Source: Diploscapter coronatus (taxonomy: Eukaryota; Nematoda; Chromadorea; Rhabditida; Rhabditidae). From it: DNA of 64,000 nucleotides. The stretch spans positions 15,771,201 to 15,835,200 of the forward strand of contig OZ038422.1 of assembly GCA_964036155.1 (NCBI GenBank). The letters are read 5' to 3'. The notes under the pieces were generated by a model. It did no database searches, was not told the origin of the DNA, and saw only the letters and a list, made by a program, of their open reading frames with translations. Below are positions 1 through 64,000 of the stretch, in pieces (the stretch's first letter is position 1; each line of letters starts with the position of its first letter). Both the position numbers and the translations under genes were made by a program.

Positions 1-820
1 TCGGTACCCAAAAAATAGTATGATATCTTTTTTCATACTATAGCCGCTCTATATCGCTAGGTTAGAGAGCATTTGATATGAAAAGAGAAAAAGAAGCTTC
101 CTCGAAGAAGGCACGTAACGTGGAGATTTAGCCTCATATTCATATCTTCTTTGGCAGAATGTCTAAAGAGTTTGCTCATTGCTAGCAAATGCGAGCAGAT
201 TTGATTGAAATAGGGAACACATAAAACTAGCGGTATTCTAATTATATGCTTGTTTTCCTATACCTACATATTGTTTCGGTCAAAGTAGGTGACAGTTCGT
301 ATGTCGAAAAATACCGAGAAAGGCGAGAGACACAGGAAATTGCGTACCACTCTTTCCATTATTCTTCGCTAACTTTTTCTCTGGCACTCTGCCTCTCTTT
401 GTGCATAGTTCATACGCGCATTTTTCGCAAGGAACTCTTTAACACACGAACTGTTATTTCATTTGACCGATACAATATAAAACGCGCTTTACCAACCACG
501 CTCTTTGGCATCATAGGTAAATGTGAGATGCAGAGTGTGAATTCCTTTTGTGGCATAAAATGTTATAAGATATGGCGAAAGAAGTTGAGGAAGTAGATTA
601 TCATCTGAGTTCTTCCTGAAATATTTATTGTGGCTGCAATATTAACGTTAATTATTACTTGTATGTAGCGATTCGATAAATGTCATGGCTGGTTGGCGCT
701 CCTGCATCGAGGTATACTGTTGAATCATTCTAAAACATATTATCAAAATTAGTTAGGATTTTGGAATTATTTTTATAATTTCATCGTTACAAACCAATAT
801 TATTGAAATTGAAGAAAAAC
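1..820. other. Window start, no supportable gene
   Basis: AT-rich sequence with no exon-like reading frame that I can join to a neighbour. The one open frame here (246-596, +) has no recognisable motif and no splice context, so I do not call it. Confidence 0.4.
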
Positions 821-869
821 TCATAGGTATTTCGAATTTTGAAATGCAGAAATAAAAAAAAAACTAACA

Positions 870-2716
870 TCACTATCAAATGTAATGCCTGCAAGAAAAC
901 TCAGTGGATCTAAATCACGGGTCCAGATTGTGAAAGCAGCAGAACCGTTCCTCGCATCCAGAACTACGTCCCAGGCATAGCTGGCGTTCATCTGAGCTTT
1001 CATTGTGCGATGTCTAGAAACAGTTCCATCTGCTGATTTGTATTTGGCAGTATCTGAAAGAAATCAATACTATCTTGGAAGATCATAATCGATAACAAAA
1101 TATGCTCAGGGATGTTGGAAGTCCGAGAAACTCGGGCCTTAGCCTCAGCCAATTTCGAAAGGTCGATCGAGGCCGAGTTCCAACATCCTTGAATATGCTG
1201 TAGTATCTCAGATTCGCATGCTATTCTCATTTATCATTTTAAGCAAACATGAGCATCGTATTGATTACATGGCTCATAGAAAAAGACGTCGGGTTTTCTA
1301 AGAAATAGTATGAGAAAGCAAGAGAAGAAAAGAAAAAAGCCGGTGTCTTTTTCTACGAGCCGATTACACCAATAATGGCGTAACTAATATTTCAGTCATA
1401 AAATAGAATTGATCAAAATTTTAAAAGGACTGACTCTCTGGAACATTGATAATAACTATATCGTTAGCTTGGGGGTCGATTTGTACAATCGTAATTTGAT
1501 TGTGAGACGATGAATCGAATGTTTGGTTTTGAATATACCAGAAGAATAGGCTAAACATGGATTATTCATTTCATTGATCGATTTTGATTTATTCACAAAT
1601 CTCTTACCTCCCCAGAGGAACGTTATTCGGACCACCGTAAACCAAATATCTCGTAGCATAATAAAATGGATAGTCGTATCCCAGTAGAAGGTCGACAGTT
1701 AGCTGAAATGAATATTTTATCATAAATTAATGGAGAGAAAAGGGTATTCAAATTAAATCTTATGTTTCCCCGGTGAAATTAATGAATAACATTTTCACAT
1801 AAGGAGGGTCATATTTCTTTTCAATTTTTGCATTTTTTTTTTCAAATTAGCAATAATGCGTCCTAAAATCTCACTGATTTCGACTGATTTGCCGTGATGA
1901 CATTCTTTCTCAACCCGTTACTTTGCGTAAGAAGAACAGCCCTCTTGTCGAGTCCTGTCGAATATGTCGCATTTATCGATGATGGCACTAAATTTGACTG
2001 TTTTTAACGTTTAATGAAGAAAATTACATTTATGATAGGACGCTTGAATGTAAATTGTTGAGTTGAACATTGAATTAGGCGGACAGTGAAGAGTGAAGAT
2101 ATTAACTCCTGCCGGGAAGTAAAATACATGCGTATCATTTAGTCGTTCACTGAAATTAACGTTCTTTTATCGACACGCTATTTTAATAATTCTTCGTAAA
2201 ATCTATAAGTTGTTAACGCGGTAATTTCTTCCTTTCTTCTAAATGAAGAAGAATATGAGACACAAGTTTTAGAAGAAAAAGCTGAAAATAGAATCGCACG
2301 TTCAGTTCTAAAGCTCTCAGAGATGACGCAAACCAGATAAAATACTTGCCTGAAAACAGAATGCCTTCCAGAATCACTAATTGTGTAGTAGTCCGATCCT
2401 ACCATCGTTCCCTTGATGAAAAATGAAGCATAAGAATCTGATGGAACCGTTACCTAAAAATTCTTCATAGCTGAAAAGGTGTTTATAATATTGAAAAAAG
2501 ATATTTACATTAAACGTGCAATTGATTGCCTTCGAGCAATAATTTTGAAGATTGGGAGTTTGACCGAATGTAAAGTTGGAAATAATGTTTGTGTAAGAAA
2601 GACAATCTAAATAAAATATAGTAGAATAACGTGGAATAAAAATTACCTTCTGCAGCCGCAAATTCAGCCAAACAGAACAGAGTTAGTAAAATAATCGTAT
2701 GAACTGTGCTCTTCAT
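870..2716 (-). CDS. Secreted protein of unknown family, multi-exon
   Basis: The start codon is at 2716. The first exon codes a clear signal peptide (Lys near the N-terminus, then a hydrophobic run, ending AEFAAAE) and ends at a GT donor near 2647. The second exon (about 2608-2511) joins in frame and is rich in Cys, with AEDCLSYTNIISNFTFGQ then NYCSKAINCTFN. It also has potential N-glycosylation sites. Later candidate exons are at about 1692-1612 (contains GYDYPFYYATRYLVYGGPN) and about 1053-880 (contains MNASYAWDVVLDARNGSA). The exons between 2510 and 1700 are not resolved. I do not recognise the family. The signal peptide and paired cysteines support an extracellular protein, but no function is inferred. 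Confidence 0.5.
1099..1198. repeat. Imperfect ~100-base hairpin element
   Basis: The ends read TGCTCAGGGATGTTGGAA and, inverted, TTCCAACATCCTTGAATA, enclosing a GC-richer loop. It lies in a presumed intron of the secreted-protein gene and resembles a tiny foldback element. Confidence 0.6.
1270..1361. mobile_element. 92-base foldback element with 7-base direct flanks
   Basis: Terminal inverted repeats of about 22 bases (GGCTCATAGAAAAAGACG and its imperfect inverse CTTTTTCTACGAGCC) are flanked on both sides by GATTACA (1263-1269 and 1362-1368). The direct repeat looks like a target-site duplication. Confidence 0.6.
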
Positions 2717-3448
2717 TTCTCTGAAATAAGAAAAAAATATTATCAAGAAGATAGATTCAAATTAGAATAAACTTCAATTTATCACAACATCATAAAATCA
2801 AATTAATTAGGACATAAAATTTCATGCACTAATCAGAATTTGTAATCACATTTAGCTTTAGAAATTACAGAATTGTTATATATCAGTATGCTAAGATAGA
2901 AATAATTTGATCGTATGAAAACTTAATCATCTCAATGAATATGTTATGAAAGCCTCTTATAAAGCCCAATCATCTTAGGAATTTGTTTTGAAGCTTCCTT
3001 ACTGATAAAGAAAACTAAATTTATTAAATGATGCTATTTGTCGTTTTTCATTTTTGATTCGAAGCAATATGTGCCGTTTTGTCTTGATAAGGAAAGATTA
3101 TAGTTCCTCGACATTTTGTTTTTATTCCATTTTCACTTGCCCAATTTATCAAATCAAATTAATGATTCAGCATCAAATGAATTTATAACTTTATTTCATA
3201 ATGTAAATGAGGTGATTAATCAAATTACTGATAAGTTTATAACATTTCGGCATCATTAATCAATATATACAAAGAGACAAGTGATGAAATTTCAGTATGA
3301 TTTGTACTCTACAGTTCTACAAAAATGCAATAAAAATTTCGGATTTAGCTGATATGTGTAATAGATCGAATAACAAAACTATTTGGTTTCGGGTCATCAT
3401 TAATCTGCCTTGTTTCTTCATTCGTGGGAATGTTAGCTGAAATTTTCA

Positions 3449-3910
3449 CTATTTATAAAAGAAATATTCTAAAAATGTCTTACTTCTAATTTTATTCGAC
3501 TGAAGCTTTCGAAATTTTGATGCGATGAATTCTCGATAATTCTGGTCGGCTGTTAAAAGAAAGATGGATCCAAAAAATCCATGACTTGAAATTAAAAATA
3601 CCAGAAAGTTCGTGCAATCTAACAATTTCTTATTAAAAATACTTTAAACTTATTTTCTTACATGGATTGTATTCTGTTGAGCCATACGAGATGAAAAGTG
3701 GAATCGATGACAGAAAAATTGGAACCACGACCTAACAGGTAAAAATTGGTAGAATATTAAGGATATTTTGATTTGAATCAAATGACTTACTTGCCCTAAG
3801 AGTATTAGCAGAAATCTTCGTTGCAATTTGAAAGTCACTTTTGATATGGTTAAATTCGAAGAATTTAAAATTTTGATAAAATGCTCAAAGATCACATATG
3901 AGGACGCCAT
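3449..3910 (-). pseudogene. 5'-truncated srh-class chemoreceptor (3' exons only)
   Basis: Three exons join in frame. The first (about 3908-3795) ends ISKVTFKLQRRFLLILLGQ, the second (about 3736-3656) reads VVPIFLSSIPLFISYGSTEY, and the third (about 3620-3449) reads FLISSHGFFGSIFLLTADQ followed by NYREFIASKFRKLQ and a stop. These match, exon for exon, the last three segments of the complete receptor just upstream: the LQRKF..LVGQ loop, transmembrane segment 6, transmembrane segment 7 and the C-terminal YR motif. No exons for transmembrane segments 1-5 are visible between 3910 and 4420. It is either a decayed tandem duplicate or the 3' part of an alternative transcript of its neighbour. Confidence 0.6.
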
Positions 3911-4422
3911 GTAATTTCGGAAAAAAGTTATAATTATAAAAATGTAAATATATGTACTTTTTACAGTCTAAATCCGGGAACAACTGTATATTTATTTTCG
4001 CGTAAAATGATAATAAACAGCTTATTAAGTAAATATCTCAGCCATTAATATACCGAATTGGGTCAATAAGAGTTTTGGAGAAAAACGGAACCTTCACATG
4101 AAACAATTAGAATTACAAATTCGACGAAATGCCTTCAGTTTCTAATTCACAACAATTTACAAACTCGTGTATATGCTAAATTATGTTTTAATTGCTTGGA
4201 AAATAATAATTTACAAACTCAGTAAAACAACTATATTTTGTATTCCAAATCTAACAAATTATTCAATTAATTTATTCAAATGCATAAAACACCCAATGCC
4301 AATAAACGATATTTCAAATATTCAATAAATAGTTAACTATTTTAACCAACAATTTTACAAATTAATGCCTCTTCTTTTCACTGCTTCAGGTAGATCATGA
4401 TTTGTAGAAGGTTCAACTAAAT

Positions 4423-6399
4423 TTACTCTTTTTTGTAAATTGAAGAAATATTTTTAATAAACTCATTTATAAACCCACCATTTATGATTACATTTTGTCG
4501 TTTCCTTCTTAATTTCGATAGTATAAAATCACGATACGGTTGATTTGCAAACAATAGGAATAGTGAGCTAAGAAATCCATGATTACTAATGGCAAATACA
4601 CACAAACTTGACATAGCTACAATTAATTTGATATTCAAATTGACAAGATAAAATTCAAAATCAAGTAGAATCTTACCTGGATTATATGAAATTGCACCAT
4701 AAGAAAAGAATAACGGAGCTACCATTAAAATAGCTGGAACTGATATCTAAATAATAACGTTCGAATAATCAACTGAGACATTTCAGACTTGACCAACTAG
4801 CATCCATAGAAATTTTCGTTGAATTTTTAGAGTTGAAACTGATAATTTTGTGTCTCGTCTGGTTAAATTTCTCAAAGTCAGGAGAAAACATATAGATATT
4901 GGCTGAAACTCAATGAAGGTTATATTTTCACTAGCGAAATATCAGTAGCGAGACAAAGTTTTCATCTCGAAATATTTTACGAAGAAAGTTACCTTCTATC
5001 AGTTTGAGTATTATAGAGCGAGCAAGAAGTTTGGAACCAAACGTCGAATTTTAACATCATGGTTGAACCCACTCTTCACGAACAAATCATTTTGAGATTT
5101 TAAACACATGTGCAAGATTAAAATACCTGCAAACCCTCCAAGGCTCTTCGAGATTCTCTCGTGATGAATAATTTCGAACCTCCTCTTAAAATAATAATTG
5201 GTTCCAAACTTTTGCTCGCCAATGTAAATGTTTTTGATATTCAAAATAGTAAATTCCATACCACGATCATCATCATTATTTGCACGGCAAAGATTATGTG
5301 CGAGACGCAAATTCGACATGCTCTACTCACTACCGCATCCCTACTCCAAAGCAAATCGGGCGGATCTTTCCACATGGCAGCCAATTCAAGCTTGGCTTTG
5401 TCCATATTCTCAGGTAGATCATAATAAGCAAGCAACTCTCCAGGATGAAATGAAAGGCAGAGAAGACATCCAAGTATGATTCGCTTCTTGTCTGACATCG
5501 TCGAAGTGCTGCCGGTGTGCGAGCAGGTATAGCGAGTGTAGAAAAGAAGGACTATGGTTCCACCCACCCCTAAGGTATTCGATGAGTATTTCAAGGACCA
5601 GAATAATTAAGAAAAAATAAATTGATCGCAATTTTTACGCGCGAAAAATAACGATCTTTGTAGATTACTATTCGATGATATTCCATTTATCCGAGGATTG
5701 ATTTTGGCGACTATTTGAGATTATATAATGCACATTTGCATTTTCAATAATTTGTGCATCATTTCACTTTGTTTCAATTTATCATTTTCTGCCAATAATT
5801 TCATAGCGAATTATGTATCTAAAACTTACAGTAAGCTGTGTATACGGAAATCAAAATTATAGCGATTGTTGACACCCCCAACCAACTAAGAACTCCTGTC
5901 GTAAGCCCACCTAAACATTAAATTATTTTTAATGACTTATAAGGAACCCTGCAAATTGCAAAATTGCAAGATGAAGGAATATCGTGCTAGCGAGCTAGAA
6001 GAGGGGGAAATTGTGTGAAACTAACATCTTTTATTTTTTATCAAATAAACGAAAGCGCTTCGTCATTTCGTTATTTACAAACTGCCGATTTATCGCGATA
6101 TTTTTTCGACTTACCAATATAGGGATAGAACACTATCGGGGCGAGAAGAATTGTAATTCCAAAGTCACAAAAACTGACCCTAAATTATACACGTTGTCTC
6201 ATATTTTCGAAATATCGTCGACTTACAATACTTGATACTTTGCTAGAAGAAACTTATAATAGAACGACATGCTAGGATGAGATTTATACAAAATACAGTA
6301 TAATGCGAACATATTTACTGGAAGCTGGCAAAGACCCAAAATATGCAGGCTCAAAGTGTAATAATATGTATCCATATGATGGACGGTTATGTTCGTCAT
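4423..6399 (-). CDS. srh-like seven-transmembrane chemoreceptor
   Basis: Nematode serpentine receptors of this class are G-protein-coupled chemosensory receptors of sensory neurons. The start at 6399 lies just after a TTTAG acceptor; an in-frame Met at 6375 is the alternative. Exon 1 codes transmembrane segment 1 (LHILGLCQLPVNMFALYCIL, then KSHPSMSFYYKFLLAK). Exon 2 (6179-6115) has CDFGITILLAPIVFYPYIG, the usual D and P-rich segment of this family. Exon 3 (about 5911-5830) has GVLSWLGVSTIAIILISVYT. The exon at about 5590-5330 has FYTRY and then the family-typical DLPENMDKAKLE loop. The exon at about 4905-4783 has LSVSTLKIQRKFLWMLVGQ. It is followed by ISVPAILMVAPLFFSYGA and finally FLLFANQPYRDFILSKLRR. 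The order and motifs fit class H best; class I or another Str-superfamily class is possible. The join around 5320-4910 is the least certain. Confidence 0.75.
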
Positions 6400-7019
6400 G
6401 TCTAAAGTAAAGAAAAAATAAAATATTACTTAAAGACCCGATGAAATATTCAAAAGTTTAGTAGAATAAGTTATGCAGATAATGCTAGGTTTCTGACTTC
6501 TAAGTAAATGGCATTATATATTGTTGAGCAGATGTTCACAAGTCATAAGCCAACGAATTTTTTAAAATAAAAATTCAAAAGGTGCATTTCTCCATTTCAT
6601 AATCACGAGAATATAACTTTTTTTAATGCAAATTTCAATTATCTTCTCTCAGAACTAATTCGTTTTTCATAATCGAAGCCAAATGATTTTAATCGAGGTC
6701 AAAATTTTACCTAATGACATTTAAAATATGGATAAAAAGATACAAATATTTCAAAGATCTCATGTGTCATATGAAGTCCTTTATTAATTATTCAATTAAA
6801 AATTCCAATTTATAATTTGTAAGAGTTTTGTGGTTTCCAATTAGTAGAATTTTCAAGCAGATGTTCAAAAATAAAAATTTTAAATCGCGCGATATTTCTT
6901 GCAAAGTCGCAGTTAATTGGAAAAAAACTATATAGCTGAATTGTATGAAAATTATTAAACTCGTCATTGATGACTAGGAAGCGCAAGTCCCGCTCACTCG
7001 TCGAAGTCAAAGTCAAAGA

Positions 7020-7255
7020 GTGACTTTTCGTCATTTTTCAAAAATTCCTAGAAATTTTGCGAAGCGATTGTTTTCTTATTTTTTCTTTTTCCACTATTAG
7101 ATATGGGCCTAGGAAACATTTTTGCAAGGCACGCTTTTCGCTTGACGAAAATCCGTTCATAAAAAGGGGTTTTCGGATTGTCGTCTTCAGGAACCCATAT
7201 CTTTGGTTACACTGATCCGTTTTTATGCGGTTTTTTGCTACTAACTATTCTAATG
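7020..7255 (+). repeat. Interspersed repeat, copy 1 of 4
   Basis: Runs from the GCAAGTCCCGCTCACTCGTC-type end through CACTATTAGATATGGGCC to a TTTGGTTACACTGATCC segment. Closely related copies lie at 8345-8610 and 11697-11985, each inside the equivalent intron of a sphingomyelinase gene, and an inverted partial copy lies at 14640-14805. This copy sits just 3' of the first sphingomyelinase gene. Confidence 0.8.
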
Positions 7256-7367
7256 TGAAAGAATTATAGAAAAAAATACTTTTATGGCTTTGTCTTCACA
7301 ACGGGAATTTTACCTACGCCCTCTAAGTTTAGGCATAATTTATCGAAATTTATTCAGAGTAAATTAT

Positions 7368-10300
7368 CTAGATTGGGCAATTATCACTATCCCTCTTCTT
7401 CAATTTGTACTCTTCGAATTTTCTTCTAATTTCAGCCCTGGTTGGTTGATATTTGATTGATGAAGATTGATTATTCGGCAAATCTGGGCAGAGCTTCCCG
7501 TTCGAATGGTGGAATTGCCTAAAGTCTTATTACTATTTTTTTAAATCCAAATATTTCACCTGCTCATGCACAGCCAATAGTTCTTGCAGTTTTGATCACA
7601 CGATTCCATTCCGTCATATTGATTTCTTCGATTCAGGTTTCTAGAATTTCAAGTTTGCTTTTCTATAGTCTTTTAAACAAAACATCAAATTATTGCTTGG
7701 TTAGAAAGTGAGAATGCATGTAGAAGTAATCAACGTCCAGAATCTTTTCAAAAATGCTCGAATGTACCTCTTAAAAGCAAAATCTATGAAAAAGCCTTAC
7801 TTACACATGGAATTTATCGAATAAAGCGTCATCCGTCTTCATTCGTTCGATGAAATTGTGCCATTCCTGTGGAACATTCGATGCCAGTCCGTATTCCTTC
7901 AGCACACTCGCATAAAGCTGCTCCCATTTGGGGTTTGTCGGGTTCGCGTTATTCAGGGTCAAATTAAAGAACCACTCTTCGAAGTCGATGACGGACTGAA
8001 AATGAATAAAGTGAAGAATAAAAGCGAGGAATCTAATCTGGAAAGAATTGATTCAGGCAACTTATGAAACAGAGTCGAGCTAGTTTTCAAAGACTCGCAA
8101 ACTTGACCATAAATACAAAGCATGAAAATACATACGAATGAAGATCCTGGGTAATTTCCATCGACCGTGTAGATTCGATATGCCGGAAAATATTTGTCGT
8201 AAGGTGTCAACGAAGGTGCCGAGAATACGACGCTGAATTCATAAAGCTTTCAAAAAATGTTGGCAGAAACATAATGCCTTGTAGGTGTTGAAGTGTGGTC
8301 AAACGGATCGGAATATAACATGTAGAACAGCCTATAATTAGAAAGTGCAAGCTCCGCCCACTCTGTGCGGACAAAGTCAAGGAAATCAATTTCGTCAAAA
8401 TTCTAGAAAATTTGCGAAGTGATTTTTTTTTCTGATTTCTCTTTTCCCACTATTAGATATGAGCCTAGGGAACATTTTTGCAAGGCACGCTTTTCGCTCG
8501 ACGAAAATTCATTCACAAAAAGGGGTTTTCGGGTCGTCATCTTCAAAAATTCATATCTTTGGTTACACTGATTCGTTTTTCATGTGGTTTTTTGCTGTAA
8601 TCCTAGAAAAATACTTCCATGACTTTGTCTTCAAATCGGGAATATCACCGCCCGCTCTTACTCGTAGTGAGTATGGCCGTATAACTGAGCCGTAATTGTA
8701 TTCGCGAATCTGCAAAATTTTCCCCTGAATAAATTCAGGAGCTCGTAGCTTACCTGTTAGCAACGCGATAGTAGTTGTAACTCCAGCCCTCAAGCGACTG
8801 ATGATCGCCGCCATTAATGTGCGCAATAATTTGCACCTTGTCACCAGCTTTCTCAGCGTCCAGGAGCTGATCAGACAGCCACTGTAGAGTATCGTCGGGG
8901 TCTGTTTCATTGACATATAGCCAGCTGAATCCATTAATTGTTTGTAAAAAATAACATCGCCTACAAGTTTCGAGTATCACCAAAGATGTTGTTCAATGAA
9001 ATAACTCGAAGTCCTGGATAGAGCTTCGTCATGTAACAGCCTCTGCTGAAACATTAGGTTCAAACACTACATCTTGAATAAGAAAGTCAACTAGAGCATG
9101 GTCGCACTCTGATCGTCGGGGACGGCTCCTTTCCAGGCGTTCATCATCCAGGAATAATACCACGCCTCATCCCATTTGCTCGGAGCAAAATGGGGAGTCA
9201 ACATGTCGACTGGAAGTCCTTCGTGATTGCCGATGGCGAAGAGAACGGGAATGTCGGGAAATGCGCTGGAAATAAATGAGTCTTATACGAGGTATTGAAA
9301 TTCAGCTCATGCCTTCGAATGTTGTCCGAAATATTCTTGATATATGCCATGTGTGATGCATTATTGTAATTCCTAAAATATTGCATGTCAAAGGACAATT
9401 TACAAAAAACAAAACAAAAAAGCTCATACCATACGTCATGCGCAGCCAAATCTCCGGTAACAACAACGTAGTCCAGCTGAAAATCTCAAATCGTCAAATT
9501 CGCATATAATAACCACGAATAACCTTTCCATTAGTTTTGACGATGTGGTCGAGCATATTCGTGAACAGCCAGTAGGGACTGTCACATTTCCCCCACATGC
9601 CCCAGTAGCCTGCAGGACGCTTGATTCCCTGAGTCGTGGCTCCATCAGCGCTTACTTCCTGCGATTTTGAGATAAGATTCAGAATCGGATTGCCCGAGAA
9701 TATTGGTTGATTTTATGAAAATGTTCGTTTTTTTTTCGATTTTTTGCACTTGAAAGTTCCAAAAATACATAATTTCCAAATACCCCTAATATGCTAGCAA
9801 ATTTTTGAAACAAACATCAGGAATATCCTGGGGTCGGCAGCATTGGGACGTGTCGCAATCAGCTTCTAATCCTGGTGTGTACCTCATATCAAGATGAATG
9901 TCCGTCAAGTGCAGAACTCGCATGGTAGGCTTGCCTGGCTACGATTGAAGGAGATTTCACTCGATTATTAAGGATTTTACCAGAACAGGAGTTTTGGGTA
10001 CAAACGGCGGAGCATTTCCAGGAATTGGAATAGTCCAGTTGACTTTCAACGGATCGTATGGGGAACCACAGTATGAAACGTAATAGTGAAAGGTTTTTCT
10101 CAAATTCTGTTCTAACCGTCAATCAGAAGCCCGCATAGTTGATTCGGAATGACGATGATTTGATCAAGTATCCAAATGACTTGATCATCAAAATCTGTGA
10201 TAACCGCTTGACAAATGAAATTGTCCTCGAGTTTAAATGTGTCACAGATAAAAATCGCGAGGTCGCCTCTAAAATCAAATAGAAAGTTTTCTTTTGGAAA

Positions 10301-10496
10301 ATATCACTACAGGCATTCATCCATCTTATCATCCCCCCATGATTCGTGAATTAGATCAACTAGAAAATTGCACTCTTTGCATTGATCGGACTCAGCATAT
10401 GAACCTATCAAAATTCGTTTATTGCTTGATTTGAAAACAACATTTCTGACCTTCGATGTTCAAGGCAAATATCAAAAATAGGAATTTTAATCGCAT
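7368..10496 (-). CDS. Secreted acid sphingomyelinase, tandem copy A
   Basis: Sphingomyelin phosphodiesterase hydrolyses sphingomyelin to ceramide and phosphocholine in lysosomes or outside the cell. About 17 short exons are traceable. Exon 1 codes a signal peptide (MRLKFLFLIFALN). Next comes a saposin-B domain (DQCKECNFLVDLIHESW, then FICDTFKLEDNFICQ and NQLCG). The calcineurin-like metallophosphoesterase domain follows with all expected metal motifs: LTDIHLD (about 9900), GDLAAHDVW (about 9440), IGNHEGLPVD (about 9215), IIAHINGGD (about 8810) and YGHTHYE (about 8660). The C-terminal cysteine region reads YDGMESCDQNCKNYWLC and ends SDNCPI-stop at 7370-7368. The catalytic set looks intact. The intron after GHTHYE holds the repeat at 8345-8610. 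The intron after HTSTPT begins GC rather than GT. An almost parallel gene lies immediately upstream, so the pair is a tandem duplication. Confidence 0.93.
8345..8610 (+). repeat. Interspersed repeat, copy 2 of 4 (intronic)
   Basis: Same family as 7020-7255, beginning AAGTGCAAGCTCCGCCCACT. It lies in the sphingomyelinase A intron between the GHTHYE exon and the LFYM exon, in the reverse sense to the gene. Confidence 0.85.
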
Positions 10497-10784
10497 AGCC
10501 AAATGAGAATTGCAAACTCAGGAACTGATTGATTGATTGATCAAGAAGCATGGAGATTAGTGGAAGAAAATAAGAATAGGAACAAAGATGGCTGATAACA
10601 TGTAATCGAATGAGGTAAAACGACTGATAACCGTCTATAATTTATGGAATACACTCTATTTTCACTTTTGAAGCGTGTTTTCGTGATAACTAAAAATCGA
10701 TTACTAGCTATTGATTTTCCACAAATTTCATTTTGATAACGAACAATTTATTCTTGACTGAAAATAGCCAAATGGTCCTTAATT

Positions 10785-13700
10785 TCAGATCGGACACGTA
10801 TCGCTATCGCGTCTCTTTTGTTTGTACGCGTTGTATCGTCGTTGTAAATCGCTCCATTTTGCCTGATACTTTCGTGACTTCTTTACTGGAGCATTATGAA
10901 CTGGAAAGAAACGTGAAAATAGCTTTCGGAAGAAGCTTAAACCTGGCAGATCAGAGCAAAGTTTCCCCTTCGAGTGATGGAATTGTCGGCACGTGCATAA
11001 CCAGAAGTTCTTGCAATCTGTGTCACAAGGCCATGGAGTGTATCCGTCGTACTGATTACGTCGGTTCATATTTCTGGAACGTTCAGAATAAACTTCTGAA
11101 TTATCAACAAAAATGCTCTTACGTGTAAAATTTCATGTAGAGGTCATCGTCGGTCTTCATTCGTTCTATCAATTTATGGAACTCGCTGGGAATTGCAGAG
11201 TCCATTCCTAGCAACTAGTTTTTAAAAAGTCAAAAGTGAAAATCGCAAACCATATTCCTTGAGCATGCTCGGATAGAGTTGCTCCCATTTGGCTTGTGAC
11301 GGAGGAAGTGCATTGTTCAAGGTGAGATTGAAGAACCATTCTTCCCAGTCGATTACCGACTGAAAATAACCGCTCTAGACGCCAATTTTTGCGGGAGTGT
11401 CATTTTGGAATTGTGAAAAGCGAAAACGAAAATTAAATTTGCAAAGAATGACCGGAAAAGAAATTCAATGGACAAAAACCTACTATCTAAATGTCCTGGA
11501 TCAAATTAGTCATAAATTTAATAATAAACTCACGAAGCTCGACCCGGGATAATTTCCATCGATCGTGTAAATTCTGTAGGCAGGAAAGTACCGATCGTAG
11601 GGCGTTAGCGAAGGCGCCGAGAATACAATGCTTGTCGGAGTCGAGGTGTGATCGTTCATATCCGAATACGTCATGTAGAACAGCCTATAATTAGAGAGTG
11701 CAAGCTCCGCCCACTCTGTGCGGACAAAGTCAAGGAAGTCAATTTCGTCAAAATTTTCAAAAAATCTAGAAATTTTGCGAAGTGGTTTTTTTCTGATTTT
11801 TCTTTTCCCACTATTAGATATGAGCCTGGGGAACATTTTTGCAAGACACACTTTTCACTTGACGAAACATCGCTCGCAAAAATGGGTTTTCGGATCGTCG
11901 TCTTCAAAAATTCATATCTTTGGTTACACTGATCCGTTTTTCATGCGGTTTTTTGCTACAACCCTGTCTAATCCTAGAAAAATACTTCCATGACTTTGTC
12001 TTCGACCTTACTCATAATGCGTGTGCCCGTAAAATTGCCCAGATATCGTGTTCGCGAATCTAAATAGTGAACCTGTTCACTTCCTTGATCAACACTTACC
12101 GATTAACAACTTTATAGTAGTTCTCATCCCAGCCCTCAAGCGATTCCCCATCGCCGCCTTAAATTCATGCATTTAGAAAGGAAGTTCTGCTCGACAATAC
12201 CGTTGATGTGAGCGATGATTTGGACCTGGAATTATTTGATTTTTTCTTGTTCTAAAATGAAATAGCCGCACTTTGTCTCCGGCCTTTTCAGCGTCCAATA
12301 GCTGCTGGACCAACCATGTTAAGGTGCCATCGGGGTCCGATTGATTTACATACAGCCAGCTATTAAGTTCTTACGTAGCCAATAGCTAATGAACAATTTC
12401 TCACAAGTTATTAGAATCGCCGTAGACGTTGTTCAAAGCGATCAGTCTGAGCCCAGGGAAAAGCTTGGTCATGTAACAGCCACGACTAAAATTATCATCT
12501 GAATTTGTATGCAACATTTTCTACGTACTAAATCATCGTATCGTTTTGATCTCCAGGTATGTAGTCACCCCAATTTTCCAACATGCTTCCATACAACCTA
12601 TTATAAAATAGCCTTTTTTCAAGAAAAACTGCACAAACCAATTCATCGACCACTGCCTCGGAGCATAATGGGGGGCCACGTTGTCAATAGGAAGTCCCTC
12701 GTGGTTTCCTATGACCTGCAGGATTGGAGTATCTTTGAAGTAACTGAAGAGAACACTTTTGATTTTATCGCTCTTCCGAAAAATCTCACGTTTTGAGATT
12801 ATCGGAGATGTTCTTTATGAAACTCATATGCGAGATATTGTTGTAGTTCCACACCTGAAATAGTGATAGAGATGATGCTTTTGGAAAGAAAACTCTTACG
12901 TCATGTGACATCAAGTCTCCAGTAACGACGATGTAGTCGAACTTAAAAATGAAACCTAATCAAAAGAATCGAGAAAAATCAACCTTATCGTTCGTCTTCA
13001 CGATGTGATCCAGCATGTTCGTCATCAGGTAATACGGCGCATCGCAGAGTCCCGCCTAGAAAGAGGGTTTTGATAGTCTCTTCGAGGCCGACTAACCATT
13101 CCCCAGTATCCAGCTGGCTTTTTGATAGCTGGCGTAGTTCCAGCACCAGGGGCGCTGACCTCCTAAACCATAGATGAAAGTATAAGTTGGTTAGAATTGC
13201 TACGTCAGGGATATCTTGAGGTCTGCAACATTGCGGAGTGTCGCATTCAGCTTCAAGACCCGGTTGGTAGAACATATCGAGATGCAAATCTGTGAGATGC
13301 AGAACTTTCATCGTTGGTTTCCCTGGCTGAAATGAAGAAATCGATTTCAGGACGGGAAACAGACTTACCTGCACTGGTGTTTTCGGCACAAATGGCGGCG
13401 CATTCCCCGGAATCGTCAGGTTCCAGTTTGAGACAAGAGGATCATAGGGTGAGCCGCAATCTAAAACGACCTATCTTCTAAAATTTCATTACGAAAACTA
13501 CCACTGAGAATGACACCGCACAATTGTCGCGGCTCCACAATAATTTGATCGAGAACCCACATTGCTTCGTCGCGGAAATCCGAAATAATGTAGGTACAGA
13601 CCCAATTATCTTCTATGTGGAAGGTCTCGCAAATCAAAACGGCCAAATCACCTCTAAGTTACAAACTATTTTCGAATATTTCTCGTTCGAGATCTAATGG

Positions 13701-13961
13701 GGAATGCAAAAAAAACTATTAAGAGGTCATTACGAGAATTTGTATACTAAAATGATATTTCAATAAAAGTATTTACAGGCATTCGTTCATTGTTTTATCG
13801 TGGCCCCACTGATTATGCAACAAATCGACCAGGAATTCACATTCCTGACACTGCTCAGATTTAGAATGAGCGCCTAAATCCATTTTTAAAACTTATTTAT
13901 CGAAAATCAATATCTTACTTCCAAAAAACAAAAATGGGACGAAGAAAAGAAGAATCCGCAT
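10785..13961 (-). CDS. Secreted acid sphingomyelinase, tandem copy B
   Basis: This is a paralogue of the downstream copy with the same exon order. The start at 13961 opens a signal peptide (MRILLFFVPFLFFG). The saposin-B domain is visible as QCQECEFLVDLLHNQW, ICETFHIEDNWVC and RQLCGVIL. Metallophosphoesterase motifs include LTDLHLDMFY (about 13290), the region with HDV at about 12900, a GNHEGLP-type motif at about 12700, AHINGGDGESLEGW split by an intron near 12200, and a GHTHY segment near 12030. The C-terminal exon (from about 11100) reads YDGYTPWPCDTDCKNFWLC, then a basic tail ending RDSDTCPI-stop. In both copies the segment after the third metal His reads NGGD where human acid sphingomyelinase has PPG. 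The intron after GHTHY carries the same interspersed repeat as copy A, so the repeat was inserted before the gene duplicated. Confidence 0.92.
11697..11985 (+). repeat. Interspersed repeat, copy 3 of 4 (intronic)
   Basis: Begins AGTGCAAGCTCCGCCCACTC and is closely similar to copy 2. It occupies the equivalent intron of sphingomyelinase B. Confidence 0.85.
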
Positions 13962-15573
13962 GGCGATCAACTCCAGGAAATGTGCAAAAATGCAAGAAGC
14001 ACATTGGAATTGGGGATTAGCGAAATTGATAACTCGCAAAGAATAAAAATCGACCGACTGATAAGTGAGTCGATGAAAATGGGTCGCTTAGTAGACTGTG
14101 TGCTAGTGTGTGGGTGATCAAGCAAGCGGAGAGTTAAGGCAGTAGTTGACGTTGTGAACGATCTCAAACTTGGGTAATTAAACCTTTATTTACAATAAAA
14201 GAAAAATCAATATAAAAAAGTTAATCTGGTGAAATGTGTTGAGCAGCAAAGAATTCTGCTTTTATTTTGAGGCAGAAGGGTGGGAGGCAAGCGGAAAAGA
14301 AAAAATTTTGCATCGGGAATGGATTCAATCTGAAAACATAGAGAAGTGATTTTTCTACGAAATGAAAAAAGCGAAGATCACAGTTCGCGACACAGACTGT
14401 TTAAAACAGGGGGAAAAATGAAAAAGGTTGTTTGATGTAACAATTCGTAATGTCTCAAGATTTGAAAAATCACAGCAGATTACACGTTTTCGCTATTTAT
14501 TTTATCAATGGTATATCATCAATAAATATGAGCATAGCTTTGGAGAAAGTTAGAGAATGAATGAGTATGGGGAGAGTGAGAATCGAATAGGTTGAGATAA
14601 ACTGGAGTAGTAGCGGGACAACAAAGGAATAAATAGACACAAAGCATTGAAGCCTTCTTCCGGAAGCGAAACTGTTCCCCAGGCTCGTATCTAATAGCGG
14701 TAGAAGAAAAATAAGAACAAATTGCGTCGCAAATTTTCAAAAACTTTGAGCGAAGTTGCCTTCCTTGACTTTGACTTCGCCGAGTGGGCGGAGCTTGCAC
14801 TCCCTACCTATCCTATCCCTAAACTCCTAGCCTATCTTAAAAATAGCCCTATCCTAGCCCTAACCATTACCGTACCTAATGGATGAGTAAAGATATTTGA
14901 GGGTGAAGTTGCATCACAGTGCTTGGGTATTGAATGAAAAGCGATAGTTGAGTTGTTATATGGACATTTTTAGTTGATTTTAGTAGTTTTTCAGTAGTTA
15001 AAATGGAAAAAAGTGAGCCTTTGCTTCTGAGATGAGTATTGTTGATAAAAAATCTGAGGTTTTTTTTTTTTTATATTTTGTTGGTTGCACTAATTATCAT
15101 TAATTCCATCTAAAATTATCCTTTCAATAAAAATCGTGGAGTAATAATTATTCGATGAAACATGATATAGCCAACTCTCGAAGATATCCAAAAGTGATGA
15201 GGGAAAATCGTAACAAACAAATATTTATTAAAATGAAACTTCCTTCTCTCTTCTTCCTGAGCAGGTTTCATTTGAATGCGAGATGGCATTTTGGATGACA
15301 TTCAAAATTGAGCAGATCATTGTTCAACCAATTAAAATTTCTTAATTTGTTTATTTCTAACTTCTAATCATTTGTTTAAGTTATTGATTTTACTATACAA
15401 TTTCTCCTCGTAAAATATTCGACATCACTATTCTCTTATCAGCTTTCGTTCAATGCAAAAAGTTTGCTTTCTTATTTCTAACGATTATTGATTTTTTAAA
15501 GATCTACGCATGAATGCAGGATTTATTTTCTAAGTCAGTACAAGTTCGAATTTTAAAAAATTAAAGAATAAAA
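13962..15573. other. Intergenic region between divergent genes
   Basis: No gene seen. It separates the minus-strand sphingomyelinase B from the plus-strand Hsp70-like gene, so both promoters must lie here. It contains an inverted partial copy of the interspersed repeat (14640-14805), with its GGGCGGAGCTTGCAC end at about 14785-14800, and a T-tract at 15060. Confidence 0.6.
14640..14805 (-). repeat. Interspersed repeat, copy 4 (inverted, diverged)
   Basis: The reverse complement reads GTGCAAGCTCCGCCCACTCG, then CTATTAGATACGAGCCTGGG, matching copies 1-3 with substitutions. Confidence 0.75.
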
Positions 15574-17448
15574 ATGGTTTACATCGGTATCGACTTGGGC
15601 ACGACATATTCGCGTGTTTCTGTCGTCGAAAATGGGCGACCCGTATTGATTTGTGATGAAAAAGGTAGAGCAATTATGCAGTTATAAAATAATACTTGTG
15701 CATAAAATAAATAATTGATATCAGGAAAATACTTTTTACCATCCATGGTTTCATTTGGTGAAAAAGAAACTCTAGTCGGTAATATTGCAATGGATTACGC
15801 CGATCTGTCCAAAGTTCTATACGGTTCCTTTGATTATCTCGAATTCTTCGTAAATAAGTGCATTTATTTGAAGATTCGAAACGACTAATCGGATGGAAAT
15901 TCATGTACAATTTACCGATTGCGGAAAATTGTCTACTTTGGTCATTCGATTTGGATTCACGAAATGTCCATTATATCAAATTCTATCATAAAAATAAATA
16001 GGCTATTTCAGGGTACAGTTGGCTACGTTTTGAAGAGTAATGAAGGCGCTGAACGATTTGTAACACCAGAAGAAGTCTCATCTATGATTCTGAGAAAAGT
16101 CAAGACAATTGCTGAAGTTAGTATACAGTAGTTTTTCTAAATGAAAATTTCAATTATTTACAATTCAGACTTATCTTAGAAAAAATGTGACGGGCGTCGT
16201 TGTTGCTATTCCGGCATTTTTCCAAGAAAGCCAAATTTCCGCTACCAAAGAGGCTATAAAAATGGCTGGACTCGAGTTAAAGTACCTGATTGAAGAACCC
16301 ACGGCTGCTGCAATCGCATACAATGCGGACAAGCAATTAGAAGACTCGCGGATTATGATTTTCGACTTCGGTGGTGGTCAGTAGTTATTATCTAGAATTC
16401 ATTTTCATTGCACATATAGACCTCGAATAAAATTAGATTTAAAATACATCAGATAAGAACGGAATTTTACCCCTTCCTTGATCATGGAATTTAGGAACTC
16501 TCGATATTTGTATATCTGAAATAAACAGTGGACATCTCACAATAAAAGCCGTGACAGGCGACTCTCATTTGGGTATTTTCCTTTAATAGTAATGAGTAAA
16601 GAAAAATTTTAATTATAGGTGGCCAGGATTTCGACGGGATAATCATGAATTACGCGCATGACGAGTACATGCAATCATCTAGTAACGAGACGTTTGTAAA
16701 TCCACATCTAGCTAAACGACCAAGAAACGAATCCGAAATGTCTAAAACTGATATTTTTGCAAATCCTGGTCTAACTAAACGACTAAGAGATAATTGTAGG
16801 GAAGCAAAAGAATCGCTATCTTTCACAGCTACTGAAGTAAACATCCATGTAAATAGTTGATTTAGTGGATAGTCCTAATCCGTTGGATTTAGTTAGACGT
16901 CGGTAATGGACCAAATTTGGACGTAAAGTTAACTCGCACAAAATTCAACGAATTATGTGATAGATTAATCACAAAGGCAATGGAATTAGTGGATACGGCG
17001 CTGAATATGGCTCGAATTTCTGCCAGCGATATCGATCATGTGGTATGTCTAATGTTATCAAATCAACTCTAACGACTGTCCAATTTGTCACCTGTATATG
17101 ATTTTATTTAGATTTTGGTGGGTGGGTCGACTAAAATTCCAGTCATACAGGATCGTCTGGGAGAGAAATTCGGAAGAAATAAACTGAGATTCAACATAAA
17201 TCCAGATGAGGCTATTGTGCGCGGAGCTGCGATTGTGGCTGATGCCATTCAGGTCTGTGAAAAGTTTTTTTAGAAAAATATTTTAAATTTAGAATGATAA
17301 TTCACTACCATTGATTAGCACTTCTACGGTCGTTCAAAGTGCCCAATCGAATAACAGGAATAAAATTTTATTCTATCGTAGGAAATATTCTTTGTATGAG
17401 CGAAAATTAATTCTAGTATTTAGTTCTTTGCACAAACAAGAAAATTGA
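15574..17448 (+). CDS. Hsp70-family ATPase-domain protein without a visible substrate-binding domain
   Basis: At least nine exons code a full actin/Hsp70-like nucleotide-binding domain. GIDLGTTYSRV (phosphate-1) opens the protein, with YDSKRLIGWKF joined across an intron near 15811/15876. Further motifs are IEEPTAAAIAYN (about 16290), IFDFGGG (about 16365) joined to TLDICIS, GDSHLGGQDFDG (about 16560/16620), CREAKESLSF (about 16800) and ILVGGSTKIPVIQ (about 17115). Compared with canonical Hsp70, the subdomain after GGQDFDG carries an unusual stretch with two similar segments (NPHLAKRPRN and NPGLTKRLRD). After the end of the ATPase domain (VRGAAIVADAIQ, about 17250) there is no beta-sandwich substrate-binding domain. 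One more exon continues as SLPLISTSTVVQSAQSNNRN and reaches a stop at 17446-17448. Alternatively it is spliced into the kelch exons that follow. It may act as an Hsp110- or Hsp70-like regulator, but no role is proven. Confidence 0.8.
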
Positions 17449-18514
17449 CGAAGGAAGAATTTGTCTGTTTAATTCGCATAATTATTCTGTTGAAGAGATT
17501 GCGAAATTCCACAATTTGTATCTACCACATCAAGTAGCAACTACACAGAATAAAGTAAATTCTTATGTTCGTTATTTTGAATAATTTCTTAGGTTTTAGA
17601 TTTTTGGAATTAGCTGCGACAAGAAATCGTTTGAAATATTTGACTTGGATACTCGACAAATTTCAAAAGGTCTGTTCAACAAATCCATGAATGATCGATT
17701 CAAAGAATTTTACAGGGCCAGATCCTCCTGAATGGCGTAATTTTTCATCTGTGGCTTATTTCAAAGTCAAATTGTATTATTTGGGTGGAATGGATCCTAA
17801 GACATATGAAAACACAAATCGAGTTGATGTAAGAAGATCGAATGAAAATCCATGAAGTAATTTATTCAGGTTTTAATAGATGGAACATGGAAAACAGGAC
17901 CTGCTTTTCCTTTTGAAACTAATTCTGTTCAAACAATAGCATGCGATGAAACGTTATACGGTCACATTATAGCATATTCATCGTTGTAATTATGGATATT
18001 CAGTTATTGATGGAAAAAATAGCCGAAAGATATACCGACTATCAGACGATGAACGGGAATGGATTGAAATCGGAGAGATTCCAGAAAAACGATTTTTTTT
18101 CGAAGTTGCATCGCTAAATGGAAAAATTTACATAACTGGAGGATACCAGTCGTTAATTTTCTATGATAAATAATGTATCATTATATATTTAGTCGTCATA
18201 ATGTATTTAAATCCTGCCTGTGTTTCGATCCCTCAGCTCCAGTTGGCAGTCGAATTTCTCAAATCGCTGATATGAATTATGCAAGATATACTCATTCTCT
18301 TGTTGTCGCTAACGGGAAGTTACATGCAATCGGAGGGTGAGCTGAGATTTAGCATACCTTTATACGAAATATTTGTTAACCTAGATTTCAAGAAGTTAGT
18401 GGTAAAGGTTTTTGCAATTCAATCGAGGAATACGATCCAAAAACGAATAAATGGAGTGAAGTCGGAGAGATTTATTTGCATAAAATGCTATTTTATCGTA
18501 AGAATTTATATTGA
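17418..18514 (+). CDS. Kelch-repeat protein, copy 1 (5' end unresolved)
   Basis: After a CTAG acceptor, exons read GRICLFNSHNYSVEEIAKFH, then FGISCDKKSFEIFDLDTRQI. These are followed by EWRNFSSVAYFKVKLYYLGG, ISQIADMNYARYTHSLVVAN and IEEYDPKTNKWSEVGEIYLH, and a stop at 18512-18514. The YYLGG, DPKTNKW and H-S-L-V..GKLHAIGG segments are kelch beta-propeller blades, which bind protein partners. No start codon of its own is evident, and the exons lie directly after the Hsp70-like gene on the same strand. This may therefore be a separate gene or the 3' half of an Hsp70-kelch fusion. It is a tandem duplicate of 19185-20261. Confidence 0.65.
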
Positions 18515-18530
18515 AAGCTAACAATAAGTA

Positions 18531-19170
18531 TAGTCCATTGTAAAAAACTTGACAGTCGCAGTGCCCTTCGCACAAAGGGGCGGTGCGAACAGCACGCTTT
18601 CCGCTCGCGTCGCGGCATGCCTGTGCATTTCATTATTCAAACTGGATTTTCGTTTTCATTTATTTTTTCGACGTTTTAATTTGTAATTTTTATAATCATT
18701 CGGTAATTATCGATAATTAGAGCCAATTGTTTGTAGGTGATCCAATAAATAATCACTTTTCATTTATTTTTCTCGTATTTTGCAGTGATTTTTTTTTTAA
18801 AATTATTCTTTAAATAGATTTTTGAATTTCTTCTTCTTCAGAATTGTGATAATTATCGATAATTAGAACACAATTACAGATACATGTTTTAGTTTTCTGT
18901 TTATTTCGTGTTTTTCCGTGACTTTTTATCGTTTTTCTCGATAAAATGATTTCTTGAGTATAATTTCTCAGCAAAATTCTGTAATTATATCCTAATTATC
19001 GATAATTACAGAATAATTATAGAAATCACGGATGAAAACGTTGAAAAAATAAATGAAAGTGGAAATCCAATTTGAATAATGAATTCGCAATGCATGCCGC
19101 GACGCGTGCTGTTCGCACCGTCCCCTTGTGCGAAGGGCACTGCGACTGTCAAGTTTTTTACAATGGACTA
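18531..19170. mobile_element. 640-base foldback/MITE with TA flanks
   Basis: Terminal inverted repeats of at least 65 bases start TAGTCCATTGTAAAAAACTT and continue through GACAGTCGCAGTGCCCTTCG. They are flanked by TA on both sides (18529-18530 and 19171-19172), as expected for a Tc1/mariner-mobilised element. The interior has several dispersed copies of AATTATCGATAATTA and no coding capacity. It sits exactly between the two kelch copies. Confidence 0.85.
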
Positions 19171-19184
19171 TAAGAGACTTTGAA

Positions 19185-20261
19185 ATGATTCGTAATAATT
19201 TAGTGTATTATGAGAATAATGATGAAAAAGAAGGAAAAATATGCTTGTTCAATTCATATACCTGCTCAGTAGAAGAGATTGAAAAATTCCACAGATCTTA
19301 TGAGCCATATGAAGTAGCAGCTACACCGAATAAAGTAAATTCTTATGTTCGTTATTTTGAGTAATTTCTCATATTTCAGATTTTTGGAATTAGCTGCGAC
19401 AAGAAATCGTTTGAAATATTTGACTTGGATACTCGACAAATTTCAAAAGGTCTGTTCAACAAATCCATGAATGATCGATTCAAAGAATTTTACAGGGCCA
19501 GATCCTCCTGAATGGCGTAATTTTTCATCTGTGGCTTATTTCAAAGTCAAATTGTATTATTTGGGTGGAATGGATCCTAAGACATATGAAAACACAAATC
19601 GAGTTGATGTAAGAAGATCGAATGAAAGCCCATGAAATAATTTATTCAGGTTTTAATAGATGGAACATGGCAAATAGGACCTGCTTTTCCTTTTGAAACT
19701 AATTCTGTTCAAACAATAGCATGCGATGAAACGTTATACGGTCACATTATAGCATATTCATTATTGTAATTATGGATATTCAGTTATTGATGCACTTATT
19801 AGTAATAGGATGTATCGACTATCAGACGATGAACGGGAATGGATTGAAGTTGGAGAGGTTCCAGAACAACGAACTTCTTTCGAAGTTGCATCGCTAAATG
19901 GAAAAATTTACATAACTGGAGGATATAAGTCGTTAATTTTGTATGATAAATAATGTATCATTATATATTTAGTCATTTTAATCCATTGAAATCCTGTCTG
20001 TGTTTCGATCCCTCAGCCCCAGTTGACAGTCGAATTTCTCAAATCGCTAGTATGTATTATACAAGGCAGTATCATTCACTTGTTACTGCGGATGGAAAAT
20101 TGTTTGCAATAGGAGGGTGAGCTTAGATTTTGCATATCTTTATACGAAATATTTGCTAACTTAGATCTCGAAGAGGTTGCGAGAGAGGAATTTTGAGCTC
20201 AATTGAGGAATATGATCCACAAACGAATAAATGGCGTAGAGCCGGAAAACTTTATGTCTGA
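19185..20261 (+). CDS. Kelch-repeat protein, copy 2
   Basis: The start at 19185 is only 15 bases past the transposon end, so the original 5' end may be lost or the promoter replaced. Exons read GKICLFNSYTCSVEEIEKFH, FGISCDKKSFEIFDLDTRQI, SSVAYFKVKLYYLGGMDPKT, EREWIEVGEVPEQRTSFEVA, LNGKIYITGGYKSLILYDK, YHSLVTADGKLFAIGG and EEYDPQTNKWRRAGKLYV, with a stop at 20259-20261. YYLGGMD, ITGG, AIGG and DPQTNKW are typical kelch-blade elements. Several exons and introns are nearly base-identical to copy 1 (for example 19380-19620 against 17595-17835), while the first exon has diverged strongly. This points to recent duplication or gene conversion of the middle part. No BTB or BACK domain is visible in the window. 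Confidence 0.7.
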
Positions 20262-20489
20262 AACCTCCATTTCAATACATTTGAATTTTCGTAATTTTCA
20301 TATGATTTAAATAAAGTTTTTATTCAATTTCGTACATTCTAATTCTTCAATGCACATGATACAGACAACTCTAGAAGACGTCCAAGTGTGATGAGGGGTA
20401 ATTGTGTAGCTGAATTCAAAATATGTTATTTAACAAATTCTGTAACCAAATCCAATATTTATTTTTATAGTAATTTCAATCCATTAATT

Positions 20490-20570
20490 GGGATACCCCC
20501 GATCCAGAACTATTTTATATGGGTCCCTCAGTGGCAGGCATACAAAATAGTTCTGGAACGGGGGTGTCCC
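20490..20570. repeat. 81-base hairpin element
   Basis: Arms GGGATACCCCCGATCCAGAA and GTTCTGGAACGGGGGTGTCCC are inverted repeats of about 32 bases around a short loop. It supplies the last residues and stop of the adjoining minus-strand reading frame. Confidence 0.75.
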
Positions 20571-21146
20571 TTTCGAAAATATCAGAAAAGTGTTGTTGAT
20601 GCAAAATCTGAATATTTTGTATATTGTACATGGATGTAGGTGCCTCTTTTGCCACTTCCAGGCCGATAATGTCGCCCCATTGGATGGTCAGTTTGTCCGT
20701 CACAATGGTACTGGCGATTCTGTCCTAAGTTTATCAGTTTCAATAAATCAAAAACCATATTTTTCAAATTTGATTGTTTCATTTTACCTGTAGCCTTTCC
20801 TCATAATCATCCTTTGGCAGCTTTGATCTCTCAACATCATTTGATTCTATGCCGTTGCCGTTTTCCAGAACCGCCGAATTAGATTGTAGCAATTCGAACA
20901 TTGTCCGTCGTTGGTTATGCTGATCTATCTAGAAAAACCATAAGTTCATATTTTTATCTTTTGTTGAGTAACTAATGTTTGTTTTTACTTATGCAAAGCC
21001 AAAAATATATTTTTACAAAACAGGAGGGTAAGCTTATTCAAGTTTTTTTTAATGATAAATACCTGAAGCTATTGGATTTCTTCGTTGATGATGACGAGCT
21101 GATCTCCCATCTTATTAACCACGTTGATGAGGTTTGACGTCGACAT
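20515..21146 (-). pseudogene. Small three-exon gene with an in-frame stop
   Basis: A start at 21146 opens MSTSNLINVVNKMGDQLVII and reaches a TAG two codons before a GT donor (EEIQ-stop-LQ). Two further well-bounded exons follow: about 20932-20792 (DQHNQRRTMFELLQSNSAVL, with NDVERSKLPKDDYEERLQ) and about 20725 onward (DRIASTIVTDKLTIQWGDII). The final frame then runs into the hairpin at 20490-20570, which provides its stop at 20515. The spacing suggests a once-functional small helical protein. The family is not recognised. Stop read-through or an alternative donor would be needed to make a full product. Confidence 0.45.
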
Positions 21147-21372
21147 GACTACACTTTAATGGTATTCTTGAGATTAGATCAAATAGGCAATTTAAAGGCA
21201 CAAGTAGACTGAAAATAGTAAAGAATTAATTGTGTTGTGGGAATGCCAAGCAAATCGGAAGTCAGACGGAAAGAAATAGGCGGACGAGATCTGCCAACCA
21301 ATTTATTATCCCAAACTTGGGAATTAAACCATTCAACAAAAATGTAAAATCAAAAATAAAAAGCAAATCCTG

Positions 21373-21463
21373 GGCTGCGAGTACTTTGTTCCCAAACGCT
21401 ATTTCTCCCCTTTTTCTTCTTTTCCTACACTATTTCTGCTTTGGGAACAAAGTACTCGCAGCC
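21373..21463. repeat. 91-base hairpin with 25-base arms
   Basis: GGCTGCGAGTACTTTGTTCC at the left is repeated inverted as GGAACAAAGTACTCGCAGCC at the right. It lies in otherwise empty sequence 5' of the FLYWCH gene. Confidence 0.8.
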
Positions 21464-22034
21464 ATTTTTTTTAATATAAAACCCCTTTTGAATGGGCCTA
21501 GAAATCATCTGGACAGAAAAAAGTCTAGGCTCTCCTCTCCATTTCCCTTCCAATCTCAATCTATCTTCCCTATTTCTTTCCCTTTATGGTTCCCTCCTTT
21601 CTTTGCTCACTTCTCTGTCTGTCTCTATAGGCTGGCAGCAATAAGCAACACAGCTCATAACCGATTCACTCAAAGCCCAACGCATATCACTTTCTGTCTT
21701 TCCGTGCAAGAGGCTTAGCATATCAGTTCCCTTCCGATTTCCCAACCTTCCTTATTCCTTTCCCACTCGATAATGTATCAATTGCCTGTCAAAATGTAAA
21801 TGATTCATCATTTTCTGTTTTCCGAAATTCAAAACCCATTTCTGGATAGCCCTGTTACGCACATTTGCACTTTTCAGATGAACTTTCATCCTCTCGATCT
21901 TTCCAATTTTACTTCGTTTCACACCTAAATTTGCACTTTTCCACGAAAATTAGGATTTCCTTGTTAATTTTTTCTACACCATTATTATTTTAATCTGGAA
22001 CAGTTTTCTCTATTTTTTAGGTCTGCCTCACTAA

Positions 22035-25000
22035 ATGGCGCCTACCTCTAGCTCAAATGGGACGTCATCGAAGAAATCAACCCGAAAAGTAATATTTTAA
22101 ATTCTTTTCTTTGTTACGTTGAACACTTTCGGGGACCCCCCCTTGGTACGATTTTACATGATGGGTTCATACTGAAACAACAAGGATACAAGAAGGATGG
22201 GACGTCGCTTTGGTACTGCTTAGAAAGGGACAGGAGACACGAATGCCGTGCTTCCTATCGGATGGATAACTCAGGAACATTAAAATTGCTACAAGGGCAT
22301 TCACGCCATGATCCAGACGACGTTGGTGCAGAGGTTTTTTGTTTCTATTTTTCCTCTTGTTTATAAACTCCCTTGAATACAACATTCAGGCAGAGATGAG
22401 AAGGAGTGCAATTCGTACAATTTCACGTAGCCAGCCCCACCTGTGGCCGAGGGACGTCATCAAGTCAGCTACTTCTGGAGCATCAGAAGCTGTGCTTTCT
22501 AGAATGGGTTCGTGATTTCAGATTTTCGACAGCACAACTTTTCCTTCTATCTCAATTTTTGAAGCGTGTCTTCCCATTTGCCCTTTCAGGAAAGGACCTT
22601 CCCAAAAATGAATGGGAGGGGGGAGGGGATGAAGTTACGCTGCCTGATTTTGAATATCATGAATTACTATTGACTTCAATACTGATTCATTTCTATTAGG
22701 AATATTTGAAACATTTCTACGAAAAATGGAATTTTTTTGTTCTTTCAGGTAGCCATCAAGCACTGGCGAAAATTGTGACTGATTCGCGCCGTTCTCTGAG
22801 TGCCGATTTGGCAGCGGCAAACGCTGATCCGCCAGAGATTATTGGATACCTTTCAAAGACGATTGGTAGGTGAACCAATTACAATTTGTTCTTTTTATTA
22901 TCGTATTTTCTCTCATTAAAGTCCTTCTCCTCTAATAGAGGGCCCCCCACGGATTTCCAGATCTATCCATTGCCTAACTCATATAATCTTGAAAGTTTTT
23001 ATTCATTCTTCTGAGAATTTTAAACATATTTACTTCGATTTTAAGTTTCTGTGCCCATTAGATGAAGAGTTATGACGGTTTGAAAACTAGGCCGTCGGAA
23101 AATAGAAGTCCCGAGAATTCTATTAGAAGAACTAACAAAGAATTGACCGGACGAACGCCGTGCGAATGACCGTGTGCTAGCCGCCCGGCAGCCGCTCGGA
23201 AGCCGGGCGGATTTGATACTGTCATTCGCACGGCGTTCGTCCGGCACTAGAGGGTGCCGGACGAATGCCGTGCGAACGCCAGCTGAGAGGGGGAGGTGCC
23301 GGACGAATGCCGTGCGAATGACAGTGTCAAATCCGCCCGGCTTCCGAGCGGCTGCCGGGCGGCTTTCACACTGTCATTCGTCCGGTCAATTCTTCTGAGA
23401 GAATACGGCATTTTACAAAACTTTCCATCTTTCGTTGTCAATTTGAAACAAGGATTTTTCAACAATGTCTTGATGGAAACTCATTCATTTTAGGCGGGAG
23501 TGCCTTTTTGCAACATGATAGTTCATTGAGTGATTCAACAAATCCGAGGATTATTGTATTTGCATCCGATTCATCGATGAACAGTCTCTGCGGATCTTCA
23601 ATATTTCTGGTTGATGGAACGTTTGACGTGGTCGCATCAAACTTCGCGCAACTCCTCTCAATTTACGCGCAGGTCAAAAATTTGAATAGAAGTTTTCCTT
23701 TTTTCCAGAAAATTGAGTTTCTAATTATTTTCGCTTATGTGGCAATTTTAGTAGCGAATTTCTTCCTTCTTTGCAATTGAGAATGATGCAAGGCCAAAAG
23801 TATAGCCGTTTTTCTTATGTCTCATCAACGAAACTAAATATATTATTTGAAGAATAAATAAATAAATCTTCTAGACTACTATAATTCTACAAAATTTCAG
23901 TTGACTCCTGGTGTGTTCAGGCCCGCAGTTTACGCACTTCTTCCTGATAAGCTTCAGTCAACCTACATTCGAGTTTTTCAAATTCTGCGCCAACTTCCCG
24001 CTCTCTCTAATTGGGCACCTGCAATGGCATTAACAGGTATAAAATTTTCTGTTTCATATTTAATTATAGATCTAGAAAAAGGATTGGACTGACGCAGGGA
24101 AATGGCGCAGTTTTTCTTCGCGCCCCTATTCCTTTTCGAAAAGAAACCCGTTTACCCAAATTTTAACTTTTTTTTTTTCGAAAACAACATAATTTAGATC
24201 TGGATGTAGGACTCAGAAATGCAATCGCGGGTACTTTTTCCAATATTCGGCTGTCATCGTGTTGGTTCCATCTATCGGATGCTTGGAGACGGAAGATCGA
24301 GGAACTGAAACTTCAGGGACTTGTACAACCAGGTAGGAAAGAAAAAAAAAGAGTCTGAAGAATGAATTCAGTGAAATCCCACTACGATGTCTACATGAAG
24401 TTACAATCTCTCCCATTCATTCCAGAAACCGATGTACCAACCATGTTCAATTCGATTTATTCGAAGATCGGAAAGAATGATCCGTTGATCGGTAATATTT
24501 TTCTTCTATCTCAAAAATGTTTGATCAACTCAGCTTTTCTGGACTACCTCAAGCAGAACTACGTTGATGGAGTTCCGGGGAGAAATCCGTTGTTTCCCCC
24601 GTCCAGTTGGAATCTGGCTGAAAATATGATGAGTGGGCAGCTAAGATCGAACAATAACGTGGAGTCGTGGCACAAAAAACTCGCAGTGATTCGCTATTTA
24701 TTTTTAAAGAATTTTTATAATTAAATTGAATTTCTTTATATCTGTAAATATTTTGTTACGAGGACATTTGGAGAGATTTAACGAAATAGAATTAACTTTC
24801 ACAAGTATTGATAATTGAAGATGATATTGGTTAAGAATCATTTCAGAGTTTCGCTGCTGATTTGCACGGGGTTCGACGCGTTCAAATGTCGCAGCTGATC
24901 ACGAAGATCCAAGCAGAAGAAGAAAAGACCAGGCAAGATATCGAACTGCTACTGCAAAACCCAGAGGCACGGGTAAATTTTAGTAGTTTACGAAAATTAT

Positions 25001-25265
25001 TCATGAAGATTAAAATACCCTTCATTAGGACTCTTATCAACCAAAACTAAAGTTACGAAGTTGATAATGAGTTTTGATAAAATTTCAGCTAAATGCCAAA
25101 AGACGTCGGGTTTGCGTCAAATTCGATGCCGAATTGATAAGGATTGTGTCCAATAACCCACCACCACCAGGAAAACCATTAGATAAACATGAGCTCCTCA
25201 GTGCAATTAGCGAATTGCTTAAAAAGAAACCAACAGGCATTGATTCATTTTCATCGTTCATGTAA
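22035..25265 (+). CDS. FLYWCH zinc-finger protein with MULE transposase-like domain
   Basis: About eleven exons join cleanly. The N-terminus MAPTSSSNGTSSKKSTRK is followed by one FLYWCH finger (GFILKQQGYKKDGTSLWYC, C at RHECRASYRM, then LLQGHSRH; exon ends about 22331). The central part matches the Mutator-like DDE core. SSIFLVDGTFDV gives the first Asp, and PAVYALLPDKLQSTYIRVF is the usual following motif. DLDVGLRNAI (Asp codon split over the intron ending 24197) gives the second Asp. LSSCWFHLSDAW is the C-x-x-H motif, and NNNVESWHKKL supplies the likely catalytic Glu region. The C-terminus (about 24848-25265) is basic and helical. There are no terminal inverted repeats around it, so it is probably a domesticated transposase serving as a DNA-binding protein. 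Intron 23140-23392 carries a foldback element. Confidence 0.82.
23140..23392. repeat. Compound GC-rich foldback in FLYWCH-gene intron
   Basis: The segment GAATTGACCGGACGAACGCC recurs inverted at the right end, and the internal motif GCCGGACGAATGCCGTGCGA occurs several times in both orientations around GCCGCCCGGCAGCCGCTCGG palindromes. It is much more GC-rich than its surroundings. Confidence 0.8.
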
Positions 25266-25489
25266 ATGTAGAGAATATTTGTTACCAAAATCGTGATTGA
25301 CTTCAAATTCTGTGCTAAGGTAGTGATAGAAATTCGGTAAGATCTTAACATTTCATGGCTTTTGAGCTTCTTGTAATCTTGTAAATTTCACTTAAACGAC
25401 TCTAGAATAATAGTTAATGTTTATGAAATTAAATCTGGATTTTAAAGCAAACTAAATAAACAATAATTATAATTATTAGAGTTCGGAGT

Positions 25490-25689
25490 NNNNNNNNNNN
25501 NNNNNNNNNNNNNNNNNNNNNNNNNNNNNNNNNNNNNNNNNNNNNNNNNNNNNNNNNNNNNNNNNNNNNNNNNNNNNNNNNNNNNNNNNNNNNNNNNNNN
25601 NNNNNNNNNNNNNNNNNNNNNNNNNNNNNNNNNNNNNNNNNNNNNNNNNNNNNNNNNNNNNNNNNNNNNNNNNNNNNNNNNNNNNNNNN
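25490..25689. other. Assembly gap of 200 N
   Basis: Unknown bases. The round length suggests a placeholder, so true distance and content are unknown. A short minus-strand frame runs up to it from 25815 (contains QITFVPEPISDLLLHELQ) but cannot be assigned. Confidence 0.99.
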
Positions 25690-26589
25690 TTTTATTATGA
25701 AGGCAAGATGCCGAGTTTGGCCATCGCACTTCAAAAAATTCTGGAGCTCATGTAGTAATAAATCTGAGATCGGTTCTGGAACAAAAGTTATTTGCCATGG
25801 CCATCTACACATCATGCTGAAATAACGAATTTTTACAACATCGTTTACGCGTAAAGGCAGTACGGGTCAAAAAGTACGCAATTAAGACGCGAAAAACGCG
25901 CATTTCCGCAGAAATTGGTATTCAAAAAAATTCTTATTTTATTGCTTAATAATCGAGAGACTAATAGTTGTACAATAAAAAATAATTATTCAATTTGGTT
26001 CACAAATAAGAAAGTCATGAAGAGTCAAAGTTGACACTATGCAATAATCACTCTGGTCGTCTATCTTCGGATGCGTCTGGGGCACCAGTCTTCTATGGAA
26101 GGTACCTCGTTTTTTTTTTTTTTTTTAAATATTTTTTTATTTTTCTGAAGCCATTTGATCAGGGGAATATTTTAAAACACTTTTCACAACTTGCAGAATA
26201 ACATTTTTTTCGCTACAGCCGATTTTGTGCGAGTCGGGAGGACATTTTTACCCCTAATTTGACTTGGGAACCCCCCAAATCTATATATTTCTAGAAAGTA
26301 CACTCCATGGTTATATTTATCCTTTTTAAATTTTTCGAAAATCTCTTATAGCAAAAGTTTTCTTTGTACCTCTCGAAATTGACAAAATCACGATTTTCGA
26401 CCCCACCTAGCCCCGTCCACGAAAGGAGGCGTGGCCTAATTTTCACTTTTTTAATGATTAGGCCCCTAGGGGGTCTCCAACCATACTACCCATATCAGGT
26501 TTGATTGGCTTTTTAGTCTGTGTCAAGCTTTCTGTTCGTCTTAAAAATATTGATGTTAAATTCAGGTCTCAAAGCCTTCAAATTCTATA
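25690..26589. other. Non-coding region 5' of the histone gene
   Basis: Contains T-tracts (26110-26130) and short repeats around GAGGCGTGGCCTAATTTTCA (26427). I see no exon. The promoter of the H3-variant gene should lie here. Confidence 0.5.
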
Positions 26590-28414
26590 ATGGCGCGCAC
26601 GAAGCAGATTGCTAGGAAGATCGCCAACGCTAGGGGCTTGCCTGGAAAGGTGCGCATTTAAAATTTTTAAAAACTCAGAATCTCAAATATTCAAAACTTA
26701 AAACCATTCTTCTGTGGTGGTATTCTTTGCTTGATAACTGCGAGTTAAAGGTCGCCGTTAAAAATTTTTAACAGTGACCTTTAACTCTCTTAACGGCGAC
26801 CTATGTTTTTTTCAAACTAATGATGCAAACTTAATTGGAGGTGAAATCTCGTAGTTTTTTCACGAAAAGCTGCTGGATGTCATATATTTCTACAGCGGAA
26901 TGAGAAAAAGTTCGAATAATTACCCGAAACCTAGAATTTGAGGGCTAATGGGGTGACCTTTTAATCGCTAACGGCGACCTCGTTTTTATAACTCGCAGTT
27001 AAGAGTCCCTTAACGGTGAGCTCGCCGTTAGCTAACTCGTAGTTAGCAGCAAAGAATACCACCACTGACTAGTTTATTCGAGCTTTTCAAGACAAGTTCA
27101 GGAAAACGTAGGCAGGAATCATGTGAATTTTGAAGAAAAAAATACAAAAAGCTGCTTCAAAATACGAATAATTTTCGTCAGAAATGAATACTTTTCTTCA
27201 AAAATAAGTACTTTTCCTCAGAAATAAATTATTTTTAGGGCCCTTTCAACTCGCAGCCGATCTCGTCTGGTTCGAACGGTTACGAACTGCAACCGCGTTC
27301 AGGTTTTTCTAAAAAAAACTTGTTCTTCGAAAAATTCAGAATTCCAGCTCACGAAGTGCAGCCTGCACAAGAGCAAGAAACAGCCCCTTCCTCCATCAAG
27401 AAGAAGGTGCTGCGTGAGTTTTTTAATGCTATTTTATTTGTTAACTGGGAAAAATTCGAAAAAAAAAAAAAAAAAAACATCCTGGATTCATTCTTTGAAG
27501 GCTAAGTAAAATAGTGCAGAAATAAGCAGGAGGGACTTGAGATTTTCATCCGAAGATTGAACAAATTTCAGCGAGGGGAGTCCTGGCGCTGCGCGAGATC
27601 AGGAAGTTCCAGAAATCGACCGAGCTACTTATCCCCCGCGCCCCCTTCTATAAAGTTGTCAGGGACATCACCGCTAAGGTAAGAAATATTCTTTTTAAAA
27701 AATTTTTTCTTCAAATTCATTTTCCCCAATTTTTATCTATTTTCTTCAAGTATTCATAGCGAAACTTTATCTTTCTAAAACAATTTCTAATTTTTTTTTC
27801 AATTTCATATTCTCAAAATTTGTTATGATTTTATTCAAAAATTCTAATTTGCAGTACGGTACGGACCTGCGCTTCCAGGGACTGGCCTTGCAGACTCTGC
27901 ACGAGGCCGCAGAGATCTACCTAATCAACCTGTTCGAGGAGATGAATCTGTGCGCGATCCACGAAAAACGCGTCACGGTCATGCCCAAGGACATGGACCT
28001 CGTCCGCAGAATTCGCGGCGAGACTTTCGCCGAAGGAAAGTTAGTGCTTTTTAAAAATGAAAAGAAAATGAAACCATTTTCTTGATTTTGGGAAAGTCAG
28101 GCGTGCGACTTTAAAAAATGACTAAAAACAAGAAATTTACTTATTAGAAAGTCAGACATTTGACTTTTAAAATTTATAAATTATTATAATTGAGTTCTGT
28201 CTGACCCCGGAAGACTGTAGAGGAGTTTATGCTGTGTGTAAGGAAAGTGACGAGTATTGATGAGCGCGAAAAACCCTTTATTAATAAGTTTTAGGGTATT
28301 CATAGAAATCGGGGTGAGATATCTAAGAATAGATATACAATTATGGTAGGGTGAGATTATCGCATACAATTCATGCTCTAACTTATTTTTTTCAGCGTCA
28401 ACTACCGTCGCTGA
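26590..28414 (+). CDS. Divergent, intron-containing histone H3 variant
   Basis: Five or six short exons give a protein of about 166 residues (canonical H3 has 136 codons including Met). The tail starts [21 protein letters not shown]4 and K9 equivalents are kept, but T6 and S10 are both Ile. The next exons (27239-27302 and 27355-27411) code an extra, unrelated tail segment ([16 protein letters not shown], then [19 protein letters not shown]). The histone fold is well kept: [18 protein letters not shown] for the N-helix, [18 protein letters not shown] for helix 1 to loop 1, and [20 protein letters not shown] for helix 2. [17 protein letters not shown] follows, then a short extension ending NVNYRR. 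Loop 1 has no insertion. It could be a centromeric H3 (CENP-A type) or a germline-specific H3; the sequence alone does not decide. A 350-base transposon lies in intron 1. Confidence 0.85.
26714..27065. mobile_element. GTGGTGG-ended foldback element, copy 1
   Basis: The ends GTGGTGGTATTCTTTGCT and AGCAAAGAATACCACCAC are inverted repeats, and subterminal GGTCGCCGTTA/TAACGGCGACC palindromes occur inside. A second copy, about 90% similar by eye, is at 59319-59763. It lies in intron 1 of the H3-variant gene. Confidence 0.85.
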
Positions 28415-29475
28415 TCACTACGTTACATTTTTGGCAGTGGCAATTTTTTTCTAGAATCATCTGAAAATTTGTTCACTTACCCCCTTACCTCTGCTTCATG
28501 TAATCATGTATAATTTAGTCCTGTCAATTATAAAAAATTTCAAAAATAAAGTTTTTAGAAAGTTAAAATTTTTTCTTTCAAAAAAATATTGATTTACATC
28601 AAGGAAATTTTTTTAACAGTTAGAACTACGGAACGACAGAACAATGCAAACGCAATGAAAACACCATGATTTTGCTTGTATTCTTGCTAGATAAATTTGC
28701 AGATTTATAGTCGAAATATGTTGATTCAATTCGAAGCATGACGATTTAGATATCGAGATTTGTCCAATTTAGGCGGGTATTATCTGGGTTGAGGTACGGT
28801 ATCTGAAAGGATGCTAAATTCTGAGTCATATAGAGAACGAGATAGCGCGTGAAGCTAAGAGAAAAGAGAGTTCAGAGAAAAAACGATCAGTCTTTACTTC
28901 TAATTTTGTAGATTTTCTGTGCTTGTTCTAACAGAAAACTGGAGAAATTATTTCCATGAGACTGATGGACACAAAAAGTCGAAGTACAGGCTTAGGATTA
29001 TGACCGCTATTTCGACATGATTACTCTGATATGGATGAGTCTTTATCTCTCCCAATTTATGTGCTTGTTTCATCATAAAATTGAAGAGAATTTTTTTTCT
29101 AAAAATCTCAAATTGCATTCTAAAAAGTTGAATTTCATTATCACAGTGCTTTGAGTTCTCTTTATAGCGGCAAGTAGGATTGCATCATCGCTTTTTTCTT
29201 TCCATACTTAAGGAAAAACCGCCTGTAACGTAGAAACGCGCGGTTTTTTTTGTTACAATCGTGTAGAGCGATACTGATGAAAAGTTTATTGATTGAAAAA
29301 CAAGAAAGCTCAGCGATTTCTGAGGAAATCAGAGAAAGAATAAAGCGAGAGATAAAATATCTAGAAGAGCAAAAGAAATAAAATATCTTACGAAAATATA
29401 AAGTGAATAACCCACAGATTAGTGTTACTTAAATTTAAATAAGCAAACATTAGAATATCTAATTGATAATAGTAG
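28415..29475. other. Intergenic region with dispersed repeats
   Basis: Nothing coding. 28735-29065 is homologous to 43390-43620: both contain GGTATCTGAAAG, then GAGAACGAGATAGCGCGTGA, then AAGTCGAAGTACAGGCTTAG. Its first 70 bases resemble the terminal inverted repeat of the element at 37665-38503. Confidence 0.7.
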
Positions 29476-32400
29476 TTACTGAGTAGGTTTAATTACATAA
29501 GGTGGATTATTGATTTTTCTATGTTCAAAATTTTTGAATATTGGCTTTTTATTTGCACAGATCACAATTTTAAATTCATGGGTTCTTCCTAGTATAATTG
29601 GTACAAACCCTTTTGTGCATCTAAGACTAGATTTACTCGGGCTACCATCTACTGCAAAAAGATGTGAGAAAAATACATTTGTTTTTAATTTGGATAAGCA
29701 TATGTTTGGACCATCTTCTCCCCAAAATTTGAAAGAATAACTTCCGTTTCGGCATTCAACAAATATATCTTGATTTTGTTCATTCCTTGATGCTGACGAG
29801 GTTTTGTTCGACACGTAGTAATCTGAATAAGTTCCTCTTATTTAGTGGTATGCAAAGGTTTGGAAACTGCGTATTTTTCGACTTATGCCTGTTCATCCCG
29901 ATAGAATGGTTTTTTCTGAGATGTTTTCTTAACTACAGAAATAACAAAATGTTAAGGAAATTATGAAAAAAGTCAGAAATAGGATATGGAAAATGATATC
30001 GGGATAAAAGTACGTATTGTACAATTTTTTAACTTTAGGCTTACCAAATATACTATCTTCGAGGTACAACTCCTGTGAATCTTCTGGAAACGTGGTGTTT
30101 TTTTTACGTCTACACCAGAATATACTCTGGTTATATTTGACCATACCAACAATAGTCCTTTCAAAATCTGTAATTATTAAGTTGTTGCATGTTTTTATCA
30201 AGCAATTTCGTTAGATTTTTCGCTAGTATAGTTATTAACGAAAGATCTGACGAAATTACTCGAAAGAACCTGCACAGTTTTCACCTGTCTTGGGATCCTG
30301 AAAATATCGAGGTTAGTCTCTGAATAGTCATTCTGACTGGCCAAAATTAAATCTTAGAATAGTGTCGCAGAATTTTTTATGGACTAATTTTGGCGTTTCT
30401 GGTATGACAGTTCGCAATCTAACCTGTGGATGTATGACTATTTGTTCGAAATCATGCTTCTTTCCAATTAGGTCTGCTACGTAGTCGCTTTCACAGGATA
30501 ATTTATTAGTTAGCGGATTATTAGTTTGATAAAATGCGTAAAAGGGGTGGTTTATTTCAAGACGTTTTGATGCCATTGCGAGCAGATGATCTGTTGCATT
30601 GGCTAAACTTACATAAATCAAACAAAGAACATCACTTTAAAATGTAAATATTACTGCTAAAAATTAATTATAAGTAACTTACGGTCAGAGCAATTTAGCA
30701 CTGATATGTTTCGTACTTGCATATAAAATCCTCCAAATGGAACATTTCTTATATATGTGCATTGTGCGGAATCGTTCATGTTTGCCTATTAATCAGTAGT
30801 TATTTATGAGCTTTCTTCAGCTGTCTACTCAGTTGTAAATCAAGATTGCAGACAAATCAGGGGTATTCGGAAATTGCCGTTCCGCTCATTTTTGGACGAT
30901 TTTCGTTCCATTTCGTTATCCGGAATCTTACACAAATTTCCGAACACCCCTGATGCAGATGCGAAATTTATCGACTTCGATGCATTTTGAAAAGTGACTT
31001 GGCCTAGACCTAGGGAGTAGTTTTGCCAGACTCAAAAAAATGATAGGTGGTAAGTCTCTTGGGCGAAATTATCACTATGACATTATCAATCAATACAAAA
31101 GTTTAGCCAATAGGCATGGTAGAGATACAGGGGGTTGATCACATGCTCATCCTAATTAAACTTCTCCCTAAGTCTTACTTGTCCCCTCTACTTATATCGT
31201 GTTTACCTGGTAGTCATAATTGAATGCCTTAGGGTCCATACACCCTTTGTATATGTTTCGCTCGAACATTTCCGCACTAGCTTTGTCAAGCTCTTCCCCA
31301 ATACGTTTCAAGAAGTCGTCATTGCGAGTAGGAAAATTCGTCGTAGTGAGCAGCCTCGATAGGGGTCTAATTCCTAGTTTTAACGGAGCTTCTTTTGTCA
31401 CGTTCGTGTCTTTCTGAAATTGAATCATTTTACGAAGTGGTGTTTTACATATTTTAACGCTTTCTTTTGGATAACTTTTTGTCTAAGTTGTTTCCGAAAA
31501 CGATCATCGAGTCTCTAATCTTTACAAATAAGGAATTAGAAACCTAATTTAATCAATAATTATCCTTACAAATGGCCTGATAGCAGCATCATTACTTACA
31601 CTCTCTTCTGATATTGTTGGATCGGCAAATTCTCCAACCATCTTTCTTGTATATTTAATATTAGCTTCGTTTCGTCCGTTTTGCTGATTATTGTCCATCG
31701 ATGCTTCCCCTTTGCTGTGAACACCTGCTCCAAATGCCTTCACGCTTACCTTAAAAAACGTTATCCGTGTTAATTCTAAATTTTTCCATTTATTTTTGTA
31801 GTTTTTTCGTCGCTACTGTAAAGAAGAGGTAAAATCATTTTTACATTTCTCCTGTCAAGAGAATAAGAATTCGTTGACCGTTTCAAAAATAACTATTAGA
31901 TAAAGTTATTTAAAAAATAAACGGAAAATTTTAGAATTAACACTCTGTAATTCAAATAAAAACGTACATCATATCCACCTCCAGCCTCAAATGTGGTTTC
32001 ATTTTCATTATTGCTTAGACTTGAAAATCGATAATGTTCCAGTTTGGCACCCAGAACGACGTATGTAATGAGTCCTTGCCCGTACAGATTTACTAGTTCC
32101 TGGCAATAGTGTTTAACGTAGTTAAATTTCTCTTTATCATAAAATTGGAATATATTTTCTAGTTTATTCTTGAATTCGGGATCGATGTCGTACTCGTCGG
32201 ATTCGAGCAATAATTTTCGCGTCTCAACCTTCTAAAAAACGCACATAATTGACCTTTATGCAAAAAAATGAATGGGTACATATGTAAGACAAGTGGGCCT
32301 TTATGTAACAAAGAGGGAATCCCTTTTTTGCATAAAGACCCGCCTGTCTTATATAAGTGCTCCCGTCCCTTAACAAACATACCTTTACCCTCATTATGAT

Positions 32401-34210
32401 TTTTGCATTCTTTTTTGCCATTTCTGCTTTCATGTCTAGCAGATTGCCGTTGAGCGACCCCGATAGACCCACGAAGTTCGAGACAGGGACGTCAGCGCTC
32501 ATTTCGATGCCAAGCCGCTTCGATGCTATTAGCTCATTGTGAGTATTGATTACTTCTTTTGTTATTTTTATATCGCCCCGATCAAGGGAAATAACGCCCG
32601 CCTCATCTGGTATTAGCTCCGAATAATCTGTTATCCTGCACTTTGAAAATGTGAATTTTATGGGCATCATTTTTGGATCTTCCTAAAGTAGTCCTTTTTA
32701 CTAATTTTGTTGAGTGTATCTGTCTGTTTGTGAGCGAGTGCGCGTGCAGAGAAACTCGATCGTGCTCTGCTAGGTGATAGGTTCAGGGAAACAGTACATA
32801 CCTCGAGTGCATCGTATCCTCTTCCTAGCCAGCTTGTCAGAACTTTTTCTACTTTCGTGTGGTTGTATTTATCCTTATCTTTGCATTTATTCAAATACTC
32901 GATATATGACGTTCCATTTTCACGTTCGTTGCTAGCTTAATATATATCATTTGATAAAAAATGATGAACTATCAAAAGAAGTTTCTAACCTAAAGTCGCC
33001 CTTTCGGTCTTAGATGGCATCGTCGTCGAAGTATCTATGGCCTTTCTCGAATGGGGGGAAGTTTCCAAGAAGTACGGCTCCGTCGTTGCAAGTGATATCG
33101 AAGAGGGCGTTATGTCTTGAATTTTTTTTCAGTAAAATTACCCACAAATGAGATCAAGTCATATCGAATCATATATTTTCAATTCGAGAGAAAGTGAGAC
33201 TTCGTTTTCCAAAAATATTCAAATTCGCACATATGATAAGTCGATGAAATATGTGTCAAATCGAGATTTTCATTTTTGATTAAAGGAGTCAAGTTTACCA
33301 CTCGAGACAGGATGATCAGTTGACATACTTTCAATCAGTTCAGTAATACTGCCTGGTTTCGTAGTGCTTGGCGGCCTTGTAGTTTTTGGAGGTTTCGTGG
33401 TGCTCGGAGGCTTCGAGCGCTTCTTTTCGGCCTCGACTCTCTCTTCTTCCGCACAACGAAGCTCTTCTCGCCTTATTTCGTCTGCTAGGCGTTGTTTTTT
33501 CCTCTCAAACTCCATCTCCTCTGATCCCTTTCTCTTCATTCCTTCCACTCGTCCACCCCATCGTGTTACAGCTTCGCCGGCTATGTTTGACGGAACTGTG
33601 GACGTCCTTGTCGCCCTTGGTGAAGTAGCAACAGCTTGTTGAGCCCTGAGAGCCCTTATCCTGGCGCTGCACCTTACGTATTTGCTTGCGGCTGGACCAT
33701 CTTCCAGTGCGCGAAGTGGTCTTGATTTGCCTTGAGGAGATCTAAATTTGAATATAATAATATAAGGAAGGTTCATTTTCCACGCGTGGCGGCTTACATT
33801 AACATTGCCTTGATGTTAGCGAAAAATCCCGTGAACTAATTTTAAGAATAATTCGGAGTTTACTTTTAACGTTAAATGCATCTTTTAATTAGTCTTACAC
33901 TTCGGACTCGTCGTCGCTGTTCGAACGCCTGGATCGCGAGAACGCTCTACGATTTTTTCACCATATTATAAATGAATACTCATGTGTTTACCTGCTTCCA
34001 ATTTCCCAGCCGCCAAGCAGTAGAAGGCCGATGATTATAACTACACCGATTTTCACCAATGATGCCGTCTTGAAAGAGTTGGATATATCTCTTCGATCGC
34101 TTTTATGTATACCTTTATTCCGTTTCGATGAAGGCGGTTTCTTCCCGATTGCGCGTTTTCGACTTCTTTCGGCATATCGATAGCTATCATGGGGCTTAGT
34201 TCGCCCATCT
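29476..34210 (-). CDS. MACPF-domain protein with N-terminal membrane anchor
   Basis: MACPF/perforin-fold proteins are pore-forming or related membrane-acting proteins. The 5' exons (about 34209-34006) code a very basic stretch (RSRKRAIGKKPPSSKRNKG), then a membrane helix (VKIGVVIIIGLLLLGGW), so a type II anchor is likely. After a small exon and a basic, coiled exon (33745-33300; contains EEMEFERKKQRLADEIRREE), a Pro/Thr-rich linker follows (KPPSTTKPPKTTRPPSTTKP). The MACPF core starts at YLNKCK and SWLGRGYDALE (about 32890-32812) and continues FTFSKCRITDYSELIPDEAG. LVNLYGQGLITYVVLGAKL (about 32080) takes the place of the family Y-G-T-H motif. NIYKGCMDPKAFNYDYQ joins to CTYIRNVPFGGFYMQV, the cysteine region that usually follows. 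C-terminal exons reach a stop at 29476. The exons upstream of the anchor, including the true start, are not resolved. The 5' part lies in the inverted-duplication arm. Confidence 0.8.
30856..30954. repeat. 99-base hairpin in MACPF-gene intron
   Basis: ATCAGGGGTATTCGGAAATT and AATTTCCGAACACCCCTGAT are inverted. An internal GGAACGGCAATT-like segment also pairs partly. Confidence 0.8.
32282..32354. repeat. 73-base imperfect hairpin in MACPF-gene intron
   Basis: ATGTAAGACAAGTGGGCCTT pairs with AAAGACCCGCCTGTCTTATA across a short loop (GGGAATCCC). Confidence 0.65.
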
Positions 34211-34895
34211 AGATGCTTATTAAAACTCCTTGCTCAAAGGGGGACACCCGATCTCTCTAACCTCTACACAATTTACTTCACTTATCTCTATTTAATCACC
34301 AAAATAAGATGAATAATACTTGCTATAAGATCTTTTGATTATGATTATTTCCCACGCACATACTTACACGAATATCTCTAAATCTTCAATTTTTCTTAAT
34401 TACTCGAGTTACTTTTTTGCTATTTTCCTCGGAATTAACGTGAAAAGTGTCCCAATCAAAGTCATACATACATATATAAAAGCTCATCTTTTCTATAAAT
34501 TTAATATAACTATACCTTCTACCGATCAGAAGGCTGGCTGGCAATTGCTTCGCTGATCTGAATGTTATTCTATTATATTGAAAACAGTATTGTTCAGCAA
34601 AATTAGAGGCTTGGATGTTATCGTGAATCATGAGCCAAGTGAAACTATTGAATAAGAAGAGGGAAGATGCTATGAATGAAAAAGGTGAGCATCATGCAAG
34701 GCCCTGGAAGGAGACAATCGAGAAAATTAAAGAAAATGATGATACATAATGATCGGAGGAAGGGGCACTTCGGCTTTTATACTATGTTGGAGAGATGGGC
34801 AGACCGATTCTCTCATCGGCTCTTTCTGACCCTCTGAAGCACCTGCGAGACCCACTCTATCATCGATTTCGCGCTCTTTCCTTCTCAACGGATAC

Positions 34896-35310
34896 AAAGT
34901 CTAAGTACAGGCTTAGGAACTATGACCACTATTTCGGTATGATCGCTCTGATATAGACATTCTTTTCTCTTCGAATTCTCACGAGATTGACGGGCACAAA
35001 CTCGAAAGTCTTAGGGAATTATGACCGTATTCTTTGTTGATTTCTCTGACACGAAATTATTTCCCTTTTGAATTCTCACGAGATCGACAGATAGCAAGTC
35101 GAAGTACAGGCTTAGGATTATGACCACTATTTCGGTATGATCGCTCTGATATAGACATTCTTTTCTCTTCGAATTCTCACGAGATTGACGGGCACAAACT
35201 CGAAAGTCTTAGGGAATTATGACCGTATTCTTTGTTGATTTCTCTGACACGAAATTATTTCCCTTTTGAATTCTCACGAGATTGACGGGCACAAACTCGA
35301 AGTATTGGGT
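34896..35310 (+). repeat. ~100-base minisatellite, four units in the left arm
   Basis: Units of about 100 bases, arranged as a 200-base higher-order repeat, carry AAGTCGAAGTACAGGCTTAG, TTATGACC, CTCTGA and GAATTCTCACGAGATTGAC in order. Further units occur at 36240-36400, 43590-43800 and 28975-29060, and mirrored in the right arm (48466-48880). Confidence 0.8.
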
Positions 35311-36651
35311 TCGTCAATAATTTTTTCCCACTTTCGTCCTTCCGTCATAACTAAAGGCTGGTAACTACTAATATGGAAAGGGTTACTGTATATTAGAGTA
35401 CAGTACCTAAGCTTGCCATAGATGATGTTTCAAGCTTTCATATGTTGCTTATAAAATTTTAGCAAAAATAATTGTGATAGAATCTATACAGCGATTTTTT
35501 ACTTTTTCCTCATTCTTCAACAAATAATAGACATCTTAAGAATGTCATCGGTGTATTTGGATATGGCTCTACAAATATACTCACTAATTATTTTATGCCA
35601 AGCCCTTTCAGATTGAAAATTATATAAGGATAATATGACGAATCAGTCATTTTCTAAAAAAAGACTACCTTGTTACGCGCTGTAGTCGAATTACAAAGCA
35701 ACTCATCTGAATATGTTTAGGGGGCTTATGTATATCTGATATTATTGTAATCAATTAATGAATTGTAGTAATTGCAGCAGAATAAAATGTGTTTATTCAA
35801 TTATCCTGATCTCTAGTCGTAAAATTGCATAAGAAAAAGGTATGATATGATGAAAGCTGCCAGAAAATTTGTTATACACTGCGATTTTAAGGATAATTTC
35901 CCATATACATCTTATTACTAAAGAAGTGTAGAATATCATAGCTTTTTATCTAGTCATGCATCATAGTTATTATGGAAAAATATTATCGAGAATGCAATGG
36001 AGTCCTAAAATGACAATTATCACATCTTCGGCTAATATTGTTTTCCATAAACATATAAAGAGGGGTTCGGATATCTATCTATTCGATAATCAGCTGATAG
36101 TCTTCTATCATTATCGTTAACATTTGATTTTTTGATGATTTGTCTAAATGAAGAAAAAAATTATAGAAAATTTTCTCGAAAATGGGAAAGAAATTATTGA
36201 CCAATCCAGTAGTCTTAGGAACTATGATCATTATTCCGTGTTAATTGCTTTGATGGGGAATTATTTCCCTTTTGAATTCTCACGAGACCGACAGATAACA
36301 AGTCGAAGTACGGGTCTAGGGATTATGACCGCTATTCCGTGATATGCGCATGCTCTTTTCGAAGTTTCACGAGACCGACAGATAACAAGTCGAAGTACAA
36401 GCAGCGAGCTTTTGCAAAATAAGACAAATTCCACTCCAAATTCAGGAATGTCTTTAGTCTATGCATCTCCATTGTAAGATTCTTCGTGGTTTTATCCGAA
36501 AGATAAATAAGTGCAAGAATGAACATGTTGGAGCATGTATGGCTATGAAATTTGCTTTCTTTAACTTTGAACTATTCATTTATCAATTAAATACATGGTT
36601 TATTGTCTACTTCAAGTTTCAAATAAAGTGAGAATAAATATTTTGAGATTT

Positions 36652-37541
36652 TCATAGATCAGATTGTCGTTCTTTCTCCTTCTTCCGTCTCCTTTCATTG
36701 ATGATCGCTGACGACGATAATTGCGCTGAAAGAACTGATTTCATTGAACAAGAAAAATAGGTATACCTTCACGGGATGGCTGGTCGATCCTCCGATCACA
36801 AATAGCGCAATATACCGAGTTCTGCGATGAATGCGCCTTCTTTAACTTTTTGCCTAAAATAATGATCATTTTGGAACACAAACTAATTACATACTTGGAG
36901 AACTGGATTCTCCATTGGTTTCTTCTCGAGTTTGCTTCTTTCGATTGCTTCTGACCAGCCTTGTCTGCATTCAATTTCGATTCCACTCTTACAGAGCACG
37001 TCGTGACTACGGAGGCGGAGGATTTTGCCGCATCCTCGGTCCCAATTATATCGCTCTACGGCCTTCTTCTAAATGAAAAATGTATTCATTTGTAAATGAT
37101 CTCTCTTTTGTCTTTAATGTAAAGTTTTGAAGAAAGACAATACCTTTGCTTGATAAATGATATTTTGTCACAAGAATTTTCGCTGATGAGCAGGAAATCA
37201 TAGAAAAATTGTTCGTTCTTTCAAAATTGATTGCTTTATTTGCACCGAGATTTTCAGTTTCAGTTTTGGAATTCAAGAGCGCTTACCTCGCATGTTTCTG
37301 ACTTCCTTTTGGAAAGGACGACTTTTAATTCTGCCTTTTTCTAATTCATTACTATTCCCGTGATCCTTCTGCATTCTTCTAAGTGTCGATTTTCAGTTCG
37401 CAATCGACCATTTTCAAGCTCTAATACCCTAAAGTTGTTCAATTTAGTTGGTATTTTGGTGATATAGACAATTTACTCGTTGCGCGAGACGAGATCGATG
37501 ATCAGATCGCTAATTTCTTTAGGTACCAAAGTAGTATTCAT
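36652..37541 (-). CDS. Small coiled-coil protein with CxxC, left-arm copy
   Basis: Mirror copy of the gene at 46235-47124, with the same bases at each position compared. See that entry for the exon description. The start at 37541 follows a TTTCAG acceptor. Confidence 0.5.
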
Positions 37542-37664
37542 TTTCTGAAATGACAATGATTTAGAACGAATTTGTTGGAATCAAGAACCCAGAAAAATAA
37601 AACGATTTTTAGAATAAAGAAAAGTTCACCTTTTTAAAATTTCCTAAGTTTCCATAAATGTATA

Positions 37665-38503
37665 TTTCATATTTCCATTAGAATATTAGAGTCCCGATGA
37701 TTTAGACACCGAACAATGTCCGATTTAAGCGGACATCATCTGAGTCGAGATACGATATCTGAATTTAAAAAGAATGAACGTGTTGAGAGAGATGAGCGGT
37801 TCTCGAACGAAAGGGATAAAGAAATGACAGGAATGGGTTCATTTGGCAGAGAAAGGCCGAGCTGAAATTTGAAAACTGGATCAGCTCTTCTCAAATGAGA
37901 TCGGCTTTATAAGCTTGACTTCTAGGGGATGCGGCTGTGTGGACGATGTCTGAAACACAGTAATCGTGGCTCGCTCTTCACTTTCTATACGCTCTTATCT
38001 CGTAACAAATAGAAGGAAAGTGAAGCGGAGGCGCCTAGAGACTGCTCTGTGAGATAAGGCCGATTTGAGTCCGTCAGCCCTGTTTCCTCTCTCGCTCCGC
38101 CTCTGTCCTGGCAAGCTTCTCCCCCCAACTTCGCCGCCCAATTGGATGCCTCGGTCCTGCTTCTCTTTTGCTCCCTCTCTATCCTGACAAGCTCCTCTCC
38201 CAATTGGATGCCTCAGACTTCCCTGTAAGAAGCAGGTGCTCCCCTTGATATCCCAGACCCATTTCATAACCTATTACAAGATTCTCTTCTTGCATTACTT
38301 CGCTGACCCGGCCTTTCTCTGCCAAATGAACCCATTCCTGTCATTTCTTTATCCCTTTCGCTCGAGAACCGCTCATCTCTCTCAACATTCTCATTCTTTT
38401 TACTTTCAGATATCGTATCTCGACTCAGATGATGTCCGCTTAAATCGGACATTGTTCGGTGTCTAAATCATCGGGACTCTAATATTCTAATGGAAATATG
38501 AAA
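37665..38503. mobile_element. 839-base foldback element, complete copy
   Basis: The 194-base terminal inverted repeats (37665-37858 and 38310-38503) have a constant coordinate sum of 76168. They include TTTAGACACCGAACAATGTC and GAAATGACAGGAATGGGTTC. No transposase is seen; the interior is GC-richer with a long run of charged codons in several frames. The inner arm edge of the inverted duplication (38474) falls 29 bases inside its right end. Confidence 0.85.
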
Positions 38504-38631
38504 TTTTGGCAAATTCAGATTGCCTTTGAAAAGGAATTATTTTTCATGAGTTTGAAAAGAAAACATTGAAAATAACGATTTTTATCAATATGTAGGCTTC
38601 TTAGATCGATCCAAATCAAAATCCATTTCAG

Positions 38632-38937
38632 ATTGATGATGACAACGATATCATCTTCCTCAAAGAAGTCAAGCCGAAGACCATCGATAAACAATGCTTC
38701 CCCTGTTTGTAAAAGTGCTGCCGTTGACAAAGTGGAGCATGCTTCCTTGCCGTCAGAAACAGGTAAATTACTGACGGCTTGCCCATTTCGATGACGGATT
38801 CTTCTCTAGCCACCGGAAATCACCATCAATTGGAACGATGTATCGAGGAAAACATCGACCCTAATGACAACGAAAGTATCCCAATTCGAACACTGAAAAT
38901 GCAAGTGCTGTTCCTGTGTGCTTATGTTCAAACGTAG
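38632..38937 (+). pseudogene. Two-exon coding remnant at the left-arm edge
   Basis: After a TTTCAG acceptor an exon reads LMMTTISSSSKKSSRRPSIN, then VEHASLPSET to a GT donor (38762). The next exon begins at 38810 and reads TGNHHQLERCIEENIDPND to a stop at 38935-38937. The 5' part is missing. It directly abuts the inverted-duplication arm, so an original gene may have been cut by the rearrangement. Family not recognised. Confidence 0.35.
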
Positions 38938-39944
38938 TTCGAGAAGTGGAATCAGATGATCAGGGGACGAGAACAAGAAATCGTCCATATTATAAGCATT
39001 TCAATATTCATCATCAATCAAAATCTGTATTCATTATTATCAATTAATTCTAATAAAAATAATATAATTTATTTATGTTCGTTTTTTCGCCACTATAAAG
39101 CCTATAGTGTATATGTAAAAATTCAAATTTAAATGACACAGTATAGAAAAAATCGATTTAGAGAGCATTAAACCGAATTATATTAGCCATTCAACGAGCT
39201 TTAACCGGTCGGGGGATCTCCTTTTTGAGTAGAAAAATTCTAACACGTGAAATTGGCTTGATGAACAAACTTTAAACGGTCCCAAAACATTTCCTGATTC
39301 TCGTTACGAATGTTTTACGAACTGTTTTCCTTTGCCAGAACCAAATCCGTATTTGAATTCCAACCAATTTTGGGATAACGGTCACCACTAGCCCTATCCT
39401 TTACCCTACTTATTATGTTCTTTATTTTCCCTCCTTTTCCTTTAGAAAAATACTATCATCCTACCCAAAATATTAATTTCAAGCATTCACGCACAGATAT
39501 AAAGACGGGACATTTTTATGATAAATAAAATTCGTAAAGGATTGAAAAATTTATTTTAACCTTAGTGAGTTTTTATGAAACATACTATGCCTAAAAATTA
39601 TAAAAGTAAAAAGATGTGTAGAATATAGCTTAATAGCCGTTTAAGAAAGGATTAAAGAGAAGTTATTTAGCCCTAAAACGAAATTCAAGAAAGATACAAC
39701 AAAGAAAATTAAGAATGTCGAAGTTGGCTATTTGAAAACTCGTGATTTTAACAAGGTTAAGGAGCTAATTTTTCAAAGGCGTATGTATTGTAAAATGGTA
39801 AAAAAAGTCTACCAATTAAATATCTATTTGATGATAATACATGTATTTTAGTTAAAGATAAATTTTAAATAAACCCAAAAGTAGTAGTGCAAGATGGTTG
39901 AAAGGGCGATTGCTCTGATGAGGTTTCTCGTTATGGCCCATCAT
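38938..39944. other. AT-rich spacer, nothing coding seen
   Basis: No exon pair with matching splice sites found on either strand. There are several short A/T-rich degenerate repeats only. Confidence 0.5.
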
Positions 39945-42900
39945 TTACCAGTCATCCCAGTCGAGCTTTTTCTTTGTCAATGAGGGTTTCTGGGGCTTTT
40001 GTGGAGGAATGTAGAAGTTCTTCCTCGGCAACATCGTCGAATCCCATTTCCTTAACAATAATGGATTATTTCGAGGCCAATTCTGAATTGTAAATCATCT
40101 CACAATCAGACTTTTTTCTATTTTTCAATATTGAACGGAAGATATGGTGAATCTTATAAATGCAGTCACTATTCTCTTTCCAAATCTTTGATTTCAGACT
40201 ATCACGCTTCTACCAAAAACGCATTTTGCAAGGGGGCGGAGCTTGGGAATCCTACCTGTAATTGAAGCAGGCAGTACACTGAGTCGTCTTTTCAATGTCG
40301 ACTGATCGGAATGAAGAGAAGTGATCTTGGAACTGAATATCACGATATTTGCAAAATCGTTCTTAATTGAATTTTATCATACAACAAGAGTAGCAGCCGG
40401 AGGCAATCGATTTGCGAAAGTCAGAACTCCACCCTCGAGTTTAGGAAGAATGCTCTTGTCGAGCAGAATCGCGATCGAATTCACATCGACTGCTGTATTC
40501 GAAATGTAGATCTCTCTCAGAGCTGGCATGTCGTGCAGCATCTGAAGTATGGATCCATTGTTTGGATAACGACAAATTAATGATGAAAGGTATATTTAGA
40601 TTTATGCAACTTCACATATATTCCGCGAAATTTGTTTCGACTTTTCGCCAGAATTGCTAAAATCTTACATCTTCAATATCCTTGCTGACTAGCTTTCTTG
40701 CATAGGCGACGTCGACTTTCTCGAGCAGCCTCAATCTCTGAGTGAGCAATTTCAATTGTGATCCGTCAATGACGACATCGTGCGAGCAGAATTCCTTGAC
40801 CCCAGACGATAATGCAGAAATGAATCGAGTGATTTCTTCGGCCGACGTTTCTCGTGGCAGATTCCTAAATATATTCGATGCATTGATGTTGTTGAATGAT
40901 ATCTCCATACAACAAGGAAATATTCTCAAGTTGCGTCAAATGTGGAAGGCTGTTGTTGACGGTGCTGATAACTCTAGGATCTGTCCAGCCGTGCAGCTCC
41001 AGAATTCGCAAATTCTTTAGATCCCGAAGAGCTGAAAATAGTTATTGCTTAGGAATTATAAAATCTGTTGGAATTAACCTATTTCATAGTTATCTGGAAT
41101 TGGGGTATTTTATTATTAAAAATAGGAATGTGAATTCAGATTGATTTTCATAAACTATATCAGGAATTCAGAATTATTATATTTCTCGTTTTCTTTATCA
41201 AATTTTCTAAATTATAAATTCAAAGTGCACCTGCAGCGAATTCTGTATAATCGGCCATGTGCTGAGGGGTGGTCGGCCTTGCATTTATATGAAGAGAAGT
41301 GACATTCGGAAGAGTGCAGGCGAAGGAGGCCATTTGGAATATTTCAGGGTGGACTTTGCAACGAGTCGGCACACTGAAAACATTACGTTCACAATGATTA
41401 GTTTCATGTATCATCACATGATTTTGTCACAGATCGTCTTAACATCTCTAGAAAATTAATGTTTTCTTACATTTCATACATGTCCTCGATCCACTCGAAT
41501 GCAAATCTCAGCCTCAGCTCTTTGCATTGACTCGACATTTCCTTCATCAATCTTTTGCATTCAGCGCCACTAAAATTTCGAACCATTACCAATTTTAGCT
41601 CTGATGATCAAACTATTCACCTACTGATCCACGGGAAATCCATGGAGATTTCCTCGAGGACATGGTTCATAGCCCTGAGTCTGGCTACGAATTCAAATGC
41701 CATTTCATACGAGAAATATCGAAGCGACAGTTTTTTCAATGACGTTGTAGCAAAAACCTAAATTAGTTTACTTTTGTATAATCCCTGTTTGTCTTGCTTA
41801 CAATAAGTTTGACATTCTCCTCTTTCGAGTCAAACCAAGCACCATCAATGTTAAGTTCCTGTATTCTCTGGGGAATCGGACATTCAGAAGAGGCCACTGA
41901 AAATAAGACATTGGAATGCAATGTTTTAGAAACAAAAATAGTTATGGAAGATAGCTTACAGTATCGAATAGCTTGATCGTCGAATCCACACTCATTGAAG
42001 CTAATTCGAGTTAGGAACGGCAAATGAGTCGCTATACTTCGAAGCAGATCTTCAGTGATTATCAGCTGAATATCGATTTGCGAATCATACTCTGAATTTT
42101 GATCATTTACCTGATGATTCCTGACTCCCCAGTCTTGATCCTTTGCAATTCCACCCAGTGTCAATCTTTGGATTTGCTTCGAGAACCTCTTTACTATTCC
42201 ATTCATTACGGTCACTGAAATTTGACTCATTTCTTGATAACTCTTAATTTTTGTTGGCATCTAACTAGCCCAATTAGGTTATTTCTAACAACATCCTTTT
42301 CTCATTTCTGGCTATTCTAGTTCAAATAGTCTATCCTCTTTATATTTGCAAAACTAAATAGAAAACTACTGACTAAATTCTTCCGTCTGATTTGGCAGAT
42401 AATTGACTTCTTCGCCGGGTTCCGCAGCATCTCTTCTTTCGATAAAATCATCCCGTCGTGACTGAAAAGCAGAAATAAATTTTGTTGATTCATTAAATTT
42501 TTTCGCCTCGTAGATGCTCATTAAATCTGTAGCATAAACATTCTTCCATATTTCATATTTTTCCTTCACAGCTACTGTTTTCGATCAATGAACCAATCGT
42601 AATATAAATGCATATGCATATTGAATGAATGAAGTGAAGAGACCTCGAGAGTGAGGCAGGGTTTGTGGATGCAGAGATTGCCATATCGGAACGAAACCAG
42701 GGAATAGAGCAGTCGAAATTGGATGCCCAGATGATCTCGTTCAGTTCGGAATTTGTATTTGGCTTTGCCGCTCAGATACTTCATTCGATTGTTGCACAAC
42801 TCGACCTTCGCTCGATCCTGAACATGAACTTTGATCGTTTTTCCATGTATCTTATAAAAATTTCTTTTTAATATATATTTCTAATTTCGATCAAAAACAT

Positions 42901-43256
42901 TTACCACTTTGTAACAGATTTGTTGAATATATTCAAATTCCAATTTACCCTAACATTCGATATGTACGAGAAAATGTGGCACATGACGAGATCATTTCTG
43001 TAGACTGCCTTCTGCAGAAGTTCCATAGTTTTGGAATCATAATAGCTACCGTCTCCACAGGAGACGATTACCATTTGTCTAAATATTATTTAATCCATCT
43101 CCTTTCAGTCAATTTTCAATTAAACTACTTTTCATTAGCTTCCTTCGGAATTTCCTCGGAAATGTCAGTCTTCTGCACTGGTTCATTATTCTGCTGTAAC
43201 TGCTCATTTTGATTGTTTTGCGATTGAATCTCCCATCGCCTGCTGTTCGAAGACAT
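39945..43256 (-). CDS. Leucine-rich-repeat protein, possibly F-box/LRR type
   Basis: A start at 43256 gives a Gln/Asn-rich N-terminus (MSSNSRRWEIQSQNNQNEQL). An exon at about 43080-42955 follows (MELLQKAVYRNDLVMCHIFS, which could be part of an F-box). A basic exon comes next at about 42842-42600 (MKYLSGKAKYKFRTERDHLG). From 42260 down to 40375 successive exons carry LRR-like strands: ITEDLLRSIATHLPFLTRIS with FNECGFDDQAI, IPQRIQELNIDGAWF, ATTSLKKLSLRYFSYEMAFE, and CTLPNVTSLHINARPTT. NLRILELHGWTDPRVISTV with SLPHLTQLENISL, LLTQRLRLLEKVDVAYARKL and MLHDMPALREIYISNTAVDV complete the series. An exon ending KKKLDWDDW-stop (40091-39945) may be the last, although the previous exon also has a stop at about 40374. 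LRR proteins of this kind in nematodes are often ubiquitin-ligase adaptors, but the F-box assignment is weak. Confidence 0.6.
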
Positions 43257-43389
43257 GCCGAATGAAGCCACCAGCTGAAAGGCATTTGTGAATGCACGAA
43301 CGATAACAAATGATACCCTTTTTCATAAAAATTATCATTTTATTAGTTCTTTTTTATTTTAATGAAAAGGCTAAACAAACATAAAACTT

Positions 43390-44060
43390 GAAGAGTTGAG
43401 ATATGGTATCTGAAAGAATGCTAGATTCTCTGAGTCATATAGAGAACGAGATAGCGCGTGAAGCTAAGAGAAAAGAGAGTTCAGAGAAAAAACGATCAGT
43501 CTTTATTTCTAATTTTGTAGATTTTCTGTGCTTGTTCTAACAGAAAACTGGAGAAATTATTTCCATGAGACTGATAGACACAAAAAGTCGAAGTACAGGC
43601 TTAGGATTATGACCGTATTCTTTGTTGATTACTCTGACACGAAATTACTTCCCTTTTTGAATTCTCACGAGATCGACAGATAACAAGTCGAAGTACAGGC
43701 TTAGGATTATGACCGTATTCTTTGTTGATTGCTCTGACATGAAATTATTTCCCTTTTGAATTCTCACGAGATTGACGGGTGCAAAGTCAAAGTACAAACA
43801 GCGGGTTTTACAAAATAATAGACAATTTTGCATTCCAAATTCAGTAATGTCTTTAGTCTATGCATCTCCATTGTAAGATTCTTCGTGGTTTTATCCGAAA
43901 GATAAATAAGTGCAAGAATGAACATGTTGGAGCATGCATGGCTATGAAAATTTCTTTTTTCATTGTCTGAACTACTAATTTATGAATTAAATACGATTTA
44001 TTGTTTACTTCAAGTTTCAAATAAAGTGAGAATGAATATATCGAGATTTTCATAGGTGAA
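43390..44060 (+). repeat. Diverged copy of arm and 28.8-kb repeats in the spacer
   Basis: 43390-43620 matches 28800-29060, 43590-43800 holds minisatellite units, and 43800-44056 matches 36405-36655 of the left arm in the same orientation (TCTTTAGTCTATGCATCTCC, then GAACATGTTGGAGCATG). It is clearly older than the arm duplication. Confidence 0.8.
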
Positions 44061-44067
44061 TTGTTGT

Positions 44068-44400
44068 CGTCGTTCAGTTATCCCTTGAGGGATATCCAGG
44101 AAGCACCACGAGGAGGTAGACGAACATCACTTCCCGCCACACAATAACACACACACACACACACATTATCTTAATTACAAAAAATAGGCTTGCAGCCTAT
44201 TTAAAAAAAAAGTTGCCCAGAAGGAGGCAATTCAGTCCAGTGTACAGCACTCATAACATTTGATGTTATGCGAATCCGAAAATTTCCATAGACCAGACTG
44301 TTGTCGTCGTTCAGTTATCCCTTGCAGGGTATCCAGGAAGCACCACGAGGAGGTAGACGAACATCACTTCCCGCCACACAATAACACACGCACACACATA
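44068..44400 (+). repeat. Direct duplication around CA microsatellites
   Basis: About 95 bases at 44068-44165 (GTTCAGTTATCCCTTGAGGG, then GAAGCACCACGAGGAGGTAG and a CA run) recur at 44311-44400 with few changes. The period is about 243 bases. Confidence 0.85.
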
Positions 44401-44429
44401 CAACCTGAAAAATTCGATATTCAGAATTG

Positions 44430-45232
44430 AACCAAGAAATCTCATCAGAATATGAGAAAAACTTACTGATTGGATTGTCAGCCTCGCGTGGGGCCTGTTG
44501 CGCAAGAGGGGCCTTTATGAAGGAGTCGGCCATCAAAGTGGGTGCTTCAACAACTGCATATATGAGCAGTTCCTAAAGTTATTCCTTCAAATTGATCCTT
44601 TAGAAAATGATAATTACATCGGCAAGTCTCTTGCGAGACTTTTTCGCAACGATCTGTTTTCGAATAACAGGAGAAGCTTGATTTATAGCCTCAAACTGTT
44701 CCGGAATTTCCTCATCGATGCCCACCATATCAATTTCCGAGCCTCTCATCATTGTTCGTGTCAATAGTGTCGTAGATTGGCTGGAAGGTGGCAGGCTGCG
44801 TCATGCTCTTGATCGGTCTCGCAGCGATCATCACCCATTCGTTCAGGTAAGGACGTACCACTCTACTCTGTACGAACGTCTCAGCCAAAACATTTTGGAT
44901 CATACCTATAAAATGACTTGTTTAGATCTCAAACAAATGCTGCGCTTATGGCTAACCTTCCTGGTCCTTCACGAACAATCTGGTCCCGTTTCGTTTCGTG
45001 CCAATGAACACCGCGGTGGGTGGGAAGGGTTGTTTTCCCTTGACTCTCAGGGCGTACTCTCTGATGAGAACAGGAATGTGTGGGGAAGTGTAAAGATGGA
45101 GAAGCTGAACGAAGCGATTAGATCTCTTTAGGAAGCTGAAAGTAACCAAATAATCAATAAACTGAATTAAACTTTACCTAACGTAGATCTGCCCACGAAT
45201 GAAGCTTTCATAGCAGAATTGTGGTTTAGAGT
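44430..45232 (-). CDS. Unrecognised gene, 5'-truncated at right-arm edge
   Basis: Joined exons read CYESFIRGQIYV (about 45230-45190), then FLKRSNRFVQLLHLYTSPHI with VLIREYALRVKGKQPFPPTA and VFIGTKRNGTRLFVKDQE (about 45136-44959). These are followed by VLAETFVQSRVVRPYLNEWV with MIAARPIKSMTQPATFQPIY, EEIPEQFEAINQASPVIRKQ, and MADSFIKAPLAQQAPREADN near 44500. The frames change once near 44755, so either a small intron is missed or there is a frameshift. No start codon is found before the duplication edge at 45302. I do not recognise the family. Confidence 0.45.
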
Positions 45233-45301
45233 TAGTTCTTTTACCTTTTTATTATGTGAAATATTTCTTCAATTATAATCATAGTTCAAATCAATAGAAA
45301 T

Positions 45302-46111
45302 CCGATGATTTAGACACCGAACAATGTCCGATTTAAGCGGACATCATCTGAGTCGAGATACGATATCTGAAAGTAAAAAGAATGAGAATGTTGAGAGAGA
45401 TGAGCGGTTCTCGAGCGAAAGGGATAAAGAAATGACAGGAATGGGTTCATTTGGCAGAGAAAGGCCGGGTCAGCGAAGTAATGCAAGAAGAGAATCTTGT
45501 AATAGGTTATGAAATGGGTCTGGGATATCAAGGGGAGCACCTGCTTCTTACAGGGAAGTCTGAGGCATCCAATTGGGAGAGGAGCTTGTCAGGATAGAGA
45601 GGGAGCAAAAGAGAAGCAGGACCGAGGCATCCAATTGGGCGGCGAAGTTGGGGGGAGAAGCTTGCCAGGACAGAGGCGGAGCGAGAGAGGAAACAGGGCT
45701 GACGGACTCAAATCGGCCTTATCTCACAGAGCAGTCTCTAGGCGCCTCCGCTTCACTTTCCTTCTATTTGTTACGAGATAAGAGCGTATAGAAAGTGAAG
45801 AGCGAGCCACGATTACTGTGTTTCAGACATCGTCCACACAGCCGCATCCCCTAGAAGTCAAGCTTATAAAGCCGATCTCATTTGAGAAGAGCTGATCCAG
45901 TTTTCAAATTTCAGCTCGGCCTTTCTCTGCCAAATGAACCCATTCCTGTCATTTCTTTATCCCTTTCGTTCGAGAACCGCTCATCTCTCTCAACACGTTC
46001 ATTCTTTTTAAATTCAGATATCGTATCTCGACTCAGATGATGTCCGCTTAAATCGGACATTGTTCGGTGTCTAAATCATCGGGACTCTAATATTCTAATG
46101 GAAATATGAAA
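45302..46111. mobile_element. Right-arm copy of the 839-base foldback, truncated
   Basis: Mirror of 37665-38503 but lacking the last 29 bases of one inverted repeat, at the duplication breakpoint. Confidence 0.85.
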
Positions 46112-46234
46112 TATACATTTATGGAAACTTAGGAAATTTTAAAAAGGTGAACTTTTCTTTATTCTAAAAATCGTTTTATTTTTCTGGGTTCTTGATTCCA
46201 ACAAATTCGTTCTAAATCATTGTCATTTCAGAAA

Positions 46235-47124
46235 ATGAATACTACTTTGGTACCTAAAGAAATTAGCGATCTGATCATCGATCTCGTCTCGCGCAACGAG
46301 TAAATTGTCTATATCACCAAAATACCAACTAAATTGAACAACTTTAGGGTATTAGAGCTTGAAAATGGTCGATTGCGAACTGAAAATCGACACTTAGAAG
46401 AATGCAGAAGGATCACGGGAATAGTAATGAATTAGAAAAAGGCAGAATTAAAAGTCGTCCTTTCCAAAAGGAAGTCAGAAACATGCGAGGTAAGCGCTCT
46501 TGAATTCCAAAACTGAAACTGAAAATCTCGGTGCAAATAAAGCAATCAATTTTGAAAGAACGAACAATTTTTCTATGATTTCCTGCTCATCAGCGAAAAT
46601 TCTTGTGACAAAATATCATTTATCAAGCAAAGGTATTGTCTTTCTTCAAAACTTTACATTAAAGACAAAAGAGAGATCATTTACAAATGAATACATTTTT
46701 CATTTAGAAGAAGGCCGTAGAGCGATATAATTGGGACCGAGGATGCGGCAAAATCCTCCGCCTCCGTAGTCACGACGTGCTCTGTAAGAGTGGAATCGAA
46801 ATTGAATGCAGACAAGGCTGGTCAGAAGCAATCGAAAGAAGCAAACTCGAGAAGAAACCAATGGAGAATCCAGTTCTCCAAGTATGTAATTAGTTTGTGT
46901 TCCAAAATGATCATTATTTTAGGCAAAAAGTTAAAGAAGGCGCATTCATCGCAGAACTCGGTATATTGCGCTATTTGTGATCGGAGGATCGACCAGCCAT
47001 CCCGTGAAGGTATACCTATTTTTCTTGTTCAATGAAATCAGTTCTTTCAGCGCAATTATCGTCGTCAGCGATCATCAATGAAAGGAGACGGAAGAAGGAG
47101 AAAGAACGACAATCTGATCTATGA
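46235..47124 (+). CDS. Small coiled-coil protein with CxxC, right-arm copy
   Basis: The start at 46235 follows TTGTCATTTCAG, a possible trans-splice acceptor. Exon 1 reads MNTTLVPKEISDLIIDLVSR and joins VLELENGRLRTENRHLEECR after a short intron, a good heptad pattern for a coiled coil. The frame then meets a stop (TGIVMN-stop at about 46434). A shift by one base would continue NSNELEKGRIKSRPFQKEVR to a GT donor at 46489. Later exons give LKKAHSSQNSVYCAICDRRI with DQPSRE (46923-47009), then SAIINERRRKKEKERQSDL-stop (47124). The CAICDRR pair resembles half a zinc site. Both arm copies share the same apparent frame break, so either the splice model is wrong or the break predates duplication. AATAAA-like signals follow at about 47171. 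Confidence 0.5.
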
Positions 47125-49568
47125 AAATCTCAAAATATTTATTCTCACTTTATTTGAAACTTGAAGTAGACAATAAACCATGTATTTAATTGATAAATGA
47201 ATAGTTCAAAGTTAAAGAAAGCAAATTTCATAGCCATACATGCTCCAACATGTTCATTCTTGCACTTATTTATCTTTCGGATAAAACCACGAAGAATCTT
47301 ACAATGGAGATGCATAGACTAAAGACATTCCTGAATTTGGAGTGGAATTTGTCTTATTTTGCAAAAGCTCGCTGCTTGTACTTCGACTTGTTATCTGTCG
47401 GTCTCGTGAAACTTCGAAAAGAGCATGCGCATATCACGGAATAGCGGTCATAATCCCTAGACCCGTACTTCGACTTGTTATCTGTCGGTCTCGTGAGAAT
47501 TCAAAAGGGAAATAATTCCCCATCAAAGCAATTAACACGGAATAATGATCATAGTTCCTAAGACTACTGGATTGGTCAATAATTTCTTTCCCATTTTCGA
47601 GAAAATTTTCTATAATTTTTTTCTTCATTTAGACAAATCATCAAAAAATCAAATGTTAACGATAATGATAGAAGACTATCAGCTGATTATCGAATAGATA
47701 GATATCCGAACCCCTCTTTATATGTTTATGGAAAACAATATTAGCCGAAGATGTGATAATTGTCATTTTAGGACTCCATTGCATTCTCGATAATATTTTT
47801 CCATAATAACTATGATGCATGACTAGATAAAAAGCTATGATATTCTACACTTCTTTAGTAATAAGATGTATATGGGAAATTATCCTTAAAATCGCAGTGT
47901 ATAACAAATTTTCTGGCAGCTTTCATCATATCATACCTTTTTCTTATGCAATTTTACGACTAGAGATCAGGATAATTGAATAAACACATTTTATTCTGCT
48001 GCAATTACTACAATTCATTAATTGATTACAATAATATCAGATATACATAAGCCCCCTAAACATATTCAGATGAGTTGCTTTGTAATTCGACTACAGCGCG
48101 TAACAAGGTAGTCTTTTTTTAGAAAATGACTGATTCGTCATATTATCCTTATATAATTTTCAATCTGAAAGGGCTTGGCATAAAATAATTAGTGAGTATA
48201 TTTGTAGAGCCATATCCAAATACACCGATGACATTCTTAAGATGTCTATTATTTGTTGAAGAATGAGGAAAAAGTAAAAAATCGCTGTATAGATTCTATC
48301 ACAATTATTTTTGCTAAAATTTTATAAGCAACATATGAAAGCTTGAAACATCATCTATGGCAAGCTTAGGTACTGTACTCTAATATACAGTAACCCTTTC
48401 CATATTAGTAGTTACCAGCCTTTAGTTATGACGGAAGGACGAAAGTGGGAAAAAATTATTGACGAACCCAATACTTCGAGTTTGTGCCCGTCAATCTCGT
48501 GAGAATTCAAAAGGGAAATAATTTCGTGTCAGAGAAATCAACAAAGAATACGGTCATAATTCCCTAAGACTTTCGAGTTTGTGCCCGTCAATCTCGTGAG
48601 AATTCGAAGAGAAAAGAATGTCTATATCAGAGCGATCATACCGAAATAGTGGTCATAATCCTAAGCCTGTACTTCGACTTGCTATCTGTCGATCTCGTGA
48701 GAATTCAAAAGGGAAATAATTTCGTGTCAGAGAAATCAACAAAGAATACGGTCATAATTCCCTAAGACTTTCGAGTTTGTGCCCGTCAATCTCGTGAGAA
48801 TTCGAAGAGAAAAGAATGTCTATATCAGAGCGATCATACCGAAATAGTGGTCATAGTTCCTAAGCCTGTACTTAGACTTTGTATCCGTTGAGAAGGAAAG
48901 AGCGCGAAATCGATGATAGAGTGGGTCTCGCAGGTGCTTCAGAGGGTCAGAAAGAGCCGATGAGAGAATCGGTCTGCCCATCTCTCCAACATAGTATAAA
49001 AGCCGAAGTGCCCCTTCCTCCGATCATTATGTATCATCATTTTCTTTAATTTTCTCGATTGTCTCCTTCCAGGGCCTTGCATGATGCTCACCTTTTTCAT
49101 TCATAGCATCTTCCCTCTTCTTATTCAATAGTTTCACTTGGCTCATGATTCACGATAACATCCAAGCCTCTAATTTTGCTGAACAATACTGTTTTCAATA
49201 TAATAGAATAACATTCAGATCAGCGAAGCAATTGCCAGCCAGCCTTCTGATCGGTAGAAGGTATAGTTATATTAAATTTATAGAAAAGATGAGCTTTTAT
49301 ATATGTATGTATGACTTTGATTGGGACACTTTTCACGTTAATTCCGAGGAAAATAGCAAAAAAGTAACTCGAGTAATTAAGAAAAATTGAAGATTTAGAG
49401 ATATTCGTGTAAGTATGTGCGTGGGAAATAATCATAATCAAAAGATCTTATAGCAAGTATTATTCATCTTATTTTGGTGATTAAATAGAGATAAGTGAAG
49501 TAAATTGTGTAGAGGTTAGAGAGATCGGGTGTCCCCCTTTGAGCAAGGAGTTTTAATAAGCATCTAGA
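47125..49568. other. Right-arm non-coding stretch
   Basis: Mirror of 34208-36651. It holds minisatellite units (47455-47540 and 48466-48880) and AT-rich sequence. A short frame at 49145-49390 is identical in both arms but has no motif or splice partner. Confidence 0.6.
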
Positions 49569-52500
49569 TGGGCGAACTAAGCCCCATGATAGCTATCGAT
49601 ATGCCGAAAGAAGTCGAAAACGCGCAATCGGGAAGAAACCGCCTTCATCGAAACGGAATAAAGGTATACATAAAAGCGATCGAAGAGATATATCCAACTC
49701 TTTCAAGACGGCATCATTGGTGAAAATCGGTGTAGTTATAATCATCGGCCTTCTACTGCTTGGCGGCTGGGAAATTGGAAGCAGGTAAACACATGAGTAT
49801 TCATTTATAATATGGTGAAAAAATCGTAGAGCGTTCTCGCGATCCAGGCGTTCGAACAGCGACGACGAGTCCGAAGTGTAAGACTAATTAAAAGATGCAT
49901 TTAACGTTAAAAGTAAACTCCGAATTATTCTTAAAATTAGTTCACGGGATTTTTCGCTAACATCAAGGCAATGTTAATGTAAGCCGCCACGCGTGGAAAA
50001 TGAACCTTCCTTATATTATTATATTCAAATTTAGATCTCCTCAAGGCAAATCAAGACCACTTCGCGCACTGGAAGATGGTCCAGCCGCAAGCAAATACGT
50101 AAGGTGCAGCGCCAGGATAAGGGCTCTCAGGGCTCAACAAGCTGTTGCTACTTCACCAAGGGCGACAAGGACGTCCACAGTTCCGTCAAACATAGCCGGC
50201 GAAGCTGTAACACGATGGGGTGGACGAGTGGAAGGAATGAAGAGAAAGGGATCAGAGGAGATGGAGTTTGAGAGGAAAAAACAACGCCTGGCAGACGAAA
50301 TAAGGCGAGAAGAGCTTCGTTGTGCGGAAGAAGAGAGAGTCGAGGCCGAAAAGAAGCGCTCGAAGCCTCCGAGCACCACGAGGCCTTCTAGCACTCAGAA
50401 GCCCACAAACAGCTCATCGAATCAAAGAAGCCAAGACCCGTTGGAGCGAAACGAGAAAGTGTGGCGATGGATCAACGAAACGTGAGTAAAAAGCACCATT
50501 TCATTGGCAAAATGAAGAGTAGCATACGGACGAACGGAAGGATATTTTAGCAGGGACATAAAGCGCGTTTTTATCGATAACTTCAGAGGAAAACCCCTCG
50601 AGAAGACCCGGACCTGGTTCAGGCTGGGCGCGAACTACTCGCTGGCAAAAGTGAGCGATATCCGAGAGGATAGACTGAACCATTTCATGGTGGCAGTGAA
50701 GTAATAATTTTAACATATTGTATTGGATATTATTCGAAAAAAAATCAGAAATAAGGATGGAATTCTGTGGCGCTCTGATAAACTTCCGGACTGTTTGCGC
50801 CCACCAAACAGCCTAAACGCAGAAAGTAAGTGAATCGTGTTACTTCTATATTTTTATGACTAGAACTTCTCGCTCGCCGTTCTAGTGCCAGTCTTCGGCT
50901 GGCTATTAGAATTTGAATTACCTCTACTAAATATTTGTATCTCAAAGAAACTAAATTAGATACTATTTGTCGATTAAAATGAACCATTTACCTTGACATC
51001 ATTATTTTAAAAAGTTCTGTGAAGATTATTCGAAAGTTCAGGTTAAATTTGAAAATTGCCCTTCTTTGAAAAATGTATACGTTCTTATATAGTAGAGTTA
51101 ATAATTAATAACTATTAACTACAAAGCTAGATTCTACGAATTCAATTTAATGCAGCCCATAAAATTACCCACAAATTTGTATAATCCATAATTACAGGAG
51201 AATCGAAACCAACGCAGGAGCAACTCGATCAGAACGAGAAAGTGTGGCGATGGATCAACGAAACGTGAGTAAAAAGCACCATTTCATTGGCAAAATGAAG
51301 AGTAGTAGACGGACGAACGGAAGGATATTTTAGCAGGGACATAAAGCGCGTTTTTATCGATAACTTCAGAGGAAAACCCTTCAAGAAGACCCGGACCTGG
51401 TTCAGGCTGGGCGCGAACTACTCGCTGGCAAAGGCGGGCGATATCCGGGAGGATAGACTGAACCATTTCATGGTGGCAACAACGTAAGACAACCTTTAAA
51501 TATGACATTGAATATTATTCGCAAAAATTCAGAAACAAGAAAGGGATTAGGTGGAATTCTAATAATTTTCCAAACGGCTTGCTTCCGCCGGACAGTATAA
51601 ATGCAGAAAGTAAGTAAATGGCGTTACTCCTTTATTTATGACTACAAAGCCCTTTTACGAGGCGTCTATTTGATAAAGCTTGTTCCGGGAATGAGTTCTG
51701 AAACGCTTCCATCTCATAATTTTGACTCCCTCAAATGTAAAATATCAAATGAACGCGCCCTTATGACTTTGATTTTTCCTGATATCCATTCTTATTAAAT
51801 TAGAAAATTCAATATATGAATCTTTATTTAGTATCTTCTTCTTCTTTTTTAGTATTTTTGTAAAGTGTGTCTGTCTGTCTGTCTGTGTGTCCGAGCTTAT
51901 TTCTAGCCACCTGTCTATCGTACCCCCATGTATGATACACCGTTTGATAGGTCTCAGTTGCATCCTGTGCAACGTAACTTTTCCGACGACTTTTGACCTA
52001 ATTTTTGGGTACTTTTGGCCCAAAAACTATAATATGCTAATTTTGACATCGAAATTTGCAAATCGTTTGAGAGGCCATTACCGACAGTATTCGCTATTTC
52101 GCTGATGAGCTCTTCTCCTTCCTCTCTCTACTATCTTATCTAAGTTAAATGTATGTGAAAATTGGTGGATGTGAGAGTTCATTACTGCTACTACCCCAAT
52201 GAAAGGCGGTCGGATGCTTGAGTCTGGAAATAGATTTCACAATGGAACTGAATCTTGAGAGATATGATAAAATGCTGTTGCTAAATTATGTTAAATTAGC
52301 TACTATCTTATCTAAATTAATAAATGCGAAAAGTGATGGCACATTGATAGCCCATTACTGCTTCCGCGACAATGAAATGCAATCCGAGTTTCGGAATGGG
52401 AACTTGACCTTACAATGAGATTGAGACTGGACATGGAGAGAAATGGAAACTTCTAATTGCAATTGCTGACTGATACTAAATTTGCATATTAGAAGAGTTT

Positions 52501-54990
52501 TGAAAACATAAAAAGTAGAGAATTGGTAATGAATAGGTCATTAATACTAGGGTTGGAGTGGAATGAGAAGGATTGTTTTCTGATAATTTTCAATAAAAGT
52601 ACGACTACTCTATTCTGTCATTGTCACTCTTCTTCTATGCCTGTCGCTGTCACTGTTACTGTTCTGATTTCTGTAACTGTCACTGTATCTGTACTGCTTT
52701 GTAATCTATTTCTGCTTTATTCGGCATTAGCCGGCTGCCGAAAACAGTCGGCCTACACTATCTTTTTTATCTACTTTATTCGTATTTTTGCAAAGTGTGT
52801 TTGTTTGTCATTTGTGCACGGTTATATCTAGAGATGTGGTCATCCAATTGAGATGGAGTTTGCACCAAAAGATGTACAATTTTCCCGCGGTGTGCAACGT
52901 ATAGGTTTTGTTTGGGTTTGATCAGATGATTGGGGGATTATTCTTATTAGAAATGATTTCTCCTTTAGTGAGTCGATTTGTTTGCATTTTTATGGATGAA
53001 AAGGAGCTTGAAATTTTTGAAGAATTTTAGAAAATGATACAAATTAGCAAATTAGCGGGATGCTCAGGAGGGAAGAGCTATAAAATAAAAATTTTGATAG
53101 TGTGAGAGTATGAGCATGAAAATGAGAAATGCAACAAATAAAATGTGTTAATTTTAAAGAAAAATTGTTTTAGTGCCGGAGCTGTTGTGATGTTGGTGTT
53201 GTTTTGATTTGACATTGTCTTTGGTTTGGTATTGTTTTGTTTTGCACTTTTGCGAAGCAAAAGTCCTAGACGGAGGGAGGCCGCGAAGCGGCCGACCGAA
53301 GCCTAGTATGAATCTTTATTTATGTAGAAACCAATGTCCAGTTGGATGACCAAGACCCGTTGGAGCGAAACGAGAAAGTGTGGCAATGGATCAACGAAAC
53401 GTGAGCAAAAAGCACCATTTCATTGGCAAAATGAAGAGTAGCAGACGGACGAACGGAAGGATATTTTAGCAGGGACATAAAGCGCGTTTTTATCGATAAC
53501 TTCAGAGGAAAACCCCTCGAGAAGACCCGGACCTGGTTCAGGCTGGGCGCGAACTACTCGCTGGCAAAGGCGGGCGATATCCGGGAGGATAGACTGAACC
53601 ATTTCATGAAGGCGACAAAGTAAAACAACTCACAGATATGGTATTCGATATTATTCGAAAAAAAAATTTAGAAATGGTAATGAGATTAGGTGGAGTTCTA
53701 ATAATTTTCCAAACAATTTTCTCCCACCGGAAAGCATTAACGCAAAAGGTAAATACATGATGCAGCCCATAAAATTACCCACAAATTTGTATAATCCATA
53801 ATTACAGGAGAATCGAAACCAACGCAGGAGCAACTCGACCAGAACGAGAAAGTGTGGCGATGGATCAACGAAACGTGAGTAAAAAGCACCATTTCATTGG
53901 CAAAATGAAGAGTAGTAGACGGACGAACGGAAGGATATTTTAGCAGGGACATAAAGCGCGTTTTTATCGATAACTTCAGAGGAAAACCCCTCGAGAAGAC
54001 CCGGACCTGGTTCAGGCTGGGCGCGAACTACTCGCTGGCAAAGGCGGGCGATATCCGGGAGGATAGACTGAACCATTTCATGAAGGCGACAACGTAAGAC
54101 AACCTTTAAATATGACATTGAATATTATTCGCAAAAATTCAGAAACAAGAAAGGGATTACGTGGAATTCTAATAATTTTCCAAACGGCTTGCTTCCGCCG
54201 GACAGTATAAATGCAGAAAGTAAGTAAATGGCGTTACTCCTTTATTTATGACTACAAAGCCCTTTTACGAGGCGTCTATTTGATAAAGCTTGTTCCGGGA
54301 ATGAGTTCTGAAACGCTTCCATCTCATAATTTTGACTTCCTCAAATGTAAAATATCAAATGAACGCGCCCTTATGACTTTGATTTTTCCTGATATCCATT
54401 CTTATTAAATTAGAAAATTCAATATATGAATCTTTATTTTTTGTAGAAACCAATGTCCAGTTGGATGACCAAGACCCGTTGGAGCGAAACGAGAAAGTGT
54501 GGCGATGGATCAACGAAACGTGAGTAAAAAGCACCATTTCATTGGCAAAATGAAGAGTAGCAGACGGACGAACGGAAGGATATTTTAGCAGGGACATAAA
54601 GCGCGTTTTTATCGATAACTTCAGAGGAAAACCCCTCGAGAAGACCCGGACCTGGTTCAGGCTGGGCGCGAACTACTCGCTGGCAAAGGCGGGCGATATC
54701 CGAGAGGATAGACTGAACCATTTCCTGAAGGCGACAAAGTAAAACAACTCACAGATATGGTATTCGATATTATTCGAAAAAAAATTTAGAAATGGTAATG
54801 AGATTATATGGTATTTTCGTATTCCAAGCAATTTTCTCCCACCGGAAAGCATTAACGCAAAAGGTAAATACATGATGCAGCCCATAAAATTACCCACAAA
54901 TTTGTATAATCCATAATTACAGGAGAATCGAAACCAACGCAGGAGCAACTCGATCAGAACGAGAAAGTGTGGCAATGGATCAACGAAACG
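49569..54990 (+). CDS. Anchored protein with tandem ~90-residue modules
   Basis: The 5' exons are the mirror copies of the MACPF gene's: a basic cytoplasmic stretch, the helix VKIGVVIIIGLLLLGGW (49719-49769), a small Ser/Arg exon, and the coiled, basic exon from 50035. After the linker (PPSTTRPSSTQKPTNSSS) come modules of three exons each. Exon A ends NEKVWRWINET. Exon B reads RDIKRVFIDNFRGKPLEKTR then TWFRLGANYSLAKAGDIRED and RLNHFMVAT. Exon C reads IRWNSNNFPNGLLPPDSINA. Modules 1-5 start at about 50421, 51199, 53333, 53808 and 54447; the sixth has only exon A (54923-54990). Intron phases are the same in every module (2, 2, 1), which lets modules be added without breaking the frame. Odd modules begin DPLERNEK and even ones PTQEQLDQNEK, so the unit of expansion is a pair. 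The domain is not recognised. By topology the modules should be extracellular. The start codon is not identified. Confidence 0.75.
50421..54990 (+). repeat. Tandem array of three-exon coding modules
   Basis: Exons and introns are repeated together. The A-B intron contains AAAAAGCACCATTTCATTGG in all copies, and the intron after module 2 (51611-51830) is almost base-identical to that after module 4 (54221-54430). The spacing is disturbed by a 1.47 kb insertion at 51834-53306. Confidence 0.9.
51834..53306 (+). mobile_element. Probable non-autonomous Helitron in a module-gene intron
   Basis: The 5' end is TCTTCTTCTTC followed by GTAAAGTGTGTCTGTCTGTC. The 3' end has a perfect hairpin GGCCGCGAAGCGGCC, then GACCGAAGC and CTAG, fitting the CTRR terminus. 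It sits between A (51833) and T (53307), as Helitrons do. Comparison with the uninterrupted sister intron (54410-54446) confirms an insertion. A second related 5'-like segment (TTTTTGCAAAGTGTGTTTGT at 52788) suggests a nested or composite copy. TATGAATCTTTATTTA appears on both sides, which Helitrons do not normally create. No helicase is visible, so it is non-autonomous. Confidence 0.7.
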
Positions 54991-55579
54991 TGAGTAAAAA
55001 GCACCATTTTGTTGTCTTTACTAAATTGGATCGCCCTAGACATATTTCGAAAAGTACATGTGTTTTTATTTGATATTTTGATTAGTTGGTCAATTGTCCG
55101 TCTTCGATGAAAAAATCAGAAAAATCCTGCGTAGAGCTACTGAGATCTTGATAATCCGCGAAAATATAAAATAAGGCCATTTCCAGCCAGTTGCCCAAGA
55201 CATCGATGGGGTTAAAATCGCGAAAAACCGTCGCTGGCCAGGGTCACTGTTTCAAATTTAAACTTTTTGACGGGAAGTTGTTGATCGTAGCAGGTGGTTG
55301 TAGTTACATTATTTGTAGAATTTTTCATGGGCTATCCAATGCTGAAACCCCGTTCGATTAGGTTCACAAATAAAAAGTTATGAATTTTTTCTCGAAGTCG
55401 GATCTGTTAAAACTTCAAGCTACCGTAATCCAGCATATAATAATTTTTATAAAAAACGAATAGCACCATGAGAATCAGTGTGAAAAACTGTATATATGGT
55501 GTGAAAATCAGCCCGATTTGAGGACCCCTGTTTATGCCTCTTTGTTAAGACTTTGGTTTTTACTGACATTCACTCTTAC

Positions 55580-56408
55580 TAGGGAAGCATCTGACCTCGT
55601 GTATTCCAAATTGCAAATAACATACATTTTTGAAAAGTCCTTGAAAAGTTATTTACTAAGATGTAAAAATTAGCTGCCGCTGCCTGCAAAAATTTCGAGT
55701 AATCGGGGCTTGAAAATTGGGTAAATGCGTCTTTGCTGAGAAAGGGGATTCTTGAGGGAAATAAGGCATGAGAGTTATGGTCCAGTGGTAGTGCGGCAAG
55801 AACGGGGGTGCATAGACTATTTATGCACTGCTGGCGAACTTTTAAAAAATATTTTTCTTCGATAAAATGGCTCTTGATATTTTTTTTGCAAAAATACCTG
55901 TATAAAATTTTTTGCAAAATTATTATAGTATAGTGGTAGAAAATCGAGTTTTTACTCTTTGAATATGTTTGAAAAAAATATTTGAGTCTTGATTAAGAAA
56001 AAGGCTAAAAACAGGCATAAGTGAAAAATGGAGTAAAAAATCGACATTCTATTACGATATTATAATAATTTTGCAAAAAATTTTATACAGGTATTTTTGC
56101 AAAAAAAATATCAAGAGCCATTTTATCGAAGAAAAATATTTTTTAAAAGTTCGCCAGCAGTGCATAAATAGTCTATGCACCCCCGTTCTTGCCGCACTAC
56201 CACTGGACCATAACTCTCATGCCTTATTTCCCTCAAGAATCCCCTTTCTCAGCAAAGACGCATTTACCCAATTTTCAAGCCCCGATTACTCGAAATTTTT
56301 GCAGGCAGCGGCAGCTAATTTTTACATCTTAGTAAATAACTTTTCAAGGACTTTTCAAAAATGTATGTTATTTGCAATTTGGAATACACGAGGTCAGATG
56401 CTTCCCTA
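55580..56408. mobile_element. 829-base foldback with 349-base arms
   Basis: Arms 55580-55928 and 56060-56408 are perfect or near-perfect inverts (coordinate sum 111988). The ends are TAGGGAAGCATCTGACCTCG, with TA at the tips suggesting Tc1/mariner mobilisation. Each arm contains the same 112-codon open frame, an arm artefact rather than a gene. It lies within the interval where module 6 of the array loses its exon B. Confidence 0.85.
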
Positions 56409-56414
56409 ATTAAT

Positions 56415-56496
56415 GGCTTCTTGAATAGTTCACCCTTTTGAATTGTTAAGGGTGAACAAGGTGAACAATTTAAAAGGGTGAACTATTCAAAAAGCC
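56415..56496. repeat. 82-base hairpin next to the foldback
   Basis: GGCTTCTTGAATAGTTCACC pairs with GGTGAACTATTCAAAAAGCC. A nested GGGTGAACAAGGTGAACAA repeat forms the loop. Confidence 0.8.
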
Positions 56497-56539
56497 ACTC
56501 TTTAATAGAGCCGTGGGATTATTTGCAAAAACCCCTAAC

Positions 56540-56626
56540 CCCACCGAGAGTCGATCCCCCGACCTCCTCGCCTTCAGTGCAAGTGGCAGAAGCAAACGCA
56601 CTACCAGTGCGTTAAAGTGGCTTAAT
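56540..56626 (-). repeat. tRNA-like (SINE-type) sequence
   Basis: The reverse strand reads TTTAACGCACTGGTAGTGCG (A-box-like, D-arm) and, about 40 bases on, GGGGGATCGACTCTCGGTGG (B-box-like, T-arm). No acceptor stem or CCA-adjacent pairing is convincing, so it is called a tRNA-derived repeat rather than a tRNA gene. Confidence 0.45.
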
Positions 56627-56656
56627 TATGATAACTGATTAATCAATCTCAATAAT

Positions 56657-58445
56657 TCGTCAATTAAGATTGATAAATTTAGCGGAAAAATTATTGATCC
56701 AAACCGGATTTGGTTCAAATTGGATGCGAATGTTTCAACAGCGAAAGTGGGTGATATAAAAGAGGCGAAACTTAACGACTTTCAAGTTAAAATGTAGGAT
56801 CGTCATAAAATTAAAAATGATTTCATCATTTTTAAAAATATTTTAGACTGTCGAATGCTGAAAAACAGAAAAATCCTATATATTGGTCGTCTGGTCATTT
56901 TCCAAGAGATTTGATCCCCCCAGGAAGCGCCAATGAAGAGCGGAATAAGGAGCAAAACACAAGAAAAATGATAAAGTAGATATTTTATAGTAAAGTGGCA
57001 GTAAGATGTATAGAAAAGTGAAATTGATTTTTCGAACTGAAAAATTATGAATATAATAATAGGACCCTCAAGCTTCGCCCCCTTGCAAAAATTCGTTTTT
57101 GACAGAAAATTTGGAAAGGAGGTACCCTTCAAACCCAAAATGTCATTAAAAACCTAGTCTAGATCGACGATAACTCCGATAAAATGGCTGTGTACAAAAA
57201 ATCAGCGTAAAATTTATATCTACAAGCCGAATTTGTACAGTGAAAATGTATTCATTTCGAAGGTCACAATTTACCGCCCTTTTCGGTCACTCACAGAAAA
57301 ATTGACCGGACGTTCCTGGTTTCATTTTTTTTTCAGAATTAACTTTACTTTTCTATGCATAATGACTTCATATGACTGCTTCATTTTCTTGTAGAATGCA
57401 TCTAGACAATACTTTTTCAGGTATTGGGAGAGAAATGGATACACTGACGAACGATTAAGAAAGGCAATGGAATTGTATCAAGCAAAAGTAATACACATTG
57501 AACAATACAAAAATTAGAAATATTCTAACTTTTAATTATGTTTTCATGATTTTCTTAGTTTTACTCCGAAATATCATAATTTTCTGAACCGGGAGAGAAA
57601 ACTGAATTGTGACTAAAAATATTAATAATATAGAGAGAATAATTTATTTCTAGAATGACGAAATATCATCCAAATAATTTAGAAAAGATCTAGAAATAGA
57701 GTTAACTAAAAACATAAATGCAGGGGATATAGAAAACCTATTATTATATGCTGAATTTTATTACTGCTATCGACCTTATAATCACAATGTTTTAGCTGAG
57801 TGATCCTAAAGACCACAAAATGACAATGACGGAAGTTAATGCTCTGAGGAATGCTCTAAAAAATGGACGCTGGTTTTTATACGTCTGGCTTGATTTGAAC
57901 GAATGGGAGAAACGAGAAGATAACTTAGAGAATTTTGTTGAATGTATTAGATACTCTGGGAAAACCTCAGTAACTCCGTGGGTAAAAACCAAATCAAAAT
58001 AATAATTTATTATTTTAATATTTTAGAGAAGATGGCAAGATCACAAATCAAAAGCGCGTAAAAGGGTTACGATATGTAGCAACACCGATAATGAGTTTGA
58101 GTTTGAGGAGGATGAGGATGAGGAGTTTGAGGAGGATGATGCTGAGGAGTTTGAGGAGGATGATACTGAGCTATGGGTAATAACACCTTACATTCTGTGA
58201 AATCTTAACGCGCTAGTTGCATTGTGAATCGGTTAGTTTTAATATTTCAGGATGGACCAGAGAAGAACATATGGGTTATGGAAGTGGTACATAAATTAAG
58301 GAAGGCAAAACTCATATATCTGGACAAACTTGAAGAAGATACTGTGAAACTCTTCGAGTATAGTTCTGTGAAGAAACTCCGGCAAATCAATGTTAACCTG
58401 AGGCGTGCTAGGGCTATGAATTTTCTCTTAAATGCAATAGTATGA
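56657..58445 (+). CDS. Divergent last module and acidic C-terminal exons
   Basis: 56657-56794 codes KIDKFSGKIIDPNRIWFKLD and ANVSTAKVGDIKEAKLNDF, a diverged exon B. The next exon has PIYWSSGHFPRDLIPPGSAN, a diverged exon C. If spliced at AAA/GTAGAT (56976), the frame continues YWERNGYTDERLRKAMELYQ (57420), then MTEVNALRNALKNGRWFLYV with LDLNEWEKREDNLENFVECI (57797-57980). RRWQDHKSKARKRVT runs into an acidic tract (58027-58173), and the last exon has IWVMEVVHKLRKAKLIYLDK to a stop at 58443-58445. The intron phase before exon B does not fit exon A of module 6, so it is unclear whether this is the 3' end of the module gene or a separate, 5'-damaged gene. The family is not recognised. Confidence 0.5.
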
Positions 58446-59318
58446 AAATACACCCAACTTTATAAACCAATAATTTTAAGTTACCACCACTATTGAAAAT
58501 GAATGATAAGGTGGCCGAAAAAGTTGGCTATGACGTCATCCAAATGTAAGTAATTATGCAATTATTGGCAGATTTTGATCAATTTTAAGGATGTATGACA
58601 ATTTCAAGAACGACCGCAACATCCTCGTGCTCCGTTAAATGGTAAATAGTCGTAATCTCCCTAGTTTCTTGAGAATGAAATTCGGATTTTTAAAGGTTAT
58701 CAACAATTATAGTATCCAACATTCGTGGCATCATTGTATCGATTTGTTTTGGGTTTAATAATTTTTATAGAAATTGGTTCTTTATCCTTTCATCCTACAT
58801 TTCAAATGATTCTTCGAATAATTTTCTCAATTTCGCTCCATAAAGCACTTCCAAAATTATCTATTTGTGCGATGCACGTAAATATTTAAAAGTTGTTTGT
58901 CTTTTAGTTATTTTTTTATTATAATTATTATTATTATTACCATGAGTAGTAACTTAGGGGCATGCCATAGTTAGAGGGCATTGACCCAACACCCCCGGAC
59001 TCTTCTCTTCTTATTGCCTCCCACCTAAAAAGGGGTATATAAGGGGAGAGGAGGCCGAATCGGGGCTTCTTCTTTCTTTTTTTCTGCATTTTGTGTTGAT
59101 AAAAGAAATTCTGTTCCCGACTAATAAATTAATTGCTACAAAAGATATTCTGTACTCATTCGAACCCATTGCCTGAAGGACTACTATTAGTCATACTATT
59201 CTTCAGTATTTCCTAATATCAATTTCGCGAAAATCTTTACCATAATTACCTGAAAATCGCTAAATTCCAATAATTGAAGGTGAATATCTTGTTAGAAAAA
59301 CAGTCTAGGAATTTGTCT
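58446..59318. other. Intergenic, no gene seen
   Basis: AT-rich. Contains a TATA-like GGGTATATAAGGGGAGAGG at about 59032-59050, followed by a pyrimidine tract and an AATAAATT at 59122. It resembles a pol II promoter or an LTR but has no supporting coding exon. Confidence 0.4.
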
Positions 59319-59763
59319 GTGGTGGTATTCTTTGCTTGATAACTGCGAGTTAAAGGTCGCCGTTAAAAATTTTTAACAGCGACCTATGGTTTTTTCAAAC
59401 TAATGATGCAAAGTTAATTGGAGGTGAAATCTCGTAGTTTTTTCACGAGAAGCTGCTGGATTTCATATATTTCTACAACGGAATGAGAAAAAGTTCGAAT
59501 AATTACCCAAAACCTAGAATTTGAGGGCTAATGGGGTGACCTTTTAATCGCTAACGGCGACCTCGTTTTTATAACTCGCAGTTAGCGATTTCCTTAACTC
59601 GCAGTTAGCGATTTCCTTAACTCGCAGTTAGCGATTTCCTTAACTCGCAGTTAGCGATTTCCTTAACTCGCAGTTAGCGATTTCCTTAACTCGCAGTTAA
59701 GAGTCCCTTAACGGTGAGCTCGCCGTTAGTTAGCTCGCTGTTAACAGCAAAGAATACCACCAC
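59319..59763. mobile_element. GTGGTGG-ended foldback element, copy 2
   Basis: Same family as 26714-27065. It differs mainly by a tandem array (about 59577-59699) of about five 23-base units CTCGCAGTTAGCGATTTCC(TTAA) and by loss of about 20 bases near 59380. Confidence 0.88.
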
Positions 59764-59787
59764 TGACTACTTCATGCCAATCGATTT

Positions 59788-59852
59788 GATCAGCAGGGAT
59801 GTTTGCGGTGCGGTGTGCCATTTTACTGCACCGCCAACATCCCTGTTGATCA
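59788..59852. repeat. 65-base hairpin
   Basis: GATCAGCAGGGATGTTTGCG pairs with CCGCCAACATCCCTGTTGATC around a short loop. Confidence 0.8.
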
Positions 59853-60033
59853 GGAAGTTTCCACTTGGCCAAACCCTTATTCATTTTGTTCGTTATGATT
59901 ATTAATGGTGTAAAATTGGCTGTTGCTATGGTATCATATATCGACTATTCTCTATATCAATTCTCATGTTAATGTTAATTTTTCAAAAAATAGAATAAAT
60001 GATAATTATATTTTGGTTATCTAGTCTATCCTG

Positions 60034-60790
60034 ACTGTAGCACTAGCCAATTTACCAAGAAACTACGGCAAGTGACTATACTAGGCATATAGAGGTGCTC
60101 AAGGAGTACCTATCCATGTTTTCAAAAAGTGCCACTGAAGCCCCCATAGGGAGATACGCATTTGGTCGCATTTTATAATCGGGTTTTGACGATTCCCCCA
60201 CATGACATTCGTGGTATAGTGGATAGCGCATTCAATTACTAGTCCTTTTGGCTTGGGTCAGGTTCGACTATTTTCCTGTGCAATTTTTTTTGCATTTTTT
60301 TTGGCAGTTCTACGGTTTTTTTTTATTTCGACCAGAATTGCCATGATCTTTTCGTACTCGGTTATTAATCAATTCAGTGTTATTGGTTGTTTGTTCATAC
60401 GTTTTTTTGGTGAAAATTGCTGTTACAAATTGTTTGTAAAACATTCGAATATGATCAGATTTGATAATTTGTAGAGACAAATGACAATTCCGGTTGAAAT
60501 CAAAAAAACCGTAGAACTGCCAAAAAAAATGCAAAAAAAATTGCACAGGAAAATAGTCGAACCTGACCCAAGCCAAAAGGACTAGTAATTGAATGCGCTA
60601 TCCACTATACCACGAATGTCATGTGGGGGAATCGTCAAAACCCGATTATAAAATGCGACCAAATGCGTATCTCCCTATGGGGGCTTCAGTGGCACTTTTT
60701 GAAAACATGGATAGGTACTCCTTGAGCACCTCTATATGCCTAGTATAGTCACTTGCCGTAGTTTCATGGTAAATTGGCTAGTGCTACAGT
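60034..60790. mobile_element. 757-base foldback carrying a tRNA-like sequence in each arm
   Basis: Arms of about 310 bases are perfect in register (coordinate sum 120824), with ends ACTGTAGCACTAGCCAATTT. Each arm includes TGGTATAGTGG (A-box match) at 60212-60222 and GGTTCGACT (B-box-like) at 60261-60269, and the same on the other strand at 60602-60612 and 60555-60563. No transposase frame is seen. Confidence 0.85.
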
Positions 60791-62656
60791 TAGATAAGAA
60801 GAATGAATAATCACATGATATTGTGTATATTTTCGTTACACATCTGCAATAATGCTCATAATAACTTTCGAAAGAAATTTATCACATCACGTTTGTTATA
60901 AAATTTGGAATAAATATTTTTAAAGTTAACATATATCTTCGAGTCATCATGATGTTAACATTTTAAGATATAATGAAGTAAATCCAAACAAGATATTTTT
61001 CATTATCAATAGCTGTTGGTAAAACATCGTTAATTTTAAAATGACTTTTTGTTTATTTTTATGTTGCATTGGTATTTTTGAAGTGTAAAGAGAGGAGAGT
61101 TGTTATCTTTGAAATTGAGCTGCTGGAATGAAGAATTGGAATGGGGGAACTCGTTTGATTAGGATATTCAGCAGCAGCAGCAGATTCGACCGCAGAGGCA
61201 GAAAGAGTTGGACCAAAGAGAAAGCAGTTCGATGTATCTCCATTTCTTCCATTTCTCCCATCTATTATCATTTCGTTTCTCTGAGTCTATCATTATTCCA
61301 CTCTATCTCCCTCTGCCAATTCAGTCCTCGTCACGACATCCGTTTCCTTCAGATGAGCCTTTCTCTTTCTTCGGCTTCTGCAAAGCGTACATCTCTCTAA
61401 TTTTCCTCTCTCGTCAATTGACTTTTCAACTACGGCCACTCTACAGATTGTACTATTGATGGTCATGAAAATAGTTTTAAAAAGCGAATCTTTTGATCTT
61501 ACATAAACTTTTCATAGTTTCGGGAGTGGCATTAGAAATCTTGCATATCTTTTCCCTGAATTTTCTCTTGATCATAATTCAAACATTTCACAAGTAACAT
61601 ATTTTTTCAGAGATGAAAATTGTTTTATCGGTTTCTCTGTTATTGAATTTCGTTGTTTATTCTTTTTCTTATTAATAAATCACCAATTTGACACCGTCGT
61701 TTCTTTGTACTGCCTCATTTCGCTTTCATTTCATTCGCATTTTTGTTTTGGACTTTTTTGCTCGGAAATTCCCTTCCTAATTTGTCACTTCACTCCTCGA
61801 TTCACTCGTCAGATCTTCCTCTTTTTCCCCTCCTCACAGCTTCCTATGCTACTTTATCTATTTTGTGCCGCGCGTTTTTCGCACTCTCCAACTTTTTCGC
61901 GCTTTTCCTTTCAAATCCGCGCTAGTCGAATAATGCCCAAGGGACATTGTCCATCGATTCTGCTTCTCTTCTCTTTCACTTCTTGCTCTTTTGGAAATCT
62001 TCCTCTCTCCTTATCCTTCTTTCTCCCTCTCATCCTTTCTCTCCCTTTCCTTCTCTATCCCTCTCTCCTTCTTTGTCGGCTTCCTCAAATCTCTTCCTGT
62101 CTTGTCATTGCTCTCTGTAACTCATCCCCTCACTCCATCTCTTCCAAACTCTTCTTCCAAATTTCGCTTGTTGCACTTCCTCGCTTCCCCTCGCACAGCT
62201 ATACTCTAATTTTGTGACTTTACAATTGTAACGATCGACTATTTTTGGGAGCAGTCAATATTTTTTTACTGAAATTGTAGTGATTTTTAGTTTTTCCAAT
62301 ACACGTATTTTATTTCGCTTGCATTTTTCTTCTGTTTTTTTTGTCTGGTTCTCATTTGATCTTTCTCGCACTAGTTCATCATGAACAGTCAATACGATAC
62401 TTCCGCGCAATTTTCAGATTATTCTCTCATTTCGCAGTAAAACTCACTTTGAATGTGTATTCCGAAATTTTTGAAGTTCGAAACTTCAGACAAGAATTTT
62501 TAAAATAACTTTTCAATCAATTATATCCTCTCTTCTTCTCACAAGCGTGATAATTGACATAGTTCCCTAATTTTTTAGGTTGTGGATGAATGTCAGCAAG
62601 TCGAAAATGTCCTATGGTTAGATGAGTAGTCATTATTCAATTTCACCTCATTAGTC
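60791..62656. other. Pyrimidine-rich upstream region of the esterase gene
   Basis: Long C/T-rich runs (61330-62200) create spurious Ser/Phe/Leu-rich frames on the plus strand. I see no exon structure. A TTTTTTAG acceptor-like site at 62578 precedes the esterase start and could be a trans-splice site. Confidence 0.5.
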
Positions 62657-64000
62657 ATGGAATGGGCACTAGATCGAATAGTCGTAGCGCAGATTTACCG
62701 ATTGTTGTTTCTATTAGTCATGGTAGCCCATCGAAGTCGAGCTCAAGTTCGAACTATTGGACCTTTCGAGCTAAACATTAATTCTGGAGCTATTCGCGGA
62801 GAACGACTAGTGAGATTTTTCTATCGAATTCACATAATTTTATCATAATGTCGAAGAAATAGTCTGAAGAACGTCCCTTAGCAGGAAAAAATGCCGCTCA
62901 ATTGAGAAACAACTTTAAAAATGGGGAACGCTCTTTTGAAAAATCCGTATGCGTCCCGAGTAGATTTAACAAAATTCTACCAACACATATAGATTACAAA
63001 ATCTATAATGACCAAAATTTGAGCTAATCAACGGCGAGGACTATGCAGTATTCAAGGGAATTCCATATGCAATGCCTCCTGTGGGCTCAATGCGGTTTGA
63101 GCTGCCTCAGGAGCCGGCCAGTTGGAGAGGAGTCATGAATGTCACCCAATTCAGGCAAATTCTCACTTATTATCGTCTTTACCAAACTTCGTTTTCAGTG
63201 CAATGTGCGTGCAGAAAATCGACGAATCTTTGAAAGAACCTGAACGATACATTACGCACATTTCTGAAGATTGCCTATATTTGAACATATTCGCTCCTAC
63301 ACCGGTATATTTTTGTGCTAATTATAGTGTAAAATGTCTCTCCGATATTCACCTAACCGCTTATCTTTGTTATTCTTCTCAGCGAAAAAATTGCCGAGCG
63401 GTTAGTCTCTCGATACCACCCGATAACTTTTCGCTGAGTTTAAGAACAAAGTTAGACTTTTGGTAGAAAATGTGTTCGTATCCAAATCTTATCGTCTGAA
63501 ATTCAGTACCAGTACACAAATGACACCCATCCTGTGATAGTTTTCATACACGGCGGCGACTTTCAAACTGGTGCCGGTTCAGATCTTCCGCAAACCGCCA
63601 TTCTCGATAATTTTGTTTCTCGGAAAATCGTCTTCGTCACTATTAATTATCGACTAGGTCCCATAGGTAATCATGGAATTAAAGTAGATTTGATTCAGTA
63701 TAGTTTAATCGTTTTCTCAACTTAACAAGAAGAATTGGCATAAAATTCGACTCGTTCTTGATGCCATAAAATATTCAAGCGAATCGATTTCAGGCTTCCT
63801 CTCGGGTGGGGATGATGACCTTCCAGGGAATCTTGGTCTGTGGGACCAAATATGGGCATTGAAATGGGTCAAGGCAAGTCTTTTTATTCTCCAAAGAATA
63901 ATTACGAAATATTTCAACGTCGTAATATAAGGAAATGAAACTTACAAGGGAAGCTTCCGAAATGTCCGCCTCCGATTTGGCCGACTTTTTCAGCATGGGA
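62657..64000 (+). CDS. Type-B carboxylesterase-like protein, 3' end outside window
   Basis: The start at 62657 opens a signal-anchor or signal peptide (YRLLFLLVMVAHRSRAQ). Then come INSGAIRGERL and, after an intron, LINGEDYAVFKGIPYAMPPV with GSMRFELPQEPASWRGVMNV. The next exon has AMCVQKIDESLKEPERYITH and SEDCLYLNIFAPTP (E-D-C-L-x-L-N-I, the family signature with its disulfide Cys). HPVIVFIHGGDFQTGAGSD holds the HGG oxyanion motif, followed by KIVFVTINYRLGPI and FLSGGDDDLPGNLGLWDQIW. The following exon reads MKLTREASEMSASDLADFF where the family has the G-E-S-A-G nucleophile elbow. The Ser appears displaced or lost, and the usual N-I-x-x-F-G-G-D-P segment is missing. Introns after NVTQF and after LKWVK begin GC rather than GT. 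The protein could be an inactive, neuroligin- or gliotactin-like member, or the last join may be wrong. Confidence 0.75.

Follow-up and report, generated by a model that had tools for sequence, protein, structure and literature searches.

One membrane-anchor cassette before two different ectodomains in a near-perfect inverted repeat of Diploscapter coronatus

How do two oppositely oriented genes come to be alike in their 5' parts and different in their 3' parts? The question is raised by a window of 64,000 nt from Diploscapter coronatus (GCA_964036155.1, contig OZ038422.1, hereafter C1, positions 15,771,201-15,835,200), in which a left arm (33395-38474, + strand) and a right arm (45302-50381, − strand), each of 5080 bp, enclose a spacer (38475-45301). 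In a base-by-base comparison, one arm was found to be the reverse complement of the other, with 5079 of 5080 positions identical and 0 indels, as the initial annotation had described, and a chance origin of a repeat this long can be excluded. The single mismatch, T at 33486 versus C (strand-corrected) at 50290, is a synonymous leucine difference (CTA/CTG) inside the coil exon common to both genes.

The outer edge of the arms lies within a Pro/Thr linker exon, another point on which the initial annotation was correct: both copies contain GCTCGAAGCCTCCGAGCACCACGA, and the sequences part after it. The inner edge is located 30 bp within an 841-bp foldback element (37664-38504), the 196-bp terminal repeats of which agree at 190 of 196 positions.

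Two genes with a common front part

The left gene (30331-34208, − strand) was modelled with 12 exons and 730 codons that encode, in order, the anchor, a coil, the Pro/Thr linker and an MPEG1-like MACPF domain. The right gene (49568-54989, + strand; 3' end provisional) comprises 19 exons and 715 codons, with the anchor, coil and linker followed by five modules and the first exon of a sixth. In the final models, both frames remain open across the arm edge, and all introns (11 of 11 and 18 of 18, respectively) are GT...AG with compatible phases. An alternative frame of the left gene, HNALFDITC..., was rejected; the linker frame matching that of the D. pachys protein P0002 gave the open model. The hydrophobic anchor exons are found at 33992-34068 (−) and 49708-49784 (+), and the exons that contain the arm edges, at 33395 and 50381, span 33329-33741 (−; coil and linker) and 50035-50481 (+; coil, linker and first module exon). 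Four anchor query pieces match both arms, three at 100% and the fourth at 100% as far as the arm edge; the helix, the basic coil and the Pro/Thr linker open both gene models alike. The helix is probably an N-terminal signal anchor, with the remainder of each protein outside, and the identical upstream DNA would be expected to give the two genes similar expression.

The left ectodomain (MACPF exons at 31207-32935, −) matched MPEG1/perforin-2 in a sequence search of the PDB (6sb3, E 1.2e-13). The match covers residues 34-380 of the 477 given, that is, the MACPF domain and the start of the next domain (MABP/P2), of which the beginning alone aligns with MPEG1. The spliced left protein gave 0 Pfam families at E<=5, and the MACPF assignment proposed earlier holds because of the MPEG1 match and the Pfam-positive MACPF loci in the same genome. 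A YGTH-type motif is the signature of the MACPF superfamily; the left gene has YGQGLIT, and an exon at C1:36.43 Mb has YGTHIIT. MPEG1 carries a membrane helix at its C-terminus; no such C-terminal helix was found in the 730-residue left model, whose C-terminal exons are incomplete. The ORF at 29476-29841 (−), judged by eye to be similar to the final exon at C1:36.43 Mb, is a candidate for the C-terminal end of the gene; a hydrophobic helix was looked for in it and none was found (best hydropathy 1.15).

On the right, the anchor exons run into tandem copies of a domain that we could not name, in agreement with the initial annotation. Each of the five complete modules (50439-54863, +) consists of three exons (50439-50825, 51222-51609, 53358-53748, 53832-54219 and 54477-54863); they are followed by an isolated copy of the first exon of a module (54923-54989) and by a divergent copy (56669-56940, +) in two pieces, 56669-56794 and 56869-56940. 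Pfam searches with separate exons and spliced pieces yielded no family over the cut-off for the modules, the anchor or the left MACPF domain; six weak Pfam matches to the module query were discarded (best Jak1_Phl, 0.0054, 17.1 bits against a cut-off of 26.1). An NCBIfam search returned a single match, at 12.8 bits against a cut-off of 140, and a PDB sequence search with one module gave three weak matches (best E 0.023).

A diverged relative on C2 and the origin of arm identity

A block at 8.4 Mb on C2 holds an inverted anchor pair around the same spacer, with the spacer flipped, its ends being swapped in order and orientation, and with diverged arms. Copy A adjoins the left end of the spacer, and copy B, with a MACPF domain beside it, adjoins the right end. 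The inner junctions are common to the window and C2 (38309-43796 with copy A and 44299-46081 with copy B, one match each). Copies A and B each lack a different block of ~0.7-0.9 kb, and both window arms hold both blocks; a dispersed repeat (35303-36211), with 17 further near full-length sites in the genome at 81-88% identity, is present in both arms and in copy B and is absent from copy A. The foldback element is inverted in copy A, so that the local history was more complex than a single flip. Copies A and B differ at 903 aligned sites, of which the window arm matches B at 558, A at 321 and neither at 24; because many of these sites fall in non-homologous blocks, we relied on the block structure instead. 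Identity between the left gene and its C2 relative is patchy (77-100% per 200-bp block), with per-exon dS ranging from 0 to 0.62. The C2 block lies at a different map position and was accordingly rejected as the plain other allele of the window; it may represent either a displaced allele or a paralogue.

The initial annotation attributed the two genes to a rearrangement, or to gene conversion between the arms. The pair is not new, given that C2 has it, and conversion accounts better for the identity of the arms, because the same inverted pair on C2 has diverged arms. The same inverted structure with a different arm sequence in a relative is the pattern of a conversion-maintained repeat, and we infer that gene conversion is the cause of arm identity in the window. 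A later second duplication could also have supplied identical arms. A recent inverted duplication on C1, without arm-to-arm conversion, would readily produce arms that differ at a single site and hold the same set of blocks, but it is unlikely, given that the inner junctions common to C2 imply that both arms flanked the spacer before the window and C2 blocks separated.

An artefact of assembly would likewise yield arms that differ at one position only, and there are scaffold gaps nearby (window 25490-25689; C2 14994045-14994244), an 11,044-bp stretch that is identical between C1 and C2, and some blocks at displaced map positions. However, all 200 Ns of the window belong to that one gap, outside the inverted repeat, and 25690-64000 is free of N; moreover, the C2 block independently shows three of the four junctions of the arms, and the fourth is spanned by the open 19-exon frame, which continues into linker-module DNA matching C1:36.43 Mb from 50363. 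We consider an artefact very improbable.

The reading that we prefer, with a probability of roughly 0.6, is that the repeat belongs to a family of cassettes joined at linkers to varied 3' parts. Under this model, the window holds a divergently transcribed gene pair with a common 5' cassette (upstream DNA, anchor helix, basic coil and the start of the Pro/Thr linker), and such cassettes would have been joined repeatedly, at or near the linker, to an MPEG1-like domain, to tandem modules or to an Endonuclea_NS_2-like part. The repetitive linkers were probably the joining sites. The inverted pair would be older than the separation of the window block from its C2 relative; in one of these blocks the spacer would have been flipped by recombination between the arms, and gene conversion would have homogenised the arms in the window.

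Alternative 3' parts and their possible function

The third type of 3' part comes from C2 copy A, where, at the same linker edge, the anchor runs towards a sequence resembling Endonuclea_NS_2 (PF13930; 18.8, 19.7 and 22.1 bits in three pieces, the first two overlapping, against a cut-off of 27). This region is 86-88% alike to C2:35.48 Mb. In the assembly, 12 anchor copies were found, of which the two at C2:17.89 Mb lie outside the comparison, as does a MACPF copy at C2:9.09 Mb; in L044, the anchor helix is followed by a gap of Ns, and L043 contains no anchor exons. A MACPF paralogue at C1:2.05 Mb combines the linker and MACPF domain of the left gene with another front end, and its homology to that gene breaks off at 33277, which is 118 bp beyond the arm edge.

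The initial annotation regarded the two extracellular parts as unrelated and as products of a rearrangement that created a dedicated pair, and neither view was upheld. Module and MACPF sequences are combined, module first, in one predicted D. pachys protein (P0001) and follow each other in that order on the same strand at C1:36.43 Mb; fragmentary pieces of both occur at C1:76.59 Mb. The inverted anchors of C2 carry a MACPF domain and a nuclease-like part, and among the module matches listed, 0 of 9 are on C2. AlphaFold models of P0001 (mean pLDDT 41) and of P0002 with P0003 (32.7) were too poor for a fold search. The occurrence of module and MACPF in one protein elsewhere mildly favours participation of the two in a shared process. 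The more specific proposal of the initial annotation, a recognition-and-attack pair in which the module protein binds or organises while the MACPF protein makes pores, the common anchor and upstream DNA (4.27 kb, identical) placing and timing them together, draws on the same combination but appears doubtful: on C2 the inverted neighbour of the MACPF gene is nuclease-like, and MACPF relatives without modules exist, namely the C1:2.05 Mb paralogue and D. pachys P0002 (Pfam MACPF 18.1 bits, cut-off 21.5).

One or both genes might also be decaying copies without a functional product, as the provisional 3' end of the right gene, the fragments at C1:76.59 Mb, the altered YGTH motif and a dN/dS of 1.87 in one of ten module pairs could indicate. 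Yet the frames are open over 12 and 19 exons, dN/dS is below 1 in the other nine module pairs, and in comparison with C2 copy B the anchor has a value of 0.50 and the ectodomain one of 0.39 or 0.45 (right and left palindrome arm, respectively), so that decay seems improbable. That both products serve as membrane-tethered defence effectors is possible, if somewhat short of an even chance. Broader and rather speculative is the notion of a eukaryotic polymorphic-effector system, in which a constant anchor cassette and control region, kept in inverted repeats able to convert, would be joined anew through repetitive Pro/Thr linkers to interchangeable effectors (pore-former, module array or nuclease-like part); if so, recombination, both within chromosomes and from one to another, would let a parthenogenetic lineage renew the effectors at its surface.

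Comparison with known systems

The locus joins two topics that are usually treated apart: the use of inverted repeats for conversion in a parthenogenetic lineage, and the making of new immune-type effectors when one anchor is combined with different working parts. If transcripts confirm the models, Diploscapter would offer a tractable case, in an animal, of effectors diversified through anchor swapping, together with an MPEG1-like protein anchored at its N-terminus, the opposite of the usual layout. Compared to MPEG1/perforin-2 (PDB 6sb3, 6u2j), the left ectodomain aligns across the MACPF domain and a little way into the one that follows, but the protein has an N-terminal hydrophobic helix, its C-terminal parts, as far as modelled, showed none, and it has YGQG instead of YGTH. 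Bacterial polymorphic toxins combine a constant front part with varying effector parts, including nucleases; the likeness is one of layout only, and no membership is claimed for the present genes, which are animal genes with introns and encode a membrane anchor.

With respect to the repeat itself, the long inverted repeats of Caenorhabditis, as described in PMC1803023, are likewise near-perfect, lie between oppositely oriented genes and have been proposed to be kept up by conversion. The flanking genes there are paralogues, whereas those of the window are alike in their 5' part only and differ in their 3' parts. Palindromes of Y chromosomes and asexual animals also have inverted arms able to convert each other, and PMC7953838 lists one D. 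pachys palindrome, which contains 2 genes. Unlike the palindromes described there, the window arms end within coding exons, so that conversion would keep alike the front half only of each protein.

Two genes with a common anchor cassette

The arms of the window inverted repeat (33395-38474 and 45302-50381) agree in reverse complement at 5079 of 5080 positions, with zero gaps, and are mirror images without net indels, as the initial annotation held. Each arm was also said to carry the same anchor exons, and the models of the left gene (34208 to 30331, minus strand; 12 exons, 730 codons open) and the right gene (49568 to 54989, plus strand; 19 exons, 715 codons open) both begin with exons for a short basic tail, one helix, a basic coil and a Pro/Thr linker. 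The helix has a hydropathy of 2.37, and no other helix exceeds 1.6 in either model. From the exon layout, we infer an N-terminal signal anchor; because the helix flanks are basic on both sides, the topology is unsettled. Similar expression of the two genes is predicted from the 4.27 kb of upstream DNA (34209-38474) that is identical in both arms.

A genome search with the anchor yielded 25 matches representing 12 copies. The window contains two of these and a block of the second contig, C2 (C2:8367289-8457384), contains four; of the six located elsewhere, four were read. None of the three copies at C1:7.446, C1:18.926 and C2:7.003 Mb is followed by a recognised ectodomain in the stretch read; two of them have EGF-like ORFs next, which seem to belong to a separate gene. 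All 119 residues of the Diploscapter pachys protein P0004 align with the C1:7.446 Mb ORF (88.7% of 133 columns), with 14 additional columns on the genomic side. The copy at C2:35.48 Mb heads towards a nuclease-like part. Of the relatives of the window arm in the C2 block, copy A heads towards an Endonuclea_NS_2-like region (E 0.0002-0.002, below the cut-off), and copy B continues into MACPF. Across four copies, the linkers have a common CCTCCGAGCAC followed by three continuations. Judged by these sequences, the anchor is a cassette.

At C1:2.05 Mb, a MACPF paralogue carries the linker and MACPF of the left gene, with a different hydrophobic ORF at the front that resembles, by eye, that of the D. 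pachys protein P0002; comparison with the four anchor exons gave zero matches, and 33277 marks the limit of DNA homology between this paralogue and the left gene. On this evidence, the front end of the left gene appears to have been replaced.

Ectodomains and predicted function

That the left anchor runs into a MACPF domain is supported by similarity to MPEG1/perforin-2 (E 1.2e-13, and 8e-15 for P0002), with the alignment spanning the MACPF domain and the start of the next domain; Pfam alone did not detect this domain. Compared with copy B of the C2 block, dN/dS is below 1 for the anchor (0.50) and for the ectodomain (0.39 with copy B of the right palindrome arm, 0.45 with that of the left). 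The YGTH motif is changed in the left gene, a caution on a putative effector role.

The right ectodomain consists of tandem modules, with three exons per complete module in phases 2, 2 and 1. It had been called an unrecognised domain, and profile searches with the module retrieved zero named families above the cut-off. The module has nine matches at three places in this assembly, all on C1, seven of them within the window; dN/dS is below 1 in 9 of 10 module pairs, the remaining pair (1.87) having few changes. An 829-bp self-complementary stretch (55580-56408; 93.3%) lies between the module array and divergent module pieces. Fragmentary MACPF and module pieces at C1:76592501-76597000 are probably a degenerate copy.

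The assertion that the extracellular parts are unrelated was not borne out. The locus at C1:36.43 Mb has a Pro/Thr linker, one module and then, on the same strand, an exon scoring 2.6e-10 for PF01823 (splicing read by eye), and P0001, a single predicted D. pachys protein, combines helix, linker and module with a stretch matching the residues that immediately precede this MACPF exon (59%, 49 residues). On these two sequence precedents, both window ectodomains belong to one known layout. Queries with module, MACPF and anchor sequence matched four named proteins, all from D. pachys, and an unnamed fifth (P0005). Together with the P0004 alignment, these matches place the source organism in Diploscapter or very close to it. 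At the selected loci of this assembly to which P0001 and P0002 were compared, neither has a close match; the best single pieces reach 76% and 79%, reflecting either turnover of these genes, among isolates or species, or gaps in the assembly.

A recognition-and-attack pair is possible. Because MPEG1 is described as an antibacterial effector of vertebrates and invertebrates (PMC7593815), we tentatively propose as the leading reading, with a probability of roughly 0.4, that both proteins are membrane-tethered defence effectors.

History of the repeats

The C2 block forms a palindrome: its arms, each about 36 kb long and 99.903% alike (28 mismatches, 4 gap openings), flank an 18-kb spacer that is collinear with positions 15-30 kb of the window. 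An ORF that we take to be a mariner-like transposase occupies 8457279-8456356, on the outer margin of the palindrome. Each palindrome arm contains copies A and B, mutually inverted. The left end of the window spacer (38475-45301) adjoins copy A and its right end copy B, whereas MACPF lies beside copy B on C2 and beside the left arm in the window, as an inversion between inverted repeats would produce. Copies A and B are each missing a different block of about 0.7-0.9 kb; both window arms contain the two blocks. Arm-to-arm conversion, raised in the initial annotation, would be the simplest cause of the arm identity on C1; a recent second duplication possibly made the arms identical instead. The patchy identity of the left gene to its C2 relative (77-100% per 200-bp block), the per-exon dS of 0 to 0.62, and the 100% amino-acid identity of exons 11-12 with C1:2.05 Mb point to conversion with paralogues as well.

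Within the assembly (169.7 Mb, 3 contigs), collinear matches of 93-100% identity suggest that C1 (87.7 Mb) and C2 (82.0 Mb) are homologous chromosomes. The window occupies C1:15771201-15835200. The C2 block differs from the window in map position: its right flank resembles C1:8.854 Mb (93%), pieces of C1:8.81-8.83 Mb match its left flank, and the left part of the window resembles C2:14.98 Mb. There, window 13884-24927 is identical to C2 14983001-14994044 over 11,044 bp, after which C2 has a 200-N gap; collinear C1/C2 matches elsewhere are often 2-7% divergent. The window and C2 blocks may be either displaced alleles or paralogues, and scaffolding errors outside window 25690-64000 are possible. 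Mirror-symmetric arm matches at C2:4574228-4614551 suggest a second large palindrome.

The window also contains a foldback element of about 770 bp (60027-60796), with at least 18 further nearly complete copies across the genome at 80-96% identity, a 23-bp unit repeated in perfect tandem (59572-59699, 5.6 copies), two 1-kb direct repeats, 89% alike, with sequence also found at many other places (17450-20234), and a minus-strand ORF (12985-13470) presumably resembling acid sphingomyelinase.

Relation to known inverted repeats

In searches of open-licence papers, we found no report of this arrangement; one paper there, on aegerolysins, mentions Diploscapter and MACPF together. Long inverted repeats with proposed conversion are not new: one study describes such repeats in Caenorhabditis (PMC1803023), and a survey of palindromes across asexual animals includes one in D. 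pachys (PMC7953838). The conclusion of that survey, that palindromes matter little genome-wide, speaks against a general role for them (PMC7953838).
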